DNA from: an uncultured Lachnospiraceae bacterium
Lineage (GTDB): Bacteria > Bacillota > Clostridia > Lachnospirales > Lachnospiraceae
Direction: 5' to 3'
DNA length: 46,263 nucleotides
Assembly: GCA_947626915.1 (NCBI GenBank)
Contig: CANQUA010000018.1
Coordinates: 1 to 46,263 of the forward strand
A program made the translations under genes and the position numbers. Below the pieces are notes generated by a model. It was not told the DNA's origin. It made no database searches and saw only the letters and a list, made by a program, of their open reading frames with translations. Positions 1-46,263 of the stretch are shown here, piece after piece. Position 1 is the first letter of the stretch; each line of letters opens with the position of its first letter.

Positions 1-243
1 GTCAGCGGGTACTTCAGCATCCCGCAGAATGTGGTCGTGGCGGGGGAGAGCGTCTATTTGAGCATTTATCTGGACGATCATGAGGACGCGCCGCTGGAGG
101 ACTATGACCGTCTGGAACTGACGAACGCGGACGCGGAGCAGGAATTTACGCTGGATGTGAGCGGGGCGCAGTTTATCACGTTTTATGTGGAAGGCAGGAC
201 AAAAGGCGGGCTGATGCTGACGGATACGGTTTTGACCAAATAA
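1..243 (+). CDS. 3' end of an unidentified protein gene
   Basis: The first frame is open from base 1 to a TAA at 241-243 and encodes the last 80 residues of a longer protein whose start lies outside the window. The peptide alternates hydrophobic and acidic residues in short strands (for example VSGAQFITFYVEG), which suggests a beta-sandwich C-terminal domain of a secreted or surface protein. I recognise no family. The stop is 154 bp before yebC, which has its own promoter candidate, so the two are probably separate transcription units. Confidence 0.7.
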   Translation, partial: VSGYFSIPQNVVVAGESVYLSIYLDDHEDAPLEDYDRLELTNADAEQEFTLDVSGAQFITFYVEGRTKGGLMLTDTVLTK

Positions 244-303
244 CATGCGGATGAAGACTTTCCGTAAAGCGGCTGTCCGCCTGTGTGGGAATTTCAAAAA
301 TAC

Positions 304-332
304 TTGCCAGATGGAAAAATCAGTGTTAAGAT
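304..332 (+). promoter_or_regulatory. Sigma-A promoter candidate for yebC
   Basis: TTGCCA at 304-309 and TAAGAT at 327-332 are separated by exactly 17 bp. The -10 element lies 65 bp upstream of the yebC start, and a good Shine-Dalgarno site (AAAGGAG near 382-388) precedes the start codon. Seen by eye only; no transcript evidence. Confidence 0.55.
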
Positions 333-397
333 AAAACAGACATGCCGAGAGGCTGAAAAATCGGATGAGAGAGCAGATAGAAAAGGAGAGTTAGTTC

Positions 398-1126
398 ATG
401 TCAGGACATTCAAAGTTTTCCAATATCAAGCGCAAAAAAGAGAAAAACGACGCGGCGAAAGGGAAGATTTTTACGATCATAGGCCGTGAGATCGCGGTCG
501 CGGTGAAAGAGGGCGGCGCGGACCCGGCCAGCAACTCCAAACTGCGCGACGCCATTGCCAAGGCGAAAGCGAACAACATGCCCAACGATACCATTGACCG
601 CGGCATCAAGAAAGCGGCCGGCGATGCGGGCTCTGTCAATTATGAGAGTCTGACCTACGAAGGCTACGGCCCCGGCGGGGTCGCGATCATTGTGAACACT
701 CTGACCGACAACAAGAACCGTACCGCGGCCAATGTACGCGCAGCTTTTACCAAAGGCGGCGGCAACGTAGGCGCGCAGGGCAGCGTATCCTATCTTTTCG
801 ATCAAAAAGGGCAGATCATTGTGGATAAGGAAGAGTGCGATATGGACGCCGACGAACTGATGATGGCGGCTCTGGACGCGGGTGCGGAGGATTTTGCGGA
901 GGAAGACGAGAGTTATGAGATCTACACGGCTCCCGACGATCTTGGCGCGGTGCGTGAGGCCCTGGAGGCGGCAGGCATCCCGATGATGGAGGCCGAGGTC
1001 ACGATGATCCCCCAAACCTGGGTGGAGGTGACTGACGAGGAGACGGTGAAGAAACTGAACCGTATTCTGGATATGCTGGACGATGACGATGATGTCCAGG
1101 GCGTGTACCATAACTGGGACGAATAA
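398..1126 (+). CDS. yebC: YebC/PmpR/TACO1-family protein
   Basis: The 242-residue product is a full-length YebC-family protein. It opens with the family signature [18 protein letters not shown], followed by [11 protein letters not shown], the [18 protein letters not shown] helix and the [13 protein letters not shown] block, and ends in the conserved acidic stretch around [16 protein letters not shown]. Bacterial members were first described as DNA-binding regulators (PmpR). The family also includes the mitochondrial translation activator TACO1, and YebC is now linked to ribosome function at difficult peptide motifs. The cytosolic location follows from the lack of any signal or membrane segment. 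It is a single-gene unit with its own promoter and a strong terminator. The start is fixed by the signature and by an AAAGGAG site about 10 nt upstream. Confidence 0.97.
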
Positions 1127-1163
1127 CGGATGACAGAAGATCTGTTTATTTAGGGCAAAGCCC

Positions 1164-1210
1164 AAAATGGGAGAGGCAGCCGTCTGATACACGGCCCCTC
1201 CCATTTTTTA
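1164..1210 (+). terminator. Intrinsic terminator after yebC
   Basis: AAATGGGAG at the left pairs with CTCCCATTT at the right, with further pairing around GGC/GCC inside, and a T-run follows immediately. It lies 38 bp past the yebC stop. It may also limit leftward transcription from the convergent nuclease gene, though the T-run on that strand is short. Confidence 0.85.
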
Positions 1211-1293
1211 TCGCATTTTGTAGATTGGTCACATGGATATCTTCGGCTCTTCCGGCCTCTCCCGCGCTTTCCGGTCATTTGTTATATCGTACT

Positions 1294-2526
1294 TTACTCG
1301 TTCGTTTCAAATTGTTCCACCGCGGAAACGGCGTCGCCGGCATCAAGACCGTACCGCTCCTGCAGACATTTGAGCGTTTCTTCCCGGGATAACTTCTCGC
1401 TCATGCAGATGGCGACCAGCTGACTCCAGACCTGGGTGAGCTTATTTGACGTTTCTTTCAGCGCCTGGCCTGTTTTTTCCTGTAAACGCTCTGCGGTTTC
1501 CGCTTTCAGCTCCGCGGCCGCCAGCTTCTGCCGCGCCTCCGCCAATTCCGCCCTCGCCTCCGCCGTGTTCCGACGCTCCGCCTGGATGTCCATGCTGTCA
1601 AAATTTGCATTCTCAAACAGATATCCCATACCGCTTTCCTCCATTTCCGCCAGCTTCTCCCTGGCCTCTTCCACCGGCACATGCATCTTTTGAAACAGCG
1701 ACCACAGAATCTCGCGGTAGACCGCCCGGATGTCCTCCGGCGTCCCCTCGTAGATCTCGTCCACATACTCCCGCGACGATCTCAAAAACTCCGTGTAATC
1801 CTCCGGACTCTGGATCCGGTTGATCATCATTACCAGGGACATCTCGTTGTGCTTCTCTTTCAGCTCTTCGTTCCTGTAGCCGTGTACCCGCACCACCTTG
1901 TAGGTGAAGTCCGGTATGTACTCTTTGAGCCCGCCGCTTGGGTCGATCCGGTCCGACAGACGCATATCCGCCGTCCATTCCGCCCGTCCCTCATAGTATA
2001 CAATCGGGATGATCGGGGGATAGCGGAAGCTTTTCCGGCCGCTGCTGCCCGGCTTCCGGCTTTCCTGCTGCTTCTTGTAATCGTACCAGATCACGTCCAT
2101 ATACCGGAGCAGCTGCATGGCGACGTCGTAGTCCACGCTGGACTTATGTTCGATCAAGGGAAGCACGAAGACCTCTCGCTCGCCGTCTTTCACCCGAATC
2201 CGCACCTTTTTGACGGTATCTGCCTCGAACTCAACGCCCAGGAAAGCCCGGTAATGGTCCGTCACGTCCTCGATGTCCTCCGGCTGCAGGTCGGAGAAGA
2301 TGGAGAGGCCGCTGTAATCCCGCAGAAACTGGCAGGTGAGCCTGCGGCTGCGGAAGATGGTGCGGCTGTTGGCGTCCCGGACATGCGCGGCCGGAGAATA
2401 GGGATCGCCGCTTTTCTCCGCATCGTTTGTGTCAGCCGTCTTGTTTTCTGTAACTTTTTCTTCTGTACCTTTCTCCTCTGGAGTTTCTCTTTTGTAGGAA
2501 TCGGCTTTCTCTAAAGTCTTTTTCAC
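1294..2526 (-). CDS. Rpn-like PD-(D/E)XK nuclease / putative transposase family protein
   Basis: The 410-residue product resembles the Rpn (YhgA-like, 'recombination-promoting nuclease/putative transposase') proteins common in Lachnospiraceae. The core reads FLGVEFEADTVKKVRIRV, then the catalytic-type strand LPLIEHKSSVDYD, then a conserved helix MQLLRYMDVIWYDYKK. The E-x-K of IEHK is the PD-(D/E)XK signature. Residues about 310-370 form an Ala/Glu/Lys-rich coiled coil, and the C-terminus carries the short helical tail (EETLKCLQERYGL) seen in these families. Translation most likely starts at a GTG at 2524-2526, with AGGAGG about 10 nt upstream. The protein is probably cytosolic; known relatives promote RecA-independent recombination through DNA cleavage. 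A true transposase role is unproven: no terminal inverted repeats were seen around it. Confidence 0.85.
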   Translation of the reverse strand: MKKTLEKADSYKRETPEEKGTEEKVTENKTADTNDAEKSGDPYSPAAHVRDANSRTIFRSRRLTCQFLRDYSGLSIFSDLQPEDIEDVTDHYRAFLGVEFEADTVKKVRIRVKDGEREVFVLPLIEHKSSVDYDVAMQLLRYMDVIWYDYKKQQESRKPGSSGRKSFRYPPIIPIVYYEGRAEWTADMRLSDRIDPSGGLKEYIPDFTYKVVRVHGYRNEELKEKHNEMSLVMMINRIQSPEDYTEFLRSSREYVDEIYEGTPEDIRAVYREILWSLFQKMHVPVEEAREKLAEMEESGMGYLFENANFDSMDIQAERRNTAEARAELAEARQKLAAAELKAETAERLQEKTGQALKETSNKLTQVWSQLVAICMSEKLSREETLKCLQERYGLDAGDAVSAVEQFETNE

Positions 2527-2605
2527 TTCCTACATTCCTCCTGATCGCAAATGCACATGGAGGCGGAAGAGATACCGGAAAAACCGTCGAATGTGGCCTG
2601 TCACT

Positions 2606-2634
2606 ATTATAAAGCAAGAGCCTCCGTAAAGCAA
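2606..2634 (-). promoter_or_regulatory. Promoter candidate for the Rpn-like gene
   Basis: On the minus strand TTGCTT (2634-2629) and a perfect TATAAT (2611-2606) are 17 bp apart, about 80 bp upstream of the GTG start. Confidence 0.6.
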
Positions 2635-2748
2635 GGAACATTTCGCGATCTATGAAAAACAACCGTGAGAAAGTCCCGGAAAAGCAGCGGGTATCTGCCG
2701 CCGCGGTGCGTTTCCTTTTAAAAGCAGCGAATGAAAAAGCAGAAGACG

Positions 2749-2782
2749 AAAAGCCGCATCCTGGATCGAAGAGACGGCTTTT
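2749..2782 (-). terminator. Hairpin downstream of the broken XRE gene
   Basis: AAAAGCCG (2749-2756) and CGGCTTTT (2775-2782) form an 8-bp stem. Read leftward, it follows the restored stop of the XRE-type gene (2822) by about 40 bp, so it fits as that gene's terminator. The 3' T-run is only the TTTT of the stem. Confidence 0.5.
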
Positions 2783-2821
2783 GCGATGCTGCGAGCCTTG
2801 GAACGCCGCTTGGGTCCACTG

Positions 2822-3167
2822 TCATTCCTTTGAGTCGGAATACGGCTTTTCGGGGGGTAATTGCAGCGGATCAGCAGTTTCCCCTGCTCCAGAAACAGCT
2901 CCTTTTGCGCCTCGTTCAGAGAATGAAAGATCTGCAGCAGCTTCCGGTCGCGATGGTCGAGACCGCTTTCGGACGGATGATCCAGCAGGTAGTCTGTGGA
3001 AACATGAAAAAAATCAGCGATTTTTTTAAGGTCTGATAATCGGGGGCCTGGTTGCCGCGGACATAGTTGCCGATGGCGGCAGGAGAAATATGCAGTTCGT
3101 CCGCCAGCATTTTCTGGTTCAGTTCATTGTTTTCTAATAACTCACGAAGAATATCCCCAAATTCCAT
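2822..3167 (-). pseudogene. XRE/Cro-type HTH regulator with two frame disruptions
   Basis: From ATG 3167 (AGGTG site 8 nt upstream) the frame gives a classic HTH: ILRELLENNELNQKMLADEL, then HISPAAIGNYVRGNQAPDYQ. At an A7 run (plus strand T7 at 3021-3027) it goes out of frame. One extra A, or a -1 slip, restores KKIADFFHVSTDYLLDHPSE, the normal continuation of this family. A second break lies in a C6 run (plus strand G6 at 2852-2857); one more C gives the natural ending NYPPEKPYSDSKE and a stop at 2822, about 115 residues in all and just before a hairpin. The A7 sits in the reading frame as A AAA AAA, a perfect -1 slippery heptamer, so programmed or transcriptional slippage is possible for the first break only. 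Sequencing error in homopolymers and true decay are the other explanations. Confidence 0.75.
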
Positions 3168-3366
3168 ATGTTTCACCTCAGATACATAATTACATGAAAC
3201 AGGTTCCTGAGGGAACGAAAAACAACGAAACGAATTGATGAACAACGAAATGAACGATATGTTTGTTTTGTCTGAAAATATGTGCGGCGGGTATTTTTGA
3301 AAAAAGCCGCGAAAATCAAATGGGCAAGGCGGGGCGAAGAGTCCCTGCCGGAGAAAGGAGCAGTGT

Positions 3367-4690
3367 ATGAAAACAAAGAAACTGACGGTAATAGTGTTAA
3401 CGGCGGCGATCTCCTGCGGCGGCGCGATGAACGCGATGGCGGCTTACTGGCAGCAGGCGGGCGCAAACGACTGGAAGTATGTCAAGGACGACGGGACGTA
3501 TATGGTGTCCTCCTGGCTTCGGGACACAGACGGGAAGTGGTACTATATGGGCGGAGACGGCCTGATGAAGAAAGGCTGGTTCCAGGATCCGTCCGATGGG
3601 AAGTGGTATTATACCGGCCAGGACGGAGCCTGGGTCACGGGCAATGCCGCGGTAGACGCGGCGGCGGACTACATCGGTCAGCTGTATGCTGCCAGTCAGG
3701 CACCCCAGGAAAGCAAGCCGGCGAATAAGGTCCAGTTCAGCGAGCCGGACCTGCTGATCGAGGGAGAGGAGCTCGACACGACGCTGAAAGATTATGTGGC
3801 GAAGATCGACGGACATACGTATTACCGGGAAGAACTGCTGAATTTGTTCCTGCCGGAGGAACTGTCCGTGTCGGGAGGAAAACTGAGCTACGGGGATCCG
3901 ACGCTGGAGAGGCTGAATGTGTACGGATGGCTATATGCATGATGGCTGGAGATTCGCCGTTTATAATGGAGGAAGCGGCACGTTTTCGATGAAAGGGAAA
4001 ACGTATAAGAATGGGCTTGTGATGAATTGCGGCAATTATAATGATTGCGGAATATATATTGAATGTGACGAAGACTATTCTTCGCTGGAATTTACGTTGG
4101 GTCATGTGGACAATGCAGATGGCAGCCGGGTACGCCTGGAAGTTTATTATATGTCGGACGACGGCACCTATGAACTGGCGGATGGCTTTGATCTGTATGG
4201 AGAAATGCCTGTTGAGAAAATCAGTATTCCGATCTATAATACACAGTCTGTAAAGATTGCGGCATGGAAAGACCAGGCGGGAAATACCGGCTGCTACGCT
4301 CTGGCGAATATGTACCTGCTCACCGGCGGCCCCGGCGCGCTTGTATTCGGGCTGGCGGAGGAGGAAGTATTTGAGGACTTTGCGCCGGTGCTGGGGAACG
4401 TTGTTCTGGTATTGTTCCTGTTGGGAATTGTTTTTGCGCTCGTTCCGGTTATTCTCCGGAAGCAGATGGGCCTGCTTTCCGCTGTCCTGTCAAATATCAT
4501 GACGGTTGGAGTTTTGGTGGTTTTTGTTTTTGAATGGATCTGCGTCCTGAATGCAGCCGCCGGCTGGCATTATCATTTTACCGTCACATGGAAAGGGGTA
4601 TTGTTTGTCGTGCTTCTGTTGGCGGCGTTCGTGGCGGTCAAATTCCGCAGGAACGAAACGAAGCGGCAGCGTACGGACGGAGCCGGATGA
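3367..4690 (+). pseudogene. Cell-wall-binding-repeat / NPCBM-like membrane protein, frameshifted
   Basis: The first part (3367-3942, AAAGGAG site upstream) has a signal peptide (ending near AMNAMA) and choline-binding-type repeats: WKYVKDDGTYMVSSWL, then DGKWYYMGGDGLMKKGW, then DGKWYYTGQDGAWVTG. It stops at 3942. The second part continues in the +1 frame from about 3915 with VYNGGSGTFSMKGKTY, GLVMNC and YSSLEFTLGHVD, the pattern of an NPCBM/NEW2-like carbohydrate-binding beta-sandwich, then three hydrophobic spans near the C-terminus and a basic tail. Removing one G of the GG at about 3919-3920 joins both halves as LNVYDGYMHDGW. So this was, or is, one protein of about 440 residues anchored in the membrane, with wall- and sugar-binding modules outside. 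It lies 20 bp before the LRR lipoprotein gene. Function beyond binding is unknown. Confidence 0.7.
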
Positions 4691-4710
4691 AGCTGTTAAG
4701 GAGGAAGCGT

Positions 4711-6095
4711 ATGAAAAGAAAATGGTATCACAGGCTGATATTGGGGGGACTGACGCTGGCGGCAGCCGCGCTTGTGGCCTGTTCGGATTCTGGTGAGAGC
4801 GAAAAAAGAGCGTTCCTGAAAGTACGGCCGCTGTTTCCAAAGGCTCAGACGAAAGCGGCAGCAGCGGGGAAGAAAGCGGGAACGGCAGCGGAGAAGAAAC
4901 CGCTGAGACACCCAAGGCTAAAAAAGTACCGATTGATGAAGCGCATTTTCCCGACGAAAGATTAAGAAAAGTACTTCAAATGTCCAAGTACGATAGCGAT
5001 GGAGATAAGATATTGGATCCGGAGGAGATCGCCAGGATCACAGAGTTGAAACTTCAAAACAAGAAAGTGGTTGAATTTAAGGGAGGCGAGTATCTGACCA
5101 GCTTGGAGTCACTGGATATTAATGGAGATGATGTGAAAGTATTGGATCTGTCGGGGATGAGCTGGCTTAAAAGAGTGAGCGTTAGCTCATGCGAGGATTT
5201 TGAAACGATAGATCTTACAGGCTGTACAGGTCTGGAGGAATTGACTATAAATAACGGTAATCTTACAGAGATCGATCTTAGCGACTGTAGTTCATTGGTT
5301 ACACTCCGTCTCGAGACGGAAATAAAAGTGATGGATATAAGTCCCTGCACGGCATTTGAGACAGTAGAAATCATGGATTCCCCTACCGAGAGAGTTACGA
5401 TAGGGGAACTGGAGAAATTGAAACATATTACCGTGTCCAGAACCGCGCTGACAGAATTGGACCTGAGCGGATGCCGGTCGTTAGAGGAACTCACCGGATT
5501 CGAAACAGAGCAGCTGGCCTCGCTGAAGATTGACTGCCGCGATTCTCTTCGCTCGATCAATCTCACACACACTCAGCTGGATCGGCTGGATTTATCAGGC
5601 TATACCGCTCTGTCCCGGGCGGATCTCCGCTTTAACGATTATCTGACGGAGCTGGATGTTTCGGGGGATTCCGCGCTGAAGGAGTTGTCCTGCGGAGGCG
5701 GCCAGCTGGAATCGCTTTCGGTCAGCGGCTGTACGGCATTGAAGAACTTAAGCTGTTCAGGGATCCTTACCGAACTGGATCTCAGCGGCTGCACGGCGCT
5801 TTCATCTGTAGACTGCTCCGGAAACCGGCTTACTTCTCTTAAGTTTGACAAATGCGAAACGCTGACGGCACTGGATTGCGGCGATAATCAACTTACAGAA
5901 TTGGATGTATCGGGGCTTACGGGTCTTGAAAAGTTTTCCTGCGACAATAACCCTCTTACAGCCATTGACATAAGCGCCTGCGTGAATCTTCAAAGCCTGA
6001 ATATCGAGAAGACCGGAATTACGGAAGTGAATAAAACGAACAATCCCAAATTGAAAGATATCAGGCGTGATTTCGGCGTGAATATCATTAGCTGA
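4711..6095 (+). pseudogene. Leucine-rich-repeat lipoprotein, frameshifted near the N-terminus
   Basis: A strong site (AAGGAGG) precedes ATG 4711, and the product begins MKRKWYHRLILGG followed by the lipobox LVAC, so it is an exported lipoprotein. The frame breaks at GAAAAAAG (A6 at 4802-4807). With one more A it continues as SVPESTAAVSKGSDESG, a Ser/Gly/Glu-rich linker, then a helix (HFPDERLRKVLQ), an EF-hand-like DSDGDKILDPEE, and about 15 leucine-rich repeats of the type LTELDLSGCTALSSVDCSGN up to the stop at 6095. Such surface LRR proteins usually bind ligands or other surface components. Without the correction, the LRR part could only start at internal ATG 4980, without a signal. The C-terminal half is more AT-rich than its neighbours. 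Confidence 0.75.
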
Positions 6096-6217
6096 CGCGA
6101 TCCGCCCAAACCACGCGGTTTCCTTTCTATAGGCAGAACCGTGCTTTCCATTGAGATGAATGCGGAGACCGGCTGCCAAAAACGCCATAATTTAGCTGTA
6201 TTTTTTCATTTTCCCCC

Positions 6218-6246
6218 TTGGCAGAACCATCCGGCCATGGTATGAT
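6218..6246 (+). promoter_or_regulatory. Promoter candidate for the PIN-like gene
   Basis: TTGGCA (6218-6223) and TATGAT (6241-6246) have a 17-bp spacer and end 27 bp before the first ATG. Confidence 0.6.
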
Positions 6247-6273
6247 GGTTGTGTTGCCATATATGGGGAAAGG

Positions 6274-6897
6274 ATGCATATGGCGAATCGTAGGGCTTAT
6301 CTGGTTGACACAGAGAATATCGGAAGTGCATGGAAGGAGCTGCTGCCCATAAAGAGCAGTAAGGATCTGATGATTCTGTTCTTCACGGAAAATTCTCCGG
6401 GGATATCTTATATGGACCTTGATTTTATCCGTCGGTATCCGTCCTCGTTTGATATGATTTTATGTAATCCGGGCAAGAACGGGCTGGATTTCCAACTGGT
6501 TTCCTATCTGGGATACCTGATCCGATCCGCCCCGAAGACGGAGTATATCATCGTTTCCAACGATACCGGATACGACGCGGTGGTCAAGTTCTGGAGCAGC
6601 CGGGAGACGGCGGTGAAGAGACAGACCAGATCGGAACTGACGCTTCCTGAGAAAAAAGAGGAAGCCAAGGACCGTGTGGAAGCAAAAGAGATGCTTAAGA
6701 ATCTGTTATCTGAGGAATATTCGGACGATGCGCATCTGGAGGGGATCTTCAGGATCATTTGTGATTATGACGTCAAACAGCTTCAGAAGCTGCACCAGAC
6801 TCTGCAGAAAGAGTATGGTCAGGAAGCAGGCGGCGCTATCTACAAACTGATCAAGCCGCAGATCCGGATGATTTACAAGGCAATACCGCAACAGTAA
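6274..6897 (+). CDS. PIN-like domain protein (putative RNase fold)
   Basis: The 207-residue product starts with a strand and acidic site, AYLVDTENIG (Asp12). It then shows KNGLDFQLVSYLG (Asp72) and YIIVSNDTGYDAVVKFW (Asp97, Asp101), the order of acidic residues expected of a PIN/NYN-like nuclease fold. A charged linker follows, and then a helical C-terminal domain of about 85 residues. Members of this fold cleave RNA with bound metal ions; the target here is unknown. No antitoxin-sized gene is adjacent, so a toxin-antitoxin role is not supported. ATG 6280 is an alternative start with better spacing from the AAAGG site. The last 76 bp of the gene and its terminator are duplicated 1800 bp downstream. 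Confidence 0.7.
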   Translation: MHMANRRAYLVDTENIGSAWKELLPIKSSKDLMILFFTENSPGISYMDLDFIRRYPSSFDMILCNPGKNGLDFQLVSYLGYLIRSAPKTEYIIVSNDTGYDAVVKFWSSRETAVKRQTRSELTLPEKKEEAKDRVEAKEMLKNLLSEEYSDDAHLEGIFRIICDYDVKQLQKLHQTLQKEYGQEAGGAIYKLIKPQIRMIYKAIPQQ

Positions 6898-6988
6898 GGA
6901 AGAGACCATATATGGCAAACGGAACGGCCGCCGCTGCTTTTTGGGGAACCGAAAGCAGCGGCGGTTTTTCTGCAGGGCGGCTTCGGTC
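6822..6988 (+). repeat. 167-bp direct repeat, copy 1 (PIN gene end plus terminator)
   Basis: Bases 6822-6988 match 8622-8788 with four substitutions seen (6926, 6945, 6946, 6952). The offset is exactly 1800 bp. This copy holds the native 3' end of the PIN-like gene and its terminator. Confidence 0.95.
6928..6969 (+). terminator. Intrinsic terminator of the PIN-like gene
   Basis: A perfect 13-bp stem, CCGCCGCTGCTTT with AAAGCAGCGGCGG, closes an 11-nt loop and is followed by TTTTT. Confidence 0.92.
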
Positions 6989-6997
6989 AGTATTTAA

Positions 6998-7026
6998 TTG
7001 CAAAAGCTCTCTTTTTATGCTACTAT
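6998..7026 (+). promoter_or_regulatory. Promoter candidate for the AAA/PD-(D/E)XK gene
   Basis: TTGCAA (6998-7003) and TACTAT (7021-7026) have a 17-bp spacer and begin 10 bp after the end of repeat copy 1. The inserted gene therefore carries its own promoter. AAAGGGGG follows at 7040-7047. Confidence 0.6.
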
Positions 7027-7054
7027 TTGAATAAGCGGCAAAGGGGGCTTTTGT

Positions 7055-8650
7055 ATGGGAATTTATCTGAATCCGGGGAACGATGCGTTCCAGGAGACGC
7101 TGAATTCAGAGATCTATGTAGATAAATCAGGCCTGCTTGCGTTCACAAACCGTATCATGATGACGGAGCAGAAATATCTCTGCGTCAGCCGTCCCAGACG
7201 GTTTGGAAAATCCGTGACGGCTAAGATGCTAGCGGCCTATTATGACAGATCCTGCGATTCCGGGCATATGTTTGATCATCTGTCGATTTCCGGTGACGAT
7301 TCTTATGAAAAATATCGGAATCGTTCGTATGTGCTGTATCTGGATATTGCATGGTTCCGCATGACGGATACGGGGGCGGAAGGAATCGCGGCTGTTCTGC
7401 AGCGGGAAGTGATCGGGGAACTTCGTGAAGCATTTCCCGGTATTCTGAGTGATACGGTGGTTTCTCTTCCGGTTGCGTTAGCCAGGATCAGTGAAACGAT
7501 CGGTGAAAAATTTGTGATCATCATCGACGAGTGGGACTGCCTGTTCCGCGAAGCCAGGTACGACGAGAAGCAGCAGGAGGGATACATTAATCTGCTGCGG
7601 GGGCTGTTTAAGAGCGCACCGTCGAACCGTTTTGTAAAGCTGGCGTATATGACGGGAATTCTTCCGATTAAAAAATACGGCACGCAGTCGGCGCTGAATA
7701 ATTTTAATGAGTTTACGATGGTAAATCCGGGGGTTCTGGCGGAGTATGCCGGGTTTACGGAAGGCGAGGTACAAAGCCTGTGCCGGCGTTATCAGATGGA
7801 TTTTGAGGGGGCGCAGCAATGGTATGACGGTTATCATTTCCGCAGAACCGGATCCATTTACAGTCCCAGGTCTGTGGTGGAGGCTATGTTAAACCGGGAG
7901 TATGGCAGCTACTGGACCGGTACGGAGACTTACGAAGCCCTGAAACTGTATATCAATATGGATTTCAATGGTTTGAAGGATGCGGTGGTATTGATGTTGG
8001 GCGGGGGGCGCTGTCGGATTAATTCTCAGAAATTTCAGAATGATATGACCAGTATCAAGAGCCGGGATGATGTGCTGACGCTTTTGGTGCATCTCGGATA
8101 TCTGGCCTACGATGCCCAGACACAGGAGGTATATATTCCGAACCGGGAGGTGGCCGGCGAATTTGAAAATGTGATGGAGGATGGGGGATGGGAACATGTG
8201 GCGGGAGCGCTGCGGGAGTCCGGAGAGCTTCTGGAGGAAACCTGGAGGGGCGACGCTGATGCGGTGGCCCTGCATTTGGATCGGATTCATGAAATGAATA
8301 CGTCGGTACTTTCTTATCACAATGAAGCTTCCCTGAGCTGTGTGATTACGATTGCCTACTATAGTGCGAGAAAAGATTATACGCTGATCCGGGAACTGCC
8401 GTCCGGAAAAGGATTTGCGGACATTGCGTTTATTCCGCGGAAACATTCGGACAGACCGGCAATGCTGGCAGAATTGAAATGGGATCAGACGGCAGAGGGG
8501 GCTCTTAAGCAGATAAAGGAGAGAAATTATACGGGTGCTCTGGAGGATTTCGGCGAGATATTGCTGATAGGGATCAGTTATGACAGAAGGGAAAAGAAGC
8601 ATCATTGTGTGATTGAAAGATGGAAGCAGGCGGCGCTATCTACAAACTGA
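7055..8650 (+). CDS. AAA-ATPase-like protein with C-terminal PD-(D/E)XK domain
   Basis: The 531-residue product matches the AAA-ATPase-like plus PD-(D/E)XK_9 architecture that is highly repeated in gut Bacteroidetes and Clostridia. It shows YVDKSGLL, the variant P-loop RPRRFGKS at residues 46-53, a Walker-B strand FVIIIDEWD near 152, the middle-domain WYDGYHF motif, and a C-terminal nuclease-type core (GFADIAFIPR, then AELKW near 473). ATP-driven nuclease activity is inferred from these motifs; the biological role of the family is not established. The final nine or so codons (KQAALSTN) are read from repeat copy 2, in a different frame from the PIN gene, so the native C-terminus was probably replaced when the gene arrived. 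An AAAGGGGG site precedes the ATG. Confidence 0.9.
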   Translation: MGIYLNPGNDAFQETLNSEIYVDKSGLLAFTNRIMMTEQKYLCVSRPRRFGKSVTAKMLAAYYDRSCDSGHMFDHLSISGDDSYEKYRNRSYVLYLDIAWFRMTDTGAEGIAAVLQREVIGELREAFPGILSDTVVSLPVALARISETIGEKFVIIIDEWDCLFREARYDEKQQEGYINLLRGLFKSAPSNRFVKLAYMTGILPIKKYGTQSALNNFNEFTMVNPGVLAEYAGFTEGEVQSLCRRYQMDFEGAQQWYDGYHFRRTGSIYSPRSVVEAMLNREYGSYWTGTETYEALKLYINMDFNGLKDAVVLMLGGGRCRINSQKFQNDMTSIKSRDDVLTLLVHLGYLAYDAQTQEVYIPNREVAGEFENVMEDGGWEHVAGALRESGELLEETWRGDADAVALHLDRIHEMNTSVLSYHNEASLSCVITIAYYSARKDYTLIRELPSGKGFADIAFIPRKHSDRPAMLAELKWDQTAEGALKQIKERNYTGALEDFGEILLIGISYDRREKKHHCVIERWKQAALSTN

Positions 8651-8788
8651 TCAAGCCGCAGATCCGGATGATTTACAAGGCAATACCGCAACAGTAAGGA
8701 AGAGACCATATATGGCAAACGGAACAGCCGCCGCTGCTTTTTGGAAAACCGTAAGCAGCGGCGGTTTTTCTGCAGGGCGGCTTCGGTC
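8622..8788 (+). repeat. 167-bp direct repeat, copy 2
   Basis: This is the second copy of 6822-6988. It supplies the stop codon of the AAA gene (TGA at 8648-8650) and contains a truncated, out-of-context copy of the PIN gene end (stop at 8695-8697). Confidence 0.95.
8728..8769 (+). terminator. Intrinsic terminator, second copy, now ending the AAA gene
   Basis: The stem is the same as at 6928-6969, shortened by one pair because GAAAG became GTAAG. A TTTTT tail is retained. Confidence 0.9.
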
Positions 8789-8886
8789 CGGGGCCGGCGT
8801 CTGCCGGAAGCGGTTTTGGAAGATAAAATTGCGATGAAATTGCCGTAAAATTACCGGGATAAAATTCACTGTTCCTGAAATTTTCA

Positions 8887-8915
8887 TTGACAAAGGGGGA
8901 TGAATCTGTTATATA
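8887..8915 (+). promoter_or_regulatory. Promoter of the opp operon
   Basis: A perfect TTGACA (8887-8892) and TATATA (8910-8915) have a 17-bp spacer. It predicts a leader of about 250 nt before oppA. The rest of the gap 8789-9170 holds the hairpin at 8955-8983 and no convincing ORF. Confidence 0.75.
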
Positions 8916-8954
8916 TAAGAGAAGCAGATGCGGTTTCGAATTGAGGACAGCAGG

Positions 8955-8983
8955 ATTGGGGACCATACCGCCCCAGTTTTTTT
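8955..8983 (+). terminator. Possible attenuator hairpin in the oppA leader
   Basis: ATTGGGG (8955-8961) and CCCCAGT (8971-8977) pair (one G-U) around a 9-nt loop and run straight into a T7 tract. This is terminator geometry about 35 nt into the predicted transcript and about 190 nt before oppA. The stem is short, so termination would be partial or conditional. Confidence 0.5.
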
Positions 8984-9170
8984 ATGGCTGTTTGCTTTAA
9001 AAATGCGAAACTGTAAAGTACAGAAGCGCCGGTTACCGTTCAGAAGCAAACATTCGATGTACAAGGGCGTACACGGGAGTTTGCCTTTTTGGCGTGACAG
9101 ACGATCTGTACAGAGTGTCTGCGGGTGACAGAGCGGTAAGAGGAAGGAAGAGAAAGAGAGGAGAAAAATT

Positions 9171-11192
9171 ATGTGCAAGAGCAACAAGAGGTGGCTGGCC
9201 CTGCTCCTGGCCGGAGTGATGGCTGCCGGTATGACTGCCTGCGGCAGTCCGGATACGGGGGAGACCACCGGTTCCGGCAGCGGGGAAGCGGAGCGCAGCG
9301 TCTACAGGACCCTGTACGCCAGCGAAGTGACGACGCTGAATTACCTGACCACGGGCCTGACCAACAACTGGTCCATCGGCGCCAATGTCGTGGACAGTTT
9401 GGTGGAGTATGACTGCTACGGCAATCTGATCCCGTCCCTGGCAGAGTCCTGGGAGAGCAATGACGACATGACCGAGTGGACGTTCCACATCCGCAAGGGT
9501 GTCAAGTGGGTGGACAAGGACGGCAAGGAAGTGGCGGATGTGACGGCCCATGACTGGGTCAGCACGGCCCAGTATGTGAACGACGCCCGCCATGATTCCG
9601 ACAACCAGTACATGTATGAGACCGGTTCCGTGATCACCAACGCCCATGAGTATTATGAGTATACCGCCTATCTGCTGGACTGCGAGACCTACGGCATCAC
9701 CCCGGGCGATCCCGAGGGCAAGGATGACGAGGGCAATGTGGTCGAGCCGGTAGCCGAGGTGTCCGCAGATTCCATCGGCGTCAAGGCCACGGACGATTAC
9801 ACCCTGGTCTTCACGCTGGATCAGCCCTGCCCGTTCTTCCTGAGCGTGCTGAGCTACACCACGTTCATGCCGGTGTACGGCCCGTTCCTGGAGGAAAAAG
9901 GCGACGGGTTCGGTCTGGACAACGACAGCCTGCTGTACTGCGGCGCTTACATACTGTCTTCTTTTGAGCCGCAGCAGGAGCGCGTTCTGACGAAGAACCC
10001 GACCTACTGGGATGCCGGAAACGTGTTCATCGATGAGATCCGCGAGACCTACAACGCGGAGGCTTCCAGCATCAGCCTGCAGATGTATATGGACGGCGAG
10101 GTGGACGGCGCCGGGATCGATACCAACCTGCTGGACAGCATGCTGGCCGACGAGAAATACAAGGACCTGATCCACAGCGGCCGCAACGACATTTCCTACA
10201 GCTATTTCTATTCGTTTAACTTTGATCCGCAGTTCGACGCGGAGTACGAGCCGGAGAATTGGAAGATCGCCGTGAACAATGTGAACTTCCGCAAGGCTCT
10301 GGCTGCCGGTCTGGACCGTGTGCGCGCCCTGGCCGCTTATGATCCTTACAATCCGGAGCTGCTGGTCGGCAATACGGTTACGCCCGCTACGTTCGCGGTA
10401 GGCGCGGGCCTGGATTATACCCAGTATCCGGCGCTGAAAGCGTATTCCGACGGGGACAGCTTCGATGCGGATGCGGCTGTGGCGTACGCAAAGCAGGCCC
10501 GGACGGAACTGGAGGCTGCCGGCTGCAAATTCCCGGTCAAGGTCCTGACGGTTTATAACCCCACGACCTCCAACTGGGATTCCGAGTGCCAGATCGTGGA
10601 GCAGCAGCTGGAAGGCCTGCTGGGCAGCGACTTTATCGACATCATCGTTCAGGCGGGACCGGAAACCGGATTCCTGGCTGCGGTCCGCCGTGCCGGCAAA
10701 TATGCGTTTATGAACACCAACTGGGGCGCGGACTATGCGGACCCTCAGACTTATACCGAGCCGTTCGGCCTGGACAACAGCTACGGCAAGTGGGATAAGA
10801 GCGAAGACCCGGCGACAAAAGCGCTGTTCGCCCAGTGGTACGAACTGGTTTACGGCACGGATGCGGCGGTGAAAGAAGGTCTGGCCGTGGATCCGAACAA
10901 CGGAGTTGTGGGCGCGTCGAAGATTTACGACGACGACGCGGCCCGCTATACCGCGTTTGCGGAAGCGGAAGCGCTGCTGATCGACAACGCGATCGTGGTT
11001 CCCTACAAGATCTCCGGCAGCAGCTACACCATCTCCAACCTGAACCCGCTGGAGGGCGAGTACGCTCCTTACGGCGTGGCGCTGCAGCGTTACAAATACC
11101 AGCATTTGTATGACACTTCCATGAGCATGGACGAGTTCAACGCCGTCTATGAGAAGTGGGAGACAGACCGTGCGGCTGCTCTGGCGAAATAA
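9171..11192 (+). CDS. oppA: Oligopeptide ABC transporter substrate-binding lipoprotein
   Basis: The 673-residue product is a family-5 extracellular solute-binding protein (OppA/DppA type). It begins with a signal peptide and lipobox GMTAC (Cys24), then a Ser/Gly linker, then family blocks such as LAESWESNDDMTEWTFHIRKG (the start of the classic SBP_bac_5 signature) and VNFRKALAAGLDR. It is longer than the usual 540-600 residues, with extra loops around 150-200 and 455-520. It captures peptides at the outer face of the membrane and passes them to the OppBC channel. It is first in the operon; the 290-bp gap to oppB contains a long stem-loop that could favour high expression of this subunit. The start follows a GAGGAG site. 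Peptide specificity cannot be read from the sequence. Confidence 0.93.
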   Translation: MCKSNKRWLALLLAGVMAAGMTACGSPDTGETTGSGSGEAERSVYRTLYASEVTTLNYLTTGLTNNWSIGANVVDSLVEYDCYGNLIPSLAESWESNDDMTEWTFHIRKGVKWVDKDGKEVADVTAHDWVSTAQYVNDARHDSDNQYMYETGSVITNAHEYYEYTAYLLDCETYGITPGDPEGKDDEGNVVEPVAEVSADSIGVKATDDYTLVFTLDQPCPFFLSVLSYTTFMPVYGPFLEEKGDGFGLDNDSLLYCGAYILSSFEPQQERVLTKNPTYWDAGNVFIDEIRETYNAEASSISLQMYMDGEVDGAGIDTNLLDSMLADEKYKDLIHSGRNDISYSYFYSFNFDPQFDAEYEPENWKIAVNNVNFRKALAAGLDRVRALAAYDPYNPELLVGNTVTPATFAVGAGLDYTQYPALKAYSDGDSFDADAAVAYAKQARTELEAAGCKFPVKVLTVYNPTTSNWDSECQIVEQQLEGLLGSDFIDIIVQAGPETGFLAAVRRAGKYAFMNTNWGADYADPQTYTEPFGLDNSYGKWDKSEDPATKALFAQWYELVYGTDAAVKEGLAVDPNNGVVGASKIYDDDAARYTAFAEAEALLIDNAIVVPYKISGSSYTISNLNPLEGEYAPYGVALQRYKYQHLYDTSMSMDEFNAVYEKWETDRAAALAK

Positions 11193-11391
11193 TCTGCGTG
11201 CGCTGGCTGCGCGGAGACGCCGGAGAGAACAGTCCGATATGCAGAATCATAATGCCGAAGCTTCTGTGAAATGAGCTTCTGTTCTGAACGCCTGACGCAG
11301 TTTCTGCGAAAAAGACCGGCAGATGCCGGGAGGAAGATCGCGGAAACGCGCCGGGCGGGAGGAACCGTTCCGTTTTGCGGCAGATCGGGTC

Positions 11392-11457
11392 ATGCGGTTT
11401 TACCGGATCGTCTGTGGCGGTGTCGATGCCGCCAGGGATAATCCGGTAAAACCGTAT
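11392..11457 (+). promoter_or_regulatory. Long stem-loop between oppA and oppB
   Basis: CGGTTTTACCGGAT (11395-11408) pairs perfectly with ATCCGGTAAAACCG (11441-11454) and can extend three more pairs. Inside is a second stem, TGGCGG with CCGCCA. No T-run follows, so it is not a standard terminator. It suits an mRNA-stabilising or processing element that uncouples oppA levels from the rest. No other convincing feature was seen in 11193-11482. Confidence 0.7.
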
Positions 11458-11482
11458 TATAAACAGGAAAGGAGAGGGCCTA

Positions 11483-12436
11483 TTGGCAAAATATATTACC
11501 AAGCGTGTGCTTCACGCCATTTTTACGCTTCTGATCGTCATCTGTATCGTGTTTGTGCTGCTTCGCCAGATGCCCATTGAGGGTTATTTCAATAATATTG
11601 ATAAGCTGACGGAGGCGCAGGTGCAGGCAGGTCTGACCCGGCTGGGACTGACCCGGCCGCTGCCGGTGCAGATCTTCAATTATTTAAAGCAGGTTCTTCT
11701 GGAAGGCAATCTGGGAACTTCCAATAAGTTCCGCGAGGGGTATTCCATCGCCAAGATCGTGGCGTCCAAAGCTCCTATCTCGATTAAGCTGGGACTGATA
11801 AGCCTGGGCGTCTCCCTGGTCGCGGGCATGTCCCTGGGCATTCTGATGGCCAGGTCCACCCGCACCAAATGGAAAGCCTGGGATAAGTTCGGCACGGTTT
11901 TTATCGTGGTGATACAGGCGGTGCCGTCGGCAGTCTATCATCTGCTGATCCAGCTTTACGGCAGCGATCTTCTGGGAGTTTCGATGCTTTTTAAGGAGAG
12001 CGATCTGAAAACCTGGATCCTGCCGATCTTCTCTCTTTCCATCGGAAGCATTGCTTATTATGCCATGTGGCTGCGCCGTTATATGGTGGACGAGGCCAAT
12101 AAGGACTATATCCGCCTGGCCCGCGCCAAGGGAGTACCTTCCGGACGCATCAGCCGGAATCACGTATTCCGCAATGCGGTGGTGCCGTTGGTGCAGTATC
12201 TGCCCAATTCGATCCTGCTGACGCTGGTGGGCTCCCTGTATGTGGAGAGTCTCTATTCGATCCCCGGCATGGGCGGCCTGCTGATCCAGGTGATCAAGCT
12301 GCAGGATAATACCATGGTGCAGGCGTTGGTGCTGATCTACTCGGCAATCTCCGTGCTGGGGCTTCTGCTGGGCGACATCGCCATGGCGCTGGCGGATCCA
12401 CGCATCAGTTTTGTGAAGAAAGAAGGTGCGCGCTGA
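11483..12436 (+). CDS. oppB: Peptide ABC transporter permease, OppB type
   Basis: The 317-residue inner-membrane permease begins AKYITKRVLHAIFTLLIVICIVF, the standard OppB/DppB first helix. It shows about six membrane spans and carries the cytoplasmic EAA-type loop YIRLARAKGVPSGRI, which docks onto the ATPases, and a final VESLYSIPGMGGLL block typical of the family. Translation appears to start at TTG 11483, directly after AGGAAAGGAG; no suitable ATG lies nearby. It overlaps the oppC start by one base (TGATG), so the two are translationally coupled. Confidence 0.94.
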   Translation: MAKYITKRVLHAIFTLLIVICIVFVLLRQMPIEGYFNNIDKLTEAQVQAGLTRLGLTRPLPVQIFNYLKQVLLEGNLGTSNKFREGYSIAKIVASKAPISIKLGLISLGVSLVAGMSLGILMARSTRTKWKAWDKFGTVFIVVIQAVPSAVYHLLIQLYGSDLLGVSMLFKESDLKTWILPIFSLSIGSIAYYAMWLRRYMVDEANKDYIRLARAKGVPSGRISRNHVFRNAVVPLVQYLPNSILLTLVGSLYVESLYSIPGMGGLLIQVIKLQDNTMVQALVLIYSAISVLGLLLGDIAMALADPRISFVKKEGAR

Positions 12437-13464
12437 TGACATTGAGAGGAATGAAAGAAGAGAAGCTGCAGAACGCCCTGGAACAGCAGATGAAAGAACA
12501 GCTGAATCCGGCGGAGGCATGGGAACGGCTGCCGGAGGAGGAACTTTTCACGCCAGCCGGTTTTGACCGCGAGGCGGCGGAACGGGGAGGCTATTCCAAT
12601 TATTCCTACTGGGGAGCTACCCTGCGGGCGTTTTTTAAGAACAAAGCGGCGGTATTTTTCCTGTGCGTGATCGTGGGGGTGCTTCTGTTTACGTTTGTCC
12701 AGCCGTTTCTGCCCAATCAGCACAGCCCCAAGACCATTTACGACGATCCGGCGACGGGACGGCAGTATATCAATCATCCGCCGGATGAGGAATTCTGGTT
12801 CGGCACCAACGCCATCGGTCAGGATCTGTGGGCCAGGACCTGGGCCGGCACCCGCACTTCGCTGGGAATCGGGTTTGCGGTAGCCTGCTTCGAGGCGCTG
12901 TTCGGAGCTCTGATCGGGACTCTGTGGGGCTATGTGCGGAAGCTGGATTCCCTGTTTACGGAGATTTACAATATATTCGACAATATTCCGCAGACGCTGA
13001 TCCTGATTCTGGTATCCTACATCATGCGGCCGGGCATCGGAACGATCATCTTCGCCCTGTGTCTGACCGGCTGGCTGGGCATGGCCCGCTTCATCAGGAA
13101 CCAGATCGTGATCATCCGCGACCGGGATTATAACCTGGCATCCCGTACCCTGGGCGTCAGCACCGGCAGGATTATCACAAAGAACCTGCTGCCCTACCTG
13201 GTGTCGGTGATCGCGCTGCGCATTTCCCTGGCGATCCCGTCGGCCATCGGCAATGAGGTGTTCGTCACCTATATCGGGATCGGACTTCCGACGGACATCC
13301 CGTCTTTGGGCAATCTGGTCCAGGCGGGCCGCGTGCTGATGAGCCAGGCGTCCCTGCGGTATCAGCTTTTATTCCCGACGGCAGTTCTGGCGGTGATCAC
13401 GATCTCCATGTATATTGTCGGCAATTCCTTCGCGGATGCCGCCGATCCAAAGAACCATGTATAG
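12436..13464 (+). CDS. oppC: Peptide ABC transporter permease, OppC type
   Basis: The 342-residue product has a long cytosolic N-terminal extension (about 65 residues) before the first helix (AVFFLCVIVGVLLFTFV). It then has FGTNAIGQDLWARTWAGTRTS, the OppC family block, and the EAA-type loop around ASRTLGVSTGRIITKNLLP. It pairs with OppB to form the channel. It starts on the stop codon of oppB. About 78 bp separate it from oppD. Confidence 0.94.
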   Translation: MTLRGMKEEKLQNALEQQMKEQLNPAEAWERLPEEELFTPAGFDREAAERGGYSNYSYWGATLRAFFKNKAAVFFLCVIVGVLLFTFVQPFLPNQHSPKTIYDDPATGRQYINHPPDEEFWFGTNAIGQDLWARTWAGTRTSLGIGFAVACFEALFGALIGTLWGYVRKLDSLFTEIYNIFDNIPQTLILILVSYIMRPGIGTIIFALCLTGWLGMARFIRNQIVIIRDRDYNLASRTLGVSTGRIITKNLLPYLVSVIALRISLAIPSAIGNEVFVTYIGIGLPTDIPSLGNLVQAGRVLMSQASLRYQLLFPTAVLAVITISMYIVGNSFADAADPKNHV

Positions 13465-13542
13465 GGGGAGGCCCCATGTTTTCCGACGAAATGGCAGGTC
13501 CGCGGGGCGGGCATGCCGCTGTCTTGACGAGGGAGGGCGGGA

Positions 13543-14817
13543 ATGATGAAACAACGTGTGGAACCGTTACTTTCGGTTCGTGACCTGAATTTTAAATTTA
13601 CGCTGCGGGGCCAGGTGCTTCACGCCCTTCGGGACATTTCTCTGGATGTGTATCCCGGCGAGAGCCTGGCGATCGTGGGAGAATCCGGTTCCGGAAAGAG
13701 CGTTTTTGTCAAATGCCTCATGGGCTTGAATGACCAGAACGGCTATGTGGAGAGCGGCAGCATCGAGTACGGCGGCAAGGAACTGACGCTTCTGAAAACG
13801 GACGCGGACTGGAAGAGCATCCGCGGCAGCAGGATCGCGATGGTGCTGCAGGATCCGATGACCAGTCTGAATCCGCTGAAGACCATCGGCTGGCAGATCC
13901 GGGAAGCGGTGGAGCTGCACCAGAACCTGAAAGGAGCCGAGGCGCAGAAGGCGGTTTATGAGATTCTGGAGGAGGTAGGCATTTCCGATCCGCAGCGGCG
14001 GGCGAAGCAGTATCCCCACGAATTTTCCGGCGGTATGCGGCAGCGGGTGGTCATCGCCATAGCCATGGCCTGCAGGCCGGAGATTCTGATCTGCGATGAG
14101 CCGACCACGGCTTTGGATGTGACGATCCAGGCGCAGATCCTGAAACTGATCCATCAGATGCAGGAAAAATACAATCTGACGACGATTTATATTACCCACG
14201 ACCTGGGCGTGGTGGCCAATGTGGCCGACCGGATCGCGGTTATGTACGCGGGCGAGATCGTGGAGGTGGGAACCAGCGACGAGATCTTCTATGATCCGCG
14301 CCATCCCTATACCTGGGCGCTGCTTTCCAGCCTGCCGCAGCTGGGCATGAAAGGGCAGCCGCTGTATTCCATTGAAGGGACGCCGCCCAATCTGTTCCGC
14401 GAGGTGAAAGGCGATGCGTTTGCGCCCAGGAACCCCAGGGCGCTGAAGATCGATTTTGTGAAGAGGCCGCCGATGTTTGCGGTGAGCCCCACCCACTGTG
14501 CCAGAACCTGGCTTCTGGATCCGCGGGCGCCGAAGGTGGAGCCGCCGGAGCATATCCTGGCGCTGCGGGAGCGGGGCAGGGACCTGGTGGAGAAAGCGGC
14601 CGCCGGGGGCATGGCGGCGACGGGAGCCGCCGGGAGTCTGACGGAGGAAGAATTGCCCCCGAACGCGGACTGGCCGGTTCCGGGAAATGAACCGGACGGC
14701 CTCGCACGGGAAACGACAGGACCCTTTGGAGAGATACCGGACAGACGGGCAGGCGGTTCCGGGGCAAAAGCAGCAGATACGCAGGCAGTCGGGGAGAAAA
14801 AAGGAGGTGACCGCTGA
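13543..14817 (+). CDS. oppD: Peptide ABC transporter ATPase, OppD type, with long C-terminal tail
   Basis: The 424-residue ATPase shows Walker A (GESGSGKS), Q-loop ([11 protein letters not shown]), signature (FSGGMRQR), Walker B ([13 protein letters not shown]) and the H-loop (YITHDLGVV). The oligopeptide-transporter C-terminal region follows ([15 protein letters not shown], then [18 protein letters not shown]) and normally ends the protein near 340-350 residues. Here about 80 further residues follow, rich in Ala, Gly, Glu and Pro (for example [14 protein letters not shown]), with no recognisable domain. It powers transport together with OppF at the inner face of the membrane. The stop overlaps the oppF start by one base. 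The start has a GGGAGGGCGGG site. Confidence 0.94.
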
Positions 14818-15764
14818 TGGCAGCAACGACGCAGAATACCCGTGAAAAAATGCTGGAGGTCGATCACATCAGCGTTCATTTCGGCAGGAAGCGCCATCCT
14901 TTTATAGCGGTCGACAACGTTTCGTTCGATATTTATAAAGGGGAGACCTTTGGCCTGGTAGGGGAATCCGGCTCCGGCAAGACCACCATCGGCCGCGCGA
15001 TCATCCGCGCCAACGCGCTGGCGTCGGGAGAGATCCGCCTGGACGGGAAGCGCATTTCCGGGAAGCTGTCGGCGGAGGACGATCGGCAGGTGACCCGCGA
15101 CGTGCAGATGATTTTCCAGGATCCCATGGATTCCCTGAATGAACGGGCGAAGGTGGGCTATATCGTGTCCGAAGGCTTGTATGCGCCCGGACGGAAGGTC
15201 AGCGAGGAGGAGCGCCGCCGCCTGGTGGACAAGGCGCTGCTGGACGTGGGGCTTTTGCCGGAATTTGCCAGCCGGTTCCCTCATGAGTTTTCCGGGGGCC
15301 AGAGACAGCGCATCGGCATCGCGCGGGCGCTGATTCTGAATCCGAAATTCATTGTGGCGGACGAACCGATTTCCGCGCTGGACGTGTCGATCCGCGCGCA
15401 GGTGCTGAACCTGCTTTCGGCGCTTCAGAAAGAGCATGGGCTGACCTATTTGTTCATAGCCCATGATCTGTCGGTGGTGCGCTTCATCTGCGACCGGATC
15501 GCTGTGATCCATAAGGGGCACATCGTGGAGCTGGCCGAAAGCGAGAAATTATTCGCTCATCCGCTGCACCCCTATACGAAAGCGCTTCTGTCCGCGATCC
15601 CGCAGCCGGATCCGATTGTGGAGCGCAATAAGAAGCTTTTGGTTTACGATCCGTCCTGCCACGATTATTCCACGGACGGACCGGTGTGGACGGAGATCGA
15701 GGAAGATCATTTCGTGCTGGGCAATCAGAAAGAGCTGGAACAGTACAGAAAAGAGATCGGCTGA
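14817..15764 (+). CDS. oppF: Peptide ABC transporter ATPase, OppF type
   Basis: The 315-residue ATPase is the partner of OppD. It shows Walker A (GESGSGKTT), the Q-loop ([15 protein letters not shown]), signature ([15 protein letters not shown]), Walker B ([13 protein letters not shown]) and H-loop (FIAHDLSVV). The C-terminus ([16 protein letters not shown], then VYDPSCHDY) is standard for OppF. It is the last gene of the operon; a large inverted repeat lies 35 bp beyond its stop. Confidence 0.95.
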
Positions 15765-15798
15765 CCCGGGGAGGGTGGCCTTTGCATGATGGTACGCA

Positions 15799-15852
15799 AA
15801 ACAGGCGTCCGGACGCCCTTCGAGTGGAAGGAGGACATCCGGACGCCTGTTT
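15799..15852. terminator. Inverted repeat between the convergent opp operon and LacI gene
   Basis: AAACAGGCGTCCGGA (15799-15813) and TCCGGACGCCTGTTT (15838-15852) are perfect 15-bp arms. The loop contains a smaller hairpin (CCTTC/GAAGG). The leftward transcript would end in CCTGTTTTG, the rightward one in CTGTTTCGG, so it probably acts as a two-way transcription barrier, although the T-runs are weak. The remaining bases to 16019 show no clear feature. Confidence 0.6.
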
Positions 15853-16019
15853 CGGCGTTGTCAGATCATTCGGTCAGAAAGAGAATCCTGCGTGTCTGCA
15901 CAGGACGCTTCACAATGTGTTTGCCGCGCCGGCAGCGGAGAAAAATCTTTTGGCCGTATACGGCGTTTCGGGCGCCGGCAGCAGCGCTTCAGCCGGATGC
16001 AGAGCCGGAAGCCGCAGGT

Positions 16020-17024
16020 TCACGGGTCTGTCGTCTGCCGCCGGACAAATTCTGCCGCGATCGTAGTTTTCTTCGCAACGTTTTCTTCCCCTCCGAGAAT
16101 CTTCATCAGGCTCCTGACCGCGGCGGTGCAGAGGGCCTCTACTTTGGTATCCACGGAAGAAATCTCCGGGTCTGTGCAGCGGGAGAGAGTTGAATTGTTG
16201 TATCCCACGACGGCAAGCTGCTTCGGAACGGCCAAACCTTTGGCGTGGGCATATTTGACTGCTCCTACGGCCAGAGAATCGTCGGAGGTCATGACCGCGT
16301 CAAAGGCGACGCCGGAATCGTCCAGCGAGAGCAGTAGCTCTTTCGCCTGGCCGGGATCCTTGTCGCAGCGGCGGATCAGTTCCCCGCGCACCGGAAGCCC
16401 GTGGGCGTTCAGGGCATCCTCGTAGCCCTGCCGCTTGTTGACGCCGCTGTAAGAGTGGCTGGAGTACAGGTACAGAATGCGTTTCCTGCCGGAGCGGATC
16501 AGCCGGCCGGCTGTTTCATACATGGCTGCATGATCGTCGCAGACGGTGCTGTAGATGCCGGGCGCGTCCAGGAAACAATTGATCAGCATGATCGGAAGGC
16601 CGGCGGCCGCTTCGGTCAGATAAGCGTTGTCCTCCGGATTCATTTCAATAAATTTGGAGCCTGCCAGGATCATGGCGTCTACGCGTTTGGACAGCAGCAG
16701 CTCAAAATACTGACGCTTGCGGGACAGGGAGGCGCCGGTGCAGGAGAGAATGGCGTCATAACCGCAGCCGCGCAGTTCCCGTTCCAGGAAATAGATCGCG
16801 CTGGCCAGGTACGGGTCGGAAGAATCCGAGCACATGATGCCGACGGTCTTCATCGTGTCCAGACCGAGTCCCCGCGCAAAGATATTGGGTTTATAACCCA
16901 GTTCTTCCATGACCGCCAGGATCCGGATGCGGGTCTTTTCACTGACGTTGGGGCTGCCGTTGAGAACGCGGGAAACCGTGGCAATGGACACGCCGGCCCG
17001 TGCGGAAACGTCGTAAATATTCAT
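16020..17024 (-). CDS. LacI/GalR-family transcriptional regulator
   Basis: The 334-residue repressor starts with the family DNA-binding domain (MNIYDVSARAGVSIATVSRV, then LNGSPNVSEKTR) and hinge (LGYKPNIFARGL). A periplasmic-binding-protein-like sensor domain follows (VGIMCSDSSDPYLASAI; FDAVMTSDDSLAVGAVKYA; VVGYNNSTLSRCTDPEISSV). I place the start at ATG 17024 because the HTH begins there and GGAGGC lies 7 nt upstream; a longer open frame to 17099 would read through the promoter. The ligand is unknown; most relatives sense sugars. It converges with the opp operon, but no matching operator was seen at the opp promoter, so it may regulate itself and distant targets. Confidence 0.94.
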   Translation of the reverse strand: MNIYDVSARAGVSIATVSRVLNGSPNVSEKTRIRILAVMEELGYKPNIFARGLGLDTMKTVGIMCSDSSDPYLASAIYFLERELRGCGYDAILSCTGASLSRKRQYFELLLSKRVDAMILAGSKFIEMNPEDNAYLTEAAAGLPIMLINCFLDAPGIYSTVCDDHAAMYETAGRLIRSGRKRILYLYSSHSYSGVNKRQGYEDALNAHGLPVRGELIRRCDKDPGQAKELLLSLDDSGVAFDAVMTSDDSLAVGAVKYAHAKGLAVPKQLAVVGYNNSTLSRCTDPEISSVDTKVEALCTAAVRSLMKILGGEENVAKKTTIAAEFVRRQTTDP

Positions 17025-17046
17025 GGACCTGCCTCCTTTTCCGAAT

Positions 17047-17060
17047 TGTAAGCGCTTACA
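17047..17060. promoter_or_regulatory. LacI-type operator on the regulator's own promoter
   Basis: TGTAAGCGCTTACA is a perfect 14-bp palindrome with the central CG expected for LacI/CcpA-class proteins. It lies just downstream of the -10 box and before the ribosome site, a position that would block transcription, hence autorepression. A cre site for CcpA would look similar. Confidence 0.75.
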
Positions 17061-17070
17061 TCCTGAATCT

Positions 17071-17099
17071 ATTATAATGGGACGGCGGTGAAAATGCAA
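17071..17099 (-). promoter_or_regulatory. Promoter of the LacI-family gene
   Basis: On the minus strand, TTGCAT (17099-17094), 17 bp, and a perfect TATAAT (17076-17071). Confidence 0.75.
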
Positions 17100-17139
17100 G
17101 CGGTATTGCCGGGGAATCGGGGCAAACTTATAAAAGGGA

Positions 17140-17168
17140 TTGAATAATCGCCGCCCGGATGATAAAAT
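17140..17168 (+). promoter_or_regulatory. Promoter candidate for the PD-(D/E)XK gene
   Basis: TTGAAT (17140-17145), 17 bp, and TAAAAT (17163-17168), 20 bp before the start codon. The mRNA would have a very short leader with AAAAGGGGG. Confidence 0.6.
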
Positions 17169-17188
17169 AAAAGAAAAGGGGGAGTAAG

Positions 17189-18100
17189 ATGGGGGATAAA
17201 AAGATACAGTGGCATCCCGGTTTCGCGGCGGCCCTGGAGCTGGAGCTGCGCGGCGACCGGGAACACCTGCGGTTCGAGGTGGAGTATAATTTGAACATGC
17301 GGCCTCTGGAGGTCGACATGGTTGTGGTCAAGAAGGACGCGGCGGTGCGGCTGGACAATGAGGTCGGCCGGATATTCCGGGGCCACAACCTGCTGGAATA
17401 CAAATCGCCCGGGGACCATCTGGACGAAGACACATTTTACAAGACGATCGCCTACGCGTGTCTGTATAAGGCATATGGGAGAGAGGCGGAAGAGGTGCGC
17501 GCCGGGGACGTAACGGTATCGCTGGTGCGCGAGGGAAAGCCGGAGGGTCTGTTTGGGTATCTGGAGGAGAACGGATTCCGGCTCACGAACCCGTACCGCG
17601 GGATTTATTACGTGGAGGGGCAGACGCCGTTTGCGGTGCAGATAGTCGTGACGGAGGAACTGGAACCGGAGGGACACGTATGGCTGAGGGCGCTGTCGGA
17701 GAAGCTAAAGGAGCGGGAGCTGCTGGAATTGCTGAAACAGTCGCTCCATCTGACGGGGAAACACGACCGGGAGTTAGCGGATTCAGTGGTGGATGTGAGC
17801 GTGCGCGCGAACGAGGAGACTTTGAAAGCGCTGATGGAGGGAGGTGAAGACATGAGCGAGGCGTTGCTGGAGGTTATGAGGCCGGAGATCGAGAAGCGAG
17901 AGAAAGCCGCGATGGAGAAGGGAGTTCGTCAGGGCATCAGTCAGGGCATCAGCCAGGGCATCAGTCAGGGCATCAGCCGGGGGCAGATCCAGGGGACGGT
18001 GAGGACGATGCGGCATTTGGGATATGACGACGCGGCGATCCGACGGGAGCTGCAGCAGGAGTACGGTTTGTCGGAGGACGCGGCGGATGGGTATCTGTGA
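17189..18100 (+). CDS. PD-(D/E)XK nuclease-family protein with GISQ repeat
   Basis: The 303-residue product has a compact nuclease-type core near the N-terminus: LRFEVEYNLNMRPLEVDMVV (Asp43) followed by HNLLEYKSP (Glu70, Lys72) and a helix TFYKTIAYACLYKAYG. This is the D...E-x-K layout of the PD-(D/E)XK superfamily, in a group abundant in Lachnospiraceae and of unknown role. Residues about 247-263 contain four GISQ/GISR units, likely a flexible or coiled linker, and the end (YDDAAIRRELQQEYGLSED) resembles the helical tail of the Rpn-like protein at 1294-2526. It is cytosolic by the lack of a signal. It has its own promoter and terminator. Confidence 0.8.
   Translation: MGDKKIQWHPGFAAALELELRGDREHLRFEVEYNLNMRPLEVDMVVVKKDAAVRLDNEVGRIFRGHNLLEYKSPGDHLDEDTFYKTIAYACLYKAYGREAEEVRAGDVTVSLVREGKPEGLFGYLEENGFRLTNPYRGIYYVEGQTPFAVQIVVTEELEPEGHVWLRALSEKLKERELLELLKQSLHLTGKHDRELADSVVDVSVRANEETLKALMEGGEDMSEALLEVMRPEIEKREKAAMEKGVRQGISQGISQGISQGISRGQIQGTVRTMRHLGYDDAAIRRELQQEYGLSEDAADGYL
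17929..17976 (+). repeat. In-frame 12-bp tandem repeat (four units)
   Basis: Four units of YCAGGGCATCAG, differing only at the first base, encode GISQ-type tetrapeptides. Because the unit is a multiple of three, changes in copy number would keep the frame. Confidence 0.9.
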
Positions 18101-18119
18101 GGGAAGGGGAATGTACGGG

Positions 18120-18157
18120 AAAGGCTGTCGGCCCAGGAGGGCGGGACGGCCTTTTTT
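18120..18157 (+). terminator. Intrinsic terminator
   Basis: AAAGGCTGTC and GACGGCCTTT form a 10-bp stem (one G-U pair), followed by further T residues. It ends the PD-(D/E)XK gene 20 bp earlier. Confidence 0.88.
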
Positions 18158-18259
18158 CTGTAAGCCATCGGTATGAAAAAGCCTAAAAACAGTTGACAAA
18201 ACCCTTCGGGCGGTAAACGGAATCCATCAATACGCAGAGATGGTTCTGCTAAGGGAAAG

Positions 18260-18475
18260 ATGGAAATTTATGAGGAAGAAACGGATGGCGGCAGCTCAAC
18301 CTGTTGGTGGGAATACAAATATGACGGTTCCGGCAGCAATATGAAACTCATCGCATATAATTCGGATGGCAGCGAGAGGGACTGGACGGAATATGACAGT
18401 TCCGGAAACCTTACGAAAGAAACGAATTACTATTATGATGGCTATGGCGGAGGTGAAAGTGTGAGGGTAGTATGA
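18260..18475 (+). CDS. Small YD-repeat-like ORF, possibly a gene fragment
   Basis: The 71-residue frame reads like a YD/RHS-type repeat: YKYDGSGSNMKLIAYNSDGS, then WTEYDSSGNLTKETNYYYDG. A weak AAGGGA lies just before the ATG, but there is no signal peptide, and complete members of this kind are much longer lipoproteins or secreted proteins. It is therefore most likely the remnant or displaced end of such a gene. A TTGACA at 18194 lacks a well spaced -10. Confidence 0.4.
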   Translation: MEIYEEETDGGSSTCWWEYKYDGSGSNMKLIAYNSDGSERDWTEYDSSGNLTKETNYYYDGYGGGESVRVV

Positions 18476-18914
18476 AATACGCCGTCATACCCGCAGGCCG
18501 CTGGCTTTTCCAAAAAGAGATATCCCGCACGACCGCGGCTCGTCTGCCCGCCCCGTCCCGGACAGGCGGCATTCCGGGTCAGGATGAAGCAGTTGGGCTG
18601 AAGCGGGACATGGTTTTGTTTGCCGGGGCATCAGACCGTCAGACGTAAAAGGGGGCTTGAAACCGCATCCCTTCGCGCGCCGTATTTTTCAAAACATCCT
18701 ATGGGCGGGTGATCAGAGAGCGCCGGCAGGGCGGGAAACCGCTTGGCCGGCGCTTCTTTGCGGTGCGCGGTTCTTCAGTCCTGGCCCGCGTGCCGCGCCA
18801 CGCCGCCATTGCTCACGCCGGCGGCTCCGCCCGGCGATCTGCGGAATGTTAGACGTGTGGCGAAGCAGGGGCCATCGCCGGCCATTTTCGAAAATGCAGG
18901 TACGGATGTCCCCG
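18476..18914. other. Gene-poor GC-rich stretch
   Basis: I see no credible gene. It contains a stem-loop at 18719-18754 (AGCGCCGGC with GCCGGCGCT, followed by TTCTTT; possible rightward terminator) and a perfect palindrome, CATTTTCGAAAATG, at 18883-18896, 19 bp beyond the spoVB stop. The palindrome has no T-run beyond its own arm. Confidence 0.5.
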
Positions 18915-20549
18915 CTATCGCAGTCCCTCCGTCGTCTGCACGGGACGTTCTCTCGCCCAATGGGCCGTCAGGAGCAGAAAGCCGTAGCAGAGAGACAGGA
19001 CAGCAACCTGAATCGCCGTATTAAAAAATTCCGGCAGGTTAAAGGTTACAGCGGACGCTTGGGCAATTCCCTGCAGAAAGCGCAGCACACCGACGGATAG
19101 GAGGAGAAAAACGGCGGGCCGCACGGCCATTTCCCATATATTCCAGGAAAAGGATACGATGCGCCTCAGCGACCATAAATGGAGGAACGACAGGAGCAGC
19201 TCCGATGCCAGCATTCCCCAGAGATAAGCCAGGATCCCGAAGCGGGGGATGCCGAACAGCACGAAGCCAATGCGCAGCAGCAGGACGGCTATGCTCTGGA
19301 GGAAGGTGGTCCGGGTGCGTCCGAGGCCGTTTAAGATGCTTCCGGTGGTGGTGGAGAGATAGAGGAACGGGCAGAGCCAGGCCAGGATCCGCATGAAGCT
19401 TCCGGCTGCGGCGTCTCCGAAAACGCTGACACCCAGAGAGTCCCCGAACAGTGTAAAAACGCCGATGCAGAGGATGCCCATATAAAGGCTGTAGCGCAGG
19501 GAGATGGTAACGGTCCGGGCGATGCGGGGCTGTTGGCCGGCGGACTGGGCTTCGGCGACGGCGGGCAGCAGGACGACCGCCATGGAGTTGGTGATGGCGG
19601 AGGGAAACAGGATAAAAGGCATGGCCATGCCGGTCAGGACGCCATAGACGCCGAAGGCCTCCGAGGAGGTCATGCCGAACGCGGTCAGGCGGTTGGGGAT
19701 CCAGATGGACTCGGCGCTGGACAGGATGTTGAGGATCAGGCGGTTGCCCATGAGAGGAAGCGCCAGGGCCATCAGGGCGGGCGCGATCTGTGCAAAACCC
19801 GCGTCCGGTTCCGCGGAAGGGGCGCTTTTTTGAGGGTGGGGGGCTTTGACCGGATTTCCTCCGGACGGCCCGGATGCCGGAGCTTTTCCCGGGCAGCGCG
19901 TGCCGGCAGTTTGGGGAGCCGGCTGAAGAAAGGTATAACAAAAGACGGAAAACAGGCAGGAAGCGATCTCGCCGATCAGATGTCCGGTCACGGCCAGCTC
20001 TACGGTGATCTCCCGGCCCTGCTCCAGCACGATGCCCGCAATCAAAAATACGGCGCTCATCCTTACGACCTGTTCCGCGATCTGTGCGAGAGCGGGTACT
20101 CTGGTTTTCTGCAGGCCGTAGTAGTAGCCGTTGACACAGGCGTGGACGGCGGAAAACGGGACGGAAACCGCCATGACCGGCAGGAGCGCGGCGCATTGAT
20201 CCTCCAGCAGAACAGAGCGGGCCAGGAATCCGGAAAAACGGGCGATCAGCCAGGCCAGGGTAAGTCCTGCGCCCAGGGAAATAATCAGTCCCGTACGGAA
20301 GATACGGCGGCTTTGGGGAATATGGGCCGCTGTGTACTGGGAGATGGCGGTCTGCAGGGACCCGGCGCAGATGCCGAAGCAGATGCCGTAGATCGGATGC
20401 ACCATATTATAGAGGCCCAGCCCTTCCGCTCCGATGGCGCGGGAGAGAAAGATGCGGTAGAAAAATCCCAAAACCCGGGTGATAAAGCCGGTAGCGGTCA
20501 GAAGCAGCGTGCCGGTGATCAGCGTATGTTTTTTGAAAAAATCGGTCAT
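18915..20549 (-). CDS. spoVB: SpoVB/MurJ-like polysaccharide flippase
   Basis: The 544-residue protein has the MOP-exporter fold with about 14 membrane spans. The N-terminus (KHTLITGTLLLTATGFITRV, then LGFFYRIFLSRAIGAEGLGLY) is the hallmark of the stage V sporulation protein B group, and PIYGICFGICAGSLQTAIS follows. The family flips lipid-linked cell-wall or polysaccharide precursors; SpoVB is needed for spore cortex in Bacillus. A Gly/Pro/Ala-rich loop at about 218-245 is longer than usual. The start follows AAGGAG at a normal distance. It is a single gene on the minus strand. A non-sporulation flippase of the same family cannot be excluded. Confidence 0.88.
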   Translation of the reverse strand: MTDFFKKHTLITGTLLLTATGFITRVLGFFYRIFLSRAIGAEGLGLYNMVHPIYGICFGICAGSLQTAISQYTAAHIPQSRRIFRTGLIISLGAGLTLAWLIARFSGFLARSVLLEDQCAALLPVMAVSVPFSAVHACVNGYYYGLQKTRVPALAQIAEQVVRMSAVFLIAGIVLEQGREITVELAVTGHLIGEIASCLFSVFCYTFLQPAPQTAGTRCPGKAPASGPSGGNPVKAPHPQKSAPSAEPDAGFAQIAPALMALALPLMGNRLILNILSSAESIWIPNRLTAFGMTSSEAFGVYGVLTGMAMPFILFPSAITNSMAVVLLPAVAEAQSAGQQPRIARTVTISLRYSLYMGILCIGVFTLFGDSLGVSVFGDAAAGSFMRILAWLCPFLYLSTTTGSILNGLGRTRTTFLQSIAVLLLRIGFVLFGIPRFGILAYLWGMLASELLLSFLHLWSLRRIVSFSWNIWEMAVRPAVFLLLSVGVLRFLQGIAQASAVTFNLPEFFNTAIQVAVLSLCYGFLLLTAHWARERPVQTTEGLR

Positions 20550-20648
20550 GAACGGACGGCTCCTTAAACGGGCGCGTTTATGGTATCTTATGCGCGGAGA
20601 AAATGGGGATAGAACCGGGATTGGAACGGAAGCTCTTTAAAAATTCTC

Positions 20649-20677
20649 TTGTGAGGAAGCGCCGAAGTTTGTATAAT
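20649..20677 (+). promoter_or_regulatory. Promoter of the first small membrane protein gene
   Basis: TTGTGA (20649-20654), 17 bp, TATAAT (20672-20677). The -10 box and the leader are repeated before the second gene copy (TATAAT at 21096-21101), but the -35 region there is poorer. Confidence 0.65.
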
Positions 20678-21076
20678 GAAGAAAAACCGTTCGGCGCAGG
20701 AATCCGGATGCAGGAAGGGGCCGCGCGCCGGCAGAAGAGGAGGAATTGGAAATGGCTGGGATACTGTTCATTCTTGTTCTTATTTTATGTGCCATAGGAC
20801 TGGTCCTATGGTTTATCCGCTGCCTGAAGAAAAGACGCGTCGGGTTGTTCCTGATAGTGGTGGGAGGCTGCCTGTGCGCGGTGTTTGTATGGCTCAGATA
20901 TATTTTTTTGACTGCCTTCGAATATTTTCAGGCGGACATAGTACAGGACGCTGCATTGGCGGCTCAGGCGAGAAAGATGGGCTTCTGCGCGCTCGTGTCG
21001 GGGGCGGTTCTGCTTGCCGGGATCGCGTTGTTTATATGGGAACATGTTCGGAAAGAAAAGAAATAAAAATCTCTTT
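20669..21076 (+). repeat. Tandem duplication, unit 1
   Basis: The unit runs from the -10 box through the gene end (TTGTATAATGAAG to AAAATCTCTTT). It matches 21093-21509; the second unit is 9 bp longer because of extra codons in the middle of the gene. Confidence 0.9.
20746..21066 (+). CDS. Small three-span membrane protein, copy 1
   Basis: The 106-residue product has three hydrophobic stretches: AGILFILVLILCAIGLVLWFI after the start, GLFLIVVGGCLCAVFVWL in the middle and GFCALVSGAVLLAGIALFIW near the end. Basic loops (CLKKRR) and a basic tail (HVRKEKK) place the C-terminus inside by the positive-inside rule. I recognise no family. A GAGGAGG site lies upstream. The second copy 424 bp downstream differs mainly in the segment between spans 2 and 3, which would be exposed on one side of the membrane. 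Confidence 0.75.
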   Translation: MEMAGILFILVLILCAIGLVLWFIRCLKKRRVGLFLIVVGGCLCAVFVWLRYIFLTAFEYFQADIVQDAALAAQARKMGFCALVSGAVLLAGIALFIWEHVRKEKK

Positions 21077-21092
21077 CATTTTTATTGCGTTG

Positions 21093-21509
21093 TTGTATAA
21101 TGAAGAAAAACCGTTCGGCGCAGGAATCCGGATGCAGGAAGGGGCCGCGCGCCGGCAGAAGAGGGGAAATTGGAAATGGCTGGGATACTGTTCATTCTTG
21201 TTCTTATTTTGTGTGCCATAGGACTGGTCCTATGGTTTATCCGCTGCCTGAAGAAAAGACGCGTCGGATTGTTCCTGATAGTGGTGGGAGGCTGCCTGTG
21301 CGCGGTGTTTGCATGGCTCAGGAATATGTTCCTGAGGGCGGTAGGCAGCGTCGTATATTTTCGGGAAGGACCGAATATGGACGGCGTATTTGAGTCTGCG
21401 GCAAGGACGATGGGCTTCTGCACGCTCGCGGCGGGGGCGGTTCTGCTCGCCGGAATCGTGTTGTTTATATGGGAACATGTTCGGAAAGAAAAGAAATAAA
21501 AATCTCTTT
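21093..21509 (+). repeat. Tandem duplication, unit 2
   Basis: This is the second unit of the duplication. Leader and outer thirds of the gene are nearly identical to unit 1; the central segment has diverged. Confidence 0.9.
21170..21499 (+). CDS. Small three-span membrane protein, copy 2
   Basis: The 109-residue paralogue of the preceding gene keeps the first two spans and the last span almost unchanged, including CLKKRR and the HVRKEKK tail. Residues about 50-75 are replaced (MFLRAVGSVVYFREGPNMDG versus IFLTAFEYFQADIVQ in copy 1). The pattern suggests diversification of one loop after duplication. The function is unknown. Confidence 0.75.
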   Translation: MEMAGILFILVLILCAIGLVLWFIRCLKKRRVGLFLIVVGGCLCAVFAWLRNMFLRAVGSVVYFREGPNMDGVFESAARTMGFCTLAAGAVLLAGIVLFIWEHVRKEKK

Positions 21510-21517
21510 AATTCCTA

Positions 21518-21545
21518 TTGCATTACTAGGAATTTTATATATAAT
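21518..21545 (+). promoter_or_regulatory. Promoter candidate for nifS
   Basis: TTGCAT (21518-21523), 16 bp, TATAAT (21540-21545). Confidence 0.5.
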
Positions 21546-21676
21546 AGAGGGGTAGATGAAATGTTCGGCGTTCCCCGCGATATGGTATGGGACCGGAAGA
21601 GGGGATTTTTGGATGTCCGCGTCATATTATGAAGCAGGAAGCAAACATTCATACTATGGAAAGGTGGATTGCACAG

Positions 21677-22861
21677 ATGAAGCGACTGATTTATTTAGAC
21701 AATGCGGCGACAACGAAGGTGCGGCCCCAGGTAGTGGAGGCCATGATGCCGTATTTTACCGAGTATTACGGGAATCCGTCCTCGGTTTACGATTTTTCCA
21801 ACCCCTGCAAGGAGGTAATCGCTCAGTCCAGGGAGACGATCGCCAGGTCTCTCGGCGCGAAGGCGAGCGAGATCTATTTTACAAACGGGGGCACCGAATC
21901 CGACAACTGGGCCATCAAAGCCACGGCGGAGGCATATCAGAGCAAAGGAAAGCATATCATCACCAGCAAGATCGAGCATCATGCGGTGCTGCATACCTGT
22001 GAGTACCTGGAGAAAAGAGGATTTGAGGTTACGTATCTGGACGTGGACGAATTCGGTACGGTGAAACTGGACGAACTTAAGAAAGCGATCCGTCCGGACA
22101 CCATCCTGATTTCCATTATGTTCGCGAACAATGAGATCGGCACGATCCAGCCGATTAAAGAGATCGGGGAGATCGCAAAAGAGCATGGAATTCTGTTCCA
22201 CACCGACGCGGTCCAGGCCTACGCGCATGTGCCGATCGACGTCGACGCGTACCATATTGATATGCTGAGTGCCAGCGGCCATAAGCTGAACGGTCCCAAG
22301 GGCGTCGGCTTCCTTTATATCCGCACCGGCGTCAAGATTCGTTCCTTTATTCACGGCGGCGCCCAGGAGCGGAAGCGCAGAGGCGGCACCGAGAATGTGC
22401 CCGGCATCGCGGGCCTGGGCAAGGCGGTGGAACTGGCGATGGCAGATATGGAAGAAAGAGCCGCCAAAGAGACCGAGGTCCGTGATTATCTGATCGACCG
22501 TGTCATGAAAGAGATTCCTTACGCGCGGTTAAACGGACATCGGACGAACCGTCTCAGCAACAATGCCAATTTTGCGTTCCAGTTCGTGGAAGGCGAGTCC
22601 ATGCTGATTATGCTGGATATGGAAGGAATCTGCGGCTCCAGCGGTTCCGCCTGTACCTCCGGTTCCCTGGATCCGTCCCATGTGCTTCTGGCCATCGGTC
22701 TGCCTCACGAGATCGCGCACGGTTCCCTGCGGCTGACCCTGAGCGAGGAGAATACGAAGGAAGAGATGGATTTCGTGGTAGACCAGATCAAGGCGATCGT
22801 GCAGCGGCTGCGCAATATGTCGCCGCTTTACGAGGATTTCATGAGGAAAAACGCCAGATAA
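21677..22861 (+). CDS. nifS: Cysteine desulfurase (NifS/IscS family)
   Basis: The 394-residue PLP enzyme converts cysteine to alanine and holds the sulfur as a persulfide. It shows the N-terminal MKRLIYLDNAATT, the FTNGGTESDN cofactor loop, IEHHAV, HTDAVQAYAH, the PLP lysine in SASGHKLNGPKG (Lys203) and the catalytic cysteine in SSGSACTSGS (Cys326). I start it at ATG 21677, where the family begins and AAAGGTGG sits 9 nt upstream; an in-frame ATG at 21656 and longer frames are possible. nifU and mnmA follow, so the sulfur probably goes both to Fe-S scaffolds and to tRNA thiolation. Confidence 0.95.
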   Translation: MKRLIYLDNAATTKVRPQVVEAMMPYFTEYYGNPSSVYDFSNPCKEVIAQSRETIARSLGAKASEIYFTNGGTESDNWAIKATAEAYQSKGKHIITSKIEHHAVLHTCEYLEKRGFEVTYLDVDEFGTVKLDELKKAIRPDTILISIMFANNEIGTIQPIKEIGEIAKEHGILFHTDAVQAYAHVPIDVDAYHIDMLSASGHKLNGPKGVGFLYIRTGVKIRSFIHGGAQERKRRGGTENVPGIAGLGKAVELAMADMEERAAKETEVRDYLIDRVMKEIPYARLNGHRTNRLSNNANFAFQFVEGESMLIMLDMEGICGSSGSACTSGSLDPSHVLLAIGLPHEIAHGSLRLTLSEENTKEEMDFVVDQIKAIVQRLRNMSPLYEDFMRKNAR

Positions 22862-22962
22862 GCGGCTGACGGCGCGGTATGTTTCCCGGCGCGGCGGCAG
22901 GACGCGGCCCGCGGTTCGGGCGGGAAAGAGAAAACGAGACGATACGAAAAGGAGATTTCAGT

Positions 22963-23400
22963 ATGTATACGGAAAAGGTTATGGACCATTTTGAGCATCC
23001 GAGAAACGTGGGCGAGATCGAAAATCCCAGCGGTATGGGGACGGTTGGCAATGCCAAATGCGGCGATATCATGCGGATCTATCTGGACATCGACGAGAAC
23101 CAGATCATCCGCGACGTGAAGTTCAAGACCTTTGGCTGCGGCGCGGCGGTGGCGACCAGCAGCATGGCGACGACTATGGTGAAGGGCAAATCGGTCCAGG
23201 AGGCCATGGAGGTCACCAACAAGGCGGTCATGGAGGCGCTGGACGGGCTGCCGCCGGTGAAGGTACACTGTTCTCTGCTGGCGGAGGAAGCGATCCACGC
23301 GGCGCTCTGGGATTACGCACAGAAGAACGGCGTCGAGATCAAGGGCCTGAATAAGCCGAAATCCGACATCAGCGAGGGCGAAGAGGAAGAGGATTATTGA
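22963..23400 (+). CDS. nifU: Fe-S cluster scaffold protein (NifU/IscU N-terminal type)
   Basis: The 145-residue protein has the three scaffold cysteines in their standard contexts: GNAKCGD (Cys33), FGCGAA (Cys59) and VHCSLL (Cys103), together with MYTEKVMDHFEHPRN at the start and VQEAMEVTNKAV in the middle. It builds Fe-S clusters from sulfur delivered by the desulfurase encoded 101 bp upstream. The acidic tail (EGEEEEDY) is a clostridial trait. The start at 22963 is set by AAGGAG and by family alignment. Confidence 0.95.
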   Translation: MYTEKVMDHFEHPRNVGEIENPSGMGTVGNAKCGDIMRIYLDIDENQIIRDVKFKTFGCGAAVATSSMATTMVKGKSVQEAMEVTNKAVMEALDGLPPVKVHCSLLAEEAIHAALWDYAQKNGVEIKGLNKPKSDISEGEEEEDY

Positions 23401-23422
23401 TCGCTGAGGCAAGCCGGGATGT

Positions 23423-23456
23423 AAACAGGGGGCGTTGCGGCGCTCCCTGTTTTTGG
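23423..23456 (+). terminator. Intrinsic terminator after nifU
   Basis: AAACAGGGGGCG pairs with CGCTCCCTGTTT (one mismatch or wobble), followed by TT. Confidence 0.85.
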
Positions 23457-23464
23457 AACTGTAA

Positions 23465-23510
23465 AAGCGCAGCTGTCAGGGGGCCATTTACCCTGGCAGC
23501 TGCGCTTATT
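23465..23510 (+). terminator. Second, stronger terminator-like hairpin after nifU
   Basis: AAGCGCAGCTG.CAGGG pairs with CCCTG.CAGCTGCGCTT around a short loop, then ATTTTG. Two hairpins in series separate nifSU from mnmA. Confidence 0.75.
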
Positions 23511-23643
23511 TTGAGGCATACTATTTAGGTAATCAGAGGAAATGATCTGACATCCTGTGTCTTATACCTGCATGGCCGGCCGGAAACCATAGTTTGACGC
23601 GGGGCGATATGGACGATATCGGGATTAATTGCCCGGATAAGGC

Positions 23644-23672
23644 TGGAAAAGAGGGCCGGGCTGTGCTATACT
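23644..23672 (+). promoter_or_regulatory. Promoter candidate for mnmA
   Basis: TGGAAA (23644-23649), 17 bp, TATACT (23667-23672), 53 bp before the start. The -35 match is weak. Confidence 0.4.
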
Positions 23673-23724
23673 GATGGAGACGGGCGGCGGTTCCCGATCA
23701 CAGAACCAGGAAGCGGAAGCATTT

Positions 23725-24807
23725 ATGAAAAGAAAAGAAAAGGTGGTCGTCGGCATGTCCGGCGGCGTGGATTCCTCGGTGGCGGCGTGGCTTTTGCTGG
23801 AGCAGGGGTACGATGTAGTGGGCGTGACCATGCAGATCTGGCAGGCGGAGGATGCGGATACGCAGTCGGAAAACGGCGGATGCTGCGGGCTGAGCGCCGT
23901 GGAGGACGCCAGGCGGGTGGCCTGGAAGCTGGGGATCCCCTATTATGTGATGAATTTCAGGGAAGAATTTAAGAAGCAAGTGATCGATTATTTCGTCGAT
24001 GAATATATCCATGGCCGGACCCCCAACCCCTGCATCGCCTGTAACCGGTATGTGAAATGGGAATCGCTTCTGAGCCGCAGTCTGGAGATCGGGGCGGATT
24101 ATATCGCGACCGGCCATTATGCCGGCGTGGAGAGACTGCCCAACGGGAGATACGCGGTGCGGACCTCGGTGACTGCGGCCAAAGACCAGACCTATGCGCT
24201 TTACAACCTGACCCAGCGGCAGCTTCAGCATACGCTGATGCCGGTGGGGCGGTATCATAAGGAAGAGATCCGGGCGATCGCGGAACGGATCGGGATCGGC
24301 GTGGCCCATAAGCCGGACAGTCAGGAGATCTGTTTTATTCCCGATCACGATCACACGCGCTTTATCCGGGAGACGACGGGTGTCTGTATGCCCGAGGGAA
24401 ATTTCGTAGACCGGCAGGGACATGTGCTGGGCAGACACCAGGGGATCAGCCGGTATACGATCGGTCAGAGAAAGGGCCTGAACCTGGCGATGGGGCATCC
24501 GGTGTTCGTGACGGAGATCCGGCCGGAGACCAATGAGGTCGTGATCGGCGAGGCGGAGGACGTATTTTCGGACACATTGACCTGTAACCGCATAAACTGG
24601 ATGGCTGTGGATGGGTTACATGGAGAGGTTAAAAAGGTTACGGCGAAGATCCGCTACGCCCACCGGGGAGCGCCCTGCGAGATCGAAGAGGCGGGAGAAG
24701 ATCTGGTGCGGGTCCGTTTCGACGAGCCGCAGCGGGCGGTCACGCCGGGACAGGCCGTGGTGTTTTATGACGGCGAGTATGTGCTGGGAGGCGGCGTGAT
24801 CCTGTGA
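23725..24807 (+). CDS. mnmA: tRNA-specific 2-thiouridylase MnmA
   Basis: The 360-residue enzyme makes the 2-thio group of wobble uridine 34 in Lys, Glu and Gln tRNAs. It contains the PP-loop SGGVDSS (12-18), the catalytic Cys103 in TPNPCIACN, the partner Cys203 in SQEICFIPD, and the blocks [20 protein letters not shown] and YTIGQRKGL. The C-terminal beta-barrel is complete. The start at 23725 is set by the family ([11 protein letters not shown]) and an AGGAAG site; an in-frame ATG at 23674 lies at the -10 end and is unlikely. Its place after nifS-nifU fits sulfur supply by the desulfurase. Confidence 0.97.
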
Positions 24808-24869
24808 GGGCGGCGCGGTGAAAAGCGTCGTGGAGTTTTTAGCGCGGGACGGTGGTGAAGGAAGAATGC

Positions 24870-25177
24870 GAAAAATTGCGGAGCGTTTAAGGATAGAGCC
24901 AGCCGGTCTGCAGAAAAAGCCCGGGAACGTTTTAGGATAGAGATGGTCTACAGGGAAAGGTTCGGGAGCGTTTTTAAGATAGAGCTGGTCTGCAGAGAAA
25001 GGTCAGAGAGCGTTTTGGGACAGAGCTGGCCTGCAAAAAAGTTTGGAGAGCGTTTGAGAAAAGAAGCGTCCCGAAGAAAGGCCGAGGGGGCTTTTGGAGA
25101 AAGTTAATCCAAGGAAGGAACGCGTAATGCTTTCGGATAGAGTTTGGTCTGCCGAAAAGACCGGAACCTCTTTTTGA
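24870..25177 (+). repeat. Degenerate ~41-bp tandem repeat array
   Basis: About seven diverged units begin near 24891, 24935, 24977, 25018, 25056, 25096 and 25135 (periods 38-44 bp). A typical unit reads GGATAGAGCTGGTCTGCAG, then AGAAAGGTCNGAGAGCGTTTT. Units 2-4 and 7 are most alike. It fills the mnmA-amidase gap (24808-25208). A short open frame (24943-25107) crosses the repeats, but no ribosome site was seen and I do not call it a gene. No terminator or promoter is obvious. Confidence 0.75.
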
Positions 25178-25208
25178 CGGACAAGTTATGAGGAAAGAGA
25201 CGGTGAGA

Positions 25209-26594
25209 ATGATGAAATTGACAGGGTGTAAAAAGAAAACGGCAGCGGCGGCCGGGATGGTCCTGCTCGCGGCATCCCTGCTGCTGGGCGGCTGCCAGAC
25301 CAGGCATAAGCGCATTGAGATCGGGACCAGTTCCGCCGGTTCGACGGGCTCTGCAGCGCCGGGGGATGCGCTTTCCGCCGGGGGTTCTCCTGTGATCGGA
25401 AGTCCCCAGCAGGGAACGATCGACATTGACACAGCGTACCCGCAGGAGAAAGAGGATCCGGCCGGGACAGCGGGAGAGAGCGCTTCGGTCCCGGAGGAGA
25501 CCACGGCGCCGCAGGAGGAAAGCACGGCAGGAGGCGATCCGTCACCGGTTTTTGAGAATCGGGACGAGACGGTCTATGTGACGGCCAGCGTGCTGAATGT
25601 CCGCGCTTCTTACAGCACTTCCAGCCGGGTGATGGGCACGCTGAACCGCGGTGATTCCGTCCGGCGCGTGGCTTACAGCACGGAGTGGAGCCGGATCGTT
25701 TACGGCGACGGAGAATACTATGCCGCGACTGAGTATCTTTCTGCGGAGCAGCCGGAGACGCAGAGCAGTCCGGCGGCTGCGGAGGAAACCGCGGCCGCGG
25801 ATGAAAGCACGGCCGCGAATCAGTCCGCAGCCGGGACCTCGTCCGGCACGATCAGCCTCAATCCCGATTGGGAGTATGCGGATTTTTCGAAAGTCCATTC
25901 CGGTTCCGCCACACTTTACCGGTCCGAGGCGGCTGAACGCAAAGGGTTCACAGTCTGCGTCAACGCCGGTCACGGCACCAAAGGCGGCAGTTCCGAGCAG
26001 ACCCTGAGCCATCCCGACGGTTCGCCGAAAGTAACGGGAGGCACCAACGCCGCGGGGGCCGTCTATTCTTCGGCGATCTCCACGGGCATGACCTTTTCCG
26101 ACGGCACGGCCGAGGCGGAGGTCACGCTGGCGCTGGCCCTGAAACTGAAAACGAAACTCCTGGCGGCCGGTTATGACGTGCTGATGATCCGGGAAAGCAG
26201 CGACGTCCAGCTGGACAATATCGCCCGCACCGTGATCGCCAATCAGAATGCGGACTGCCATATCGCGCTCCACTGGGACTCCTCGACCCGGGACAAAGGG
26301 GCGTTCTATATGACCTCTCCGGACGCGGGCGGCTACCGCGACATGGAGCCGGTGAAGTCCCACTGGCAGCAGCACCATGCCCTGGGCGAAAGTCTGATCG
26401 CGGGCCTGAAGAACGCCGGCGTGAAGATCTTCTCCGACGGAACCATGGACATGGATCTGACCCAGACCTCCTATTCCACGATACCGTCCGTGGATATCGA
26501 ACTGGGCGATAAAGTTTCGGACCATTCGGACAGCGCGCTGGATACGCTGGCGGCGGGGCTTCTGGACGGGATCAACACGTTCTTCGGGCAGTAA
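25209..26594 (+). CDS. SH3b-domain N-acetylmuramoyl-L-alanine amidase lipoprotein
   Basis: The product of about 461 residues is exported and lipid-anchored (lipobox LLGGC, Cys29 from this start). A Ser/Glu/Ala-rich spacer leads to a bacterial SH3 domain (VYVTASVLNVRASYSTSSRV, YAATEYLS), a second Ala-rich linker and a C-terminal Amidase_3 domain. The zinc-site pattern is seen: CVNAGHGTKGG (His), AEAEVTLALALKL (Glu), HIALHWDSS (His) and SVDIELGD (catalytic Glu). It cleaves the bond between MurNAc and the stem peptide during wall remodelling or cell separation. An earlier ATG at 25188 in the same frame has no ribosome site; GAGGAAAGA favours 25209 or 25212. Its stop is 40 bp before the next gene, suggesting an operon. 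Confidence 0.9.
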   Translation: MMKLTGCKKKTAAAAGMVLLAASLLLGGCQTRHKRIEIGTSSAGSTGSAAPGDALSAGGSPVIGSPQQGTIDIDTAYPQEKEDPAGTAGESASVPEETTAPQEESTAGGDPSPVFENRDETVYVTASVLNVRASYSTSSRVMGTLNRGDSVRRVAYSTEWSRIVYGDGEYYAATEYLSAEQPETQSSPAAAEETAAADESTAANQSAAGTSSGTISLNPDWEYADFSKVHSGSATLYRSEAAERKGFTVCVNAGHGTKGGSSEQTLSHPDGSPKVTGGTNAAGAVYSSAISTGMTFSDGTAEAEVTLALALKLKTKLLAAGYDVLMIRESSDVQLDNIARTVIANQNADCHIALHWDSSTRDKGAFYMTSPDAGGYRDMEPVKSHWQQHHALGESLIAGLKNAGVKIFSDGTMDMDLTQTSYSTIPSVDIELGDKVSDHSDSALDTLAAGLLDGINTFFGQ

Positions 26595-26634
26595 AATGGG
26601 AACGCGGCGCGGGCCGGGAAAAGAGGAAAAAGAC

Positions 26635-27222
26635 ATGAAGATCTATTTGCTGCGCCATGGAGAAACCGACTGGAACCGGGAGGGCCGGGCGCAGGGACGG
26701 CAGGATATCCCGATGAATGAAAACGGGCTCGCCCAGGTCCGGCGGACGGCGGAGGAATTTCGCAGCCGGAACGTACCGGTCCAGGCGATTCTTTCCAGTC
26801 CCCTGCTCCGGGCCCGGACCGCCGCGGAGATTGTCGCGGAGGCCATCGGATATCCGGCGGAACATATCGTGATATGGCCGGAACTGACCGAGCGCAGTTT
26901 CGGGGAGGCTGAGGGATCCACGCCGCAGCAGAGGCAGGAGAAATATCCCGACGGACAGTATCCGGGCATGGAATCCGCGCAGGCCCTGTGCAGCCGCGCC
27001 GCGGGCGTCTTAAAACGCTGCCTGGAGGAGTATAAGGGGCAGACGGTCCTGCTGGCGGCCCACGGGATGATCCTGAAAGCCGTGATGGCGGAGGCCGTCG
27101 GGGCGGATTTCGAAGGCGGTTCCGTTCCCATCGTGGGCCCCGCATCCCTAAACCTCCTGGAGTACACAGACGGGCGGTTTCGCCTGGAGGTTTCAGATAC
27201 ACGGGATCCGTGGTTTCGCTGA
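26635..27222 (+). CDS. Histidine phosphatase / phosphoglycerate-mutase-like protein
   Basis: The 195-residue product has the LLRHGETDWN signature (His8), SSPLLRARTAAEI (Arg59), PELTERSFGEAEG (acid residues 83/86) and the second catalytic histidine in LLAAHGMIL (His143). This is the compact branch of the histidine phosphatase superfamily, which includes cobalamin-pathway and broad phosphatases; the substrate cannot be read from the sequence. Cytosolic. ATG 26635 lies after AAGAGGAAAAAG and matches the family start. Confidence 0.92.
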   Translation: MKIYLLRHGETDWNREGRAQGRQDIPMNENGLAQVRRTAEEFRSRNVPVQAILSSPLLRARTAAEIVAEAIGYPAEHIVIWPELTERSFGEAEGSTPQQRQEKYPDGQYPGMESAQALCSRAAGVLKRCLEEYKGQTVLLAAHGMILKAVMAEAVGADFEGGSVPIVGPASLNLLEYTDGRFRLEVSDTRDPWFR

Positions 27223-27250
27223 ATCCATGAGAATGCCGGATCCAGAACAT

Positions 27251-27300
27251 AACGGCGGCCGCGTGCGAAAATATGCGCGAACCGCCGTTTCTTTTTCTTT
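27251..27300 (+). terminator. Intrinsic terminator after the phosphatase gene
   Basis: AACGGCGG (27251-27258) pairs with CCGCCGTT (27282-27289), with additional inner pairing (GCG/CGC), followed by TCTTTTTCTTT. Confidence 0.88.
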
Positions 27301-27326
27301 ACATGAGAATCATGGCATGGTAAAAT
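27298..27326 (+). promoter_or_regulatory. Promoter candidate for malic enzyme
   Basis: TTTACA (27298-27303), 17 bp, TAAAAT (27321-27326). It begins in the T-run of the preceding terminator. Confidence 0.55.
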
Positions 27327-27437
27327 ACAGTATTGCGGCATGGAGTCCGGCAGGCGGAGCGGCTGCATTTTCGGGCAGGCGGGACTTGGTTTTCCGGCCT
27401 GTCCGGATTACATAGGAATATGAGGAGAAACATAGCC

Positions 27438-28613
27438 ATGAATTATTATGAAGAAGCGCTGAAACTGCACAGCGAGCATAAGGGAAAGATCGAAGTCGTC
27501 AGCAAGGTGCGTCTGGAGACCCGGGACGATCTGAGCACCGCCTATACCCCCGGCGTGGCCGAGCCCTGCAGGGAGATCGCGAAAGACAAAAAGAATGTGT
27601 TCAAATATACGGCCAAAAGCAATCTGGTAGGAGTCGTGAGCGACGGCACCGCGGTTCTGGGACTGGGCAGCATCGGCGCGGAGGCGGCGATCCCGGTCAT
27701 GGAGGGCAAGGCGGTCCTGTTTAAAACCTTCGGCAATGTGGACGCGTTCCCAATCTGTCTGGACACCCAGGATACCGAGGAGATCATCCGGGCGGTCAAA
27801 CAAATCGCCCCGGTTTTCGGCGGCATCAATCTGGAAGACATCGCCTCGCCCAAATGTTTTGAGATCGAGCGCAGGCTGGAGGAAGAACTGGACATCCCGG
27901 TATTTCACGACGACCAGCACGGCACGGCCATCGTGGTGACGGCGGCGCTTCTGAACGCGCTGAAAGTCGTGGGCAAGGAGATCGGGGAGATCCATGTAGT
28001 GCTCAATGGCCCCGGTTCCGCGGGCACCGCCATCATCCGGATGCTGCTGACTGCCGGCGTGAAACATATCATCGCCTGCGACGAGAACGGGATCCTGTAT
28101 AAGGACCGGGGCGTCGGTATCCGGGATCACAAAAAAATGCTCTGCGAGATCACGAACCTGGAGGACCGCCGCGGCGGGCTGGCCGAGGCCCTGCAGGGGG
28201 CGGACGTGTTTATCGGCGTGTCCGTCGGAGGCGCGTTAAAGCCGGAGATGATCGCCGCGATGAATCCGGATCCGATCGTCTTTGCCATGGCCAATCCGAC
28301 GCCGGAGATCATGTATGACGAGGCCATGGCCGCCGGTGTGAAAGTCATGGGCACGGGGCGTTCCGATTTCCCGAACCAGATCAATAATGTGCTGGCGTTC
28401 CCGGGGATCTTCCGCGGCGCGCTGGACGCGGGGGCCAGGGACATCAACTATGCGATGAAACTGGCGGCCGCGCAGGCAATCGCCGAACTGGTGGAGCCGG
28501 AAAAACTCTGCGCGGAATACATCATCCCGTCAGCCCTGGATCCGAGGGTGGCGCCCCATGTGGCCGAGAAAGTGGGAGAGGCCGCCCGCAGCTCCGGCGC
28601 TGTGCGCAAATAG
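27438..28613 (+). CDS. Malic enzyme (short bacterial form)
   Basis: The 391-residue enzyme oxidatively decarboxylates malate to pyruvate with NAD(P). It shows LSTAYTPGVAEPC (catalytic Tyr36), VVSDGTAVLGLGSIG, GKAVLFKTFGNVDAFPICL, the metal-binding FHDDQHGTAIV, the Rossmann segment VVLNGPGSAGTAI and the final ALDPRVAPHVAEKV. The length matches the single-domain clostridial forms, without the phosphotransacetylase-like extension of MaeB. ATG 27438 follows TGAGGAG; longer in-frame starts lack support. Cofactor choice cannot be decided by eye. Confidence 0.95.
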   Translation: MNYYEEALKLHSEHKGKIEVVSKVRLETRDDLSTAYTPGVAEPCREIAKDKKNVFKYTAKSNLVGVVSDGTAVLGLGSIGAEAAIPVMEGKAVLFKTFGNVDAFPICLDTQDTEEIIRAVKQIAPVFGGINLEDIASPKCFEIERRLEEELDIPVFHDDQHGTAIVVTAALLNALKVVGKEIGEIHVVLNGPGSAGTAIIRMLLTAGVKHIIACDENGILYKDRGVGIRDHKKMLCEITNLEDRRGGLAEALQGADVFIGVSVGGALKPEMIAAMNPDPIVFAMANPTPEIMYDEAMAAGVKVMGTGRSDFPNQINNVLAFPGIFRGALDAGARDINYAMKLAAAQAIAELVEPEKLCAEYIIPSALDPRVAPHVAEKVGEAARSSGAVRK

Positions 28614-28654
28614 ACCAGCCGGGAACCGAAAATGGCCGATTGTGCGGCCGCCGA

Positions 28655-28683
28655 TTGATTTCCGAATTTTTCTATGCTAGAAT
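28655..28683 (+). promoter_or_regulatory. Promoter candidate for the hybrid kinase operon
   Basis: TTGATT (28655-28660), 17 bp, TAGAAT (28678-28683), 64 bp before the start. Confidence 0.55.
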
Positions 28684-28746
28684 AACGATGGAGGGGGCCG
28701 TCTGCAAGAAAAAAATTTCTGACAATTAAGGAGCAGGGAGACTCTG

Positions 28747-31686
28747 ATGAAAAAATGGTTTGGAAAGCTATTACCGGCTTTTTTGATGGGGATTGTAGGC
28801 GTAACCGCCATTTTGATTGGGAACGTTTATTTTGATTTTATTTCCCGGCAGATTTATGAAGACAGTACGGCCCATCTGGGAGAGATTTACGGACAGGTAA
28901 ACCGGTCGTTCGGCGCTTTTGTGGAGAGAAACTGGGGACTTCTGGAGAGCTGGAGCGATTCGATTGCTCTTTTGGAGGATGCCGGAAGCGGCGCAGTTTC
29001 CGATTTTATCAGGAAAGAACAGGATTATTGGGGATTTACCGAGTTTTATTTTCTCTCCGCCGACGAATCCAGCATGACGCCGGATGGGGAGAAAGACGGT
29101 ATCCTTCTGGAAAACGACTGGGACAGTCTGATGCAGCGGAAGGAACCGGTCATGGCGGGGGAGCAGCTGTCAGACGGTCTGGAAGTGACGGTTTTCGCCG
29201 TCCCGGTGGAACACGGGGAATATGACGGTTTCGGTTTCGACGCCTTCGCCGTCAGCTATACGAACGCGGACATGGCCAGTTCCCTGAATGTGAACGCGTT
29301 TTCCGGCAAGGCCAAATGCTTTGTGATCCGCGATGACGGCAGCGTGCTGCTCTCCACGCAGACCGGGGGCAATGTGTTCGGCAACTATCTGGTGTACCTG
29401 CGCGCCGCTTCCGATCTAAGCGAAGAGGAGCTGGCGCGTATCCGGAACGACTGGGCGGACGGAATCTCCGGGATCACGCAGTGCAAAATCGGGGACGTCA
29501 GCCATTGTATCCTTTATCAGCCGATCGGCTATCAGGATTATATTTTGCTGAGCGCGGTGCCGCAGAATGTGGTCAGCGCCGGCTTCCTGACGGTTCAGAA
29601 GACGACGGTGAATATGCTGGCGGCGATTTTTCTGCTGATCGCCGCCGCCATGGTCATGGTCTTCTTTCTGCGCAGTCATAATCAGTCGCAGAAAAACAGG
29701 ATGGAGCTCCAGTACCGGGAGCAGATGTTCGACGTGCTCTCCAACAGCGTCGACGATATCTTTATCATGCTGGATGAAAAGGATCAGACCGTGGATTACA
29801 TCAGCCCGAATATCGAGCGGCTTCTGGGGATTCCGGCGGAAGAGGCGCGGAAGAACATCCGCGTCATGGAAAAATGTGCGGTCGACTGCAACGTGGTGAT
29901 TCCCAGGGACGAGCTGGCCGCGATCCCGCTTCACGGCAGCCGCGGCTGGGAATGCCAGTATATGCACCAGAGCACCGGCGAGCGGCGCTTCTACCGGATG
30001 ACGTTCTATCATATGAGCATTCAGGACGTCCGAAAATTTATCGTCGTTCTTTCCGACCGGACGCAGGAACAGCAGATGAACCAGAAACTGCAGGAAGCGC
30101 TGACGGCGGCCAGGAGCGCCAACGAGGCCAAGAGTAATTTCCTTTCCAATATGTCCCACGATATCCGCACGCCGATGAACGCGATCGTCGGTTTTTCCGT
30201 GCTCCTGGAGAAAGATGCAGACCGTGCCGACAAGGTGCGTGAATATACCCGCAAGATCATGGCGTCCAGCCATCATCTGCTGAGCCTGATCAACGATGTG
30301 CTGGATATGAGCAAGATCGAGAGCGGCAAGACCTCTCTGAATGTGGACCGGTTCAGTCTGCCGGAGCTTCTGGAGGGGCTGAGCATTATCCTGACGCCGC
30401 AGGCCAGGGCGAAAAAGCAAAGTTTCGAGATCCATGTGCAGGGAGCGCCGCCGGAACAGCTGATCGGCGACAAACTGCGGCTGAACCAGATCCTGATCAA
30501 TCTTCTCTCCAACGCGGTCAAATATACGCCGGACGGGGGCCGGATTGAGTTTACGCTGAGCGAGCTTCCGCAGCCCGCGCACCAGTATGTAAAGCTGCGT
30601 TTTTCCGTGCGGGACAACGGGATCGGTATGAGCGAGGAATTCCAGAAGCATGTGTTCGCTCCGTTCAGCCGGGAGATCAGTTCTGTTACCAATAAAATTC
30701 AGGGGACCGGCCTGGGCATGGCGATTACGAAAAACCTGGTGGATCTGATGGGCGGTATCATTCAGGTAGAGAGCCGGCCGGGACAGGGCAGCACGTTTAC
30801 AGTGGAATTATCCTTTGCACTGCCGGAACAGGAGGAAACGGCGTCCTGGTTCCGCCAGAAGGTCACCCGCGTTCTGGCCGCCGACGATGAGGAAGAGATC
30901 TGCCAGGATATCAAGGAAATGATGCGGGATACCGGCGTGGAGGTTTCCTGCGTGACCGATGGCGCCGCCGCGGTGGAGGCCGCCGTGGAGGCGCACCGAG
31001 ACGGCAGGGATTTCCATGTGATCCTTTTGGACTGGAAAATGCCCGGGATGGACGGCGTGGAAGCCGCCCGCAGGATCCGTGAGCAGGTAAAGACGGACGT
31101 GCCGATTCTGGTTCTGACATCCTATGACTGGAGCGATATTGAGATGGAGGCGCGTCAGGCGGGCATCGACGCATTTATGCCGAAGCCGTTTTTCCCGTCA
31201 ACCTTCTGGCAGACCATCGAACCGCTGTTTTCCGGTCTGTCCGCTCAGGAGGATCACAGTGAAGCGGCGGAGGTAGGCACGATGTCCGGCCGGCTGTTCC
31301 TGGTGGCGGAGGACAACGAGCTGAATGCGGAGATTCTGACGGAAATGCTGGGGCTGGAGGGGGCCAGCTGCGAACTGGCGGTGAACGGAAAAGAGGCCGT
31401 GGAGATGTTTGAGCGGTCGGAGCCCGGCCATTATGATATGATTCTGATGGATGTGCAGATGCCTGTGATGAACGGCTATGAGGCTACCAGGCAGATCCGT
31501 GCTTCCGCTCATCCGGAAGCGAAAACGATTCCGATCGCGGCCATGACGGCCAATACCTTTGCGGAGGATGTGCGCGATGCGATGGCCGCCGGGATGGACG
31601 GTCATCTGGCCAAGCCGATCAATATGGATGCGGTGAGAGAATTAGTCGGACGGCTTTTGAGCCGCGGCAGAGAGCCGGCAGAGTGA
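28747..31686 (+). CDS. Hybrid sensor histidine kinase with two receiver domains
   Basis: The 979-residue membrane kinase has a first span at about 9-30, an extracytoplasmic sensor of about 250 residues with a Cache-like pattern (FVIRDDGSVLLSTQTGG), a second span at 288-308, a PAS domain (about 325-440; VDYISPNIERLLGIPAEEA), the phosphoacceptor His471 in SNMSHDIRTPMNA, an ATPase domain (N-box LINLLSNAVKYT; VRDNGIGMS; GTGLGMAI), and two receivers with phospho-acceptors Asp762 (ILLDWKMPGMDG) and Asp902 (ILMDVQMPVMNG). No histidine phosphotransfer domain follows, so phosphate must pass to a separate protein or the receivers act within the kinase. A solute-binding lipoprotein gene begins 26 bp after the stop and may provide the ligand signal. 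Confidence 0.95.
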   Translation: MKKWFGKLLPAFLMGIVGVTAILIGNVYFDFISRQIYEDSTAHLGEIYGQVNRSFGAFVERNWGLLESWSDSIALLEDAGSGAVSDFIRKEQDYWGFTEFYFLSADESSMTPDGEKDGILLENDWDSLMQRKEPVMAGEQLSDGLEVTVFAVPVEHGEYDGFGFDAFAVSYTNADMASSLNVNAFSGKAKCFVIRDDGSVLLSTQTGGNVFGNYLVYLRAASDLSEEELARIRNDWADGISGITQCKIGDVSHCILYQPIGYQDYILLSAVPQNVVSAGFLTVQKTTVNMLAAIFLLIAAAMVMVFFLRSHNQSQKNRMELQYREQMFDVLSNSVDDIFIMLDEKDQTVDYISPNIERLLGIPAEEARKNIRVMEKCAVDCNVVIPRDELAAIPLHGSRGWECQYMHQSTGERRFYRMTFYHMSIQDVRKFIVVLSDRTQEQQMNQKLQEALTAARSANEAKSNFLSNMSHDIRTPMNAIVGFSVLLEKDADRADKVREYTRKIMASSHHLLSLINDVLDMSKIESGKTSLNVDRFSLPELLEGLSIILTPQARAKKQSFEIHVQGAPPEQLIGDKLRLNQILINLLSNAVKYTPDGGRIEFTLSELPQPAHQYVKLRFSVRDNGIGMSEEFQKHVFAPFSREISSVTNKIQGTGLGMAITKNLVDLMGGIIQVESRPGQGSTFTVELSFALPEQEETASWFRQKVTRVLAADDEEEICQDIKEMMRDTGVEVSCVTDGAAAVEAAVEAHRDGRDFHVILLDWKMPGMDGVEAARRIREQVKTDVPILVLTSYDWSDIEMEARQAGIDAFMPKPFFPSTFWQTIEPLFSGLSAQEDHSEAAEVGTMSGRLFLVAEDNELNAEILTEMLGLEGASCELAVNGKEAVEMFERSEPGHYDMILMDVQMPVMNGYEATRQIRASAHPEAKTIPIAAMTANTFAEDVRDAMAAGMDGHLAKPINMDAVRELVGRLLSRGREPAE

Positions 31687-31712
31687 TTACAGACAAGAGG
31701 AGGTGGCGGCCT

Positions 31713-32990
31713 GTGAGAAGGACCTGTTTGGCGGCGTTACTGGCAGCCGCGGCGGTTTGCCTGCTTTCCTGCAAAGGACCGGGAGGTTCCGGGAATCCGG
31801 AGCAGGTTACCCTGACCGTTATGGGCAGGAAAAGCGACATGGAAAAAAGTTATATGACCAGCATTTTTAAGCAGTATGAGGAATCTACCGGCAATCGACT
31901 GGATATCATTTCCTATGAGGATTCCCAGTTTGAAACGGATGCCGCCAGGGCATTTTCAGAGGGGAAAATCCCGGATGTGTTCATGCACTTTAACAATGCG
32001 GATCTGAAACGTTTCGATGTTCCCAGGTATTTTTGCTATCTGAATGAGGAAAGCTGGGCCGACGATCTGACGGACAGTTCCCGCGCATACTGCGAGGACG
32101 GAGAAGGGAATCTGATCGGCCTGCCGTTTTGGGAAAGTTCCGTTTCGGGCTGCTATTATAATAAGACGATCCTGGACAGCCTGGGCCTGAAGCCCGCCGC
32201 CACGCAGGCGGAATTTGACATGCTGTGCCAGGCGCTTGCGGATATCGGTTATACGCCGGTCTGCTGGCCTGCGAACGGCTGTACCTGGATGTTCCAGTTT
32301 GGCCTGGACCCCGTTTTTGCGGACGATCCGGAACTTCTGGAGCGGCTGAACCGGAATGAGATCACTTATGCGGAGATTCCTGCCGTGGAGGCCATGGCGC
32401 AATGGGTGGCGGATGCCGCCGCCAAAGGCTGGTTCGGTTCCGATTATTTAAAAACCGGCTGGGACGATATCAGTTCTGTCATGAGTTCCGGCGAGGCCGT
32501 GATGATTTTTATCTGGGACACCTGGTTTTATACGGATTTTCAACAGGGCGGCGAATATACGGTCGATGATTTTGCCGTGATGCCGGTATTCATGAATACA
32601 GTCGACGGCGGTACCTATGAGGGCGGCAACCTGAACATGATGATGCTTTATAAAGACAGCAGGAATCTGGAAACGGCGCGCGGGTTTCTGAATTTCTGCG
32701 CCACCGCAGAGAATTACAATGTGGCGTTTGACGGGATCTCCACGGTCAGCTGCTTCAAAGGGCAGACGACCAACATTCAGTCCCAGATGGTCACGAACGC
32801 CCGCGCTTCCATTTCGTCCAGGGAGCGTGTTTCCACCGCAGCCTCCAAGATCATAGGCTACAGCGCCGACGACGTGGCCGCCGCATTTGACAGTTTGCTG
32901 CGCCAAAAGACCGATGCCGCCGGGTGCGTAAAGCTGATGGACGAATACCGCATCAAAGAAGCGGAGGAACAGGGGATCGACGGGTTTTAG
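31713..32990 (+). CDS. Extracellular solute-binding lipoprotein (family 1), no permease nearby
   Basis: The 425-residue product is a lipoprotein (signal RRTCLAALLAAAAV, lipobox LLSC) of the sugar-binding family 1: VTLTVMGRKSDMEKSYM, FKQYEESTGNRLDII, KIPDVFMHFNNADLKRF, GLPFWESSVSGCYYNKTILD, SSGEAVMIFIWDTWF. I start it at GTG 31713 because AGGAGG lies 9 nt upstream and the signal peptide begins there; an in-frame GTG at 31683 overlaps the kinase stop. It captures a small solute, probably a carbohydrate, outside the cell. No transporter permease or ATPase is encoded beside it. It sits directly behind the hybrid kinase, so a role as the kinase's ligand-binding partner is plausible (inference). 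Confidence 0.9.
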   Translation: MRRTCLAALLAAAAVCLLSCKGPGGSGNPEQVTLTVMGRKSDMEKSYMTSIFKQYEESTGNRLDIISYEDSQFETDAARAFSEGKIPDVFMHFNNADLKRFDVPRYFCYLNEESWADDLTDSSRAYCEDGEGNLIGLPFWESSVSGCYYNKTILDSLGLKPAATQAEFDMLCQALADIGYTPVCWPANGCTWMFQFGLDPVFADDPELLERLNRNEITYAEIPAVEAMAQWVADAAAKGWFGSDYLKTGWDDISSVMSSGEAVMIFIWDTWFYTDFQQGGEYTVDDFAVMPVFMNTVDGGTYEGGNLNMMMLYKDSRNLETARGFLNFCATAENYNVAFDGISTVSCFKGQTTNIQSQMVTNARASISSRERVSTAASKIIGYSADDVAAAFDSLLRQKTDAAGCVKLMDEYRIKEAEEQGIDGF

Positions 32991-33050
32991 GCGGAATGGG
33001 CCGGCAGAGGTGTTCCTTTATATAAAATCAAACAGGCGAGTCCGTACAGT

Positions 33051-33086
33051 AAAAGGGTGCCGTTTTTTGGCATCCTTTTCTTTTTA
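33051..33086. terminator. Bidirectional terminator
   Basis: AAAAGGGTGCC (33051-33061) pairs with GGCATCCTTTT (33069-33079; one G-U), followed by CTTTTT rightward. Leftward, the stem ends in a CCCTTTT run, so it can also stop transcription coming from the promoter at 33485-33513. Confidence 0.88.
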
Positions 33087-33246
33087 CGTGCCCTTTCCAA
33101 GCAGAAGTGTGTTTGCGTATTCATGCGCTGTCCTGTGGGGATGAACTAAACATTACCGGTTCCGTAGTCTATTGATCGATAAGATACAAGGATCATGCCG
33201 CTATAAGAGAAACAGACTGAACGGAATTTAGAAGGAAAGACAGCGT

Positions 33247-33429
33247 ATGTCAGAAAACGTGCGTGAAATATTGTTCCGGGTTTATCAGCCGATCAATAGT
33301 AAGTCACATGAACCGGCGGCGCCGGGCAAACTGCATGGAGGGCTGAAAATATGCAGCCGCTCATTTTTTTATTCTAAAATAGCCAGAAAAAATTTTTGCG
33401 GTTTGTTTTCCAAAGCAAAACTGTCGTAG
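33247..33429 (+). CDS. Doubtful 60-residue ORF left of the inverted repeat
   Basis: An AAGGAAAG site precedes the ATG at a slightly long distance, and the stop codon (TAG) lies inside the left 27-bp inverted repeat. The peptide (starting MSENVREILFRVYQPI) resembles nothing I know. No convincing rightward promoter was seen. It may be a remnant or not a gene. Confidence 0.2.
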   Translation: MSENVREILFRVYQPINSKSHEPAAPGKLHGGLKICSRSFFYSKIARKNFCGLFSKAKLS

Positions 33430-33448
33430 AGTAACATACTCTACGACA
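33422..33448. repeat. Inverted repeat IR-L of the putative invertible promoter
   Basis: A 27-bp palindrome: TGTCGTAGAGTA, spacer ACA, TACTCTACGACA, with perfect 12-bp arms. Its reverse complement matches 33767-33793 at 24 of 27 positions, including the spacer (ACA here, TGT there). No T-run follows, so it is not a terminator. Confidence 0.9.
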
Positions 33449-33484
33449 CCCTCCTGAACCTGTAATTCGCGTTTATCAAAGAGG

Positions 33485-33513
33485 ATTTTACAAAAAAACT
33501 CGTCGTTTGTCAA
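33485..33513 (-). promoter_or_regulatory. Near-consensus promoter, now pointing away from the polysaccharide locus
   Basis: On the minus strand, a perfect TTGACA (33513-33508), 17 bp, and TAAAAT (33490-33485). The predicted transcript runs left through IR-L and meets only the terminator at 33051-33086; no recognisable gene lies in its path. Confidence 0.8.
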
Positions 33514-33516
33514 TAC

Positions 33517-33541
33517 GTTTACCTGAAATGAGAACGTAAAC
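33517..33541. promoter_or_regulatory. Dyad just upstream of the promoter's -35 box
   Basis: GTTTAC (33517-33522) and GTAAAC (33536-33541) are 13 bp apart and end 3 bp from the -35 box, the usual place for an activator. The arms are only 6 bp, so chance is possible. Confidence 0.4.
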
Positions 33542-33766
33542 TTCTGGAAACCCGGTGAAAATCCGGCATTTCAGAAGGGAAATTACCGGCCGTACCGGTA
33601 AAAATCGCTCTTAAGCCGTCAGAATCGCCGTCAGAACCTTCTTCTTTTTCCTCTTCAAAAATGTATTCCAAAAAGAAAACTCAGCGGAGCCTGCCGATTC
33701 TATCCGCCGTCAAACGGTACCGTCGGACGCCTGTTTTTCCAGAAAAACAGCGGAAAAAACAGCGTC

Positions 33767-33793
33767 TGTCGTAGAGTATGTTACTCCACGGCG
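33767..33793. repeat. Inverted repeat IR-R of the putative invertible promoter
   Basis: TGTCGTAGAGTATGTTACTC is identical to the reverse complement of IR-L; the last seven bases (CACGGCG) differ at three positions. In the ON orientation this hairpin would lie about 30 nt into the transcript. Confidence 0.9.
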
Positions 33794-34079
33794 CAGAGTA
33801 CCGCCATCCGCCGTCATGTGCGTCATGATACTGCGCGGATGCGTGTACCGTCTCCCTCCCGGGATCCGTTTCATCAGTAAGCAAGCTTTATCAAAGTACA
33901 AAACCCGGACGCGGCTTCGTGAGCCTTGAGGAGACGTTCCCGCAGAAGGGGGTCATAACGGCCACAGCGTGCGCAGGATGGGCCTGAAGAAGGCGGTCCT
34001 GGGCTATCCTGTGTGCGGCAGGCATCCGGGCTGACCGTGAAGGACGGGCCGGGATGGCGAAGCCTGCGCGTCCGGGGCC

Positions 34080-34124
34080 GCGGGTGCGCCCGCTTACTTC
34101 GTGAAAAAAGCAAGTTCACGGAAG
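34080..34124 (+). promoter_or_regulatory. Two adjacent RNA hairpins in the leader of the NusG-like gene
   Basis: GCGGG-TGCG-CCCGC (34080-34093) is followed at once by CTTCGTGAA (34097-34105) pairing with TTCACGGAAG (34115-34124, one bulge). LoaP, a NusG relative in Firmicutes, recognises an RNA hairpin in the leader of its operon, so this is the natural place for such an element. The rest of 33794-34181 is GC-rich and shows no gene. Confidence 0.5.
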
Positions 34125-34181
34125 GGCAGACGTGCCGGGGCAGCCGGAAGATTTGACGGACAGAAGGGAGAGGCATCGGAC

Positions 34182-34946
34182 ATGCTGTGGTATGTGATAC
34201 AGACGTTTACGGGAAGGGAAGAGCAGCTGGTGAAGATGATCCGGAAGCAGGTGCCGGCAGACTGTTACGGCGAATGTTTCGTGGCCTACTATGAGCAGCT
34301 GCGGGACCGGAGGCAGGAGAACCAGATCCATATCCTGCGGCTGTTCCCCGGCTATATCTTCATCTCATCGGATGATGCCGGCCGCCTCTTCCGGCATCTG
34401 AAGACGATCCCCGCGATGACGAGGATCATCGCCAGCGGGGAGTTTGCGTTTACGCCCCTTTATGAGGGGGAGGCGGAATTCCTCTTAAACATGCTGGACC
34501 GTGACCGCGTGGTCCGCCTCACGTATGTGGCGACGGACGGGCACGACCATGTGACCTACATGGCCGGGCCGCTGGAACGGTGCGTTTCCTGCATCCGTTC
34601 CTACCAGTTCCGCAAACGGGAAGCCCAGGTGTGTGTGCGGATCGCGGGGGAGGAGAAGGTCGTGCGGATGGGGATCCTGTTAAATGACGATGTCCGGCGG
34701 GAGATGGCGTACGGGAAGGTGGAGGCGCGGATCCGCACGCCGGAGAAGTACAGAATCCCGGCGCAGGGAGGCCGGACCGCCGTGCTGGATAAGGGCGACA
34801 ACGTGACAGTCATAGACGGCGCGTTTGAGGGAAAGGCGGCGGTGGTCCGTCAGGTGAAGCCGGGCAGCGTGCTGCTCGCCGTGAGCATGTTCGGCCGGGA
34901 GATTCCGGTGGAGGTGCCGGCCGGGAGCGTGAGGAGACTGGCGTAG
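34182..34946 (+). CDS. NusG-like specialised elongation factor (LoaP/UpxY-like), NGN plus KOW
   Basis: The 254-residue protein begins MLWYVIQTFTGREEQLVKMI, the NusG N-terminal (NGN) domain, with the conserved LFPGYIFIS strand and IPAMTRIIASGE. It ends in a KOW domain (DKGDNVTVIDGAFEGKAAVV, then a strand ending VPAGSVRRL). Such NusG paralogues bind RNA polymerase and allow it to pass terminators in long polysaccharide or antibiotic operons. As the first gene of this locus it is the likely master of its expression. I start it at ATG 34182 (AGAAGGGAGAGG upstream). A second paralogue follows 251 bp later beyond a terminator. Confidence 0.88.
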   Translation: MLWYVIQTFTGREEQLVKMIRKQVPADCYGECFVAYYEQLRDRRQENQIHILRLFPGYIFISSDDAGRLFRHLKTIPAMTRIIASGEFAFTPLYEGEAEFLLNMLDRDRVVRLTYVATDGHDHVTYMAGPLERCVSCIRSYQFRKREAQVCVRIAGEEKVVRMGILLNDDVRREMAYGKVEARIRTPEKYRIPAQGGRTAVLDKGDNVTVIDGAFEGKAAVVRQVKPGSVLLAVSMFGREIPVEVPAGSVRRLA

Positions 34947-35072
34947 GCCGTGAGAGAACCGGCGCAGATCGGTATGCGGACCGGAACCATGTGCGGCAGG
35001 CCGCCATGCTGCCTCGCAGGATGTGCGAAAAACCATATGGAAAATCATACGAAGAATTATATAAAACTGCGG

Positions 35073-35097
35073 AAGGGCCGGTCTGCCGGTCCTTTTA
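35073..35097 (+). terminator. Short terminator between the two NusG-like genes
   Basis: AAGGGCCGG (35073-35081) pairs with CCGGTCCTT (35086-35094, one G-U) around TCTG, then TTAT. It follows the first NusG-like gene by 127 bp, where an antiterminator would have to act to reach the downstream genes. Confidence 0.65.
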
Positions 35098-35197
35098 TAA
35101 TGCAGACTTTCCGGACATGACCTTTGCAGGAATGCGGTCAGTCCGGAGAAGCGGGAATCCCGGAGATAAACGGCCGGACGGGAAAGGAGGAGAAGGG

Positions 35198-35953
35198 ATG
35201 CTCTGGTACAAACTGAAGACCTGGTACGGAGGCGAGGAGGCGCTGGTGAAGGAGATCCGGCGCGCCGTGCCGCCCTATCTGTACGAAGATGTCTTTGTGA
35301 TTTACAACGAGAGAAACTTAAGGCGCCAGAGGCAGAGCGTCATTGAGACGGAGCCGCTGTTTAAGGGCTGTGTGTTTTTGACGTGCCGGGAGACGGAGCC
35401 GCTGCTGAGGCGCCTGGATCAGATCCCTGCCGTTTCCCGTCTGATCGGGACGGGCTATCTGTCCATGTTTCCGCTGATGGAGAGGGACGCCCGTTTCCTG
35501 GAGCTGATCTCCGGCCCGGAGCATGTGGTGCGCGTCTCCTATGTGCTGCGCGAGTCCGAAGAAGGGAATACGTACCGGGTCTGCGGGCCGTTGGAGTACC
35601 TGCTGGACGGACTTGAAAAGATCCGTTTTTCCAGCCGGTTCGCAAAAACACACAAACAGCTGTGGGGAGAGGACACGGTGCTGCCGCTGGGGATCCTTGC
35701 GAAGGAAGACCTGGGGGAGAAGATACTGAACCGCGGGGCGGAAGAAGTGCCGGAGCTGCCTGAGGCGGGGCATTATACGCTGCTGGAGATCGATAAAGAC
35801 GAAGCCGGCAGAAATGTGTACCATGCCGGAAGCAGCGTCACGCTTCTTCCCTCCGGAGAACGAGCCGTTCAGGCAAAAGCCGGAGCTGCTGCGGGATATC
35901 AGACAGGGCCGCGCAAACAGCCGGCAGCCGGGAAGGCCGCCGCGGCGATGTGA
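35198..35953 (+). CDS. Second NusG-like factor, KOW domain eroded
   Basis: The 251-residue paralogue aligns with the upstream protein over the NGN domain: MLWYKLKTWYGGEEALVKEI, then LFKGCVFLTC and IPAVSRLIGTGYLSMFPLME, and the linker (CGPLEYLLDGLEKIRF; VLPLGILAKEDLGE). The C-terminus starts like a KOW (HAGSSVTLLPSGERAV) but then turns into an Ala/Gly/Lys-rich tail. No other frame restores a KOW. It may therefore bind polymerase without the partner contacts of KOW, act as a competitor, or be decaying. The ribosome site GGAAAGGAGG is excellent, which argues for expression. Confidence 0.82.
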   Translation: MLWYKLKTWYGGEEALVKEIRRAVPPYLYEDVFVIYNERNLRRQRQSVIETEPLFKGCVFLTCRETEPLLRRLDQIPAVSRLIGTGYLSMFPLMERDARFLELISGPEHVVRVSYVLRESEEGNTYRVCGPLEYLLDGLEKIRFSSRFAKTHKQLWGEDTVLPLGILAKEDLGEKILNRGAEEVPELPEAGHYTLLEIDKDEAGRNVYHAGSSVTLLPSGERAVQAKAGAAAGYQTGPRKQPAAGKAAAAM

Positions 35954-36104
35954 CGCCGGAGCGGCGGGGATTCCGGCAGCGCGCCTGAAGAATTGCCGGG
36001 AACGAAGGAACAGAACGATTATCCCATATAAACTCTCAAACCTCCGGAGGAGAAATATTTTTGAATACACTGCGACCAGCCGGTTCCGGAATGGGGCGGC
36101 TGCT

Positions 36105-37265
36105 ATGAACAAAAAAGCACTGATGACCGCCTCTGTGGCGTCCATGCTGGACAATTTCAACCGAAGCAATATAAACCTGCTATTGGAAATGGGTTATAAG
36201 GTTACGCTGGCTGCCAATTTTGACGCGTCGGAAGATTCCAGCCCATTGTCCAGACTAACGGCGTTTAAGGCAGAGATGGAGGCCCTGGGCTGCCGCGTGG
36301 TGCAGATCGATTTCAGCCGGAAGATCGCGAACCTCCCGAAACAGCTGCGCTCCTACCGGCAGCTGCGGCAGCTGGCCGCGGAACAGGATTTCGCGCTGGT
36401 TCACTGCAACTCGCCGATCTGCGCCGCGATGACGCGTCTGGCGTTCAGAAAGAAAAGGAAAACCAATGGAACCCGGGTGATCTACACCGCCCACGGGTTC
36501 CATTTTTTTAGAGGCGCGCCGGTTAAGAACTGGCTTTTGTATTTCCCGGTGGAATGGGTGTGCGCCCACTGGACGGATATCCTGAACACGGTGAACCGGG
36601 AGGATTACCGGTTTGCCAAAAGATGGCTGAGGGCGGGAAGGGTCGTGCACCTGCCGGGGGTAGGGATCGACCTGGAGAAGTTCAATTCGGACTGCGCGGA
36701 CCGGGAAAAGATTCGGGAGTCAGTTCGGAGAAGTCTGGGCATCGGGAAAGATGAGAAGATGCTGCTGTCGGTGGGGGAATTAAACAGAAATAAAAACCAT
36801 GAAAACGTCATACGGGCATTGAATGAGCTGCACAACCCAGTCTACCGATATTACATATGCGGTCAAGGCATTCTTGAACAGGAACTGAAAGGATTGACCC
36901 AAAAAATGAATCTGGAGGATCAAGTGATCTTTCTCGGATACAGGGAAGATATTGCCGATATTTATCAGGCGGCTGACTTATTTATTTTCCCATCTCTGCG
37001 TGAAGGTATGCCGATGGCACTGATGGAGGCGATGGCGGTAAAGACGCCGGTGATTTGTTCGGATATTCGCGGAAACCGGGAACTGGTGAGAGAAAAAAAG
37101 CTGCGTTTTGATCCTAATAATCCTCAAAATATCGCTGTTTGCATACGCCGGGCTATGAAGATGGATTTGTCGCAAGCGGTGGAGGGCAATTACAGTAAAA
37201 TTCAGAAATACAGGATGGAGATAGTTTGGCAGAAGATGAAAAAGGAATATATTCATGGGGGATAA
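36105..37265 (+). CDS. Glycosyltransferase family 4 (first sugar-transfer gene of the locus)
   Basis: The 386-residue protein has the GT-B fold of family 4. The N-terminal domain reads MNKKALMTASVASMLDNFNR, then LVHCNSPICAAMTRLAFR and IYTAHGFHFFRGAPVKNWL. The C-terminal nucleotide-sugar domain reads MLLSVGELNRNKNHENVI, VIFLGYREDIADIYQAADLFIFPS and the donor-binding E-x7-E region LREGMPMALMEAMAV. This resembles EpsD/CapM-type transferases that act early on the lipid-linked glycan. The start is tentative (GGGGCGG upstream). Base composition shifts from GC-rich to AT-rich near 36770, between the two domains, which suggests a recombination joint. Confidence 0.88.
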   Translation: MNKKALMTASVASMLDNFNRSNINLLLEMGYKVTLAANFDASEDSSPLSRLTAFKAEMEALGCRVVQIDFSRKIANLPKQLRSYRQLRQLAAEQDFALVHCNSPICAAMTRLAFRKKRKTNGTRVIYTAHGFHFFRGAPVKNWLLYFPVEWVCAHWTDILNTVNREDYRFAKRWLRAGRVVHLPGVGIDLEKFNSDCADREKIRESVRRSLGIGKDEKMLLSVGELNRNKNHENVIRALNELHNPVYRYYICGQGILEQELKGLTQKMNLEDQVIFLGYREDIADIYQAADLFIFPSLREGMPMALMEAMAVKTPVICSDIRGNRELVREKKLRFDPNNPQNIAVCIRRAMKMDLSQAVEGNYSKIQKYRMEIVWQKMKKEYIHGG

Positions 37266-37267
37266 AG

Positions 37268-38254
37268 GTGCTCTTTTCAATTATCATTCCTGTCTATAAT
37301 GCGGAAAAATACTTACATCAGTGCATAGACAGTGTCCTCAAACAGACTTATGAACGGTTAGAATTGATTCTGATTGACGATGGCTCACAGGATGGGAGTG
37401 GACAGATTTGTGACCAGTATGCAAAGAATGATTCGAGGGTTCATGTCATACACAAGCAAAATGAGGGCGTGGTGCTTGCCAGGCAGGAGGGGACGGCAGC
37501 TGCAAAAGGCGATTATCTTGTTTTCGTAGATGCGGATGATTTAATATCCAGAACAAGTCTGGAGCAGATTAATATCGTGCTGGAAACTTACGAACCGGAT
37601 ATAGTTGCTTATGGAGCACAGGTCGAAACGCGGACAGGAAGAATAAAAAGACAGTCTTTGAGCGGCGCCGGCATGTATTGTAAGAGAGCTATAGAAAGGA
37701 ATATTTTCCCCTACCTGATACAAACGGACACTTGTAAATATTTTCCACCGTGTTTGGTTACGAAAGCGTTCAGAAGTCAGTTATATAAGGCACATTTGTG
37801 TACTGACAGGGAGATCGTCATAGGGGAAGATGCTGCCGGATCGATTGCCTGCATGTTTCATGCAGACAGTCTGTTTGTTATGAATGAATGTCTTTACTAT
37901 TATAGATTTAATAAAAAATCGGTAACCAGATCGGGCAGGGCATACAGTTGGCGTTGCGCGGAGAGAATAGCTGAATTCTTGAAAAGGGAAATTGATTTAT
38001 CAATCGGTGATCTGGAAGATCAGTTATTGCGGTATGTCGTCCATATGTTATTTATTACTGCCTGTTCACAATTTCAAGGCGGAGGGGATTATAAGCAGAT
38101 TACAGCTTCCATCCACAAGAATATAAATGATCCCTTTTACGCTTCTGCAATAAAAAAATGCCGGTTCCGGTTTCTGTCAAAAGGCTGGCTGGCACGATTA
38201 GCCTTACAGCATGAGTTGTATCCGGCTATGAAATTGTGGAGTTTGATCCATTAA
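37268..38254 (+). CDS. Glycosyltransferase family 2
   Basis: The 328-residue GT-A enzyme begins LFSIIIPVYNAEKYLHQCID and shows LILIDDGSQDGSG, the metal-binding LVFVDADDL, and GEDAAGSIACMFHADSL further on. It adds one sugar to the growing repeat; the donor is unknown. The likely start is GTG 37268, three bases after the previous stop and directly behind GGGGGA. The gene is clearly more AT-rich than 33-36 kb, so it was probably acquired with the variable part of the locus. Confidence 0.88.
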   Translation: MLFSIIIPVYNAEKYLHQCIDSVLKQTYERLELILIDDGSQDGSGQICDQYAKNDSRVHVIHKQNEGVVLARQEGTAAAKGDYLVFVDADDLISRTSLEQINIVLETYEPDIVAYGAQVETRTGRIKRQSLSGAGMYCKRAIERNIFPYLIQTDTCKYFPPCLVTKAFRSQLYKAHLCTDREIVIGEDAAGSIACMFHADSLFVMNECLYYYRFNKKSVTRSGRAYSWRCAERIAEFLKREIDLSIGDLEDQLLRYVVHMLFITACSQFQGGGDYKQITASIHKNINDPFYASAIKKCRFRFLSKGWLARLALQHELYPAMKLWSLIH

Positions 38255-38349
38255 GTGTAATCCGGATATAGAATGGTGAATTTGTAAGGGTTTTTCAAGG
38301 TGAGTGCTATTCTGTCAGGGTTTGCTTATGAGAGGAAGGGAAGAACCGT

Positions 38350-39267
38350 ATGATCGGTGTGGTCATACTGAACTACAATACCTGGGAAGAATCTTTGGAA
38401 TGCATAGAGAGTATTCAGGCAGGCAATTTATCCAATGATATAAGGATTTATCTGGTAGATAATGCTTCATCTGTCAGGAAGCCGAAGAATATGGACGGTT
38501 ACTGCTTAGAGTGTTCCATTACATATATACAAAATTCGGAAAATATCGGATATGCCGCTGGAAATAACATAGGGATACGTCAGGCATTGGCTGATTGCTG
38601 CAGCGCAATCCTTGTCAGCAACAGCGATGTCAGGTATGAAAAAGATAGTATCAGGTTGTTGTATCGTTACTTATCTGAACATCCAGATGCAGGTATTGTT
38701 GGTCCGAAGATTCGATGCCTTGACGGGAAAGTCCTGAAAGGATGCCTGATGATGAAAACAGGCATTCGGGAGAAATATCTGCTCCGCACCTGCTTAAGGT
38801 TTCTGTTCCCAAAGTATGACAGCCGTTACTGGGGACGGCAGCACGATTACGAGAATGAGACATTTCCTGTGTACGCGGTCTCGGGCTGTTGCTTCATGAT
38901 AAGCAGGGAATGCGCGGAACGTGTCACGCCGCTCGACGAGGGGACGTTCCTGTATGATGAGGAACTGATCCTTGGGATACGGATGGAGGAAGCCGGGTAT
39001 GGAACGGTTTATTATCCGGAAAGTACCGTCCTGCATAAAACCGGACAGAGTACCGGAGGGATCCGGACGAATCCTTCCGCCTATACCTGCCAGATACGCA
39101 GTGAGATCTATTACTGCAAAAAATATCTGCATATGAAGAACTGGCAGATCCTGCCGCTCTACCTGTACCGCGCGGCAGTATATGCCAGGTATTGTCTGGG
39201 GAACAGGAGGTTCCGCGAAATGGCAGGAACATTCCTTGCTGATACACGGAAGGAATTCCGGAGATGA
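38350..39267 (+). CDS. Glycosyltransferase family 2 (rhamnosyltransferase-like)
   Basis: The 305-residue protein begins MIGVVILNYNTWEESLECIE, with IYLVDNASS, NIGYAAGNNIGIRQA, the SNSDVRY acidic site, AVSGCCFMISRE and the acceptor-side motif FLYDEELILGIRMEEAGY. This pattern is shared by rhamnosyltransferase-like GT2 proteins of capsule clusters; the sugar is not proven. AGGAAGGGAAG precedes the ATG. The last codons overlap the next gene (ATGA). Confidence 0.88.
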   Translation: MIGVVILNYNTWEESLECIESIQAGNLSNDIRIYLVDNASSVRKPKNMDGYCLECSITYIQNSENIGYAAGNNIGIRQALADCCSAILVSNSDVRYEKDSIRLLYRYLSEHPDAGIVGPKIRCLDGKVLKGCLMMKTGIREKYLLRTCLRFLFPKYDSRYWGRQHDYENETFPVYAVSGCCFMISRECAERVTPLDEGTFLYDEELILGIRMEEAGYGTVYYPESTVLHKTGQSTGGIRTNPSAYTCQIRSEIYYCKKYLHMKNWQILPLYLYRAAVYARYCLGNRRFREMAGTFLADTRKEFRR

Positions 39268-40706
39268 AAATACTGCACTATGTTCTGGGGATACCGCCGC
39301 TGCGTGGGGGAGGGGCAATCAAATACGCGCAGGACCTGGCGGAAGGGCAGCGGAAACTGGGCCATGAGGCATCCCTGATTTATCCGGGTGAAATCCGGAA
39401 GTCAGGAAAGGTAAAGATCATCCGCCACGGGAACAGCAGGAAAGGGATCCTGTATGAGATCATAAACCCGCTTCCGGTCCCGCTTGCATGCGGGATCGCG
39501 GAGCCGGATGCTTTCATGAGGGAAGGGGATGCGGAAATTTACGACAGCTTCTTCCGGAGGGAGAAATTTGACGTACTCCATATACACAGCCTTATGGGGA
39601 TGCACAGGGAGTTCCTTGCCGCGGCAAAAGGGCAGGGAGTAAAGGCCTTTTATACGACGCATGATTATTTCGGCCTGTGTCCGAAGACGGATCTTTTCCG
39701 CGATGGGAAGATATGTCGCGACATATGTTGGGAAGGCTGCGAAAAATGCTGTGCCGGTGCAGATGAGCTAAAGCTGCTGATAAGAAGGCAGTCGCACTTG
39801 TTTCGGTTGGCCATCCGATACGAATGGGTTCCCCGGCTCAAGAGGAAGATTTTCCGTATGGCAGGGCTTGCAGCAGAGCGGCATCCTGGCACGAGAGTAA
39901 CCGGAGGAGCGGACGGCTATGGATCCTGCGGAACGGCTGAAATCGGGCCTGTCTGCTCTTTAGTTGAAACGGATGCGTTTCGCGGTGATGCTTCCGGAGC
40001 ATCTGCAGAGAATACCCTGCCGGCGTCTTATGAGCTTCTGCGTCAGTTTTATTTAGAGGAATTCCAGCAGGTCGATGTATTCCTTTACAACAGTTCCGTG
40101 TCTAAGGAAATCTATGAGAGATACATTCACCCGCAGAAAGGTACTGTTATCGAAGTTTCCCACAGCGGGATACAGGATAACAGGCGCATACGGACGTATG
40201 GAACACTGATGCGGCTGGGATATCTGGGAAAGCCTGGCGCTTACAAAGGTTATGATTTCCTGATCACGGCCCTGGACCGGCTGCTTCCGGAATATACCGG
40301 AAGGTTCACGCTGACCGTATTCATGGAGTACCAGAGTTACCGGAGAGAGTACCTGATTCAGAAGAAGCCGTATGATTACCGGCGTCTGGCGGAAGTCTAC
40401 CGGGATATCGATGTGCTGGTTGTCCCAAGCCTGTGTGCAGAAACCTATGGGCTGGTTGTAAGTGAGGCGATCAGTTACGGTGTTCCGGTAATCGTTACCG
40501 GGAATGTCGGCGCATGTGATCTGGTCCGCAGATATGAAGGTATCGGTTTCATCGTGAGGCCGGAGATCGAAAGCCTGACGGAAACGCTACGGAAGGTCAT
40601 ATCGGACAGTTCCGTACTGGCGGAGGCAAACAGGGCGATCTGCAGGGCACCGATTGAATATGGTTACGAAAAATACATAAGAAGGATTCTGGAAATCTAT
40701 TCATGA
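39264..40706 (+). CDS. Glycosyltransferase family 4, large form
   Basis: The 480-residue GT-B protein begins MKILHYVLGIPPLRGGGAIK and YAQDLAEGQRKLGHE. It has the N-domain motif FDVLHIHSLMG and YTTHDYFGLCPK, a cysteine-rich loop (CRDICWEGCEKCC), a variable insertion at about 190-265, and the C-domain with GYLGKPGAYKGYDFLI, DVLVVPSLCAETYGLVVSEA and YGVPVIVTGNVGA. It overlaps the preceding gene by 4 bp (ATGA), so the pair is translationally coupled. Role: a sugar transfer in repeat assembly; specificity unknown. Confidence 0.88.
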   Translation: MKILHYVLGIPPLRGGGAIKYAQDLAEGQRKLGHEASLIYPGEIRKSGKVKIIRHGNSRKGILYEIINPLPVPLACGIAEPDAFMREGDAEIYDSFFRREKFDVLHIHSLMGMHREFLAAAKGQGVKAFYTTHDYFGLCPKTDLFRDGKICRDICWEGCEKCCAGADELKLLIRRQSHLFRLAIRYEWVPRLKRKIFRMAGLAAERHPGTRVTGGADGYGSCGTAEIGPVCSLVETDAFRGDASGASAENTLPASYELLRQFYLEEFQQVDVFLYNSSVSKEIYERYIHPQKGTVIEVSHSGIQDNRRIRTYGTLMRLGYLGKPGAYKGYDFLITALDRLLPEYTGRFTLTVFMEYQSYRREYLIQKKPYDYRRLAEVYRDIDVLVVPSLCAETYGLVVSEAISYGVPVIVTGNVGACDLVRRYEGIGFIVRPEIESLTETLRKVISDSSVLAEANRAICRAPIEYGYEKYIRRILEIYS

Positions 40707-40717
40707 GAGGTTGACTG

Positions 40718-41494
40718 ATGACTAAATTAGCGGAGTTATATTCGTACAGAGAAATGATATACAGCCTGGTCCGCAGGGATTTAAGGGGGAGATATAAAGG
40801 CTCTGTGCTGGGGTTTCTTTGGACTTTTTTAAATCCACTTTTACAGCTGGTTGTTTATACGATGGTGTTTTCCATGATCATGAGGAATAATATCGAGAAA
40901 TACTATCTGTTTTTGTTCGTTGCGCTGGTACCGTGGGGATTGATGAACTCGGCTATGGTAAACGGTTCGACCTGTATCGTCGGGGCGCCGGATATGGTGA
41001 AGAAGATCTATTTTCCCCGGGAGGTCCTCCCTCTGTCGAACACTCTGAGCAATTTTGTCAATATGTTTTTGTGTTTCCTGGTGGTTTTCGCGGTATTGAT
41101 CCTGACCGGGTTCGGTTTGAATTTTCAGGCGCTGCTGTATATGCCGGTTGTGATGGTGACGGAGTTCATCATGGCCTTGGGGATTGCCCTTCTGACCTCC
41201 GCGGTTACCGTGTATATGCGGGACGTGGCTTACATTCTGAGCATTGTTGCCATGGCATGGCAGTTCCTGACACCGATACTATATTCGTCTGATATGGTGC
41301 CGGTGGAACTGCTTCCGATTTTTCGGATGAATCCCATGACTCCGGTGATAGAGGCATACAGGGAGATTCTGTATTATAAGGCAGTTCCGGACCTTACCAC
41401 CCTGATAAGCGCGGCAATTTTTGGGATCATTGTCCTGGCTGTGGGGGAACTGGTGTTTTCAAAACTGCAGAAGGGGTTTTGTGAGGAACTTTGA
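40718..41494 (+). CDS. wzm: Polysaccharide ABC exporter permease (Wzm/TagG type)
   Basis: The 258-residue protein has six membrane spans and the ABC-2 start LYSYREMIYSLVRRDLRGRY, then GSVLGFLWTFLNPLLQLVVY. It carries IYFPREVLPLSNTLSNFVN and a closing segment with MNPMTPVIEAYREILYY. It forms the channel that carries the finished, lipid-linked glycan across the membrane, driven by the ATPase encoded next. Export by an ABC pump means the chain is completed in the cytosol rather than by a Wzx/Wzy route. Confidence 0.92.
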   Translation: MTKLAELYSYREMIYSLVRRDLRGRYKGSVLGFLWTFLNPLLQLVVYTMVFSMIMRNNIEKYYLFLFVALVPWGLMNSAMVNGSTCIVGAPDMVKKIYFPREVLPLSNTLSNFVNMFLCFLVVFAVLILTGFGLNFQALLYMPVVMVTEFIMALGIALLTSAVTVYMRDVAYILSIVAMAWQFLTPILYSSDMVPVELLPIFRMNPMTPVIEAYREILYYKAVPDLTTLISAAIFGIIVLAVGELVFSKLQKGFCEEL

Positions 41495-41523
41495 ACGATA
41501 AAAAATAGCCGGGAGAATCAAGT

Positions 41524-42846
41524 ATGGACAACTGTTATGCAATAGAAGTAAAGAACATATCAAAGCATTTTAAGATATATGCTGATAAAAGCACGACTGC
41601 GAAGGAAAAGATCCTGTTCCGGAAGCGGAATCGATATGAAAAGAAGCAGGTTCTCAATGATATCAGCTTTACCATCCGAAAGGGGGAGTCGGTCGGTCTG
41701 ATCGGTCATAATGGTTGCGGTAAAAGCACGACTCTTAAGATCCTGACCCGGATCATGTACCCGGATTCCGGGACGGTCACGATCCATGGGAGGGTATCGA
41801 GCCTTCTGGAACTGGGCGCAGGCTTTCATCCGGACATGACAGGGGTGGAGAATATCTATATAAACGCGTCGATCTTTGGCTTAGGGAAGAAGGAGATCGA
41901 TTCGAAGCTGAAGGACATCATTGAGTTTGCTGAACTTGGAGAATATATCAATAACCCGGTGAGGACGTATTCTTCCGGTATGTATATGCGTCTGGCTTTT
42001 GCGGTTGCGATCAACGTTAACGCGGACATCCTTCTGATCGATGAGGTCCTGGCGGTAGGGGATGTGAATTTCCAAGCGAAATGCATAAACAAACTAATGG
42101 AGATGAAACGCACAGGCATTACAATTGTTCTGGTATCGCATTCCACAGATCAAATCGAAGCCATCTGTGACCGGAGTATCTGGATCCATGACGGGAAGAT
42201 TCAGGCGGATGGACCATGCAGAGATACCCACCGATTGTATCTGAGATATATGGGGGAAAAGAGGGCAGATAGTAAGGGAGATGAAGAAAAATCTGAAGTA
42301 CAGGAGAATCAGACGGTCCCGGATGACCAAGCCACGGTGAGTATTCAGACTGAAGGGGAAAAGGCTGTCCAGAAAATCCTTCAGGACCGAGGAGATGATG
42401 TGCGGTACAAAGACCGCATGAGAGGGAATGGCGACGCGAAAATCCTGTATATTAACAGTTATGACAGCGAAGGAAATATCAGGAATGTATTTGAAAGTGG
42501 GGAGTCAGTAACATTCCGGATCAAATATAAATTATATAAAAAGACATCGGAGGCATTTTTGGGGCTCTGCATTTTCCGAAATGACGGCTTCCGCTGTTAC
42601 GGAACAAATACGAAAATTGATAATCTGAAAATGGAACTGACGGAGGAAAACGGAGAATTTTCGATAGAATTTCCCAATATGGAATTGCTGCAGGGAAAGT
42701 ATTATGTCGATGTCTGTATTGCGTCCAGGGAGGATGATATGCTGGATTACCTGGACGGAGTAAACGCGTTTGAAATCTATAACACAACCGGGGAGATCGG
42801 GTTGTGCAGGATACCCTATTCGTGGGATATTGAGCATGCGAGATGA
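41524..42846 (+). CDS. wzt: Polysaccharide ABC exporter ATPase with C-terminal glycan-binding domain (Wzt type)
   Basis: The 440-residue ATPase shows Walker A GHNGCGKS (61-68), signature YSSGMYMRLAFA, Walker B ILLIDEVLAVGD and the H-loop LVSHSTDQI. A charged linker (about 245-300) leads to a C-terminal beta-sandwich (GDAKILYINSYDSEGNI; YKLYKKTSEAFLGLCIF; YYVDVCIAS) matching the Wzt_C domain, which reads the modified chain end before export. The methyltransferase gene directly downstream could make that end cap, as in O-antigen systems such as E. coli O9a (inference). Confidence 0.92.
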   Translation: MDNCYAIEVKNISKHFKIYADKSTTAKEKILFRKRNRYEKKQVLNDISFTIRKGESVGLIGHNGCGKSTTLKILTRIMYPDSGTVTIHGRVSSLLELGAGFHPDMTGVENIYINASIFGLGKKEIDSKLKDIIEFAELGEYINNPVRTYSSGMYMRLAFAVAINVNADILLIDEVLAVGDVNFQAKCINKLMEMKRTGITIVLVSHSTDQIEAICDRSIWIHDGKIQADGPCRDTHRLYLRYMGEKRADSKGDEEKSEVQENQTVPDDQATVSIQTEGEKAVQKILQDRGDDVRYKDRMRGNGDAKILYINSYDSEGNIRNVFESGESVTFRIKYKLYKKTSEAFLGLCIFRNDGFRCYGTNTKIDNLKMELTEENGEFSIEFPNMELLQGKYYVDVCIASREDDMLDYLDGVNAFEIYNTTGEIGLCRIPYSWDIEHAR

Positions 42847-42861
42847 TTTGGGGGGATAAGC

Positions 42862-44055
42862 ATGAAATATGATGATCCTATTATTGAACAGGATAACGAA
42901 GTCCATACCATGATCATGGATATGATCAGGCCGGGCAGTAAGGTATTGGAATTCGGGGCTGCCGCGGGGCGGATGACTAGACTTTTGCGGGATAATTTAC
43001 ACTGCAGAGTTACAATCGTGGAGATAGAAGAAACTGCGTACAGAAAGGCAATGGAATATGCGGAGGACGGACTGTGCGGTGATATCGAGGATCTGGTATG
43101 GCTGGAACAGTGGCGGGACAGACGGTTTGATTATATCCTGTTTGTGGATGTGCTGGAGCATTTAAGACAGCCGCAGAAAATCCTCAAGGCAGTATCGGAA
43201 ATCCTGAAGGAGGACGGCAGCGTTCTCCTGTCGGTCCCTAATGTAGGCCATAATGACCTTGTGGTCAAGCTGTTTGATAAAAGGTTTGATTATACGGACA
43301 TCGGATTGCTGGACAGTACACATCTGCATTTCTGGGCAGAGAAGAACCTTGAAGACATATGCGAAAATACAGATTTGGCTGTAACAGATATCATGTATAA
43401 AACGATTCCCACCGGCGGCAGCGAGCAGTACGCAGGGACGGATATCCATATGGATGGAAACTTGAGGAAGGCTCTGCTCGAAAGAACAAACGGGGAGGTA
43501 TACCAGTTTGTAGTATGTTTGAAAAAGAAAGCTGAAAATAATAAGGTCCTGAATAAAGCCCCGGAACGGTATCCTGACCTGTGGGTTAAAATGTATTATG
43601 ATCTCGGAGAAGGATTCAATGAGGAGAATACCAAATTCCTGCCTGCGAAAAGAATTGCCTGCGGAAGGTATAGGGCTGAGATTTCTGAAGTTAAGAAAGA
43701 CGGATTGACAGCGATTCGTCTTGACTTTATTGAAAATGCGTTTTGTCTTGTTTGGAAGAGTGAAGTGGTATGTGGGTACGACCAATTGGCATCCGTTTGG
43801 CATGGAAGGATCTGCGACGACGTTGGAGTGCTTTTGGGGACGCCTGACCCGTATGTTGTGTGGAAGCTGCCAAAAGAATTAGAGGATGGATTGCCAATAC
43901 AGGGGTGTGTTGAGTTCTGCATACGGGATGAAGTCATAGAGAAATGGATGGAACGTGTGATCTTTAACAGGCAAAAATTAATTCAGAAACAGGAGAATCT
44001 TATAAATAAAATGGAAAGAGATAGAAGAGGGCGGAATTGGAAGAGGAGAAAATAA
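42862..44055 (+). CDS. Class I SAM-dependent methyltransferase with C-terminal extension
   Basis: The 397-residue protein has an N-terminal Rossmann methyltransferase domain: motif I SKVLEFGAAAGRMTRLL, CRVTIVEIEE, FDYILFVDVLEHLRQP and GSVLLSVPNVGH. About 170 residues follow with strands such as GRYRAEISEVKKDGLTAIRL and no family I recognise, possibly a glycan-binding part. It probably methylates the polysaccharide, perhaps the chain terminus recognised by Wzt. A GGGGGG site lies upstream, and the next gene starts 1 bp after the stop. Confidence 0.85.
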   Translation: MKYDDPIIEQDNEVHTMIMDMIRPGSKVLEFGAAAGRMTRLLRDNLHCRVTIVEIEETAYRKAMEYAEDGLCGDIEDLVWLEQWRDRRFDYILFVDVLEHLRQPQKILKAVSEILKEDGSVLLSVPNVGHNDLVVKLFDKRFDYTDIGLLDSTHLHFWAEKNLEDICENTDLAVTDIMYKTIPTGGSEQYAGTDIHMDGNLRKALLERTNGEVYQFVVCLKKKAENNKVLNKAPERYPDLWVKMYYDLGEGFNEENTKFLPAKRIACGRYRAEISEVKKDGLTAIRLDFIENAFCLVWKSEVVCGYDQLASVWHGRICDDVGVLLGTPDPYVVWKLPKELEDGLPIQGCVEFCIRDEVIEKWMERVIFNRQKLIQKQENLINKMERDRRGRNWKRRK

Positions 44056-44056
44056 T

Positions 44057-45328
44057 ATGGCATTTGATCATGTGACGATGGAAATATCGGGATTTTGCAA
44101 TGCGCTATGTAAATGGTGCAAAACTGGCCGAAGAAATCGGACGCGTACGCCGGAAAAGAGCTTCCTGTCATATGACGAGGCGAAAAAAGGCATTAGTTTT
44201 TTAACTGAACATGGAATCATTAACAGACATAGTCTGTTTGATCTGTTCAGTTGGGGAGAACCTTTCTTAAATCCCCAGATCAACGACATAATAGGTCTGC
44301 TGTGTGAAAATGAAATGCGGATAGGGCTGTCAACAAATGCTTCAAAATATGTCGCAATCCCGCCAGAGTATTTACCGCAGATAGAATACCTTATTATTTC
44401 CATTTCCGGTTTTTCTCAGGAGACATATGGAAGAATACATGGTTTGAATTTTGATACTATTATTAAAAACATAGGAAAATATGCGGAATATTTTAGAAAT
44501 CATGGACGTTCGGCAAAGGTTATTATGAATTATCATGTATATCAGTACAATATCCATGAGATCAAAGCGGCGAGTCGGTTCTGTACTGAGCAGCAAATCA
44601 TTTTCTCTCCGCATATTGCATATTTGGCGGATGAGGAACTGTTTCTGCCATATTTGACACATACCATGGAACGGTCCCTGCTGGAGGAAGCATCAGAAGA
44701 GATTCTTTTTGGGATGATCCGGAATCTGGAGGATACGCTTCCTGATGAGATTGTTTGTCCGCAGTGGGACAATCTTGTGTTGGATGAGAAACTGAATGTC
44801 CTTCCCTGTTGCCTGTTTACGTCTGCAAAAAATATGGGAAGTATTTTCTATTTTGAAACACCGGAAGAAATTCGCCGGTTGCTAAAAGAAAACGAATACT
44901 GTAAAAAGTGTATGAGATCCAAGCAGGCGCAGATCGTGACATCACCGATGGAGTTCCCTTATGGTTATACGAATGAAGCAGTCATTATCCCTAAAGTTTA
45001 TCTTGGGGGGGTAGATGGAACATTCAGCGAAGAAAAAACAATGCAGTGTAGTCCGATCCAAAATGGAGACATGTTTCGACTCAGACTGTCCATCGGATTG
45101 GATAATAGAATTATCCGTTTTGATCCGTTAGAAAACAAACGCTGCATCATAGAATCTATCCGCTTTTATGCGGGAGGTGAGGACCTTCCAATCATAAGTA
45201 CAAACGGCACTGCCAAGGAAGGAATGTACTGGTTTGATAATCCGGATCCGCAACTTGTTATTAATGTGGACAGGCATGATGGCTGTTCGGATGAAATAAT
45301 CATAGAAGGGAAATGTATCTGGTATTAA
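44057..45328 (+). CDS. Radical SAM protein with SPASM-like cysteines in a glycan locus
   Basis: The 423-residue protein opens with the Fe-S/SAM motif GFCNALCKWCK (Cys14, Cys18, Cys21; CX3CX2C) and LFSWGEPFLNP, a radical SAM GGEP-like block. A second cysteine group near 236-290 (CPQWDN, PCCLF, YCKKC) looks like a SPASM-type auxiliary cluster site. The last 110 residues form a beta-rich domain (IRFDPLENKRC; IESIRFYAGG) of the kind attached to glycan enzymes. The reaction is unknown; radical chemistry on a sugar or on a peptide linked to the glycan is possible. The gene is AT-rich and tightly coupled to the methyltransferase gene. Confidence 0.85.
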   Translation: MAFDHVTMEISGFCNALCKWCKTGRRNRTRTPEKSFLSYDEAKKGISFLTEHGIINRHSLFDLFSWGEPFLNPQINDIIGLLCENEMRIGLSTNASKYVAIPPEYLPQIEYLIISISGFSQETYGRIHGLNFDTIIKNIGKYAEYFRNHGRSAKVIMNYHVYQYNIHEIKAASRFCTEQQIIFSPHIAYLADEELFLPYLTHTMERSLLEEASEEILFGMIRNLEDTLPDEIVCPQWDNLVLDEKLNVLPCCLFTSAKNMGSIFYFETPEEIRRLLKENEYCKKCMRSKQAQIVTSPMEFPYGYTNEAVIIPKVYLGGVDGTFSEEKTMQCSPIQNGDMFRLRLSIGLDNRIIRFDPLENKRCIIESIRFYAGGEDLPIISTNGTAKEGMYWFDNPDPQLVINVDRHDGCSDEIIIEGKCIWY

Positions 45329-45349
45329 CAAAAGATACGGAAGAAAGAC

Positions 45350-46263
45350 ATGAGAGACAGAAAAATAGATATCATCATTCCAATTTACAATGCATATGAC
45401 GACCTTACACTGTGTTTGGAGAGTCTATATGCCAATACCGATTTAAACAGAAATCGACTGATCCTGATCAATGACAACAGCCCGGATGAACGGATCCGGG
45501 AGTTCCTGGACAGTCAGGCAGGGGAGAATGTCATTGTCATCCACAACGATGTGAATAAGGGCTTTTCCAACAATATCAATATCGGAATGGCACAGTCCGA
45601 GGAGAATGATGTGATTCTCTTGAATTCTGATACGGTTGTGACTGCTGGATGGGTAGAGAAGATGGAAAACTGTGCGTATCTTGACAGTTCAACCGGCACG
45701 GTCACGCCCTTATCCAACAATGCGAGCCTGTGCTCTGTTCCAAAACCGTATGAAGAGAATATGCTGGCGGAAGGTCAGACAGTGGCAGAGGTAGGTGAGA
45801 TCATTGAAAGATGCAGCCTTAAAAAATATCCGCGGATACCGGTCGCAAATGGTTTCTGTATGTATGTAAAACGGGAGGTCATTGACCGGATAGGGAACTT
45901 TGACGCAGAGACATTCGGCCGCGGATATGGTGAGGAAAATGATTTCTGTAACCGGGCAGAACAGGCAGGATATCATCATGTAATGTGTGACGATACCTAT
46001 ATCTACCATAGTGGAACAAAATCTTTTGTATCAAAAGAAAAAGAGAAATATATCAGAGAGCATGACAGGATCCTGCGCGAACGGTATCCGGAACAGATGC
46101 ATGACAACGATGTTTTCTTTCGGGATAATCCGAACCGTTTTGTAGCAGAAAATGCCGCGATTTATCTGGATCTGGCTAACGGCAGAAAGAATCTGCTCCT
46201 GCTTGCAATGTCTGATTTCCGTAAGGATGCGTCGGACCATATCGGCGGGACACAGCTCCATGT
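45350..46263 (+). CDS. Glycosyltransferase, GT2 domain first, cut by the window end
   Basis: From ATG 45350 (GGAAGAAAG upstream) the frame stays open to the window end, about 304 codons. It begins RKIDIIIPIYNAYDDLTLCL, then LILINDNSPDERI, ILLNSDTVVTAGW, NGFCMYVKREVIDRIGNFD and GRGYGEENDFCNRAEQAGY, a complete GT2 domain. The last visible residues (LLLLAMSDFRKDASDHIGGT, then QLHV) look like the first strand and GGT loop of a GT4 domain, so the full protein is probably a GT2-GT4 fusion that adds two sugars. Confidence 0.85.
   Translation, partial: MRDRKIDIIIPIYNAYDDLTLCLESLYANTDLNRNRLILINDNSPDERIREFLDSQAGENVIVIHNDVNKGFSNNINIGMAQSEENDVILLNSDTVVTAGWVEKMENCAYLDSSTGTVTPLSNNASLCSVPKPYEENMLAEGQTVAEVGEIIERCSLKKYPRIPVANGFCMYVKREVIDRIGNFDAETFGRGYGEENDFCNRAEQAGYHHVMCDDTYIYHSGTKSFVSKEKEKYIREHDRILRERYPEQMHDNDVFFRDNPNRFVAENAAIYLDLANGRKNLLLLAMSDFRKDASDHIGGTQLH

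Follow-up and report, generated by a model that had tools for sequence, protein, structure and literature searches.

Layout of the locus

The window analysed here is the whole 46,263-nt stretch of DNA and corresponds to contig C18 in genome G000, an assembly of 3.18 Mb in 107 contigs that is 99.4% complete. It holds a polysaccharide locus headed by two NusG paralogues, in front of which lies a short segment bounded by inverted repeats, and the features concerned are as follows.

33410..33421, minus strand: T-rich tract GTTTTGCTTTGG (leftward reading) outside the loaP-distal repeat, with whose hairpin it resembles an intrinsic terminator
33422..33448, no strand: predicted left (loaP-distal) recombination site, perfect 12-bp arms flanking ACA, 7-bp core TAACATA at 33432-33438
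33485..33513, minus strand: outward promoter TTGACA-17-TAAAAT, pointing away from loaP (OFF), 36 bp from the end of its -10 box to the left site
33616..33621 and 33628..33633, plus strand: two CCGTCA direct repeats 12 bp apart, proposed arm-type sites of the recombinase
33707..33712, plus strand: third CCGTCA copy near the right site, with a one-mismatch copy next at 33720-33725; putatively of the same role
33767..33793, no strand: predicted recombination site on the right (loaP-proximal), whose core TATGTTA is the left core reverse-complemented and which lacks a T-tract on its outer side
33892..33980, plus strand: leader motif R1, conserved and lying 5' of loaP; scores 86.2 bits and has no match in Rfam
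34182..34946, plus strand: loaP1, LoaP-like NusG paralogue, 254 aa
35069..35090, plus strand: terminator-like hairpin between loaP1 and loaP2, present in 5 of 27 loci
35198..35953, plus strand: loaP2, second NusG paralogue, 251 aa, without a KOW match
35814..40706, plus strand: glycosyltransferase genes (ORFs 35814-37265, 37226-38254, 38350-39267 and 39264-40706)
40718..42846, plus strand: polysaccharide export, Wzm-like permease (40718-41494) and Wzt-like ATPase (41524-42846)
42862..45328, plus strand: methyltransferase-like gene (42862-44055) and radical-SAM gene (44057-45328)

The two 27-bp repeats (33422-33448 and 33767-33793) are complementary at 24 of 27 positions and enclose 318 bp in which no ORF of at least 80 aa was found, which bears out the inverted copies and gene-free interior described in the first-pass annotation. 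They form inverted pair I1 (24 nt, 96%) among the eight pairs of the surrounding 5-kb region. The near-consensus promoter that had been reported as facing left, away from the locus, lies at 33513-33485 on the minus strand and does point leftward; with a score of 11/12 it is one of two promoter-like sites between 32900 and 35300, the other (9/12) being leftward as well and shuffled sequences giving a mean of 1.1. The lack of any rightward promoter had likewise been claimed, and a simple consensus scan from 33422 to 34182, made in search of evidence to the contrary, found none. The 12-mer half-site itself is unremarkable, with three matches at no more than two mismatches, a number equalled by 13 of 100 shuffles. 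Throughout genome G000 it has 16 matches at no more than one mismatch, close to the 12 of a reversed control, and the half-site alone is therefore weak evidence; it is the palindrome and the paired arrangement that stand out.

The gene at 34182 had been put down as a NusG-family antiterminator and its best model is indeed LoaP, at 114.2 bits and thus below the cut-off of 125 (NF033641, NCBIfam), for which reason we call it LoaP-like. The UpxY model NF033644 (NCBIfam) gave 37 bits, below its cut-off of 100, and the KOW match of loaP1 falls under the Pfam cut-off. In loaP2 a KOW domain was sought and no match was found. An alignment of 18 LoaP2 sequences (A5) keeps the NusG-like N-terminal part and has a different conserved stretch at the C-terminus, and across loci these proteins stand at 56-75% to that of the window, more alike than expected for a decaying copy. 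A loaP2 hit occurs at 29 of the 33 loci that have a loaP1 hit; among the other four, L079 and L110 reach a contig end, L086 is a non-loaP locus with a weak 25% hit and L115 continues for another 4.9 kb in which no loaP2 hit occurs. The hairpin between the two genes was considered as a general LoaP target and rejected as not general, having been found at 5 of the 27 loci, one of them the window, and in 2 of 81 shuffles. Downstream, the polysaccharide locus that had been proposed is borne out by the glycosyltransferases and the Wzm/Wzt-like exporter, the first of these ORFs (35814) having a start that overlaps loaP2 and a true start that probably lies later.

The leader motif R1 was modelled from 33 sequences with a mean column identity of 81% and occurs at 51 or more places in 15 of the 26 genus genomes, 33 of the 51 being the model's own sequences; 150 candidates per genome were scored and the count is a lower bound. 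A LoaP-like gene lies downstream of R1 in 14 of the 14 non-model places checked, out of 18, the four outside the check comprising the two weakest and two next to elements whose contig lacks loaP. A complete inverted pair is absent from those 14 stretches, of which G023:C60 has a single site. No R1 match was found in Rfam for the window region and four other loci. The possibility that R1 is a clearly structured RNA was set aside as five sequences fold no better than shuffles (z -1.27 to 1.13) and just 2 of 15 consensus pairs carry a compensatory change, and on sequence conservation we keep it as a conserved leader motif only. A weaker R1 (36.5 bits; G000:C9:28840-28937, L269) lies just 5' of a third LoaP-like gene of the genome, and no invertible element was found in the 6 kb examined there.

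Paired sites and recombinases across the genus

With up to three mismatches allowed, the palindromic 25-mer has 1 to 13 sites in each of 15 genomes among the 26 of the genus, while its reversed control matches in two of the 26 and at no more than two places per strand. At two mismatches it occurs in 9 of 397 family-wide genomes, two of the nine lying in the genus, and the control gave 0 throughout. Our survey took in 96 of 99 counted sites, by reckoning omitting one each in G021, G023:C60 and G024, and these sites, spread over 56 contigs, form 40 complete inverted pairs, with 16 sites left single. In 14 of the 16 one-site contigs the site is within 1.4 kb of a contig end, and those of G018:C3 and G021:C54 are unpaired despite lying far from contig ends. 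The lone site on G018:C3 (L114:6816-6842), without a partner in 14 kb, is bordered by a flank of target type and, opposite, by one with a T-tract, and looks as if its interior were lost.

Read consistently outward, the central 7-bp core is identical between both sites in 40 of 40 pairs and takes 30 different forms. The pairs were located by their arms alone and the core letters played no part in the search; with partners shuffled 20,000 times, on average 1.5 and at most 8 of the 40 pairs shared a core. Cores matched in this way would be required or produced by a tyrosine recombinase with a 7-bp overlap, either because homology is needed for exchange or because exchange homogenises the cores. 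We also looked for avoidance of duplicate cores within a genome, and there were none among the 40, yet 0.79 would be expected and the difference is not significant (P 0.44).

By the length of the interior the 40 elements fall into 14 short ones of 287-522 bp and 26 long ones of 1.2-1.7 kb. In every one of the 26 a tyrosine recombinase gene is present and runs divergently to the outward promoter. No short element, that of the window among them, contains such a gene. In 37 of the 38 elements measured there is an outward promoter whose -10 box ends 25-36 bp away from one of the sites, and with a slightly looser pattern a promoter in one direction only was seen in 39 of 40, L085 having none. Residues R238, H346, R349, H372 and Y382, which we take to be the catalytic residues, are invariant in 18 of 18 aligned recombinases, 17 from elements and one free-standing enzyme encoded on contig C67 of G000. 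The nearest solved structures to the recombinase profile are those of Tn1549 Int (6en0 and related entries, at 6.5e-25 across positions 117-358 of the profile), and its named relatives, several of them from Lachnospiraceae, are at most 46% identical. Conserved catalytic residues together with linkage to the sites are what characterises a tyrosine recombinase switch, and the family has both.

A second whole copy of the window element lies at G000:C67:15437-15820, with 79% identity, the same 345-bp spacing and both promoter boxes unchanged. A LoaP-like gene starts 453 bp past its right repeat and is cut by the contig end after 23 codons. Exact half-sites in G000 number eight, three in the window element, three in the C67 element and the remaining two where C10 begins and close to where C85 ends. 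The C10 and C85 sites (G000:C10:2-28 and G000:C85:9448-9474), each single and lying at a contig end or close to one, point to one or more additional elements in this genome and are probably not partners of one another, since their cores are one base different.

CCGTCA direct repeats, mostly 12-13 bp apart and in two fixed places, occur in short elements and in four long ones whose recombinase has an N-terminus of GENIYxRKDGRWEGR type (GENIY-type). In zones delimited only after inspection of the elements we counted exact copies, of which 61 lie in the 18 elements that are short or have a GENIY-type recombinase and one lies in the other 22 long elements; two short elements, L085 and L086, have none. 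A GENIY-type recombinase is encoded by each of the six genomes whose short elements bear CCGTCA (G000 C67, G011 C256, G015 C38, G017 C10, G019 C199 and G020 C146), the last being 82% identical to that of G000. The repeats thus co-occur with the GENIY N-terminal type, while a Pfam search recognised no domain there and with it no arm-binding domain. We infer from this distribution that the repeats are putative arm-type sites and that the C67 enzyme, encoded on a separate contig at G000:C67:6658-7869, is the candidate recombinase that would flip the window element in trans.

Among relatives of the recombinase in named genomes, of which the first 42 of 79 loci were examined (L130-L171), 23 of 42 are flanked by inverted repeats scoring at least 17 compared with 0 of 114 shifted control intervals, and 10 of those 23 flanking repeats are palindromic by the chosen threshold. 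Repeat-flanked relatives occur in other gut and rumen Firmicutes such as Ruminococcus bromii (L155) and also in Enterococcus termitis (L156), and self-contained invertible cassettes may be widespread. At L169 inverted repeats of near 400 bp (9095-9492 and 11236-11633), far longer than at other loci, surround the recombinase gene.

Orientation of the elements and the loaP-distal repeat

Seven of the 40 elements are ON, 32 are OFF and one was left without a state, the window and C67 elements both being OFF. The 32 elements of loaP type (5 ON, 27 OFF) lie at a similar position relative to loaP; at L082 and L083 loaP is off the contig and the target side was taken from the leader motif. For the eight elements not of loaP type the target side was taken from neighbouring genes and the T-tract, at L105 from the T-tract alone. 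These precede other surface genes, including large proteins with FctA/SpaA domains (L104, L095), a sugar transferase (L107) and a CpsB/Wzz/AAA capsule set (L086). A second type of target recurs at L104, L095, L089 and L114, where a gene of about 185 aa (no Pfam match at L104, the locus tested) is followed by a very large surface-type protein, that of L104 and L095 being the one with the FctA/SpaA domains.

In order to ask how the orientations relate we compared orthologous loci of sister species and found the interior inverted between collinear flanks in five of nine comparisons and uninverted in four, the nine being drawn from four locus groups and hence non-independent. Both orientations occur in two of the four groups, L079/L088/L093/L103 (two each) and L080/L107. 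Between L079 and L103 the inverted block spans 1124-2568 and 7594-6150, the repeats span 1125-2567 and 6151-7593 and the flanks are 84-90% identical, so the breakpoints of inversion at sister-species loci fall in the repeats. The window locus is without an ortholog among the loci compared and its element is known in the OFF state alone; inversion in the window strain would follow the pattern of its relatives. Inverted repeats around a promoter-bearing segment near a regulated gene are the hallmark of an inverton and are present here, and the family also has both orientations, between species. The sister-species inversion with its breakpoints in the repeats, the 40 of 40 matched cores and the recombinase genes inside sister elements together support the invertible promoter that the first-pass annotation had proposed, and by this comparative evidence the family of invertible-promoter switches is real.

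Two further candidates for evidence of mixed orientation were rejected. A contig end falls no more than 3 bp from four of the 96 sites, where 0.058 would be expected, but repeats this long can on their own break an assembly. Contig starts 50-51 bp before a site, considered as branching at the repeat, failed at G015:C225, the sole contig examined, where C76 overlaps the first 26 bp, away from the repeat.

The leftward transcript had been said to run to a dead-end terminator. A terminator-like hairpin does lie at 33051-33079, and the place is refined in that the nearest predicted stop comes earlier, at the hairpin of the left repeat followed by GTTTTGCTTT. At least four T in the eight bases just outside the loaP-distal repeat are found in 32 of 32 loaP-type elements and at least five in 30, compared with four or more in 4 of 32 outside the proximal repeat and five in one, the C67 copy (distal vs proximal, Wilcoxon P 7e-7). 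All five ON elements have this asymmetry too, and it therefore belongs to the flank. The tract at all 32 loci suggests that the loaP-distal repeat probably doubles as a terminator in the OFF state, in which a transcript would meet a hairpin and U-tract on leaving the element, while in the ON state it would pass a hairpin without a U-tract. In long elements OFF may be leaky, because the recombinase gene then faces the target.

Proposed switch and its relation to known systems

We consider it very probable that 33422-33793 is a site-specifically invertible promoter cassette, OFF as assembled, working along the following lines. A tyrosine recombinase encoded elsewhere, with the GENIY-type enzyme at G000:C67:6658-7869 as the best candidate, would bind both palindromic sites and probably also the internal CCGTCA repeats and invert the 318-bp interior, the 7-bp core common to the two sites limiting exchange to the cognate partner. 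When OFF the promoter would fire left and its transcript end at the left repeat, where hairpin and T-tract would together make an intrinsic terminator. Inversion would bring the -10 box to a position near 33725-33730 and have it read right through the proximal repeat, giving a transcript with a leader of about 445 nt that contains R1, followed by loaP1, loaP2 and the polysaccharide export locus, and LoaP, possibly acting via R1, would render RNA polymerase resistant to termination along the operon.

Other explanations have to be weighed against this. That each site is a near-perfect palindrome with 12-bp arms would suit a dimeric repressor, and the palindromes could be operators of a DNA-binding regulator in a fixed segment whose leftward promoter serves another purpose. 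For a repressor it would be needless that the variable core is matched within 40 pairs and different between pairs, and the inverted interiors at orthologous loci and the tyrosine recombinase genes in sister elements also speak against operators, which we find highly improbable. We give still less credence to a small non-autonomous (MITE-like) mobile element derived from a recombinase-bearing one, with an incidental promoter. Short inverted-end forms do stand alongside longer recombinase-carrying forms and the nearest solved structures, those of Tn1549 Int, make an origin in mobile elements plausible; the 32 loaP-type elements nonetheless occupy similar places in front of loaP and have their T-tract on the side away from it, and orthologous positions are preserved between species.

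The segment could also invert with the assembled orientation not being OFF, loaP being driven by another promoter and the leftward one making a short terminated RNA with a role of its own. The assembled orientation is that of 32 of the 39 elements of determined state and a consensus scan can miss promoters, points which would fit such an arrangement; set against them are the lack of any rightward promoter-like site from 33422 to 34182 and the distal T-tract in 32 of 32 loaP-type elements, and we judge it improbable. A broader proposal, to which we give even chances, is that the genus has a battery of orthogonal surface-coat switches built from domesticated Tn916/Tn1549-like integrases, in which a CCGTCA-guided recombinase would serve several cassettes in trans and others would be self-equipped, private 7-bp cores would block cross-recombination, the far repeat would silence the OFF state and an undescribed leader RNA would couple each switch to its own LoaP/LoaP2 pair. 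Through the matched cores one can test what keeps the several invertible elements of a genome from recombining with each other; that a recombination site doubles as an intrinsic terminator is a proposal, and R1 is a candidate recognition element of LoaP-like proteins at many loci.

The integrases of Tn916 and Tn1549 resemble the recombinases here in that they supply the closest solved structures of the profile. In those transposons direct repeats inside the ends are arm-type sites, which the CCGTCA repeats resemble, while the present elements differ as resident switches with matched cores.

Bacillus velezensis LoaP acts via a UNCG hairpin in the leaders of polyketide operons (PMC12691694); the likeness lies in a LoaP-type antiterminator with a leader upstream of a long operon, and by analogy R1 is a candidate for such a LoaP-acting leader, while the portion of that paper considered here describes no invertible promoter. 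In Eggerthella lenta reversible inversions of ~2 Mbp at 16-bp repeats move capsule loci relative to loaP, with no recombinase gene found adjacent in the part of the account drawn on (PMC13174815), so that reversible inversion changes capsule loci with respect to a loaP gene as here, the difference being that it is not a promoter cassette. The RecV switches of Clostridioides difficile, with flagellar and c-di-GMP targets and a Rho-mediated OFF state (PMC7446863, PMC9286219), share inversion of tyrosine-recombinase type upstream of the target in a clostridial gut bacterium, action in trans at several sites and an OFF state via termination, and differ, in the portions of those papers considered, in using Rho rather than a repeat hairpin with T-tract and in that LoaP is not described for RecV. 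A survey of invertons finds UpxY enriched near them and defines a group 139 of 33 invertons, 32 of them from Clostridia and nearly all near a tyrosine recombinase (group 35), one example having 26-bp repeats (PMC11892184). Clostridial invertons with a nearby tyrosine recombinase are like the elements described here and by description group 139 may be the same family; LoaP has 0 occurrences in that paper, which therefore draws no link to it. The parts of PMC13174815 and PMC11892184 considered do not join an invertible promoter cassette to loaP, and in the open-licence PMC literature we found no report tying LoaP to an invertible promoter and none combining an invertible promoter, Lachnospiraceae, a tyrosine recombinase and polysaccharide.

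An inverton before an antiterminator and polysaccharide locus is already known from Bacteroides, and what is new here is the combination of LoaP-like antiterminators, pair-matched cores, a recombinase in the cassette or in trans and a repeat as probable terminator. The Mpi system of Bacteroides has invertible promoters of capsular polysaccharides before upxY antiterminators, in capsule loci to which upxZ also belongs. The likeness extends from the order of invertible promoter, NusG-superfamily antiterminator and polysaccharide locus to the presence of several such loci per genome in ON and OFF orientations, whereas the elements described here have a LoaP-like antiterminator, a different site with a core private to each pair, a recombinase often within the cassette and a second NusG paralogue in place of upxZ. 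If our reading is true they would parallel the capsule switches of Bacteroides while employing another antiterminator lineage at the corresponding step, and this would suggest that surface glycans are recurrently varied by inverting the promoter of a dedicated antiterminator.
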